A stretch of 36,459 nt of DNA from Deltaproteobacteria bacterium (GTDB lineage Bacteria > Myxococcota > JACPTQ01): NCBI GenBank assembly GCA_016192705.1, contig JACPTQ010000057.1, positions 1-36,459 on the forward strand. Reading direction: 5' to 3'. Numbering within the stretch: the stretch's first letter is position 1; every line of letters starts with the position of its first letter. Made by a program: the position numbers and the translations under genes. Below are positions 1 to 36,459 of this stretch, piece after piece. Under the pieces are notes generated by a model, which searched no databases, was not told where the DNA came from, and worked only from the letters and a program-made list of their open reading frames with translations.

Positions 1-251
1 GGCGTGGGATTGCCGTTCTCGTGATGTTTGATTCATTTCGTGCAGACTCACATTTCATGTCAGACCCGAGGACTTCCGCGAGCCGGAGCAAGCCCAGACC
101 CCGCCCGTCCCACGCTAATCTTTCCCGTTATCCGGGAATCGGGGTGCCCATAGCACCCACGTCCACCTTGCCTTAGAATAATGGAAGAAAGAAGAGATCC
201 TTGGTGCGCCGGAGCCGTCGTAACAAGGGATCGAAGGGAGATTCCGCTTTG
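1..251. other. Upstream region of the MoxR/VWA operon, no supported gene
   Basis: No convincing gene is seen here. The third forward frame is open from the window edge to a TAG at 173-175, but its translation resembles no family I recognise; it could be the tail of an upstream gene. On the minus strand an ATG at 58-56 opens a frame of about 19 codons to the edge, too short to judge. The region holds a short perfect dyad (142-158), a TAGAAT hexamer at 174-179 that could be a -10 element, and an AAGGGAG ribosome-binding site at 234-240 that fixes the start of the first operon gene. Confidence 0.5.
142..158. promoter_or_regulatory. Perfect 6-bp dyad (possible operator or weak hairpin)
   Basis: GGGTGC (142-147) and GCACCC (153-158) form a perfect inverted repeat around a 5-nt loop, about 95 nt upstream of the first operon gene and just before a TAGAAT hexamer (174-179). 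No T-run follows, so an intrinsic terminator is unlikely. An operator for the operon is possible but unproven. Confidence 0.3.
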
Positions 252-2105
252 ATGAAAGCGTTGCGCGCGGCCCGACACCACCCCGTCTTTGGCGCAATCC
301 AGAGGGTGCGCCTCCGTCTCGCAACACAGCGTGCGATCGATACGCTGGCCTGGGCGCTCGTGGGTGCGGGCGTTGCGGCGGTTGGGCTCGTTTTCGCCTG
401 GCGGCTCGAGTGGCTCACGGAGGGCGACCTCCTCTATATTGCCACACCCGCACTCGGTGCCGCCGTTTTCGTCGCGGCCGTTTTTGCGCTCGCACTCCCG
501 GTTCCCGTCCCGACAGCGCTCGAGCGCATTGATCGCGCGGGCAAACTGACCGATCGCGCTGGTTCGGCCTTTGAGTTCATGCAAGCGGGCCCGCTCACCG
601 ACTTTCAACGCGCGCAGCTTGACGATGCCGCCCGTCACCTCACCTCGTTTCGGGCGCGGAGCGTCGTGCGGTTCAAAACACCCGAAGCGTTCGTCTGGGC
701 CATCTTCGCGGGGGTCGCGGCGGTCCTCGCGTCGCTGGCCGATTTCTCAAAGCCCCCGACCCCGGACCCGATCGCTGAAGAAAAAACTTTGCCACCCTCG
801 CTTCCCCGCGACGTGATCGCCGAAGGGCAAACAGAAACAAACGAAATCGCGCGAGAAGCCGAGGTGCTCAAATCTGAGGAGTTGAAAGCGGTCGCGCGTG
901 AGCTCGAACGAATTTACCGCGATGCCGAGCGCGGAAACTTGTCGCGGCGCGATTTGCTTGCGCGCGTCAACGAGCTGGAGAGACGAATGAACGAGGCACG
1001 GCGTGCGGCGCTCGACCCGGAGCTGAAAGCGCTCGCAGCGATTTCGAAGAAGCTGCTTGGAAACCGGTTGACCAAAGAACTCGCGAAGGCGCTCAAGGAA
1101 GGGAACCTCGCGAAGGCGCGAGAGGAGCTCGAAAAGCTCGCGAAGCAACTTCGCGACAAGCCGCCCGACAAAGCGACCGAACGAAAGCTCGAGCAGCTGA
1201 TGCGCGAGATGGCAAAGACCGAGTCGAAGGCGGTCGAGCGAATGAAGGCTGAGGCGGAGAGCCTAAAGAAAAAGGCGTCGGAAGCGGAATCGAAGGGCGC
1301 GGCTGGGGCCGATGCGAAACGAGAGCGCGAACGCAAGCGCGAGCAGCTTGAGCGAGAGCGCGAGCGGCGCGAAAACGGTGCGCCGGGACAGATGTCGAAG
1401 GAGATGCAGCGCGCGGCGGACCAGCTCGCGAAGGGGGACCGACAAGGCGCGTCGAAGAGTCTCGAGCGCGCGGCCGAAAAGCTTGGCGAGGCGGAGCGAC
1501 GCGCTGGAGAGCAAGCGTTGCGGCAGCGGGCGAGCGGGGCGATCGGCGAGGCGAAGGAGGCGCTGCGGCAGGGTGGGAATCGACCCAAATCGGTCGATGA
1601 TTTCAAGCAGCGCGCAGCGGGACACGATCACCGCGAGGGCAAGGAGTGCCCCGCGTGTCACGGGCAAAAAGGTGGCAGCGACGGAAAGTCGCAAGCGGGG
1701 CGACGGGGCGAGCGGCTCGCGCGCGAGGGGCGGGCGTCGAAGCCCGGCGAGAAGGGCGGTGACGGCGAGCGAGGCGGGAAACCGGGGCAGGGCGCGGACA
1801 CGCCAAAGGGAGGGAAGCCGTCGGGCGGCGCGGGCGCGGGAAGCGATGAGGCCCTCTTGGGCGAATCGACGGAACTGAAGTCGACGCGCAAAGAAGAGCG
1901 TCTCGGCGCGACCGAGGGGCGCGGCGAAACGGTGTCGGAGGTGATCGCGGGCGGCGCGCAAAAGGGGTTTACATCGCGTCGATACCGGAACGTCTACGCG
2001 GCGTATCGGCGCGTTGCGGAAGAGGTCATGGAGAACGACCGCCGCATTCCGCACTCATTTAAGCGACTCATTCAACGATACATGGAGCTCATTCGACCAC
2101 GTTAG
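252..2105 (+). CDS. Three-TM protein with long charged coiled-coil domain (DUF4175-like), first gene of the MoxR/VWA operon
   Basis: A protein of 617 aa. The ATG at 252 is preferred over an in-frame TTG at 201 because AAGGGAG lies 11 nt upstream and the hydrophobic N-terminus then follows directly. Hydrophobic segments lie near residues 31-50, 60-83 and 145-164. The basic N-terminus and basic loop between TM2 and TM3 suggest N-in topology, so the C-terminal 450 residues would be periplasmic. That part is an extremely charged Arg/Lys/Glu-rich coiled coil (about 195-445), then a Gly/Lys-rich linker (about 475-555), and a conserved-looking tail ending in YRNVYAAYRRVAEEV and a short ELIRPR. A CPACH motif sits at 466-470. 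The general plan matches large coiled-coil membrane proteins found beside MoxR/DUF58 genes; the exact role is unknown. The next gene starts 8 nt downstream. Confidence 0.8.
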   Translation: MKALRAARHHPVFGAIQRVRLRLATQRAIDTLAWALVGAGVAAVGLVFAWRLEWLTEGDLLYIATPALGAAVFVAAVFALALPVPVPTALERIDRAGKLTDRAGSAFEFMQAGPLTDFQRAQLDDAARHLTSFRARSVVRFKTPEAFVWAIFAGVAAVLASLADFSKPPTPDPIAEEKTLPPSLPRDVIAEGQTETNEIAREAEVLKSEELKAVARELERIYRDAERGNLSRRDLLARVNELERRMNEARRAALDPELKALAAISKKLLGNRLTKELAKALKEGNLAKAREELEKLAKQLRDKPPDKATERKLEQLMREMAKTESKAVERMKAEAESLKKKASEAESKGAAGADAKRERERKREQLERERERRENGAPGQMSKEMQRAADQLAKGDRQGASKSLERAAEKLGEAERRAGEQALRQRASGAIGEAKEALRQGGNRPKSVDDFKQRAAGHDHREGKECPACHGQKGGSDGKSQAGRRGERLAREGRASKPGEKGGDGERGGKPGQGADTPKGGKPSGGAGAGSDEALLGESTELKSTRKEERLGATEGRGETVSEVIAGGAQKGFTSRRYRNVYAAYRRVAEEVMENDRRIPHSFKRLIQRYMELIRPR

Positions 2106-2113
2106 GAGAGGGA

Positions 2114-3118
2114 ATGGAAAACAAAACAGGCACAGACACGCGAGCGATCGATGCGCAGGCTGAACAGTTTCGGCGCACGTTTTTGCGCGTCGCCGAGGAG
2201 ACCGCGAAAGTTATCGTCGGGCAGCGCGACATCATTGAAGGGGTGCTGACGTGCCTCGTCGCGCAGGGGCACGCGCTCCTCGAGGGCGTCCCCGGGCTGG
2301 GAAAAACGCGGCTCGTAAAAACGCTCGGCGACACGATGCATCTCACGTTCTCGCGGATCCAATTTACACCCGACCTCATGCCCGCGGACATCGTCGGCAC
2401 CAACATCATCGCGGAGCGCGGCGGCGAGCGCCGTTTTGAGTTTCAGCGCGGCCCGGTCTTCGCGAACCTTGTGCTCGCCGACGAAATCAACCGCGCGACC
2501 CCCAAAACGCAGTCGGCGCTCCTCGAGGCGATGCAGGAGCGAAGCGTCACGGTCGCGAAAACCACGACAAAGCTCGACCCGCCGTTTTTCGTGCTTGCCA
2601 CGCAGAACCCGCTCGAAATGGAAGGCACGTACCCACTGCCCGAAGCGCAGCTCGACCGCTTCTTTTTTAAGCTGAAGGTTGGCTTCCCATCGCGAGACGA
2701 GCTCCACGCGATTCTTGACCGCACAACGCAATCCGACGAGCCAACCGTTGCCGCGACCGTCAGCCGCGATGAAGTCCTCGCGATGCGGGACACGCTTCTG
2801 GCCGTGCCCGTCGCGCGCTACGTGCAGGACTATGCGATTCGCCTCGTCCTCGCGACGCACCCGTCGAAGGACGCGCCCGACTCAACGCGAAAGTTCGTTC
2901 GTTACGGCGCGAGCCCGCGCGGCGGTCAGGCCCTCATGCTGGCGGGCAAAGTCAACGCCCTCCTCGGCGGGCGCTACTCCGTTGGGATCGACGACGTGCG
3001 CGCGGCCGCGAAAGCTGCGCTCCGACATCGCATCATTCTAAACTTCGAAGGCGAAGCCGAAGGCGTCGACACCGACGCTATCATCGAAAAACTGATCCTC
3101 GAGGTGCCCGAGCGGTGA
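2114..3118 (+). CDS. MoxR-family AAA+ ATPase
   Basis: A protein of 334 aa, the usual length for MoxR ATPases, which act as chaperones for VWA-domain partners. The Walker A motif GVPGLGKT is at residues 58-65, Walker B LVLADE at 119-124 with the family-typical DEINRATPKTQ following, sensor 1 ATQNP at 162-166, and the LDRF segment at 180-183. No signal peptide or TM segment is present, so the protein is cytoplasmic. An AGGAGAGG ribosome-binding site lies just before the ATG. Its stop codon overlaps the GTG start of the DUF58 gene (GTGA), which is the normal order for MoxR-DUF58-VWA operons. The ATPase motifs are intact. The substrate cannot be read from sequence; one of the VWA proteins of this operon is the likely partner. 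Confidence 0.95.
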   Translation: MENKTGTDTRAIDAQAEQFRRTFLRVAEETAKVIVGQRDIIEGVLTCLVAQGHALLEGVPGLGKTRLVKTLGDTMHLTFSRIQFTPDLMPADIVGTNIIAERGGERRFEFQRGPVFANLVLADEINRATPKTQSALLEAMQERSVTVAKTTTKLDPPFFVLATQNPLEMEGTYPLPEAQLDRFFFKLKVGFPSRDELHAILDRTTQSDEPTVAATVSRDEVLAMRDTLLAVPVARYVQDYAIRLVLATHPSKDAPDSTRKFVRYGASPRGGQALMLAGKVNALLGGRYSVGIDDVRAAAKAALRHRIILNFEGEAEGVDTDAIIEKLILEVPER

Positions 3119-4002
3119 ATAAGCGGCTCCAATACTTCGACGGCGATTTTTTGAAACAGCTCGAATTGCTTCACATCATCTCAAAGAAAATCGTCGTCGG
3201 CCGCGAGCGCGCGGAGCGCAAAGCGAAGCGAATTGGCAGCGGCGTCGAATTCGCCGACCACCGCGAATATGTTCTCGGCGACGATCTCCGCTACCTCGAT
3301 TGGAACGCGTACGGCCGCAGCGACCGCATGCTCCTTCGCCTCTTCCAGGAGGAAGAAGATCTTCACGTCAATTTGATCGTCGACGGCAGCGCGTCGATGG
3401 CCGCTGGCCACCCGACGAAGTTCGACACGGCACGGCGCCTCGCCGCAGCACTCGGCTACATCGCTCTCGCCAACCTCGACCGCGTCGGCGTCACATGCGT
3501 CGACGACGCCGTTCGCGCGCGCTCGCCCGCAAGCCGCGGCCGGTCGCACATTTTTCACCTGTTCGATTTTTTATCGGGGCTCGAACCCGGCGCCGGCACC
3601 GATCTCGCAACTGCCGTCAAGAACACCGTTCATGGCGCGGAACGCCGCGGCATGGCCGTACTCCTCAGCGATTTCTTCGACGCACACGGTTACGAAAACG
3701 CGATCCGCTGGCTCGTGTACCGGCGTTACTCTCCCATCGTTATTCAGATCGTCGACGACGCGCCCACCACGACGACACTGCGCGGCGACGTCGAGCTCGT
3801 CGACTGCGAATCGGGTCGCACCTTGGCCGCGACGCTGTCTCCCACCGTGCACCGCGAATACCGCGACTCGATTACAACCCACGAGCACAACCTCGAACGC
3901 TTCTGCACGGAAAACAACGTCCTCTACTTTCGCGCGCCGGTGCAGCAGCCGTTTCAAGACGTCGTTCTCCGACTGTTTCGCGCGGGGAGATTCCTCAAAT
4001 GA
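3115..4002 (+). CDS. DUF58 domain protein with VWA-like MIDAS
   Basis: A protein of 295 aa. The DUF58 signature is clear at residues 41-85: a GSGVEF start, the YVLGDDLRYLDWNAYGRSD core, then LLRLFQEEED. It is followed by a VWA-type metal site: D90-G-S92-A-S94, T162 in GAGTD, and D186 in LLSDF. No membrane segment is visible, so it should be cytoplasmic or peripheral. The GTG start overlaps the moxR-type stop by three bases, with GAGGTG 8 nt upstream, and its own stop overlaps the next start (ATGA). Such overlaps point to translational coupling. DUF58 proteins are near-constant partners of MoxR ATPases; their biochemical role is not firmly established. Confidence 0.92.
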   Translation: MNKRLQYFDGDFLKQLELLHIISKKIVVGRERAERKAKRIGSGVEFADHREYVLGDDLRYLDWNAYGRSDRMLLRLFQEEEDLHVNLIVDGSASMAAGHPTKFDTARRLAAALGYIALANLDRVGVTCVDDAVRARSPASRGRSHIFHLFDFLSGLEPGAGTDLATAVKNTVHGAERRGMAVLLSDFFDAHGYENAIRWLVYRRYSPIVIQIVDDAPTTTTLRGDVELVDCESGRTLAATLSPTVHREYRDSITTHEHNLERFCTENNVLYFRAPVQQPFQDVVLRLFRAGRFLK

Positions 4003-6026
4003 ACTTCGCGCGCCTCGACATGCAACTCTTCGCGGCGATCCTCGGCGCCGGCATCGGTGTCATGGTCATTCTGTACATCTTGAAGGTTCGGCGACGGCGT
4101 GTCGTCGTTCCCCACATCGAGCTGTGGCAGTTTGCGGCGCGCCGCCGCGAGGCGCGAACGCTCTGGCAGCACTTGCGCCGGTTCTTCTCGTTCCTCTTGC
4201 AGGCCGCCTTCGTAACGCTCCTCGCGTTTGCCATTGCCGATCCTCAGCGCATCATCGACCCGGTTGATGCGCGATCGCACGTCATCATCATCGACGGCAC
4301 CGCGACCATGCGCACACGCCTCGCGGGAACCACCGAAACGCGCTTCGACCGGGCGAAAGCCCTTGCACGACAGCTCGCCGAGCGAAAACCCTCGGCAGAA
4401 GACGCGATGATCGTTGTCTCGTCCGCACACCCCACCCCGCTTTCACCGTTTTCGCGCGACGCGACCACGATCGTCGAATCGATTTCGCGTGCGGCGCCGA
4501 CCGACGTCCACGCCACGCTTGACGAGGCCCTCCGCCGTGGCGCTGATTTCTTGCTCAACCGACCGTCGCCACGATTGACCGTCATCACAGACTTCGTCAC
4601 ACCCCTCGTCGAAAAGAAGTGGCGAAACGCGTTACCCGCTGCGCTCCACTTCGAAGCGCACGGCGTCGGCGAGCGCGCCGCAAACATCGGCATCACATCG
4701 CTGTCCGCGCGACGAAGCCTCGCGGATCCGCGAATCTACGAGCTCTTTGCGAGCCTCCGCAATTTCAACGAAGCCGAAACCTCCTCGGAACTTTCGATTT
4801 ACGCCGTTACGGGGAAACGGTGCGCCTCGAACCTCGATTGCGTTGGGGCCGGCGAATGCGTGACGGAGGCGTCCCTCTGCGGCACCGTTCAAGAAACGAC
4901 ACGCGTTCCGCTCAAGCCCGGCGAACGCGTGATCCGAACGTTCACTGGCGAATCGTCCGCGGCCGGTCGGTTTGTCGCCACCCTCGCGGCATCGCCCGGG
5001 TCGACGAGCGACGATTTCCCGACCGACAATGTCGCAACCGCAACGCTCCCCCCGCGTCCGCTCACGCGTGTGCTCCATGTCACGAACGGAAATCTCTACT
5101 TGAAGGGGCTTTTCGCTCTCGCGCCCGAGCAGTTCGACGTGACCGAGATGACGCCCGATCGATTCAAGTCGAAAGCGAACTCGTTGCCCGCGCACGACGT
5201 CATCCTCTTCGAAGACTTTGTCCCCACCGAAATTCCCCGCGTACCTTACGTCGTCTTCGCGCCCAGCGGGAACGACGCGCCGTTTGCGAGCGCACCCGAA
5301 GTCAAACTGCCGCTCGTGACCGATGTCTCCAAGAAGCACCCGATCACACGTTGGCTGGCGCTCAAGGACGTTAATATTGCGTCGGCGTTTCCGCTCAAGC
5401 CCCGCGCCGGCGACACCGTTCTCGTGCGCGGAATCTCGGCGACGGGTGGCGACGTTCCACTTGTCGTTGCGCGCGACGGCGCCATCGCGGCTCCCGGAAC
5501 ACGCTCGAGTGGCGGCCCCGGCCACGTTCAACCGCGCGCGCTCGCGATCGCCTTCGATGTCCGACGAAGCGACTTCGCCCTTCGCGTCTCTTTCCCCCTT
5601 CTCATCATCAACACGATCCATTGGTTTCAAGGACAATCGGATTCTGACACGGCGACGTACGGCACAGGGATCGCGCAGCGTGTCAATGTTCCGCGTGAAA
5701 GTCGCTCGCTCACGATTGAAACACCGAGCGGCAGCAAAGCCCGAACGGGTGTGGTCGGCGGCGTCGCGAGCTTCGCACCCAACCAAGTCGGCTTCTATGT
5801 TCTTCGTGACGGCGACCGTGAACTCGCGACCGTCGCGGCGAATCTCCCCGAATCCGCCGATTCGCATTTTTCGCCGCCGGCCGACGCGCGCGCCGCAACC
5901 CGCATCGAGCCGCGCGCCAAGCTCGTTGAACGGGCGAGTTTCGACATCTGGTTCATTCTCGTTGCGATCGCGCTCGCACTCACGACGCTCGAGTGGGTGA
6001 GCTACCACCGGAGGTTGACGGTTTAG
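3999..6026 (+). CDS. BatA-like VWA membrane protein with variant metal site and Cys cluster
   Basis: A protein of 675 aa. The ATG at 3999 overlaps the previous stop (ATGA) and has GGGGAG 8-9 nt upstream; the frame is open further upstream but only as a shadow inside the DUF58 gene. The N-terminus has the BatA-type layout: TM about 8-29, a basic loop with the HIELWQF segment, TM about 60-80, then a VWA fold starting SHVIIIDGTATM. The metal-site motif reads D99-x-T101-x-T103 instead of DxSxS. A Cys cluster (C275, C281, C287, C294) lies after the VWA fold, suggesting an oxidised extracytoplasmic insert. A long C-terminal region follows and ends in a TM at about 648-667 with a short basic tail. 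It is probably an inner-membrane partner of the MoxR ATPase. The variant site may bind metal weakly or not at all. Confidence 0.87.
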   Translation: MNFARLDMQLFAAILGAGIGVMVILYILKVRRRRVVVPHIELWQFAARRREARTLWQHLRRFFSFLLQAAFVTLLAFAIADPQRIIDPVDARSHVIIIDGTATMRTRLAGTTETRFDRAKALARQLAERKPSAEDAMIVVSSAHPTPLSPFSRDATTIVESISRAAPTDVHATLDEALRRGADFLLNRPSPRLTVITDFVTPLVEKKWRNALPAALHFEAHGVGERAANIGITSLSARRSLADPRIYELFASLRNFNEAETSSELSIYAVTGKRCASNLDCVGAGECVTEASLCGTVQETTRVPLKPGERVIRTFTGESSAAGRFVATLAASPGSTSDDFPTDNVATATLPPRPLTRVLHVTNGNLYLKGLFALAPEQFDVTEMTPDRFKSKANSLPAHDVILFEDFVPTEIPRVPYVVFAPSGNDAPFASAPEVKLPLVTDVSKKHPITRWLALKDVNIASAFPLKPRAGDTVLVRGISATGGDVPLVVARDGAIAAPGTRSSGGPGHVQPRALAIAFDVRRSDFALRVSFPLLIINTIHWFQGQSDSDTATYGTGIAQRVNVPRESRSLTIETPSGSKARTGVVGGVASFAPNQVGFYVLRDGDRELATVAANLPESADSHFSPPADARAATRIEPRAKLVERASFDIWFILVAIALALTTLEWVSYHRRLTV

Positions 6027-6035
6027 GGAATCACC

Positions 6036-8669
6036 ATGTTGGCGCAACTGCACTTTGATCACCCCGACCTTCTGTGGCTCCTTCTTGTGGTGCCGGTTCT
6101 CGTGATAGTGCTTTGGCGTTCGCTCGCCGACTTGCCCGCATGGCAGCTTGCGTTGTCGCTCCTCGTGCGCGCCGTCATCGTCGCCGCGCTCGTCGTGGGC
6201 CTCGTTCGCCCGCACCGTTTTGAAACGACGCACAAGATCGCCGTCGCGGTCCTCGCCGATGTCTCGGAGAGCATTCCCGACGAGGCGCTCAAAGAGGCGC
6301 AGGCGTTCATCGATACCGCTTGGGCGGCGCGCGGTGATGCGGAGATTCACGTCGTCAGTTTTGGCGCGCGACCGCACCTCGTTCCCGCTTCCGCGCCCGC
6401 GTCCGCAACCGCACCCGCTTCCGCTACCGCTACCGCAACCGATCCCAAGCTCCAAGGCGCCCCCCGCCTCGCCCGGCACACCGCGGCACAAGGCGGCGGT
6501 CGTGAATCGGATCTCGCGGCCGCGCTGCGTATGGCCGTTGGTCTCTTTCCGACCGGAACCATTCGCCGGATCGCTCTCCTCTCGGACGGCCGCGAAACCC
6601 GGGGCAGTGCCCTTGCCGCCGCAACGGAGCTCGCCGCGCTCGGGGTGCGGCTCCACGTCGTGCCGCTCACCATCAAGGAGCGCCCCGAAGCGCTCGTGCG
6701 CACGCTGCAAACGCCCGACAAGGTCCCGCTCGGAAAGCCGTTCGACGTTCGCGCCGAGGTCTGGTCAAGCCTTGAAACCGACGCGACGGTCACGCTCGAA
6801 CGCGATGGGTACCGGGAAAGTGCACGGCGCGCCGTCAAGTTGAAGCCCGGCGCGCAGGAGGTCGCATTCCGTGTCAAAGTGAGCGACCCGGGCCTCACGA
6901 CGTTTCGCGTTCAGCTGACCGCCGCAAAAGACACGATTCGCGAGAACAACACCATTTCGGAAGCTGTTTTCGTCGAGGAGCGTCCCCGCATTCTCTACAT
7001 CGAGGGCGAAGATCGTTTCGCGCACTACCTGGCGAACGCGCTCCGCCGCCAGGAGCTCGACGTTCAAGTCCGCGGCCCAAGCGGGTTTCCGATGACCACA
7101 ACCGATCTGCTTCGTTTTGACTTGGTTGTGCTCTCCGACGTCGCCGCGCTCTACTTGTCGTCCGGCCAAATGCGCGCGCTCGAGTCGTACGTCTCGACGC
7201 ACGGGGGCGGCTTCCTCATGGCCGGGGGCGTCAACAGTTTTGGCCCAGGTGGATATCACCGCACGCGCGTTGAGGCGATGCTGCCGGTCCGACTCGACGT
7301 TGAACGTCGACGTGAAGCGCCGACGGTTGCCATCGCCCTTCTCATCGACAAATCGGGCAGCATGCAGGGACCGAAAATCGAAATGGCGAAAGACGCGGCC
7401 AAGGCTGTTGTCGAACTCCTTGGGAACGAAGACCAAATTTCGATCATTCCCTTTGACAGCGCCGCGCACGCCCTCGTTCCGCTGCAGCCGGCTTCGAATC
7501 GCTCGCGCCTCATCGCCGACATCTCGCGCCTCTACGCGTCCGGCGGCACGAATTTTTATCCGGCGCTCGAACTCGCCTACCAAGAACTCGCCGCCACCCG
7601 CGCCCGCCACAAACACGCGATTCTCCTGTCGGACGGACAAGCGCCATCGCAAGGAATCGCCGAGCTGGTCGACAACATGCAGGCCGAGCAGATCACTGTG
7701 TCGACCGTCGGCGTCGGGGCCGACACCGACATGAAGACGTTGCGCATGATCGCCGAGCGAGGCGGCGGTCGCTGGTATTTCACCGAAGACGCCCACAACA
7801 TCCCAAAGATTTTTGCAAAAGAAACGTCGACGCTTACGCGCACCGCTGTCGTCGACCTGGCGACCAACGCGCGCGTCGTCGCACATGCGCAGTTCCTGAA
7901 GGGGATTGACATGGCCTCGGCGCCGGTCTTGACGGGATACGTGTCGACAAAGCCGCGCTCGCAAGCCGAGGTGGTGCTCGTCTCGGATTTCCGCGAGCCG
8001 ATCCTCGCGCGATGGCGATATGGGCTCGGCAAAGTCGCGGCGTTTACCAGCGACGTCAAGAATCGCTGGGGCGCCGAATGGCTCGGCTGGAGCGCCTATC
8101 CAAAGTTCTGGGCGCAGCTCGCACGCGACACGATGCGACAACGATTTTACCGGCGATTCGACATGCGCGCCGTTCCGGACGAAGACAACGCCCGCGTCGT
8201 CGCCATCGCCGTCGACGACAGCGAACGTTATCTCAACGGCCTCACCGCTACGCTCGACATCGTCGACCCGAAGGGCGCGCGAACGAAGGCCCCGCTTCAA
8301 CAATCGGCGCCCGGACAATACGAGGCCAAAATCCCGCTCACGCAATTTGGATCGTACGCCCTTCACGCGGAGTTTCGCGGGGCGGCCGGCGCCGTCGTCG
8401 GCATCTCCGACACCGGTGTCGTGAAGCCGTATCCGCGCGAATTCTCTGAGACGGGAAGCGACACCGCCCTGCTCGCATCGGTGGCTTCAACGACGGGCGG
8501 GCTCGTCGCGCCGTCAAGCGATGTCCTGCTCAAATGGCAAGGCGAGCCCGGAGAGCGCCGTCGCGAAGAGCTGTGGCCATTCATCGTGGCGGCTGCGCTC
8601 GCCCTTTTTCTCATCGACGTCTTCTTGCGCCGAATTCGATTGGGACGCGCGCGGGAGGTTCGCCTGTGA
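6036..8669 (+). CDS. Membrane protein with two VWA domains flanking a glutamine-amidotransferase-like domain
   Basis: A protein of 877 aa. AGGGA at 6025-6029, partly over the previous stop, gives a good ribosome-binding site for the ATG at 6036. Two TM segments lie at about 11-28 and 36-57. VWA domain 1 starts at about residue 68 with DVSES at 75-79 and SDGRE near 183. A GATase-like Rossmann segment follows at about 319-415 (ILYIEGED, later GGGFLMAGG) without an obvious catalytic Cys. VWA domain 2 starts at about 431 with a perfect DKSGS at 438-442, then GGTNF and LLSDG. A C-terminal TM (about 848-866) precedes a basic tail. The plan matches the large VWA/GATase-like proteins seen next to BatA-type genes. 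A hexanucleotide repeat encodes an Ala-x spacer at 118-135. The stop overlaps the next start (GTGA). Confidence 0.9.
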   Translation: MLAQLHFDHPDLLWLLLVVPVLVIVLWRSLADLPAWQLALSLLVRAVIVAALVVGLVRPHRFETTHKIAVAVLADVSESIPDEALKEAQAFIDTAWAARGDAEIHVVSFGARPHLVPASAPASATAPASATATATDPKLQGAPRLARHTAAQGGGRESDLAAALRMAVGLFPTGTIRRIALLSDGRETRGSALAAATELAALGVRLHVVPLTIKERPEALVRTLQTPDKVPLGKPFDVRAEVWSSLETDATVTLERDGYRESARRAVKLKPGAQEVAFRVKVSDPGLTTFRVQLTAAKDTIRENNTISEAVFVEERPRILYIEGEDRFAHYLANALRRQELDVQVRGPSGFPMTTTDLLRFDLVVLSDVAALYLSSGQMRALESYVSTHGGGFLMAGGVNSFGPGGYHRTRVEAMLPVRLDVERRREAPTVAIALLIDKSGSMQGPKIEMAKDAAKAVVELLGNEDQISIIPFDSAAHALVPLQPASNRSRLIADISRLYASGGTNFYPALELAYQELAATRARHKHAILLSDGQAPSQGIAELVDNMQAEQITVSTVGVGADTDMKTLRMIAERGGGRWYFTEDAHNIPKIFAKETSTLTRTAVVDLATNARVVAHAQFLKGIDMASAPVLTGYVSTKPRSQAEVVLVSDFREPILARWRYGLGKVAAFTSDVKNRWGAEWLGWSAYPKFWAQLARDTMRQRFYRRFDMRAVPDEDNARVVAIAVDDSERYLNGLTATLDIVDPKGARTKAPLQQSAPGQYEAKIPLTQFGSYALHAEFRGAAGAVVGISDTGVVKPYPREFSETGSDTALLASVASTTGGLVAPSSDVLLKWQGEPGERRREELWPFIVAAALALFLIDVFLRRIRLGRAREVRL
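6387..6440 (+). repeat. Nine in-frame GCNNCC hexamers
   Basis: Nine consecutive 6-base units of the form GCNNCC encode alternating Ala with Ser, Pro or Thr (residues 118-135 of the double-VWA protein). The array sits in a surface loop of VWA domain 1. Because the unit is 6 bp, gain or loss of copies would keep the frame, so the spacer length may vary between strains. Confidence 0.8.
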
Positions 8670-10762
8670 CACCGCGACTCGGCCGTTCGTTTCAGATGGC
8701 CCTGTTCTCAATCTTTGCGCTTCCTTCACTTGTTCGCGCCGACCGCGGTGACGACTGGCGTCCCGAAGCGCGCGGCGATGCGGCGCTGTTGACGCGATTC
8801 AAGCGAATGCTCGAGTCGGACCCCGGTCGCGACTTTGCGCTGAAGCGGCTCATCGACGGCGTTGGACTCGCGCCGCTCCTCGCCGAATACGAGGCGAAAG
8901 TGAAAGCGAGCCCGAGAAGCTTCTCGCTGCGTGTCATCTTGGGCCGCCTCGAGCAGCGGGCCGGTCGCACCGAAAACGCCCTCGCGTCGTTTCGAACGTC
9001 GGTCAAAGAGCGTCCCGACTCATTTCTCGCGCGCCGCCTGCTCGCGGAAGCGATCGCCGATTCGAACGCCGAATCCGCTGACGATGCGACGCGTGCGTTC
9101 GAAGCTGCATTGCAGGTTGCGAAAAAGAAGGATGAAAAACGCTTTTGCTACAAGCGACTCGCCGCGCTCGCCGTGCGCGGGCGTGACGTCGCGAAGGCCC
9201 TTGGCTATTGGCGTTCGCTCGTTGACCTCGAGCCCGGCAATCTTTTCGCGCGCGAAGAGCTTGCGCAAACCCTCACGACCCATGGCCTTCACGACGACGC
9301 GATTCGTGAGTGGAAGGCGATCCTCGCCGCGCGGCAAGGCGATACAGCGAAGACGGCCGAGACGCTGCGTGAGCTCGGTCGCGCGGAGGAGGGCGCGGGG
9401 GCGTGGGAAGCGGCGGTCGCGTCGTATCGGCGCGCGCTTGGACTTGTGGTGCCGAAGCACTGGCTTGCGCGCGAGCTGCGCGATCGAATTCGAAACACTT
9501 ACAAGCAGCAGGGAAAGCTCGCGTTGCTCGAGGCCGTCTATGAAAAGCGCAAAGGTGCAAGCGACGCCGCTGAGCTTGCGCGAATTCGAGAGGCGATGGG
9601 GAAAGAGCCCGAAGCGATCGCCGCGTGGCGCGCCGCCATCGCACAAAAGCCCGGGGAACCCGCGCCCCATCTCGCGCTCGCGCGCCTTCTCGAGAATGCC
9701 CAGCGCAACAAAGAAGCGCTTCTCGAATGGGATGAAGTCGTGCGGCGTTTTCCGAACGAGCCCAGTCACGCGCAGAATCGCGCACTTCTCTTGGAGCGAA
9801 TGCGCGATAAACCGCGTGCGCTCGCCGCGTGGCGCAGCATCGCCGCCCGCGCAACGCGCGACGGGGCACTTCTCTCACAGGCGGCAGACGCCTTCGTGCG
9901 ACTCTCGGCATCGGCCGATGCGGTCGCGACGCTCAAACGGCTCGCCGCGACGGATCCACGAGATCCCGAGCCGCTCCGAAAACTCGGCGACGCTTACTTC
10001 CGGCAAGGAAAACCGCGCGAGGCCGAGACCGAATGGCGGCGCGCGGTTTCGCTCTTCCGCGACCGCGCCGATGGACTCGTCGAGCTTTCGCGGATTTTTC
10101 GCGCGCACGAATTGCCCGAGCGCGCGATCGCCGCCCTCGAGGAGGCTGCGCGCCTCGCCCCGTCGAACGCGAACGTCGCCGAAGATCTCGCCGCAGCCTA
10201 CATTCGTGCAAAGGATCTTTCCGGTGCCATTCGGATGCTCGAGCGCGTCCTTGCCGTCGGCACGTCGCCGCCACAACGCGCACGGGCGCGCGCGCAACTT
10301 GTCGACCTGCTCCGCGACAACGGCACGCTCGCCGAAGCGATCGGCACCGTCGAGAAAAACCTTCGCGCAAACCCGAAGGACCGCGACGCCTGGAGATTCC
10401 TCGCTGAACTTTACCAGAGGTCACAGCGTCCCGATCGCGCCGAGGAGATTTGGGGAAAGCTCATCGCCTCGGATCCCAAAGATATTCAATCGATGCTCGA
10501 CCTCGAGAGGAGCCTGGAGGCACGCGGGGAAACGGATCGCTCCATTCGCGTCCTGCGGACCGCGATCGCCGCCGTACCGCGTCGCACGAAGGCCCTCACG
10601 AAACGCCTCATCGACGCGCTTCAGAAGGCGGGCCAAGCCGATGCCGCCGGCGAGACCGCGCGCGGACTTGCGCGAGGATTCCCAGACGACGCAGAGGTTC
10701 AGGCGATTGCTGGCGCCGTCGCGCTCGCGAACGGGATGGCCTCGCGCGCGAAAGAGCACTAG
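8666..10762 (+). CDS. Exported TPR protein; 5' part of an interrupted giant repeat protein
   Basis: As read, 698 aa. The GTG at 8666 overlaps the previous stop (GTGA) and has GGGAGG 7 nt upstream. It opens a clean signal peptide: basic TPRLGR, a hydrophobic core LFSIFALP, and a VRA-D cleavage site near residue 24. An in-frame upstream extension is only a shadow of the preceding gene. The rest is continuous TPR repeats (many A..L...A..L.P units), so the product is a periplasmic or surface scaffold. The frame stops at TAG 10760-10762 in the middle of a TPR and then stays open, in the same frame, to 18181. I read 8666-18181 as one ancestral gene of 3171 codons. Whether this half is made alone, or the stop is a sequencing error, cannot be told here. 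Confidence 0.87.
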   Translation: MTPRLGRSFQMALFSIFALPSLVRADRGDDWRPEARGDAALLTRFKRMLESDPGRDFALKRLIDGVGLAPLLAEYEAKVKASPRSFSLRVILGRLEQRAGRTENALASFRTSVKERPDSFLARRLLAEAIADSNAESADDATRAFEAALQVAKKKDEKRFCYKRLAALAVRGRDVAKALGYWRSLVDLEPGNLFAREELAQTLTTHGLHDDAIREWKAILAARQGDTAKTAETLRELGRAEEGAGAWEAAVASYRRALGLVVPKHWLARELRDRIRNTYKQQGKLALLEAVYEKRKGASDAAELARIREAMGKEPEAIAAWRAAIAQKPGEPAPHLALARLLENAQRNKEALLEWDEVVRRFPNEPSHAQNRALLLERMRDKPRALAAWRSIAARATRDGALLSQAADAFVRLSASADAVATLKRLAATDPRDPEPLRKLGDAYFRQGKPREAETEWRRAVSLFRDRADGLVELSRIFRAHELPERAIAALEEAARLAPSNANVAEDLAAAYIRAKDLSGAIRMLERVLAVGTSPPQRARARAQLVDLLRDNGTLAEAIGTVEKNLRANPKDRDAWRFLAELYQRSQRPDRAEEIWGKLIASDPKDIQSMLDLERSLEARGETDRSIRVLRTAIAAVPRRTKALTKRLIDALQKAGQADAAGETARGLARGFPDDAEVQAIAGAVALANGMASRAKEH
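10760..10762 (+). other. In-frame premature TAG inside a TPR motif
   Basis: The codons before the stop encode SRAKEH and those after encode RRALELQPDHA. Aligned to the 34-residue TPR consensus (G8, A20, Y/F24, A27, P32), the neighbouring residues fit: G at 8, A at 20, A at 27, P at 32. The stop falls exactly on position 24, normally Tyr or Phe. One change from TAC or TAT to TAG explains it. Other genes here (252-2105, 3999-6026) end normally on TAG, so general TAG reassignment is not supported. Confidence 0.85.
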
Positions 10763-10981
10763 CGCCGCGCCCTCGAACTCCAGCCGGACCACGCGCCCTA
10801 TGCCATCGGGCTCGCCGACGCCCTGAACGACGCCGGCGACGCGCGTGGTGCGGTTCGCGCCCTTCTTGATTTCATCCGTGAGGCCAAGTCTGAAGACCAA
10901 GTCGCGGATCCGCTCAAGCGCGCGATTCGAATCGCACAAGCAAGCAGCCGCCAGGGTGACCTTGAGGCGGGGCTCGAGGCG

Positions 10982-13900
10982 ATGGTTCGGAAGAATCCGA
11001 ACGGATTCCCGCAACGTCTCGCGTTGGCCGAGGTCTACAAGCAATCCGGAAAGTCCGACGCGTACACCGCGCTCATGCAGTCCGCAACCAAAGGGTCGGT
11101 CTCTGCACCGCGCGCCCTCGAACTCCTTGCGGAGCGCGCCCGCGAAGCGGGTGACACCAGCGCGGCGATCGCCCACCTTCGCGAGCTGACGCGCTCATCA
11201 ACGTCTGCGGCGAAGCCCGCGCACTTTAAAACGCTCGCGGAACTCCATTTTGAACGCGGCGAGACGGCCGCGGCCGAGGCCACCGTCCGTGAAATGGTGG
11301 CACGCGCCGCGGATCCGGCCGTGGCGTGGCGCGCGGCGGCGGTCCTCTTCCGAAAGTTCGGGATGCTTCTTCAGGCCACGCACGCGCTTGAGAAACAGGT
11401 CGAAACGAATCCCAACGATCTCGCCGCTCGACTCGAGCTCGCGCGAACATTAATCCGCGCAGAGCAGATGACGGTTGCGGAGCGTCACCTCAAATTCGTG
11501 GTTGAGCGCTCGCCGTCGCCCCGCATCGATCTTGGATCCCCCATCGATCCGACTTCGCTCCTTGGCCTCACACGATCCTCCGCGCAACCCGCCCCGGGTA
11601 CCGCGACCGCCTCCGCGGGTCGCGACCCTCGTCGTGAGGCGCTCTCCCTGCTTGTTTCACTTTACGAACGACGTGGTGATTCCGACGTCCTTGTGCGATC
11701 CCTTGAGCGCCGCGCAAAGGCCGCGAAAGATCGCGTCCGCATCCTCATCGACCTCGTCACCATTCTTCGAGAGCGCGGCCAAGACGATCGCGCACTGCAA
11801 CTCCTCGAGAAAACTTTGGCCGAAGACCCGCGCGAGCCGCTTTGGCACATCGTTCTTGCCGAAATCCTCCGCGAGCGAGGCCGGTCGGAGCGCGCCGCAC
11901 GACTCTACGAATCGGCCGAATCGCTCGACCCGTCTCGCCTCCGCGACTTCCGGTTGCGCCGCATCCAACTCCTCCTTGAGGCAGGACAGGGCGAATTGGC
12001 CTTGAAAGCCGCGCTCGACTTCCTTGCGCGCGAACCCGGCGCGACCGGCTTTGCCGCGAAGGTTGCCGATGTTTTCGCCGATCGGGGTGACGTTCAGCGT
12101 GGCGCGACATTCCTCGATCGCTTCGCCAGAGCGGACCGCGATCCGGCTTCCATCGCTTGGGCCGCGCTTCGGCCGCACCGGGTACGCCTTTACACCGCGT
12201 CGGGGCGATACGCCGATGCCGCACGCGCCGTTCTTGAATCGATGAACGACGAAGCCCTTCGGGCGCCGGCCGACCCCGCGCGCGTTTACCTCCGACGGGA
12301 AAAATCGGTGGCCCAACTCTTGAAACTTCTCGATGCACCGGGACTTGCGTCATTTATTTCGTCCTCTGAATCGCGGGTCAAAAAGAACCCGTCGGATCTT
12401 TACGCGAACCTAGATCTGCACCTGGCCGGAAAACTCTCGCAAAACGTAAACCTCGAGGTGGTTCCACTCCCGCGACTCGTTGTCCTCTTGCCGCGCGATC
12501 GCGCCCTCCTTCGCGTCGCCGTCGAACGCCTCATCGCCCACCAGCGTCACTCGGAGCTCACCCGCGCCCTGACTCAACTTCGCGACAAAGCCACCGACGT
12601 TGGCCTTCGACGCCTCGTTGCGCAATCGCTTCTCGCCGAAATTGCGCGCCTCGGATGGAATCCGGGAAATCCCCTCGCCGGTGCGCTGATTTCCGATATT
12701 CTGGCCGGTCTCCCCACCGTCAGCGATCTCCGAATCGCCATCGACGCGCTCACCGTGTGGCACGACCTTGCACGCGCGATTGAACTTGGCGAGCGCGCAC
12801 GGGCCATGGCCCCATCTGATGCCTCGCTTTACGACGTTCTCGCGCGGCTCTACGAGCGCGCCGGCCAGCGAGAGAAAGCGCGCGAGGTGTTTCGAAAGTC
12901 GCTCGACCTCGGCCTCGCAATCCCGCACCGCGCGACGTCTGCCGCCCGCGATCGATTTGCGGCCGCTCAAATCCGCGTTCGCCAAGAGCTTCTCCTTTAC
13001 TCTCGGGCCGGCCTCATCGCCGATTACGTCAAGCGCCTCACCGATCGCCACAGCAAAGATCCGACGAATCCCAACACGGCTTACGACCTTGCCGCCCTTC
13101 ACACGATTCGCGGAAACCGCGGGCACGCCCTCTCGGTGCTTGAGCGACTCGTTCGCGCCCGTCCCACCGACGCCGAAGCTGTCACCGTCCTTGCAGACCG
13201 GTATCGCGAACGTTTCAATTACCACACGGCCATTGAGCTCTATGAACGCGCGCTCGGACTCGCGGGGGCCCCTCGAAAACCGATCCTCGAGGCGCTCTTG
13301 CGCTGCTACGAGGCGACCCGCAATCGTCGCCGCGCTGCGACGGTCGGACGCGAGCTGGCGCTGCAGTGGGGAGACGTTCATGCGCTCCGCCGGCTTGTGG
13401 GTGAATTGCGCGCTGCGGGACGCGTCGACGAAGCGGTGAAGGCGCAACGCCGCCTTCTGTCGCGCACCCTCTCGGCTCGATACCCCGATCCGAGAACTTT
13501 GCAGATTCGCGTCGACCTCGAGCTCGCCGATTTTCTCTTGGTCGACCTCGGCCAAGTCGGCCGCGCGTTGTCGCTCCTCGATCGCGTCGTCGAACGCGTC
13601 AGCACGCTCTCCCCAGAATCCGAGGAGCGAAAAGATGTGGTTCGCAAAGCTGTTTACCACTGGTGGAGCCAAAACCTTCTCGAGAAAAAGATCGGACATT
13701 TCCTCGAGGAAGCGAAACGCCACCCCCGCGATACGTTCCCACATGAAGTGCTGTACCAAATCGCCATACGTCGCGGCGACAGTCCGGCCCGTGTGCAGGC
13801 CCTGACGACCATAATCTCGCTGCGCCCAGGCGACGCCCGCGCCGTCCGAGAGCTTGCCGCGTTTCACGCGAGTCGCGGCGAAGTTGCGCGCGCACTCGAA

Positions 13901-16900
13901 TACCTTGAACGCCTCTCGGGGATGTCCAGCGACGTCAACTCGCTTCGCGACCTCGGCACCCTGTATCTGCGGCTGAGAAAAACCGCCGAAGCGAAACAAG
14001 CGTGGACACGCATGGTCGAGCGCCAGTACCCGTTTGTGAGTGGCCTCCACGCCCGCGTCAACCGGGCGTTCGCGTTGGCCGAGATTTTTGATCAGAACGG
14101 ACTGCTCGAAGACGCCGAGGCCGCGTTCCTCGAAGGTTTGAGCGCGTCGCCCACCATTGAAATCTCGCGACTCGATCGCGTCTTCCGCTTTTATCGGGCG
14201 CGTCGTCGGCCCGTCGATGCGCTTCGCCTCGCGGCACGTGAATTTTCGCGCGCCACAAACCGCTCGGTCCAGTACGGAATCATGGAACGCTTGGTCCCGT
14301 ATGGGTACGCGGCCATCGCAGAAATCCGCACGCTCAGCAACCTCGTCGACCGAAACGCAGTGCCCTCGCTCGGCCCGCATTTCCTCTACCTATTCCACGG
14401 GACCGTCGGGACGCGACTTTCTTACTTGGGCCGCACGGACCAAGCGACCGCCGCGTTCGCAAAGGCCTTCGAGAAGGGCGTCGGCACCGAATTCCTGACC
14501 AATCTCCAGGACCTCATTCGACGGCCCGGATCGTCGCCGATGCTCGTGACCCTTTACGAACGCGTCGTCGACCAAAATCCATCGAACGCCGGTTTGCTCA
14601 TCAGCGCCGGCGATTTTTTTATGCGGCTCAAGAAGAACGACACCGCGATGCGATTTTTCCGCCGCGCCGCGGAACGCTCCATGTCGGCCGCAACGGTCCA
14701 GCACTTCGTGCTCCTCTTGGACCAGAATGGCCGTGAGGACGAAGCGGACGATGTGCTGCTTCGCGCGCTCACGCGAATGCGATCGGACATTACGCTCGCA
14801 GAGCGAATTGAGGAAAGGTGTCGGTCGCGGCGACGGCAAAGCCAACGAAAGCTTCTCGAAACGGCCTACCGCACGCTGGAGCTGAACGACTCGACGCCCG
14901 CGACCGAGTTGCCCCGCTTCGCAGAGTGGTTCGTTCGTGCGGGCCGCCTTCGCGACGCCGTGGAAGCGATGCGGCGCGCGCTCGAGCGGGCAACCGTCGG
15001 CGTCAGCAGCAACCGCGCCTCGCGACTCCGACTCATCGAAATCCTCCGGCGATCAGGTAACGACGCGCTCGCGGACGAGGCCTATCTTGAAGAGCTCGGC
15101 CTCGGCGCGACCCGAGCCAAGCGGCGTCTCGATTTAGCACAATTGCTTTCAGCCCAAGGGCTTCGTGCCATCGCCGCTCGAGAACTTGAGCGCGCGGCGT
15201 TCCTCGCGCCGACCGATCGCGCGGTGGCGTTGGGCGCGGCGGAAGAGGCTCTGCGGTTCGGAGATTGGGCAACGGCCGAACGCATTGTGGAAATCACAAC
15301 GCGAGCATCGCCCCTCCCCATCGCGGAACGCGACGCGTGGTCACGGCGACTCGCCACGGCCCGCCAAGAGAATCCGCTCCTTCGCAATGCCCGAAATCTT
15401 CGGCTCGAGGACGGTTGCACCGCCGTTGCAACGGTCGATTCTCAGTTCGTTCACGTCGATTGCGCCGGAAGTCGGATTGTCGGGCGGACGGGCGTAACCG
15501 GCGAGCCGACGTGGAGCATCGCGCTGCCGCGTCTGCCGGCACACGTTGAAAGGAAGAACTTGAGCGTGCGATGGCGATATCGGCCCGTCGCGTTCCAGGT
15601 TGTCCGCGCGGTACATGACTCAACGCTTGTTGTTGTCCTGAACATCGAACAGCACGAAATCGTTCGCGGCCTCACAACCGGGCGCGTCACGGGAACCGTG
15701 GTTCAGCGCATTGACGTTTCTCGCGGTCCTTCGGGTTCGCGCGCCCGCCTCGCCTGGGAACGTACGTTGACCGGCGATTTCGCGTCGGGCGTGGCGATCG
15801 GAGACACCTCCCTCGCCGTTGTCGGTTCGATCACACGCGTGCTCAGCCTTGCGACCGGCGACGTCCTGGCGCGCCGCGCGAGCGGGGGCTGGCGATACGG
15901 GTGGCTGTTTGGTGATCGCAGCTCCGCCGCTCCCGTCGCGCTTCCCCACGCCACCGGAACACGGTTTGTCGTTGGGGGACCGGCCGGTCGAATTCTCGCG
16001 ATCAACGCGCAAACCCAAAAGATCGTTTGGTCGGCAAAGCTCGATGGCGCAATACGATCGCTCGTCGTGGACCGCACACCCGCTCCAGCTCCCGGTGCCG
16101 CAAACCTATTTGTCACGACGCGCAACCGACAGCTCGTGGCGCTCGATGGCGACGGGCGTACCGCGTGGCGACGCACCGCCAACGTCCCACATTCACCCCT
16201 GGTTCTCGATCGGCTCGTTGTCGCCGCGGAAAAAAATGGACGCGTATTTGCCGTTGAAAAAAGCACGGGCCGACTCGCTTGGGCGTCTCGCCTCGCAACC
16301 GAACCAACGGGGGCGCCCGTGGCGGCGCTCGACGGCGTCGCAATTCCGGGGTCCGGGAACACGGTTTCTCTCCTTGACCGAAACGGCGTGCTCCGCGCGG
16401 TGCGCCGATATGACAGCTTAGCCAGCGCCGCGATCCCGCTCGATTCAACGGCGTTTCTGGAACCCGTTCTTCGCGATGACCGAGCGACGGAATACGCGAT
16501 TCGACCGTGGGCGACAACCAATATCTCCAAGTTGCTCGCCGTCGCGCGTCAAATCCGTGAGTCGCATAATCCGGGCCGAGAGGCCGATTACCTTCGCGCC
16601 ATTGTTGACACCAAGGACTCGGAGCACCGCGACATCTGTCTCGCACTCGCTCAGATCGTCCAGAAGACTCCCGACAAAGCGGAACTGCTTCGATGGGCGT
16701 CGTGTTTCTACCAACTTAGCCCGCGCGGACCGCATCGCGTTTCGCGGCTTCTCCAACTTTTCGCGCAGCAAGCGAACCCCGCGAATCCCGTTGAGCGGAA
16801 GAATCTGTACGACAAACTGATGGCCCTTCGTTCGCGCGTCGAGTCATCGAGCCCTGAGGCGTTCGCACCGCTCGATGCCGTTTTGCTTTCGCTCATCCTC

Positions 16901-18181
16901 AGCGACAAATCGGCGACCGACAGCAAGATCGAGGACGCGCTTCTTCGTCTCGAACGAAGTGGAAGTGCGGCGGCCCAGATCGATTTTTGGGCGATCGCGC
17001 GTTCGGATTCGCGCCCCGCGGTCAAAGCAGCAGCCCTCCGTGCTTGGCTGCGAACAGGCGAACATCGGGCGCGCGATGGGATCGAAATGAGGCTCCGCTC
17101 GACCGATGCGACCGATCGGGCCGATTCGCTGGCGGCGCTCGAGCCCGACCTGACCCGCGACGATATGCCGTTGGTCAAACCACTGCTTGGCGATTCGGAC
17201 CCGGCGATCCGCGCACGCGCGGCGCGATTGATCGCGCGCATGAGCGATCCCGCGAACCCAGAGACGGCCGCGACGCTCGCGGTGCTTCGCCAAAACGCGC
17301 TTCACTTGCCGCCCTCAGAGCGGGTCTTTGCGGCGCTCACGTTGCACCGCTTTGGCGACCCGGGCGGACTTGGGATGCTTCGATGGCTCTACGCAAACGC
17401 GACGCTCCCCGTTCGCGTGCGAGCCGCGGAGGCCCTTTGGGAAGCTGGAGACCCGGTCGGCCTGCCGACGCTGATCAGAGACCGGCGTGGACGTGACGGG
17501 AGCTCGAGCCTCACGTCGATGCGAATTGCCCTCGGGAACCTCTACGCCTTCTCGCACGACACCCGAAGCGCTGAGCTTGAATTCCGGTCCGCCATTCAGT
17601 TTGATCCGATGTTTGAAAAACCGTACTTCTTGCTCGGACTCTTACGGCTGCGCGCGGGGCGCCACGACGAAGCCATCGAACTCTTTGATGATGCGCTGAA
17701 ACGCAACGACGCGTTTGCGCCAGCGCTTCTATTTGCGGGCCTCGCCGAGTTGCGTCTTGGAAACGCGAAGGCCGCAATGCGTCGCGTAACCGCCGCGATC
17801 GCGCTTGACCCTGACCTACCCGACGCGCGCGCCATCGCCTTGCTCGTGCGCGCGGAAACCGACGACCTGCTGGAGGTGACACGAGCCGCCCGCGAGCTCG
17901 TCAACCGCGAACCCTCCGCGCAACATCACTTTCTGGTCGCGCGGCTCCTCCTCCACCGGCGACTAAAAGAAGCGCGTGACGTCCGCGGCGCCGCGACACA
18001 TATCGATGCCGCGATGGCGTCGCGGGCACGAGATCCTGAAACCGCAATGGAGGCCGCCCGAATTTGGGACGAAATCGGCGACCGGGTCCGGGCTCGCGCG
18101 GCCTGGACGCGAGCGCTCGACCTCCTTCCAGAGTCGGCGACCGATGAACGGGCTCAGATCCGTGCGCGGCTCAACCGGTAA
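10982..18181 (+). CDS. Giant TPR / PQQ-type beta-propeller / HEAT / TPR protein; 3' part of the interrupted gene
   Basis: It is 2399 aa from the first in-frame ATG (10982); the frame is open back to 10763, directly after the TAG. That ATG lies inside a TPR array, lacks a signal peptide and has no good ribosome-binding site, so it is unlikely to be the natural start. Approximate layout: TPR arrays to residue 1465; a PQQ/BamB-like propeller at about 1470-1815 with recurring units such as GRILAINAQTQKIVWSAKL and GRVFAVEKSTGRLAWASRL (about six blades); a helical linker; HEAT-like repeats at about 2003-2173; and a final TPR set at 2180-2399. All are protein-binding folds, with no enzyme motif seen. 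With the upstream part it would be an exported scaffold of about 3170 residues for the MoxR/VWA machine. It ends at TAA. Confidence 0.85.
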   Translation: MVRKNPNGFPQRLALAEVYKQSGKSDAYTALMQSATKGSVSAPRALELLAERAREAGDTSAAIAHLRELTRSSTSAAKPAHFKTLAELHFERGETAAAEATVREMVARAADPAVAWRAAAVLFRKFGMLLQATHALEKQVETNPNDLAARLELARTLIRAEQMTVAERHLKFVVERSPSPRIDLGSPIDPTSLLGLTRSSAQPAPGTATASAGRDPRREALSLLVSLYERRGDSDVLVRSLERRAKAAKDRVRILIDLVTILRERGQDDRALQLLEKTLAEDPREPLWHIVLAEILRERGRSERAARLYESAESLDPSRLRDFRLRRIQLLLEAGQGELALKAALDFLAREPGATGFAAKVADVFADRGDVQRGATFLDRFARADRDPASIAWAALRPHRVRLYTASGRYADAARAVLESMNDEALRAPADPARVYLRREKSVAQLLKLLDAPGLASFISSSESRVKKNPSDLYANLDLHLAGKLSQNVNLEVVPLPRLVVLLPRDRALLRVAVERLIAHQRHSELTRALTQLRDKATDVGLRRLVAQSLLAEIARLGWNPGNPLAGALISDILAGLPTVSDLRIAIDALTVWHDLARAIELGERARAMAPSDASLYDVLARLYERAGQREKAREVFRKSLDLGLAIPHRATSAARDRFAAAQIRVRQELLLYSRAGLIADYVKRLTDRHSKDPTNPNTAYDLAALHTIRGNRGHALSVLERLVRARPTDAEAVTVLADRYRERFNYHTAIELYERALGLAGAPRKPILEALLRCYEATRNRRRAATVGRELALQWGDVHALRRLVGELRAAGRVDEAVKAQRRLLSRTLSARYPDPRTLQIRVDLELADFLLVDLGQVGRALSLLDRVVERVSTLSPESEERKDVVRKAVYHWWSQNLLEKKIGHFLEEAKRHPRDTFPHEVLYQIAIRRGDSPARVQALTTIISLRPGDARAVRELAAFHASRGEVARALEYLERLSGMSSDVNSLRDLGTLYLRLRKTAEAKQAWTRMVERQYPFVSGLHARVNRAFALAEIFDQNGLLEDAEAAFLEGLSASPTIEISRLDRVFRFYRARRRPVDALRLAAREFSRATNRSVQYGIMERLVPYGYAAIAEIRTLSNLVDRNAVPSLGPHFLYLFHGTVGTRLSYLGRTDQATAAFAKAFEKGVGTEFLTNLQDLIRRPGSSPMLVTLYERVVDQNPSNAGLLISAGDFFMRLKKNDTAMRFFRRAAERSMSAATVQHFVLLLDQNGREDEADDVLLRALTRMRSDITLAERIEERCRSRRRQSQRKLLETAYRTLELNDSTPATELPRFAEWFVRAGRLRDAVEAMRRALERATVGVSSNRASRLRLIEILRRSGNDALADEAYLEELGLGATRAKRRLDLAQLLSAQGLRAIAARELERAAFLAPTDRAVALGAAEEALRFGDWATAERIVEITTRASPLPIAERDAWSRRLATARQENPLLRNARNLRLEDGCTAVATVDSQFVHVDCAGSRIVGRTGVTGEPTWSIALPRLPAHVERKNLSVRWRYRPVAFQVVRAVHDSTLVVVLNIEQHEIVRGLTTGRVTGTVVQRIDVSRGPSGSRARLAWERTLTGDFASGVAIGDTSLAVVGSITRVLSLATGDVLARRASGGWRYGWLFGDRSSAAPVALPHATGTRFVVGGPAGRILAINAQTQKIVWSAKLDGAIRSLVVDRTPAPAPGAANLFVTTRNRQLVALDGDGRTAWRRTANVPHSPLVLDRLVVAAEKNGRVFAVEKSTGRLAWASRLATEPTGAPVAALDGVAIPGSGNTVSLLDRNGVLRAVRRYDSLASAAIPLDSTAFLEPVLRDDRATEYAIRPWATTNISKLLAVARQIRESHNPGREADYLRAIVDTKDSEHRDICLALAQIVQKTPDKAELLRWASCFYQLSPRGPHRVSRLLQLFAQQANPANPVERKNLYDKLMALRSRVESSSPEAFAPLDAVLLSLILSDKSATDSKIEDALLRLERSGSAAAQIDFWAIARSDSRPAVKAAALRAWLRTGEHRARDGIEMRLRSTDATDRADSLAALEPDLTRDDMPLVKPLLGDSDPAIRARAARLIARMSDPANPETAATLAVLRQNALHLPPSERVFAALTLHRFGDPGGLGMLRWLYANATLPVRVRAAEALWEAGDPVGLPTLIRDRRGRDGSSSLTSMRIALGNLYAFSHDTRSAELEFRSAIQFDPMFEKPYFLLGLLRLRAGRHDEAIELFDDALKRNDAFAPALLFAGLAELRLGNAKAAMRRVTAAIALDPDLPDARAIALLVRAETDDLLEVTRAARELVNREPSAQHHFLVARLLLHRRLKEARDVRGAATHIDAAMASRARDPETAMEAARIWDEIGDRVRARAAWTRALDLLPESATDERAQIRARLNR

Positions 18182-18277
18182 ACCGCTCGGACGTGCACCC
18201 GCGCCCAAATCTGCCCCCATGACCGCGTCCGCCGCGCAGTTGACGCGCGGTCCATCCTCGGACTCTGTTTGTAACCC

Positions 18278-18721
18278 ATGAATGCGCGCCGGCGTCTTCT
18301 TTTTGCCCTGACCGTCGCAGCGTGCGTGGGATCAAGCGCGCCCGCGCGCGCGACGGGCCCCGTCTCTTGGATCGACGCGGCTGGCGCCAGCGCATTCGTT
18401 TTCATTTTCACCGCGCCCCTCGACATCTACTTGGCGGTCACGAACGGGCGACTCGATTGGGGGAGCCGCGAAAGTCGAACTTGGGCGATCGTTGGCGGTT
18501 ACATCTCTGGCGGCCTTAGTCTCGCGATCGGATTGTCGTGGCTCACGAACGTCCCGAGCACGGAACGCCGGAGTCGCGGCTTACTTCTCCTCATGGGTAT
18601 CGCACAAACCGCTGTCGGGGCAGCCACCCTCGCCCTCACGATCTGGGGCCACACCCAATCTTGGTCACCTCCCGACAGCGGTTTTCGGGCGTCGCCCCTA
18701 ACGTTTTCGCTCTCCTTCTAA
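18278..18721 (+). CDS. Small exported or membrane protein of unknown function
   Basis: A protein of 147 aa. The N-terminus is a plausible signal peptide (MNARRRLLFALTVAA, then APARA before TGPVSW). Hydrophobic segments follow near residues 36-53, 70-88 and 100-122, so the mature product is probably a small inner-membrane protein. I do not recognise the family; small proteins of this shape are common in myxobacterial-type genomes. No clear ribosome-binding site precedes the ATG, so the start is less certain. It lies 96 nt after the giant TPR gene and 150 nt before the hybrid kinase, on the same strand, and may belong to neither operon. Confidence 0.65.
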   Translation: MNARRRLLFALTVAACVGSSAPARATGPVSWIDAAGASAFVFIFTAPLDIYLAVTNGRLDWGSRESRTWAIVGGYISGGLSLAIGLSWLTNVPSTERRSRGLLLLMGIAQTAVGAATLALTIWGHTQSWSPPDSGFRASPLTFSLSF

Positions 18722-18786
18722 GCGCATCAAGACCTACGTTTCATGACGTTCTCGGGTCCGCGCTCGCCATCCGCGATCGATGCGCA

Positions 18787-18792
18787 TAGAAT
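18787..18792 (+). promoter_or_regulatory. Candidate -10 element upstream of the hybrid kinase
   Basis: The 18722-18871 gap holds the sequence CATAGAATAAAATTGG with a TAGAAT hexamer 79 nt before the kinase start. A very similar TAGAATAA lies at 174-181, 72 nt before the first gene of the MoxR/VWA operon. Neither has a good TTGACA-like box at 16-18 nt, so this is only a weak promoter candidate. Confidence 0.22.
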
Positions 18793-18871
18793 AAAATTGG
18801 TTCGCAAATGCGATTCGAGCCCGTTCGACGGCGAAAACCGTAAAGGCCGAATCGCTGGGGGGTGAACGCGA

Positions 18872-21800
18872 ATGCCGACCGCTGGAGAGTACGGTCGCGT
18901 CTTCGGTGAACGATTCCAAACCGTCGCCATGATTAAGGGCGGCGGCCCGGTGTCTGTCTACGTCGGCAAAGAGTTGGCGTCTGGCGCCGACGTGGTCGTC
19001 AAAACGGTCGCTCTCTCGCAACTCCAAAGCGCCCGTTCGCGGCGACTGCTTCACGAAGCCGCCCTTCTCGCCACCATTCGAAGCCCCCACATCGCACCCC
19101 TTCTTGCGTACGGCCGCGATCGCGAGTCGCTCTACCTTGTAACCCCGCGAATCCCAGGAATCTCCCTCGCGGATCGCATCGGCTTTGGCCCGCTCTCGGT
19201 CCCGGAAGTTGTCGCCGTCGCGCGTTCACTTTGCGAGGCGCTGCGCTCCGTCCACGACCAGGGTGTTGTCCACCGCGATCTCAAACCCTCCAACATCATC
19301 GTGAACAAAACCGCGCCCATCCAAGGATCGACGCTCATCGACTTTGGGTTGGCAACAAACCTCCTCCAGCAACACGAAGCGCGCGAAGAGCCCGTCGGGA
19401 CCGTACGGTATATGGCGCCGGAGGTCGCGGGGCTTATTCCACGCGCTGTCGATGCCCGCGCGGACCTCTATGCGCTCGGCATCGTCCTCTTCGAGTGCGT
19501 GACGGGTCATCCCCCGTTCGCCGCGACAACCGTCAACGACCTCCTTCGAAAACACGCAAGCGCCGATGTTCCGCCGATCGAGTCGCCCAACGAGCCGATT
19601 CCGTCTGCGCTCTCTGAGATCATCCGGCGTCTTCTTCGCAAGGACCCGTGTGATCGATATCAGAGTGCGGATGCGGTCACTTACGACCTTGAACAGCTGG
19701 CCGCGCGACTCGCAGCCGGCGAAAGGGAACCCGCTCTTGTCATCGGAACGCGCGATCGCCGCACAACTCTCGCTGAGCCGGCCTTCGTCGGGCGCAGCGA
19801 TTCGCTATCGGCCCTCGCCGATGCGTTGGCAGAAGCCGAGGCGGGCCGAGCGGCCCTCGTTTTTGTTGAGGGCGAATCGGGCTCGGGGAAGTCGCGCCTT
19901 CTGCACGAGTTCTCGCGCCATCCCTCAACTCAACGCGCCGTAACGTTTTGGGGCCAAGGTGTCGACCAGTCCGCCGCGCGTCCGTACCAGCTCCTTGACG
20001 GCGTCATCTCGGGAATCACATCGACGCTCTGCGACGACGGCGATTTCGCGCATCATGTGGCGGTGGCACTGGGCGAAGACGCGGCGCCTGTCGTCGCGGC
20101 GTTCCCGGAGTTGGCCGCGCCGCTTGCACAGGACTCTTCACCCGACGCCACCCCGGAAGCGTTCGGCGAAGCGCGCACCACCGGGGCACTCGTCAAGTTG
20201 CTCGACGCACTCGGACGACCCGACGAACCCGCCATCGTTTTTGTCGATGACGCGCAGTGGGGTGATTCTCAGTCGTTCGGACTTCTTCGCGCGTGGCATG
20301 AGCGCGCACCACAACAAAGTCGCGTTATGATCGTCGTCGCGTATCGCACCGAAGAAGTTCCCGCGGACCATGCTCTCCGTGAAATGGAGTCGGCGACACG
20401 GCTCTGTGTCGCGCGCCTCTCCGCAAACGACACCAAGGTCCTGGTGGTTTCAATGGCTGGGCCCGTGCCGGACGAGGCGCTGTCGTTCGTCGCCGACCTG
20501 TCGGAGGGGAACCCGTTTTTTGCGGTCGCCCTTGTCGGCGGCCTTGTCGAGAGTGGAGCGCTCTACAAAACCCCGGCCGGCTGGTCGATCGACGCGGCCG
20601 CTTTCAAGGAATCGCGAACGTCACGACGCGCGGCGGCCTTTTTGCGGCGGCGACTCGAGCACCTGGGCGATGATCTCGTTGAGACCATCAGCTTGGCTGC
20701 GGTCCTCGGAAAAACATTTTCGATCGATCACGTCGCGGAGCTCGGCGCTCTTCCGCGTCGAGAGGTCGTGGCCCGCATCGAGAATTGCCGGCGCCGTCAC
20801 ATCGTCTGGCGCGACCGCGCTGTGCCGACGCGTTTCACGTTCGCACACGACAAAATTCGCGAAGCGCTCCTCGAGCGAATGCCGCCAAGAACGCGAACCA
20901 ACATCCATCGACGCGCCGCTCTGCAGCTCACCTTCGCCGAATCGGACCGCGATTTTGAGCTCGCGTATCATTGGTATAGCGCGGGCGAATCGACCAACGC
21001 GCTGCCGTACGCCGTCGCAGCCGCCAAAAAATCGCGCGCGAAATATGCCCTTGAAACCGCTGAGCGCTATTACCGCATGGCCGCCCTTGGCGCCGCCGAT
21101 GCCGATGCGGAAACACAACTTCGCGTAAACGAGGGGCTTGGCGATGTGCTCACACTCCGAGGGCGCTACGACGAAGCGGAGCTTTACCTCAAGACCGCGC
21201 GCACGCTTGCGACGTCGCCTGAAAGTCGCGCACGCTCCGCATTCAAGCTCGGCGACTTGGCGTTCAAGCGCGGTGACGTCAAGCTCTCTGGCGTCGCGCT
21301 CGAATCGGCGCTCGGGGAACTTGGGCGCAGGGTGCCGCGTTCGCCGTTCGCGCTCGCAATCCGCTTCCTCTGGGAGGTCGTCGTACAGACCGCGCACACG
21401 CTCTTTCCGCGATGGTTCGTCGCGCGACGACAACGCAGCGGCGCGAGCCGAGACGTCCTCGCGATGCGCATCTACAGCCGACTTGCGCATGTCTATTGGT
21501 TTCAAAGTGGAAAGGTCGCGTGCCTCTGGTCACACCTTCGTGGCATGAACCTCGCTGAGGTTTACGCGCCGTCGCTTGAGCTCGCGCAATCTTACTCGGA
21601 GCACGCACCCGCGATGACAATGATTCCATGGTTTCGCCGTGGTCGCGCGTACGTCGAACGTTCGTTCTCTATTCGAAAATCCCTCGGAGACGCCTGGGGA
21701 CAGGGGCAGTCGCTCCACTTCAACGGTGTCGTGCTTTACGCTGAGTCGCGCTTTTCGGAGAGCCTCGCAAAATGCACTGAGGCTGCGCGCATCCTCGATC

Positions 21801-23938
21801 GGATGGGCGATCGCTGGGAGGTCAACACGGCGTCGTGGCACATCGCGCTTTGCCACTATCGGATGGGGAATCTGCGCGAAGCGGTTGAAATGGCGCAAAA
21901 AGTCCACGCGGCGGGAAAAGAGATTGGAGACCGCCAAGCCGCTGGGATTGCGCTCGGGATCTGGTCGAAGGCGTCAAACGGCCGCGTGCCGAGGGCGCTC
22001 GTCGCCGCCGAGCTTGCAAAGCCGAGTGACGACGTCCACACGATGGCCGAGCTTCTTCAAGCCGATGCGGTTCGCCTCATCGTCGCCGGAACGCCCGCGA
22101 AGGCCGTCGCGTGTCTCGACCGCGCACAGGCCCTCATCGAAAAAAAGGGGCTAAAGCAGGAATACGTTGCACCGGTCTTGCCATGGCTAGCGACGGCGCT
22201 CAGAAAACTGCTCGAGACGATTCCCGAGTATCAGCCCGAGCTGAAGCGCAAAACGTTAACGCGGGCGTGGAGAATCGCGCGACGGGCGCTCCGGCTCGCC
22301 CAATCGTTTCAAAACAACTTGCCGCACGCGCTCCGAGAGTGCGCCGCCATCGAAGTCCTCAGGGATCACGCGGAGAACGCCGACGAACTGTTCGCCGAGA
22401 GCCGACGGGTCGCAACCGCGCAGGGGGCGCGATACGAACTGGCGCTGACGCGCGCCCTCGAGGCAGATATTTCTGCGTCGCGCGGCGTCCAGGGAGCCGA
22501 CGAGCGACGCCTCCGACGGCGCGCCGAGCTCGAGGAGATGTGGTCCTCGGCAATGCTCGACGTCACCGAAGCCGGCGCGGCCGCCGCCGTCCCAACGATT
22601 TCGCTCACGGACCGATTCGACACGATTGTCGATGCGGGTCGTCGCATCGCTTCGGCCATCACGCGCCCCGCGATCTGGGCCGCCACGCGCGACGCGGCGC
22701 TGCTCCTTCTTCGCGGCGACCACTGCGTCGTCGTCTTCGACAAGCAACCCCGCGACACGAGCGACGATCCACGTTTTGTCCTCGACCGGGTGCTGACGTT
22801 TGGGCCGGACGCCCAAGGGTTCCCGACCCACAGCCAAGCGCTCGTCGACCAAGCGATCGCCGAGCGACGCCCGGTCACACTCACCCACCTCGGCGCAGAG
22901 GCGCTCACCGACAGCGTTGTCTTGTCGCGCGCGCGGTCGGCACTCTGCGCGCCGATCCTCGTTCGCGGCAAAGTCGGCGGCTGCTTTTACGTGACCCATC
23001 GCGAGGTTGAAGCGTTCTTCGGGGCGGAAGAGGAACGGATCGCGGCGTTCATCGCGACGCTTGCAGGGGCCGCGCTCGAAAATGCTGAAGGATTCGCCGA
23101 GCTCGAAGAACTTTATAAGTCGGTTGAGCAGCTTGTCGAAGAACGCACGCGCGAACTGCGGGTCTCAAACCGCGAGCTCGAGGCGAGCTTGAAGAGTTTG
23201 CACGAAACGCAAGAGGAGCTGTTTCATGCGGGAAAACTCGCGGCGGTCGGAACGCTTGTCGCCGGCCTTTCACACGAGCTCAACAACCCGATCGGCATTA
23301 TCCACGGATTCGCGGAAACGCTTCTCAAACAGACGACCGCCGGAACCCCGTTCGCAAAAGGTCTGTCGGCGATCGTTCGCGAGTCGGAGCGATGTGGGGA
23401 TCTCGTGACGGCCCTCCTCAACTATTCGCGGCACGACCGCGTTCGACGAACAGCCGTGTTACCCAAAGACCTCGTCCAGCACGCCAAGCAAATAGCGGCC
23501 GCAGAGGCCAAGAACCGAGGCGTTTCGCTCGTTGTCTCGACGCTTCCCGAAACGCTCCCCGAACTGGAGGTCGTTCCCGCCGAAATCGAATCGGCGATCC
23601 TCAACCTCATTCACAACGCGATCGATGCGAGTCCCCAGGCGGGCGTGGTGGAGGTCGGTGCGCGCGAGTCGGAATGGGAAGGCGCGCGCGGCGTTGAAGT
23701 GAGCGTGTCGGATCGAGGCTCGGGAATTCCGGCCGACGTGCTGCCGCGCATCTTCGAGCCGTTCTTCACGACGAAGCCGGTTGGGAAAGGCACGGGGCTG
23801 GGGCTTAGCCTCACGCACCGCATCGTTGAAGCGCACGAGGGGAATCTGCGCGTCGAAAGTCTTCCGGGGCTTGGCACGAAGTTCTTTATGTGGCTTCCCA
23901 GTGATCGCAAAGGGAACATTAAGAGCAAGGAGTGTTGA
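18872..23938 (+). CDS. Hybrid Ser/Thr kinase - P-loop ATPase - TPR - GAF - histidine kinase
   Basis: A protein of 1688 aa. GGGGGGTG 7-8 nt upstream supports the ATG. The Ser/Thr kinase domain (about 13-280) has the VAIK-type Lys at 44, HRDLKPSN at 134-141, DFGLA at 157-161 and APE at 182-184, so it looks active. A STAND/AAA-type ATPase follows, with Walker A GESGSGKS at 334-341 and a Walker B-like VFVDDAQW near 457-464. Helical repeats resembling TPR fill about 690-1235, GAF about 1249-1411, a coiled coil about 1405-1455, then the histidine kinase: H1468 in GLSHELNNP, N-box NLIHNAIDA near 1577, and G-boxes DRGSGIP and GKGTGLGL. No TM is seen, so it is cytoplasmic. The architecture is that of the HstK-like dual kinases of cyanobacteria and myxobacteria. 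The response regulator starting 2 nt downstream is the likely phosphotransfer partner. Confidence 0.93.
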   Translation: MPTAGEYGRVFGERFQTVAMIKGGGPVSVYVGKELASGADVVVKTVALSQLQSARSRRLLHEAALLATIRSPHIAPLLAYGRDRESLYLVTPRIPGISLADRIGFGPLSVPEVVAVARSLCEALRSVHDQGVVHRDLKPSNIIVNKTAPIQGSTLIDFGLATNLLQQHEAREEPVGTVRYMAPEVAGLIPRAVDARADLYALGIVLFECVTGHPPFAATTVNDLLRKHASADVPPIESPNEPIPSALSEIIRRLLRKDPCDRYQSADAVTYDLEQLAARLAAGEREPALVIGTRDRRTTLAEPAFVGRSDSLSALADALAEAEAGRAALVFVEGESGSGKSRLLHEFSRHPSTQRAVTFWGQGVDQSAARPYQLLDGVISGITSTLCDDGDFAHHVAVALGEDAAPVVAAFPELAAPLAQDSSPDATPEAFGEARTTGALVKLLDALGRPDEPAIVFVDDAQWGDSQSFGLLRAWHERAPQQSRVMIVVAYRTEEVPADHALREMESATRLCVARLSANDTKVLVVSMAGPVPDEALSFVADLSEGNPFFAVALVGGLVESGALYKTPAGWSIDAAAFKESRTSRRAAAFLRRRLEHLGDDLVETISLAAVLGKTFSIDHVAELGALPRREVVARIENCRRRHIVWRDRAVPTRFTFAHDKIREALLERMPPRTRTNIHRRAALQLTFAESDRDFELAYHWYSAGESTNALPYAVAAAKKSRAKYALETAERYYRMAALGAADADAETQLRVNEGLGDVLTLRGRYDEAELYLKTARTLATSPESRARSAFKLGDLAFKRGDVKLSGVALESALGELGRRVPRSPFALAIRFLWEVVVQTAHTLFPRWFVARRQRSGASRDVLAMRIYSRLAHVYWFQSGKVACLWSHLRGMNLAEVYAPSLELAQSYSEHAPAMTMIPWFRRGRAYVERSFSIRKSLGDAWGQGQSLHFNGVVLYAESRFSESLAKCTEAARILDRMGDRWEVNTASWHIALCHYRMGNLREAVEMAQKVHAAGKEIGDRQAAGIALGIWSKASNGRVPRALVAAELAKPSDDVHTMAELLQADAVRLIVAGTPAKAVACLDRAQALIEKKGLKQEYVAPVLPWLATALRKLLETIPEYQPELKRKTLTRAWRIARRALRLAQSFQNNLPHALRECAAIEVLRDHAENADELFAESRRVATAQGARYELALTRALEADISASRGVQGADERRLRRRAELEEMWSSAMLDVTEAGAAAAVPTISLTDRFDTIVDAGRRIASAITRPAIWAATRDAALLLLRGDHCVVVFDKQPRDTSDDPRFVLDRVLTFGPDAQGFPTHSQALVDQAIAERRPVTLTHLGAEALTDSVVLSRARSALCAPILVRGKVGGCFYVTHREVEAFFGAEEERIAAFIATLAGAALENAEGFAELEELYKSVEQLVEERTRELRVSNRELEASLKSLHETQEELFHAGKLAAVGTLVAGLSHELNNPIGIIHGFAETLLKQTTAGTPFAKGLSAIVRESERCGDLVTALLNYSRHDRVRRTAVLPKDLVQHAKQIAAAEAKNRGVSLVVSTLPETLPELEVVPAEIESAILNLIHNAIDASPQAGVVEVGARESEWEGARGVEVSVSDRGSGIPADVLPRIFEPFFTTKPVGKGTGLGLSLTHRIVEAHEGNLRVESLPGLGTKFFMWLPSDRKGNIKSKEC

Positions 23939-23940
23939 AT

Positions 23941-25326
23941 ATGATGGATGAGGCGAAGGCGAGCGTTCTGGTCATCGACGATGAACCGGGGATCCGCGAT
24001 GTGCTGGAGATGGATCTTGAGCTCGAAGGGTACGCGGTGAAGACCGCTGAGAGTGCGTCAATGGCGTTTCGGGCGCTCAAGGATCACCGATTCGATATTG
24101 TGCTGACTGACATTCGAATGCCCGAAACCGACGGGTTCGAGGTGCTTCGTAAGATGAAGGAGTTCGACAACGACCTCGAGGTGATCGTCCTCTCAGGTTA
24201 CATCTCCGAGGAGGCGGAGATCGCGTGCCTCAAGAACGGCGCGTTCGAGTGCGTTCGAAAGCCATACAAGTCGGAGGTGCTCAACATGCACCTCGAGCGG
24301 GCGCTCAAGCGGAGTTACTTGCAGGGGCTCGCGGGACTGAACGAGGCGTCACGAAAGTTGATGTCAACGCTTCATCAGCCCGACCTCATCCGCGTTGTGC
24401 TTGAGCTTGGCCACAAACTGTTTGTCGCGGAGCCCATTCTTCTCATGCTGCGCGGCGCGAACGGCGGCGACTTTGACCGCCACGCTTTCGAGATGTCACC
24501 AGGCGTTTCGGACGACTTCGCGCGCGCGCTCGCACGACGTGCGGAAAACGCGCGGCGCCCCGAGCTCCTTTCGAGCGAGCTCGCGTCTGACGCTGAATGG
24601 GCGGGCTTTGGCGAGGCGGCGAAAATTTCCGCGGCGATTCTGTGTCCGCTGCTCGTCGGCAACCGCTCGCTCGGATCGCTGCTCATTCTCCGGCGTCTGG
24701 ACGAACCACCGTTCCTCGTCGCCGAGTTTCGGCGCGCGGTGAATTTCGCCGCGCATGCGGCGCTCGCGCTCGAAAACGCGCGGCTGTACCAGGTCGTCGA
24801 AGAGATGGCGGTTCGCGATGAACTCACCGGGCTCTTTTCGCGACGCTACCTCCACGAATCGCTCAACCACCAAATCCGGCGGCTGCGCCGAAACCCAGGT
24901 GCGAGCGTTGCGTGCCTCTTCGTCGATCTCGACCACTTCAAGGAGGTCAACGATCGCGTTGGGCATGCCGAGGGCGATGCGCTCCTTTGCGCCACGGCGG
25001 ACGCCATCAAGAGCGCGGTGCGTCAAAGCGACGTCGTCGCGCGCGTCGGCGGCGATGAATTCGTGGTGGTGCTCCCCGACACGAACGAACTCGGCGCAAC
25101 GGTCGTCGGCGAAAAGATTCGACAATCGATCGAGTCGTCGGCCGCTGCGGATGGCACCGCACAAGCTGGGGCGAGGGTCACGGCGAGCGTCGGCGTCGTG
25201 GCGTTGTCGGTAAAAGGGTTCGCGCAAGAAACCGAGGTCTCGGGGTTATCAGCAAACCTTATCGAAAGCGCGGACAAGGCGATGTATCGCGCGAAGCAGT
25301 GCGGGCGAAACCGCGTCAGCAAGTAA
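23941..25326 (+). CDS. REC-GAF-GGDEF response regulator (diguanylate cyclase), copy 1
   Basis: A protein of 461 aa. ATG 23941 is chosen because AAGGAG (23927-23932) lies 8 nt upstream; an earlier GTG (23932) and TTG (23935) overlap that site. REC domain 9-122: acidic D13/D14, phospho-acceptor D57 in LTDIRMP, S85 and K107 of KPYKS. A GAF-like domain spans about 130-290. The GGDEF domain starts at RDELTGLFSRR (about 292), with an intact GGDEF at 370-374 and a canonical inhibitory site RQSD at 361-364, exactly five residues before it. It should make cyclic di-GMP under REC control with product feedback. It starts 2 nt after the hybrid kinase stop, so the pair is probably one operon. Copy 2 follows. 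Confidence 0.94.
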   Translation: MMDEAKASVLVIDDEPGIRDVLEMDLELEGYAVKTAESASMAFRALKDHRFDIVLTDIRMPETDGFEVLRKMKEFDNDLEVIVLSGYISEEAEIACLKNGAFECVRKPYKSEVLNMHLERALKRSYLQGLAGLNEASRKLMSTLHQPDLIRVVLELGHKLFVAEPILLMLRGANGGDFDRHAFEMSPGVSDDFARALARRAENARRPELLSSELASDAEWAGFGEAAKISAAILCPLLVGNRSLGSLLILRRLDEPPFLVAEFRRAVNFAAHAALALENARLYQVVEEMAVRDELTGLFSRRYLHESLNHQIRRLRRNPGASVACLFVDLDHFKEVNDRVGHAEGDALLCATADAIKSAVRQSDVVARVGGDEFVVVLPDTNELGATVVGEKIRQSIESSAAADGTAQAGARVTASVGVVALSVKGFAQETEVSGLSANLIESADKAMYRAKQCGRNRVSK

Positions 25327-25352
25327 TCTTGGCGAATATGTGGCCATACAGC

Positions 25353-25397
25353 TTGACTTGACGCATAGGGTCGACTTAGCACATAAAACCGACTAAG
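25353..25397 (+). promoter_or_regulatory. Possible promoter/operator between the two GGDEF genes
   Basis: The 124-nt gap holds overlapping TTGACT (25353-25358) and TTGACG (25358-25363). The second is 18 nt before CATAAA (25382-25387), a fair -35/-10 pair. CGACTTAG (25372-25379) and CGACTAAG (25390-25397) flank the putative -10 and contain the inverted pair CTTAG/CTAAG. This would allow the second gene to be expressed apart from the kinase operon. No experimental support exists in the sequence itself. Confidence 0.35.
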
Positions 25398-25450
25398 AAG
25401 TTTTGTGCGTAGCGGGGATTGATTTAGCTGTCAACGAAGAGGGGGCTGCG

Positions 25451-26836
25451 GTGTTGGAAAAAGTAAAAGCGAATGTGCTCGTCATTGACGATGAGCCGGT
25501 GATTCGCGACATCCTCGAAATGGAACTGGAGCTTGGTGGATACACCGTTACGACCGTCGAGAGCGCGGAAAGGGCGTTTCGGGAGCTCAAGGATCATCGA
25601 TTCGACCTCGTTCTGACCGACATTCGAATGCCGGGGACAGACGGGATCGAAGTGCTCCGAAAAATGAAAGAATTCGACAACGACCTCGAGGTGATCGTCG
25701 TTTCCGGCTACATCTCGGACGAAGCCGAAGTCGCGTGCCTCAAGAACGGCGCGTTCGAGTGCGTGCGGAAACCGTATAAGTCAGAAGTGCTCAACATTCA
25801 CCTCGAGCGTGCCCTCAACAAAAGATTCTTGCGAGGATTCGCAAGGCTCAACGACGCCTCGCAAAAGCTCACCTCAACGCTGAACCAGCCGGATCTCATC
25901 CGCTCCGTGCTCGAAGAGTGCCACAAACTGTTTGCCGCAGAGCCGGTCATTCTCATGATCCGTGAACCAAATGGCGGCGGCTTGAAGCGTCACGCGTTCG
26001 AAATGTCGCCGGGGATTTCGGACACCTTCGTGCTCACCCTCGCGAATCGTGTGGAGGAGACCCATAGACCGATTATTCTCACCGGGGATCTCGCGGCGGA
26101 CGAACAGCTTCGCGGGTTCGCTGAGACGACGACGCTCGGGGGAGCGATCGTCTGCCCGCTGCATATTGGCGAACGCGCGCTCGGCTCGCTCCTCGTCTTT
26201 CGACACCGGAAGGAGCCGCTGTTTCGTGCGTCCGATTTTCGGCGTGCCGTCAACATCGCGTCGCACGTTTCGCTCGCACTCGAAAACGCACGCCTCTATC
26301 GGGTGATCGAGGAGATGGCGATCCGCGATGGTCTGACGGGCCTTTTCTCGCGGCGGTACTTGCACGAATCGATGAACCACCAGATTCGGCGCCTCCGACG
26401 CAACACCGGCGCCAGCATCGCGTGCATCTTCATCGACCTCGATACGTTCAAGAATGTGAACGATCGATGGGGGCATTCAGCGGGGGACGCGGTTCTGCGC
26501 ACGGTCGCATCGGACATTCAGAACGCCGTGCGACATACCGATATCGTTGCGCGTGCGGGCGGCGATGAGTTTGTCGTGATGCTCCCCGACACAAATGAGC
26601 TTGGCGCGACGGTTGTTGCAGAGAAAATTCGGATGTCGATCGAAAATGCGGTGACGCCAACATCGAACAACGAAGCGAGCATGTGCGTCACGGCGAGCGT
26701 TGGCGTCGTGGCGTTGTCGTTCAAGCGGTTTGCGCAAGAGACCGAAGTGACGGGGCTCGCGACGGAGCTTATCGAAAGCGCCGACCAGGCGATGTACCGC
26801 GCGAAGCAGGCGGGGCGAAACCGCGTCAGCACGTGA
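25451..26836 (+). CDS. REC-GAF-GGDEF response regulator (diguanylate cyclase), copy 2
   Basis: A protein of 461 aa from GTG 25451, with GAGGGGG 5-6 nt upstream. This start makes it exactly as long as copy 1 and the two align without gaps; an earlier TTG at 25403 has no good ribosome-binding site. The key residues are at the same positions: D57, K107, RHTD I-site at 361-364 and GGDEF at 370-374. Over residues 44-122, 71 of 79 residues match copy 1. The GAF region and the stretch just after the GGDEF domain's central helices (about 390-405) differ more, so the two may sense different signals. It is a recent tandem duplicate; whether both are phosphorylated by the same upstream kinase is unknown. 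Confidence 0.94.
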   Translation: MLEKVKANVLVIDDEPVIRDILEMELELGGYTVTTVESAERAFRELKDHRFDLVLTDIRMPGTDGIEVLRKMKEFDNDLEVIVVSGYISDEAEVACLKNGAFECVRKPYKSEVLNIHLERALNKRFLRGFARLNDASQKLTSTLNQPDLIRSVLEECHKLFAAEPVILMIREPNGGGLKRHAFEMSPGISDTFVLTLANRVEETHRPIILTGDLAADEQLRGFAETTTLGGAIVCPLHIGERALGSLLVFRHRKEPLFRASDFRRAVNIASHVSLALENARLYRVIEEMAIRDGLTGLFSRRYLHESMNHQIRRLRRNTGASIACIFIDLDTFKNVNDRWGHSAGDAVLRTVASDIQNAVRHTDIVARAGGDEFVVMLPDTNELGATVVAEKIRMSIENAVTPTSNNEASMCVTASVGVVALSFKRFAQETEVTGLATELIESADQAMYRAKQAGRNRVST

Positions 26837-26896
26837 GCCGCGGTCTCGCGACGCGCATTTGATAACGCGGAGGGCGCCGACTACTCTTCTTCGCAA

Positions 26897-29878
26897 ATGG
26901 CGAACGACGGGGGACGGAGGTCTCTGAGGCGCGGTCGCAAAACAGCGGCGCGTGCGGTGAAAATCCCCCTGAAGCTGAGGCTGCCGAATGAGCCCGCGGT
27001 CTTCGTCGGCCGCGAGGGTGAAACGAAGTGCCTCGTCAACGCGATCTGCCGCGCGCCGGTCGCCATAATTTGGGGCCTTGGCGGGCTCGGCAAGACGTCG
27101 CTCGCCGTTCATACGATTCACGCGGCGTTCAAAGACCGCGTCGGGTCGACCGTCATGGTTTCTCTCGGCGCAAGTGGGAGTCCCGAGCAAGTCCCGCTCG
27201 ACATCGCCCGTGCGCTCGTTTCCGCCGCCGGCCTGGCAACACGCGACTGGTCGCGCCTCACGGGCGACCGCGACGGTCTTCTCGAGCTCGCGATCGACGT
27301 CGCGGAATCGGCAGGCCTGTGGGTCATACTCGACGACCTCCACCTCGCGGGTCCCGAGCAGATGCCGTTCATTGTCTCGCACATCGCGAAGTTCGCGCGT
27401 GACGCGCGATGGATCGTCACCAGCCGCTCCGATCCGGCGTTAGCCGACATCGCCGAGCAGACGCTCCAACTCGGTGCGCTCGACGCCGAGGCGGTCAAGG
27501 CGCTCGTCCGCTCCCTTGCGCCGTCTCTCTCGGACGACGAGGTCGCTCGTGCGGTTGACCAATCGGCCGGGTCACCGTGGAAAGCCCGATGCGGACGGGC
27601 CGGACATCGACCCGGCGCTCCACGCGATGGCCGCTCGCTCCGCGCGCAACTTCCTGACGACGCATTGCCGCTCGTCGAGCTGCTTTCAGTTCTCGAGAAG
27701 CCGTGTCCGCCCGGCGCGCTCGCATCGATGGTCGCGGTCCCATCGGACGCGACGATTCGGACGCTCGCGCAAATGGGAATCCTGGAGGCGCGCGGTCGCG
27801 ACTTGCGCCTACATGATGTCGCCCGGGCCATTCTCGCGACCGAAATCCACGACAGCGAGAAAACGCGCTGGTCCCGCCGCCTCGCGAATGAACTCTGCAC
27901 CGCAAGCGACCTCGATCTGGTTGTCGAGGCGGTTCGCCTCTCGGCGCGTCTCGACGACATCGATGGTGTCGTGCGAACCCTGGACGCGCGCGGCGACGAT
28001 ATGGTTCGCGAGGGGCACGAGGCGGAGCTCTGGAAAATCGTTGAGCCACTCGGCGACCCTCGACTCGAACGCTTCCGCCTTCGCCTCGCGGTCGATCTCG
28101 CAGACCCCACGGTTTTGCTCGCCCTCGCACCGCCCGTGGACTGTTCCGCCGAAGCACAAACCCATTGGGCGCGCGCTCTCTTCTTGACCGCCCGTTTTCA
28201 CGAAGCGGCGGTTTCTGCGAAAGGGGCGGTCGACGCCGCGGAACGCGAGGGCAACCAGGACGTCGCGATCGAGGCGGCGCTCATTCGATCGCAGGCGCTC
28301 GGGTACGCCGGTGCGCTCCGTGACGCGGTTTCGGCACTCGACGGCATTCGCGAGCTCTCTGACGCCGCGACGGTTCGGGCCGACGCGCTCCGCTCGCAGT
28401 GGCTTTGCCTCTTGGGGGAATTCGGCGCCGCGCTCGAACTCGTGCGCTCGCTCCCAAAGCGCGCCTTGTCGCTAGACGATGACGCGCGCTTCGAAGTCGT
28501 CCAGGCAACCGCCTTCGTGCTCTACGGACTCGGACGAATTCGCGAAGCGGCCGATGTATTGCGGCGCGCTTTTCACGGACGCGAGGACTCCGCGGCGACG
28601 CTCTTCCGATCGCGTCTCACGCTTGGCTGGCTCACGCTCACGGCAATCTTTCTTGGGCGAGTCGACGAGGCTCGGCAGATGCTCGATCGACTGGAGCCGT
28701 TCGCGCGTGGCTTCTCGGTTCAGACACCGTTCGTGCGCGCTCTCGATGTTTGCTATCGGCTGATGCACGGCGACTTTGACGGCCTTCGTCAAAGGCTCGA
28801 CGATCTCTTTTTTCTCGCGCGCAGCGCCGGGAACACATTTCTCGTTGCGCGTCTCGTCGCCTTGCGCACCTGGTACGCGATCCTCGCGGCCGACGAGACG
28901 ATCGACACGGAGTGGCCCAGCGAACTGCCGTCGCCGACGGGTCCCGAAGCAATCCTTATACCCATCATCGAGCGGCAACTTGCGCTTCGTCGAGGAGCGC
29001 AGAGCGTCGCGGCACGACCCATTTCGTCTCCCCCCTTTGAGCTGATGAACGCGCAGGCGCTTTGGCGTGCCGTCGCAGCCGAAGATCGCCTCCTCGCGGG
29101 CGACATGGCGCACGCGATCGATCTCCTGCAGGTCGCGATTCGTACGGCGATTGAATCCGGCGACGCCGCCGTTGAGGCCGCCGCACGAAGTACGCTTTGC
29201 GCAGTTCATTTGGTTGCGGGCAACGATTCGCCGGTCGCCGAAACAGCGATGGAGCTTATTCGGATGGGCGAGACGCGCCCGTCGCCGCTCGTCGCGAACG
29301 AAGGTCGCTTTTTCGCGAGCGTGGCAGAACGCGGTGCGTTTGCGCCGCCCGTCTTTGAGAGGCTGGCCGCGTCATGGAATTCGTCTCCGCGGGCAGCACG
29401 GTGGTCGCAGTCACTCCTCGGCGCCGAACGGACGCTCGATCGCATCGACCGTTTGATCGTCGAGGCCGTGCGCGCGCGTGCAGGGAACGTGCGTGTCGCG
29501 AGCGTTTGGGCCACGGACTCGACGACCGCGTGGCGCGTGGGCTGGGGGCTCGATGAGCGGAACCACCGCGCGTGGCTTCCCGGCGAACGCACCATCGATT
29601 TCGCGAGTCGTCCGCTTGCGTGGCAAATCCTCGTCGTCCTTGCGAACGCGGGCGGCGCGATTTCAAAAGAGTCACTCGTTCGCGAGGCTTGGAGGGCAAC
29701 CGACTACCACCCGCTTCGCGACGACAAACGCGTGCAGGTCGCGGTTCGAAACCTCCGCATGCTCATCGAAGACGACGCGAACGCCCCAACGCGCGTCATC
29801 ACCTCCTCGGACGGCTACGCCTTTGGGGACCGAGAGCCGGTGCGAATCGTTCGACGCCAACCTGCGAAAGCTCGATAA
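26897..29878 (+). CDS. STAND-type ATPase regulator with C-terminal winged-helix DNA-binding domain
   Basis: A protein of 993 aa. The P-loop GLGGLGKTS is at residues 60-68, Walker B-like VILDD at 143-147 and TSRSD at 175-179, matching NB-ARC/MalT-like STAND ATPases. A helical, TPR-like region fills about 330-880. Residues about 894-985 resemble an OmpR/PhoB-type winged helix (LAWQILVVLANAGGAIS, VAVRNLRMLIED, a final TSSDGYAF hairpin). In SARP/AfsR regulators that domain is N-terminal; here it is C-terminal. It is likely a signal-integrating transcription regulator; targets are unknown. The ATG has no clear ribosome-binding site, and a GGAGGG at 26869-26874 is too far upstream. Residues about 229-251 look out of frame (see 27582-27650). 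It is convergent with the small lipoprotein gene downstream. Confidence 0.85.
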   Translation: MANDGGRRSLRRGRKTAARAVKIPLKLRLPNEPAVFVGREGETKCLVNAICRAPVAIIWGLGGLGKTSLAVHTIHAAFKDRVGSTVMVSLGASGSPEQVPLDIARALVSAAGLATRDWSRLTGDRDGLLELAIDVAESAGLWVILDDLHLAGPEQMPFIVSHIAKFARDARWIVTSRSDPALADIAEQTLQLGALDAEAVKALVRSLAPSLSDDEVARAVDQSAGSPWKARCGRAGHRPGAPRDGRSLRAQLPDDALPLVELLSVLEKPCPPGALASMVAVPSDATIRTLAQMGILEARGRDLRLHDVARAILATEIHDSEKTRWSRRLANELCTASDLDLVVEAVRLSARLDDIDGVVRTLDARGDDMVREGHEAELWKIVEPLGDPRLERFRLRLAVDLADPTVLLALAPPVDCSAEAQTHWARALFLTARFHEAAVSAKGAVDAAEREGNQDVAIEAALIRSQALGYAGALRDAVSALDGIRELSDAATVRADALRSQWLCLLGEFGAALELVRSLPKRALSLDDDARFEVVQATAFVLYGLGRIREAADVLRRAFHGREDSAATLFRSRLTLGWLTLTAIFLGRVDEARQMLDRLEPFARGFSVQTPFVRALDVCYRLMHGDFDGLRQRLDDLFFLARSAGNTFLVARLVALRTWYAILAADETIDTEWPSELPSPTGPEAILIPIIERQLALRRGAQSVAARPISSPPFELMNAQALWRAVAAEDRLLAGDMAHAIDLLQVAIRTAIESGDAAVEAAARSTLCAVHLVAGNDSPVAETAMELIRMGETRPSPLVANEGRFFASVAERGAFAPPVFERLAASWNSSPRAARWSQSLLGAERTLDRIDRLIVEAVRARAGNVRVASVWATDSTTAWRVGWGLDERNHRAWLPGERTIDFASRPLAWQILVVLANAGGAISKESLVREAWRATDYHPLRDDKRVQVAVRNLRMLIEDDANAPTRVITSSDGYAFGDREPVRIVRRQPAKAR
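27582..27650 (+). other. Suspected locally frameshifted segment in the STAND regulator
   Basis: The annotated frame reads an Arg/Gly-rich stretch here (ARCGRAGHRPGAPRDGR) unlike the rest of the protein. The +1 frame over the same bases reads KPDADGPDIDPALHAMAARS, which looks like ordinary protein and follows naturally from GSPW. A single extra A in the AAA at 27581-27583 and one missing base near 27650-27653 would restore a smooth frame into LPDDALPLVELLSVL. This could be a sequencing error pair or a true compensated frameshift. Confidence 0.55.
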
Positions 29879-29899
29879 GGCCCGAACCGCGCGCGAGAC

Positions 29900-30235
29900 T
29901 TATTGGCAACAACCGTCGAAGCTGCAACTCGCCGACCCAGGGCCACAGTCTTTGCCATAGAAACATGGGTAACCTCTCATGCTGCGCCAACATCTGCCGT
30001 GTGTGCAGTGGTAGAGGAGGCCGCAATCGGCGTCGACGCTACACTTTTTGCTGCTCGTTTTCCCACAATACGTTCTTGCATCGGGATTGTTCTCCTCGGT
30101 CGGCGTCGGTGTCGGAGTGGGCGTCGCAGGCGCAGGCGCGGGCGAGGGACTGCCCCCACCGCTTTCCGATCCCCCGCACGCACCAAGAAGCGCGAAAGCC
30201 AACGCAAAAATGCCTTTTCTCAGATGGTTCTTCAT
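29900..30235 (-). CDS. Small Cys-rich lipoprotein A
   Basis: A protein of 111 aa on the minus strand. AAGGAG lies about 7 nt before the ATG. A lipoprotein signal is clear: MKNHLRKG, a hydrophobic AFALLG and lipobox LGAC. After a Gly/Ser patch comes a Pro/Ala/Thr linker (about 28-47), then a compact Cys-rich domain with eight or more Cys (SVDADCG, HGRCW, GKDCG and a final DGCCQ), likely disulfide-bonded outside the cell. Function is unknown. It lies 24 nt downstream of the second small lipoprotein and is probably co-transcribed with it. Cys-rich lipoproteins of this type are frequent in Myxococcota. Confidence 0.85.
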   Translation of the reverse strand: MKNHLRKGIFALAFALLGACGGSESGGGSPSPAPAPATPTPTPTPTEENNPDARTYCGKTSSKKCSVDADCGLLYHCTHGRCWRSMRGYPCFYGKDCGPGSASCSFDGCCQ

Positions 30236-30259
30236 TTTCTTCTCCTTCCAATTGCTCGG

Positions 30260-30589
30260 TTACCGCTTCGGAACACACGCCGTGTACGGCGAAATGTTGC
30301 ACTCAAAACCAGACGGACACTGGCTGTCGCGCGTGCATGAGTGCGTGCAAAAGCCGGTCGATCCCACCTTGAGGCACGTGTCCTCGGTCGATTCATCGCA
30401 GTCAGACAGTCGCTGACAGTCGTCTCCCGTCTTTCCCTTTCCCGGCCGATTCGATGAAGGTGGCGAGCTTGTGTTTGATCCGCCGGGCGCGCTTGCGCCA
30501 TCGCCCCCGCACGCCGCGAACAGAACAATCGACGCGATAAACCAACGACATCGTCTCTTGAGCCAGTGCTTTCCAGGTCGTGTCTTCAT
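30260..30589 (-). CDS. Small Cys-rich lipoprotein B
   Basis: A protein of 109 aa on the minus strand. AAGGGAAT precedes the ATG by about 8 nt. The N-terminus is a lipoprotein signal (basic KHWLKRR, hydrophobic WFIASIVL, lipobox FAAC). A Ser/Pro/Gly linker follows, then a Cys-rich module containing DDCQRLSDCDES, GFCTHSCTRDSQCPSGFEC and a final TACVPKR. The spacing resembles small secreted disulfide modules. It is probably a surface lipoprotein of unknown binding role, first gene of a two-gene minus-strand operon with lipoprotein A. It is divergent from the FN3 lipoprotein, with the 141-bp inverted-repeat element between them. Confidence 0.85.
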   Translation of the reverse strand: MKTRPGKHWLKRRCRWFIASIVLFAACGGDGASAPGGSNTSSPPSSNRPGKGKTGDDCQRLSDCDESTEDTCLKVGSTGFCTHSCTRDSQCPSGFECNISPYTACVPKR

Positions 30590-30905
30590 TCTCTTATTCC
30601 CTTGTTCATTCGTCGTGGCCCTCCCACGATTGAGGGACGAAGTTTGCGACGTTCACATAAGTTCGGCCAGTAAAGTCTGGTAAGGTCTGGTAAGCTGATT
30701 GAGACCTGAGCCTGTCTGCTTGGATTCCCATAGAACTTCGGAAGGCCGCATGAACTGGGGACTCTACACCCCAGCGCCTCAAAACTTGGGTTACCAGGCC
30801 TTACCAGACTTTGGTCGTTTCGCCGGTCGCCCTTCGGCATGATGGCATTCACGCGCGACAGCTCAATGTCCGCGACGCAGATGAAATGGAATGGAGGGTT
30901 CGAAA
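30590..30905. other. Divergent intergenic region between lipoprotein genes
   Basis: 316 nt without a supported gene. It separates two genes read outwards (30589 on minus, 30906 on plus), so it should carry both promoters. I see no strong sigma-70 pair on either strand. A weak CCCTC/GAGGG dyad lies near 30620-30637. Most of the region is taken up by the 22-bp inverted-repeat element (30672-30812). GGAGGG at 30893-30898 is the ribosome-binding site of the FN3 gene. Confidence 0.6.
30672..30812. repeat. 141-bp element with 22-bp inverted ends
   Basis: The left arm 30672-30693 and right arm 30791-30812 are reverse complements at 21 of 22 positions; the one mismatch (T30686 with G30798) would be a U-G wobble in plus-strand RNA. 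The left arm holds two perfect tandem copies of GTCTGGTAAG (30675-30694); the right arm holds one exact and one variant copy in inverse orientation. The 97-nt interior contains a hairpin, CTGGGG (30755-30760) with CCCCAG (30769-30774). No target-site duplication is seen. It could be a miniature inverted-repeat element, a double operator, an invertible switch or a structured RNA. Confidence 0.8.
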
Positions 30906-33092
30906 ATGAAATTCGCGAAGGCATGGATAACAAAGGGTCTCGTGCTCGTTGTGCCGGCGACCGCGTGCGGCGGAACGATGGGCGCCGATGGCCCCGTCTA
31001 CGAAGGGCCATTCGACGCGGGCGGTCCTGCCCGTCCCGTTGACTATGCGGGAACACCGCCGGTTCCAACAACACCAGATGACGCGGGCCCGGCGACGACC
31101 GAGCGCCTTGTCGCACCGACTAACCTTCGCGCGCAGGTAACCTCAGGGTCCACTGTGAGGCTTACGTGGCAAGACAACTCAACGACGGAAACCGCCGTCG
31201 TTGTCGAGCGCAAAACGGTGGCGAGCGCATCGTTCTCGACGGTCGGCGCCGCACCGGCCGGCGCGACGACGTTCATCGACAGCGCGCTATCGGCCGCTAC
31301 GATTTATGTCTACCGCGTTCGCGCAACAACACCGTTCGCGCAATCGGAACCGTCCAACGAAGCGACGGTGACGACCGACCGCGCGGAGCCACCACCGTCA
31401 CCAACACAAACGCCACCACGGGCGCCATCAATCCTCATTGCAACGCTGAACATCGGAAGCATCAACCTTACGTGGCGAGATAACGCAGACAATGAATCAG
31501 AGTTTGTCGTCACAATCGCAGAGCAACGGCCGAGCGGCCTCTTCTCGTCGACGCAGCGGGTCGGCGCGAATATCACAACGCTCTCGTGGCCGCATGTCGC
31601 AACCAACTACCGGTATGAGTTCCGAGTCAGCGCGAAGAACGCGGCAGGGTCGTCGGCCGCCGCAACCGCGACGCTCGATGTTCCGCTCGCCGCGCCAACC
31701 GGACTCGCCGCGACGCCGGGCGATGGCCGCGTTGATCTCCGCTGGACGGCGTCGCCTGGGGCCACGGACTACGAAGTTCGGCGAAGTCGGTCTAGCGGAT
31801 CGGGCTATACCAAGGTTGCGACCGCGGTGGGCACTTCGTACGCGGACATGGGCGTCACAAACGGAACGACCTACTATTACGTCGTCGTCGCGAAGTCCCT
31901 CTCCCTCACAAGCGCCTATTCGACCGAAATCAGCGCCTCGCCGACCGCACCGACGCCAACACCAACTCTCGCCGCGCCGACTGGCCTTACGGCGACGCCT
32001 GGAGACCAATCGGTGACGTTGACTTGGAATTCGGTAACGGGAGCGACGAGCTACGATATCTTGGTGAGCAGTTGGAGCGGCAGCGGCTACCGATTGGAGT
32101 TCTGGGGGCTGAACGCCACGACGTACACCGCTCGGACCCTGGTAATTGGCAGAACATACTACTTCGTCGTCGTCGCGAGAACAGGCGTGCAGACAAGCGC
32201 GTATTCGAACGAAGTCAGTGCAATACCGACCGCACCGTCGACGCCGGCCCCGCTTGCGGCGCCGGCAAACCTCACCGCAACTCCCCGCGCGGGCGGCATC
32301 GACCTGGCCTGGGACGCTGTATCTGGTGCGACGTCGTACCAAGTCTACCTGAGTGATACGTCGGGGAGTGGGTTTCAATCTGTTTTTGGTCCGGTCTCGG
32401 GCACGACGCTCGCTTTCGGCTCGACCGCATCGTATCGACGTTACTTTGTTGTCGCGGCGAAACGCGGCTCCGAGACGAGTGCGTACTCCAATGAAGCGAG
32501 CGCAACGCCGCTTCCGTCAATCTCCTCGACGCCCGACCCACCAACCGCCGTTACGGCAACTCCGGGCGATGGACGCGTTGAGCTCCGTTGGACAGCGTCG
32601 ACCTTTGCGAACGCTTACGAAATCCTTCGAAGCACGACATCGGGAAGTGGTTACGCAAGTCGCGGACGCGCGATCGGCACGTCGTTCACCGATCTCCCCG
32701 CCGCCAATGGAACCGCTTACTTCTACGTCGTGGTTGCGCTCAATGGCGCGCAGCCGAGCCGTAACTCCACGGAAGTGAGCGCGACCCCTCAAGCGACGAC
32801 GCCGGCCCCGCTCGCTGCGCCGACAGGTCTTACCGCCACGGCGAGTGGGAACAGCGTCACGCTGAATTGGAACGCCGTTGCGGGCGCAACCGAATACGTG
32901 GTTTTCATCAGCCGAACGCCAGGCAGCGGCTATTTGCAGGCTGGGTCCGCTGGTTCAAGCACGACACTCGGCATGACCATCGCAATTTCCGGGTCACAGA
33001 CCTACGTTTTCGTCGTTGCCGCGAAACGCGGCTCCGAGACAAGCGCATACTCCAACGAGGTAAGCGCGACCGTGCACGGCTCGACCCCGTAA
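30906..33092 (+). CDS. Lipoprotein with seven fibronectin type III domains
   Basis: A protein of 728 aa. ATG 30906 is chosen over an in-frame ATG at 30891 because GGAGGG (30893-30898) lies 7 nt before it and the signal peptide then starts MKFAKAW. The lipobox PATAC has Ala at -3, slightly unusual. After a Pro/Thr-rich spacer come seven FN3 repeats of about 85-90 residues from residue 70 to the end. Each opens APTxLxATP or similar and closes with YSNEVSATP-like strands. Repeats 3 and 6, and 5 and 7, share long nearly identical DNA stretches, so the array grew by internal duplication. It is likely an outer-membrane surface or adhesive protein; no catalytic domain is present. Confidence 0.88.
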   Translation: MKFAKAWITKGLVLVVPATACGGTMGADGPVYEGPFDAGGPARPVDYAGTPPVPTTPDDAGPATTERLVAPTNLRAQVTSGSTVRLTWQDNSTTETAVVVERKTVASASFSTVGAAPAGATTFIDSALSAATIYVYRVRATTPFAQSEPSNEATVTTDRAEPPPSPTQTPPRAPSILIATLNIGSINLTWRDNADNESEFVVTIAEQRPSGLFSSTQRVGANITTLSWPHVATNYRYEFRVSAKNAAGSSAAATATLDVPLAAPTGLAATPGDGRVDLRWTASPGATDYEVRRSRSSGSGYTKVATAVGTSYADMGVTNGTTYYYVVVAKSLSLTSAYSTEISASPTAPTPTPTLAAPTGLTATPGDQSVTLTWNSVTGATSYDILVSSWSGSGYRLEFWGLNATTYTARTLVIGRTYYFVVVARTGVQTSAYSNEVSAIPTAPSTPAPLAAPANLTATPRAGGIDLAWDAVSGATSYQVYLSDTSGSGFQSVFGPVSGTTLAFGSTASYRRYFVVAAKRGSETSAYSNEASATPLPSISSTPDPPTAVTATPGDGRVELRWTASTFANAYEILRSTTSGSGYASRGRAIGTSFTDLPAANGTAYFYVVVALNGAQPSRNSTEVSATPQATTPAPLAAPTGLTATASGNSVTLNWNAVAGATEYVVFISRTPGSGYLQAGSAGSSTTLGMTIAISGSQTYVFVVAAKRGSETSAYSNEVSATVHGSTP

Positions 33093-33130
33093 CTTCAGAC
33101 GTCAACATCTAGGCTCGCTCCTGACGCTCC

Positions 33131-33176
33131 ACAATTATAAATACCTACTTTATAATACTATATAAACAATAATTCT
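33131..33176 (+). promoter_or_regulatory. AT-rich promoter-like patch upstream of the small haem lipoprotein
   Basis: This stretch is almost all A/T in an otherwise GC-rich window. It holds a perfect TATAAT at 33151-33156, with TCCACA (33128-33133) 17 nt upstream as a partial -35, and a second TATATAAA at 33159-33166. The expected transcript start would leave a leader of roughly 45-50 nt. The contrast in composition makes this the best promoter candidate in the window. Confidence 0.55.
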
Positions 33177-33210
33177 TCTCGACATCATGTGCGGTCCGTT
33201 ATCGTGACCG

Positions 33211-33663
33211 ATGACGATGTTGCTCGACAAAAGAATTAAGGGCCTGCTTCTCCGGGGCGTCCCCATACACTTTCTCGTCTTCCACTTTGCGTGCGGCGGC
33301 CAATTGCCAAGCCTCGACGGAGCCAATGAGGAACCACCAACTGTTTACAACCTCGTTGATGGCGGCGAAACGATCGACGCAGGGAATCTCGTTGATGGCG
33401 GCAAAATGATCGACGCAGGGAACGCCATTCCGCTCGATGCCGGAACATCGCCGTGCGCCGATACGTGGCAGAGTTTCGCGCAGCCGTTTTTCCGCGCAAA
33501 CTGCGAGGGATGTCACGCCTGGGAGCGCGACCGCAATTGGACAAACCGGCGCCTCGCGTCAATCCGCCAGAGAATCTCGTCGGGATCGATGCCGCCTCGA
33601 CAAGCGCTCGCAGCGGATCTGAAACAGAGGATTCTTCGCTGGATCGATTGCGGCGCGCCATAA
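33211..33663 (+). CDS. Small exported protein with a c-type haem motif
   Basis: A protein of 150 aa. The start may be ATG 33211 or ATG 33217; neither has a clear ribosome-binding site. The N-terminus is a signal or lipoprotein-type leader (KRIKGLLLRG, then IHFLVFHFAC with a poor lipobox). A repeated spacer LVDGGxxIDAGN follows from a tandem 36-bp repeat. The C-terminal 70 residues resemble a minimal cytochrome c domain: FFRANCEGCHAWERD with the CxxCH haem site, and a later SSGSMPP whose Met could be the axial ligand, ending LKQRILRWIDCGAP. It is probably a surface or periplasmic electron carrier or sensor. It is convergent with the kelch lipoprotein gene. Confidence 0.78.
   Translation: MTMLLDKRIKGLLLRGVPIHFLVFHFACGGQLPSLDGANEEPPTVYNLVDGGETIDAGNLVDGGKMIDAGNAIPLDAGTSPCADTWQSFAQPFFRANCEGCHAWERDRNWTNRRLASIRQRISSGSMPPRQALAADLKQRILRWIDCGAP
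33352..33423 (+). repeat. Tandem 36-bp direct repeat
   Basis: Units 33352-33387 and 33388-33423 match at 33 of 36 positions and encode two copies of a 12-residue Asp/Gly-rich spacer in the haem lipoprotein. A further degenerate IPLDAG follows. The repeat keeps the frame, so copy number could vary without disrupting the haem domain. Confidence 0.85.
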
Positions 33664-33721
33664 CGAAACCCCATCGACGACCCGGCGGCTCAACGTTGTT
33701 TCGCCATGACGCTCCCAATCG

Positions 33722-35329
33722 TCACCGCGTCGAATTGTAGACCTCAGCCTCGTCTGAGATGAGGAAGGCGCCCCCATCGACGGTCAGGCCGCCAATGAAA
33801 AGGATCGTCCCGTCGTGGAGCGTCGTCGCCGTGTGAGAAAACCGCGCCCGAACAAGGGCAGGCGGCGATTCGAGCGCACCAAAGAGCGCGTCCATCGAGG
33901 CGAGCGGCACAAGCGTCGTGTCCGAGACACCCCCCGCGACCAATAAGCCACCGTCCGGCAGGCGGGCCGCGGCGGTGAACGCACGGGGGGCCGAAAGTCC
34001 GGCGTCGACAACGCGCGGCGCGGCGCCCAACGCGTCTGCGAAATCGAATCGGAGCGCGATCGCAAGGGCGGTCGAAGCGAGCGAAGCGACGGAGCCACCC
34101 GCGATGTCAAAAACGCGAACCGATTGTGCGACGCTGGACGCGCCGTGAAGCAGCTCGGGAACCGACGCATCGAGCGGCGTGCCGCCATCGGGTGCCCCGT
34201 CGGCGCCGACGATCGTCCCTTCGATTTCCGGCGCATCGACCGATTCTGTCCCACCGATGGACGCAAGGAACTCACCTCCATCGGTCACCACGCGCACCGC
34301 CACAAACTCCGCTCTCGCGACGACCATCGATGACGCGAGCGACAGAGCGCCAGCCGGCGTAAAGAGGTACCGCGCGGCGCTCGCCGCCCCGAGCGCGTCT
34401 TGCCCGCCCGCAATCACTGCGCCCGCGCTGAGCGCCACCGCCACGGGCAAAACCGCCGATGGTTGCGATCCCAGCGACACATCGAGGGGTACGGCGCTCC
34501 ACCGATTCGCAACCGGGTCGTACACTTCAGCAAACGCTGTCCCCGTCGCGCCCCCCACGCCGCCATCCGCTCCAACAATCGCCTCACGAAGTGTCGGCGC
34601 CAAGGTCGTCAACCGCCCCGACGACGTTCCACCCGCGACCAGCACACGCCCGTCGGCGAGCCGTGTCGCGGCGTGCAGCGCGCGCTGCGCCGTCATCGAC
34701 GGAAGAACCGTAAACGTCCCGCGCGTTGGGTCGTACGCTTCGGCCCGCGCCGTCGCGACCAACAGTTGGCAATTCGCTCCGCAACTCCCAACAACCGACA
34801 GCGCGGAAAAGCCGCCGGCGATCAGCACACGTCCATCGTCGAGCGCCGTCGCCGTATGCGCGAAAGTCCCGCGGTTCATTCGCGCGCAGACGAGAGTCTC
34901 GGCGCCAACACGCGTCGCGTAAAGCGGCACGCGCACCAGTTCTCCAGCGCCAGTTGTGACACCACGCGCCTCCGCGCGCCAAACAATTTCCGGTGGCTCC
35001 TGCGCGCTCAGCCCTTCAAACCGAATCGTCCGGTCGCTTCCCGCTGGAAGATCAACGACGTCGATGCCGCCCGCCGTATCCAAAATCGATTTCGTCACAG
35101 TCACGAGCGCCGCTCCCGCGCCGTCGAAAACGGAGACCCGCACCGACGAAATCCCCGGCGGCAGCGCGCCCGTCGACGATCGCACGCACTCTTCACCCGC
35201 GTCGCTGACGGCCCGCTCGTCGAATGTCAGCCGCGCCGAGTCATCCCCCGCCACGCGGAGTCCACGACACGCGCCAAGCATACCGCTCACCACAGCCGCC
35301 GCCGCGCAGACGGCAACCGACGACCGCAT
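33722..35329 (-). CDS. Kelch/galactose-oxidase-type beta-propeller lipoprotein
   Basis: A protein of 535 aa on the minus strand. The ATG at 35329 gives a textbook lipoprotein signal (MRSSVAVCAAAAVV, lipobox LGAC). A longer in-frame start at 35425 would overlap the upstream gene and bury the signal, so it is rejected. Residues about 25-150 form a beta-rich N-terminal region; the rest has at least six kelch-like units, such as FAHTATALDDGRVLIAGG, RALHAATRLADGRVLVAGG and FSHTATTLHDGTILFIGG. The fold should be a beta-propeller used for ligand or protein binding; no catalytic residues were recognised. It starts 10 nt after the PEGA gene stop, so the two are probably co-transcribed. Its own ribosome-binding site is weak. 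Confidence 0.88.
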   Translation of the reverse strand: MRSSVAVCAAAAVVSGMLGACRGLRVAGDDSARLTFDERAVSDAGEECVRSSTGALPPGISSVRVSVFDGAGAALVTVTKSILDTAGGIDVVDLPAGSDRTIRFEGLSAQEPPEIVWRAEARGVTTGAGELVRVPLYATRVGAETLVCARMNRGTFAHTATALDDGRVLIAGGFSALSVVGSCGANCQLLVATARAEAYDPTRGTFTVLPSMTAQRALHAATRLADGRVLVAGGTSSGRLTTLAPTLREAIVGADGGVGGATGTAFAEVYDPVANRWSAVPLDVSLGSQPSAVLPVAVALSAGAVIAGGQDALGAASAARYLFTPAGALSLASSMVVARAEFVAVRVVTDGGEFLASIGGTESVDAPEIEGTIVGADGAPDGGTPLDASVPELLHGASSVAQSVRVFDIAGGSVASLASTALAIALRFDFADALGAAPRVVDAGLSAPRAFTAAARLPDGGLLVAGGVSDTTLVPLASMDALFGALESPPALVRARFSHTATTLHDGTILFIGGLTVDGGAFLISDEAEVYNSTR

Positions 35330-35339
35330 GGCGTCGCGC

Positions 35340-36459
35340 TCAAAACCGAATCGACACACCACTCGTCGTTGGCCCCTTCGTGCCCAAAAAGATCCCAACG
35401 GAACTCCCGGCAACAACCGCTGCACCCACGGCGGCCCACACCCACCACCGCTCGTACCATCGTCGCGCCACGACGAGATCCTTTTTCAGCGGGATGTTGG
35501 TGATGGAACTCACGTCGAGCGCGTCGCGATCAGACAATCGTTTCAAAACAAATCGGCGGTGCACGCGATCGTGTTCGCGCCAAAACAAAGCCGTCTCATC
35601 AGCCGGCGAAACCCCACTCATTCGTATACCGAAACCGGGCGCGTCGCTCCCCACAAGCCCACACACTGCGAATCCACCGCCACCATCCGCCTCGACAACA
35701 ATGAGCGACCGCCGTCCCCGCTTCTCGTTGAGCGAAACCGGAACGGCGTTTGTGCTTTCCTTTTCTTCTTTTCTTCCCCCGACACCCCCCCGGCACCACC
35801 CGGCCCACTCCGCCGCAAGCCGCGTCCGCGCGAGCGTCGCGCTCACCTCCGGCGGCACCGCGCCCGTAATTGGAATCAGCGCCGCTTCAAACCCAGGGCG
35901 CCGAAGCACGAGCGTGCGGTGCCCGGGCCGAACGCGCACCTTGAGCGGCGTCACTCCGACAACCGCCCCCGCAAGCTCAACCGTCGCGCCCTCGGGCTGC
36001 GACGTCACAAGCGTCACGACCGGCACGCGCCGCAGGAAACGCCCGCGCGCCTCGTCGAGGGCCCGCGCCATCGTCGGCGAAAAACGGGCCGCGTCGAACC
36101 GCACCGTCGGGTCAATCCCAAGAGCCGCCTCAAACCCAACCTCGGCACCCTTAAGGTTCCCAACCGCGACATGAAACGCCGCCGCCGTCAAATGAACCCG
36201 TGCAAGCTCAGCAACCGCACGCGTCGCCTCGGCCCGTGCCCCGAGCGCCCGCGTAAACGCCTCGCGCGCGCGTTCGAGCTCTGCAAAACCGGCTTTCGCG
36301 TCAAGCCGCCCATACGCCTCAATCGCCTCGTCCAGCGCACGCCGCCCAAGCGCCATCGCCCCGGTCCTTACACCCTCACCGTCCAGCTCCTTTTGAACGG
36401 TTCCCATCCGCACCGGCGCCCGAAAAATCGGCGATGCTGCTATAAAACTCTGAACGAAC
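35340..36459 (-). CDS. PEGA-domain protein with helical repeat and TM segment, 5' end outside the window
   Basis: A minus-strand gene. GTG 36413 and ATG 36407 are possible starts, but the frame stays open to the window edge and the extra residues (FIAASPIF before RMGTV) could be part of a signal peptide, so the gene is treated as 5'-partial. Relative to GTG 36413: a helical, TPR-like region with an ALGIDPTV segment occupies about 25-125; a PEGA domain lies at about 130-185 (QPEGATVELAG, GVTPLKVRVRPG, HRTLVLRRPGF); a variable Gly/Lys-rich region follows; and a TM is at about 320-343 with a short tail. PEGA domains are found in surface and envelope proteins. It ends 10 nt before the kelch lipoprotein start. 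Confidence 0.8.
   Translation of the reverse strand, partial: FVQSFIAASPIFRAPVRMGTVQKELDGEGVRTGAMALGRRALDEAIEAYGRLDAKAGFAELERAREAFTRALGARAEATRAVAELARVHLTAAAFHVAVGNLKGAEVGFEAALGIDPTVRFDAARFSPTMARALDEARGRFLRRVPVVTLVTSQPEGATVELAGAVVGVTPLKVRVRPGHRTLVLRRPGFEAALIPITGAVPPEVSATLARTRLAAEWAGWCRGGVGGRKEEKESTNAVPVSLNEKRGRRSLIVVEADGGGGFAVCGLVGSDAPGFGIRMSGVSPADETALFWREHDRVHRRFVLKRLSDRDALDVSSITNIPLKKDLVVARRWYERWWVWAAVGAAVVAGSSVGIFLGTKGPTTSGVSIRF

Follow-up and report, generated by a model that had tools for sequence, protein, structure and literature searches.

The reading frame at positions 8666-18181 of the analysed window, a stretch of 36,459 nucleotides, is by its sequence one gene with one bad codon, and not two genes. 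It is highly probable that a single point change, without any recoding, accounts for the interruption. Translation of the frame gave 3,170 sense codons and exactly one internal stop, TAG 10760-10762, as the first-pass annotation had described. The stop is residue 699 of 3,172 and has the codon context AAA GAG CAC TAG CGC CGC GCC. The frame is assigned to one gene because the TAG falls mid-helix in a TPR solenoid predicted with confidence, the coding signal is continuous across it, and no start codon follows for 73 codons. The features of the gene and of the operon that precedes it are listed in Table 1.

Table 1 Positions of the operon genes, the parts of the giant gene, and the tRNA gene with a duplication
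Feature	Position	Strand	Remark
ORF without Pfam match	201-2105	+	
MoxR AAA ATPase	2114-3118	+	
DUF58	3115-4002	+	
BatA/VWA	about 4041-6026	+	
VWA with GATase1-like domain	6036-8669	+	
5' part of giant gene: GTG start, signal-like N-terminus, TPR solenoid	8666-10759	+	698 codons
TAG, position 24 of TPR encoded by 10691-10792	10760-10762	+	translation, Pfam, own TPR profile
In-frame codons without ATG/GTG/TTG	10763-10981	+	73 codons; coding score above ORF mean
Rest of giant gene from first in-frame ATG	10982-18181	+	no further internal stop
TPRs in 3' rest of giant gene	within 10982-18181	+	
BamB-like PQQ propeller, best stretch	about 16088-16396	+	
HEAT repeats	about 17160-17480	+	
C-terminal TPRs	about 17500-18170	+	
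tRNA-Arg(UCU) with duplication	L057:1199-1286 = contig C40, about 23099-23186		not called by ARAGORN

A stop codon within a TPR

The frame is open upstream as far as position 8534. GTG 8666 is the likely start of the giant gene, since it overlaps the TGA that ends the preceding gene (GTGA) and leads into a signal-like segment, TPRLGRSFQMALFSIFALPSLVRA. This segment was judged by eye, and to that extent the signal peptide that had been claimed for the 5' half is present; the propeller and HEAT repeats were found in the 3' half, where they had been placed. The 2,472 open codons 3' of the TAG would arise by chance with a probability of about 2e-30 at this base composition. The coding score in this frame reaches 0.17 over the 33 codons that precede the stop and 0.23 over the 73 that follow it, compared with an ORF mean of 0.14. 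The first ATG, GTG or TTG in frame 3' of the TAG is the ATG at 10982.

Significant tandem TPR matches run across the TAG. A TPR profile built from the giant protein itself identified nineteen full repeats, one of which comprises residues 676-709 and has the TAG at its position 24 (7.3e-9). This repeat was among the seeds of the profile, and the independent test is provided by Pfam. With X written at the stop, the TPR_2 (fragment residues 68-99, profile positions 3-34) and TPR_14 (69-108) families span the TAG, and these matches disappear when the two halves are searched apart. With Trp in place of the stop, AlphaFold predicted a continuous two-helix solenoid for a fragment starting at 10100 (mean pLDDT 88.9), in which the stop residue is number 221, inside the helix 214-227. 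The own profile, Pfam and the predicted helix thus agree with the initial assignment of the stop to TPR position 24, and a natural gene boundary at the TAG is very unlikely.

If the locus alternatively comprised two genes, the first would encode an exported TPR protein of 698 residues, and the second a separate cytoplasmic protein of 2,399 residues translated from ATG 10982 or from a rare start. The ATG is present and has GAGG-like bases near it, but the Shine-Dalgarno spacing is poor and the ATG is preceded by 73 in-frame codons with good TPR coding. A boundary at the TAG would also halve both a TPR and a helix. Furthermore, the propeller part has no signal peptide, which bears out the expectation that the 3' half would have no export signal if it were translated separately. 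We consider the presence of two genes very improbable.

Decoding of TAG in the genome

The first-pass annotation had named real suppression among the possible explanations of the stop, which is contradicted by several properties of the genome. Release factor RF1 is intact (509 bits). The cut-off for PylS is 178 bits; the best match in the genome scored 20.6, and matches also appear in 13 of 14 control genomes. The check for an amber-suppressor tRNA returned no CUA anticodon among the 41 tRNAs detected in this draft assembly, from which some expected tRNAs are missing; forty were typed by ARAGORN, all of them as sense tRNAs, and the remaining one is UCU according to its loop CTTCTAA. TAG is a normal terminator that ends 53 of 206 coding-like ORFs. 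The genes terminated by it include those that we take, by recognition of their sequences, to be AccB (before AccC) and MglB (before MglA).

Split genes were sought as frames in which coding continues past a stop and no start lies within 25 codons. No other clear case was found in the 1.85 of 5.2 Mb screened: besides TAG 10760-10762, the output consisted of the shadow of this site on the antisense strand and a single gene boundary of the ordinary kind. Inspection of other candidate split genes covered the five with TAG. Judged by recognition of the sequences, L056, L083, L102 and L107 look like ordinary boundaries between different genes (such as CheY-ThiL, MglB-MglA and AccB-AccC), and the fifth, L076, has an ATG 14 codons 3' of the stop.

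The frame after the stop is perfectly kept, which could be explained by programmed or suppressor-mediated readthrough that would yield a short exported TPR protein together with a rare full-length form. The 3' context of the TAG is GC-rich and T-poor, and in E. coli reporters high-G, low-T downstream sequence favours readthrough, for which TAG ranks between TGA and TAA (PMC11126739). Some leak at the TAG is possible because of this behaviour of TAG and of the downstream sequence in the reporters, but the site carries no mark of a programmed one. The RNA structure 3' of the TAG is unremarkable (z = -1.05), and the TAG is positioned in the middle of a helix and not at a domain boundary. Together with the tRNA set, the PylS and RF1 results, and the absence of a second TAG-split gene from the screened part, these observations make readthrough highly unlikely. 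That the TAG is kept as a leaky stop, so that a short exported TPR protein and, rarely, a full-length scaffold of 3,170 residues are made in fixed proportion, is scarcely credible.

The locus resembles amber recoding (pyrrolysine, suppressor tRNA) and stop codon readthrough in having an in-frame TAG and a long open continuation. It differs from them in that neither PylS nor a CUA tRNA was found, RF1 is intact, and TAG terminates genes in the part of the genome that was examined. However striking, the stop can be accounted for by the known decoding rules.

Origin of the stop codon

The codon that was lost can be estimated from position 24 of the other eighteen repeats of the own TPR profile, which is occupied by Leu in six, Trp in five, Phe in four, Val in two and Tyr in one. 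The Leu codons are CTC or CTT and never TTG, so that the codons one step from TAG are TGG in five repeats and TAC in one. The change from TGG to TAG is a transition. Because of these counts and the type of the change, the ancestral codon is likelier to have been TGG (Trp) than TAC or TAT. The first-pass annotation had regarded TAC/TAT as the obvious ancestor; position 24 favours Trp, and Tyr is a possible second choice as the original residue.

If the 3' part had been neutral, one new stop would be expected per ~0.5% of divergence and three per 1.5%, whereas none is observed. The 3' part does not contain a frameshift either. Because there is no further stop or frameshift in the 3' part, the sequence indicates that the change is recent, or absent from the organism. 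The frame is intact but for one stop and its coding signal is continuous, and we put the chance that a real recent nonsense mutation occurred in the giant gene at about even. A wrong base in the consensus would give the same sequence. We infer the ancestral codon, the recency of the change, and its presence in the organism as opposed to the consensus alone.

An assembly or consensus error, in which case the codon would be a sense codon in the organism and the giant gene would be intact, is a serious possibility of somewhat under even chance. The 3' part is free of any sign of decay, and the genome is a draft of 88 contigs with a completeness of 96.65%. Expected tRNAs such as Ile-GAU are missing from the typed set. 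In the only tRNA-Arg(UCU) gene found, 15 nt of the D arm are duplicated in tandem (AGCAGGATAGAGCAA twice). This duplication would be expected to harm the tRNA, and it is either an assembly artefact or the mark of a damaged essential tRNA. Since the duplication is hard to accept in a living cell, it raises the prior for assembly errors. An error at the TAG is disfavoured by the change being a lone substitution outside homopolymers and repeats, with no indel in 9.5 kb, which would be atypical of long-read errors, and by the screen of 1.85 Mb, which gave no further split gene.

The real recent nonsense mutation would make the locus comparable to pseudogenised bacterial genes, with which it shares the single in-frame stop, the otherwise intact frame and the ordinary TAG terminator. 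It differs from them in being known from a consensus sequence alone, and no intact homologue was found.

The operon of the giant gene

The giant gene is preceded by adjacent MoxR, DUF58, BatA and VWA genes (201-8669), the arrangement of a Bat-type operon. A synteny search in GTDB genomes, which went via the VWA/GATase gene, found MoxR, DUF58, BatA and the second VWA gene together in 58 of 80 loci, in records titled Myxococcales, Acidobacteria, Planctomycetota and others. The best of these matches are from Myxococcota, which suggests a place near that phylum for the organism. The first ORF of the operon (201-2105) is conserved with it, being present as well in 42 of the 80 loci, and matches no Pfam or NCBIfam family. 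The giant gene is absent from all 65 loci that have at least 1.5 kb downstream of the operon, where the longest downstream frame is 1,251 aa. In 84,980 species, a search with peptide patterns, the reach of which is limited to close relatives, did not recover any relative of the 3' part. Searches of 58 and of 193 genomes from the phylum gave only generic TPR or propeller matches and not the architecture of the giant protein. By sequence comparison, the giant gene is a lineage-restricted addition to a widespread MoxR/VWA operon, found only in this genome among those searched.

In Bat (aerotolerance) operons of Bacteroides, Borrelia and Leptospira, TPR proteins accompany MoxR and VWA genes (PMC5700661). 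The operon described here is similar to these (PMC5700661) in having MoxR, DUF58, a BatA-type VWA gene and an extracytoplasmic TPR protein in one run of genes. In contrast to them, it has a second VWA gene with a GATase1-like domain, and its TPR protein comprises about 3,170 residues, includes a propeller and HEAT repeats, and is lacking from the relatives of the operon. On this analogy, a possible role of the giant protein is that of an extracytoplasmic scaffold for the VWA complex.

Positions 18872-26836 of the window encode a hybrid of Ser/Thr kinase, AAA, TPR, GAF and histidine kinase (1,688 aa), and then two response regulators that carry GAF and GGDEF domains. A 993-aa protein (26897-29878) has a weak nSTAND-like NTPase match in its N-terminal part and a DNA-binding Trans_reg_C match in its C-terminal part. 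The minus strand carries a 567-aa ORF with Kelch repeats forming a galactose-oxidase-like propeller (33722-35425).

Based on the operon and the frame, the following sequence of events can be proposed. The last gene of the MoxR/VWA (Bat-like) operon would have encoded an exported TPR-propeller-HEAT scaffold of about 3,170 residues. One recent base change, most likely from TGG (Trp) to TAG, would have placed a stop in the middle of a TPR helix. With translation terminating at this TAG, a TPR fragment of 698 residues would now be secreted, and the 3' part would not be exported.

The stop is really present in the sequence, but it is ordinary. For annotation, the two proteins predicted here should count as a single gene that is either broken or mis-assembled. 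The giant gene is unusual in its own right, and it could be studied if an intact copy were sequenced.
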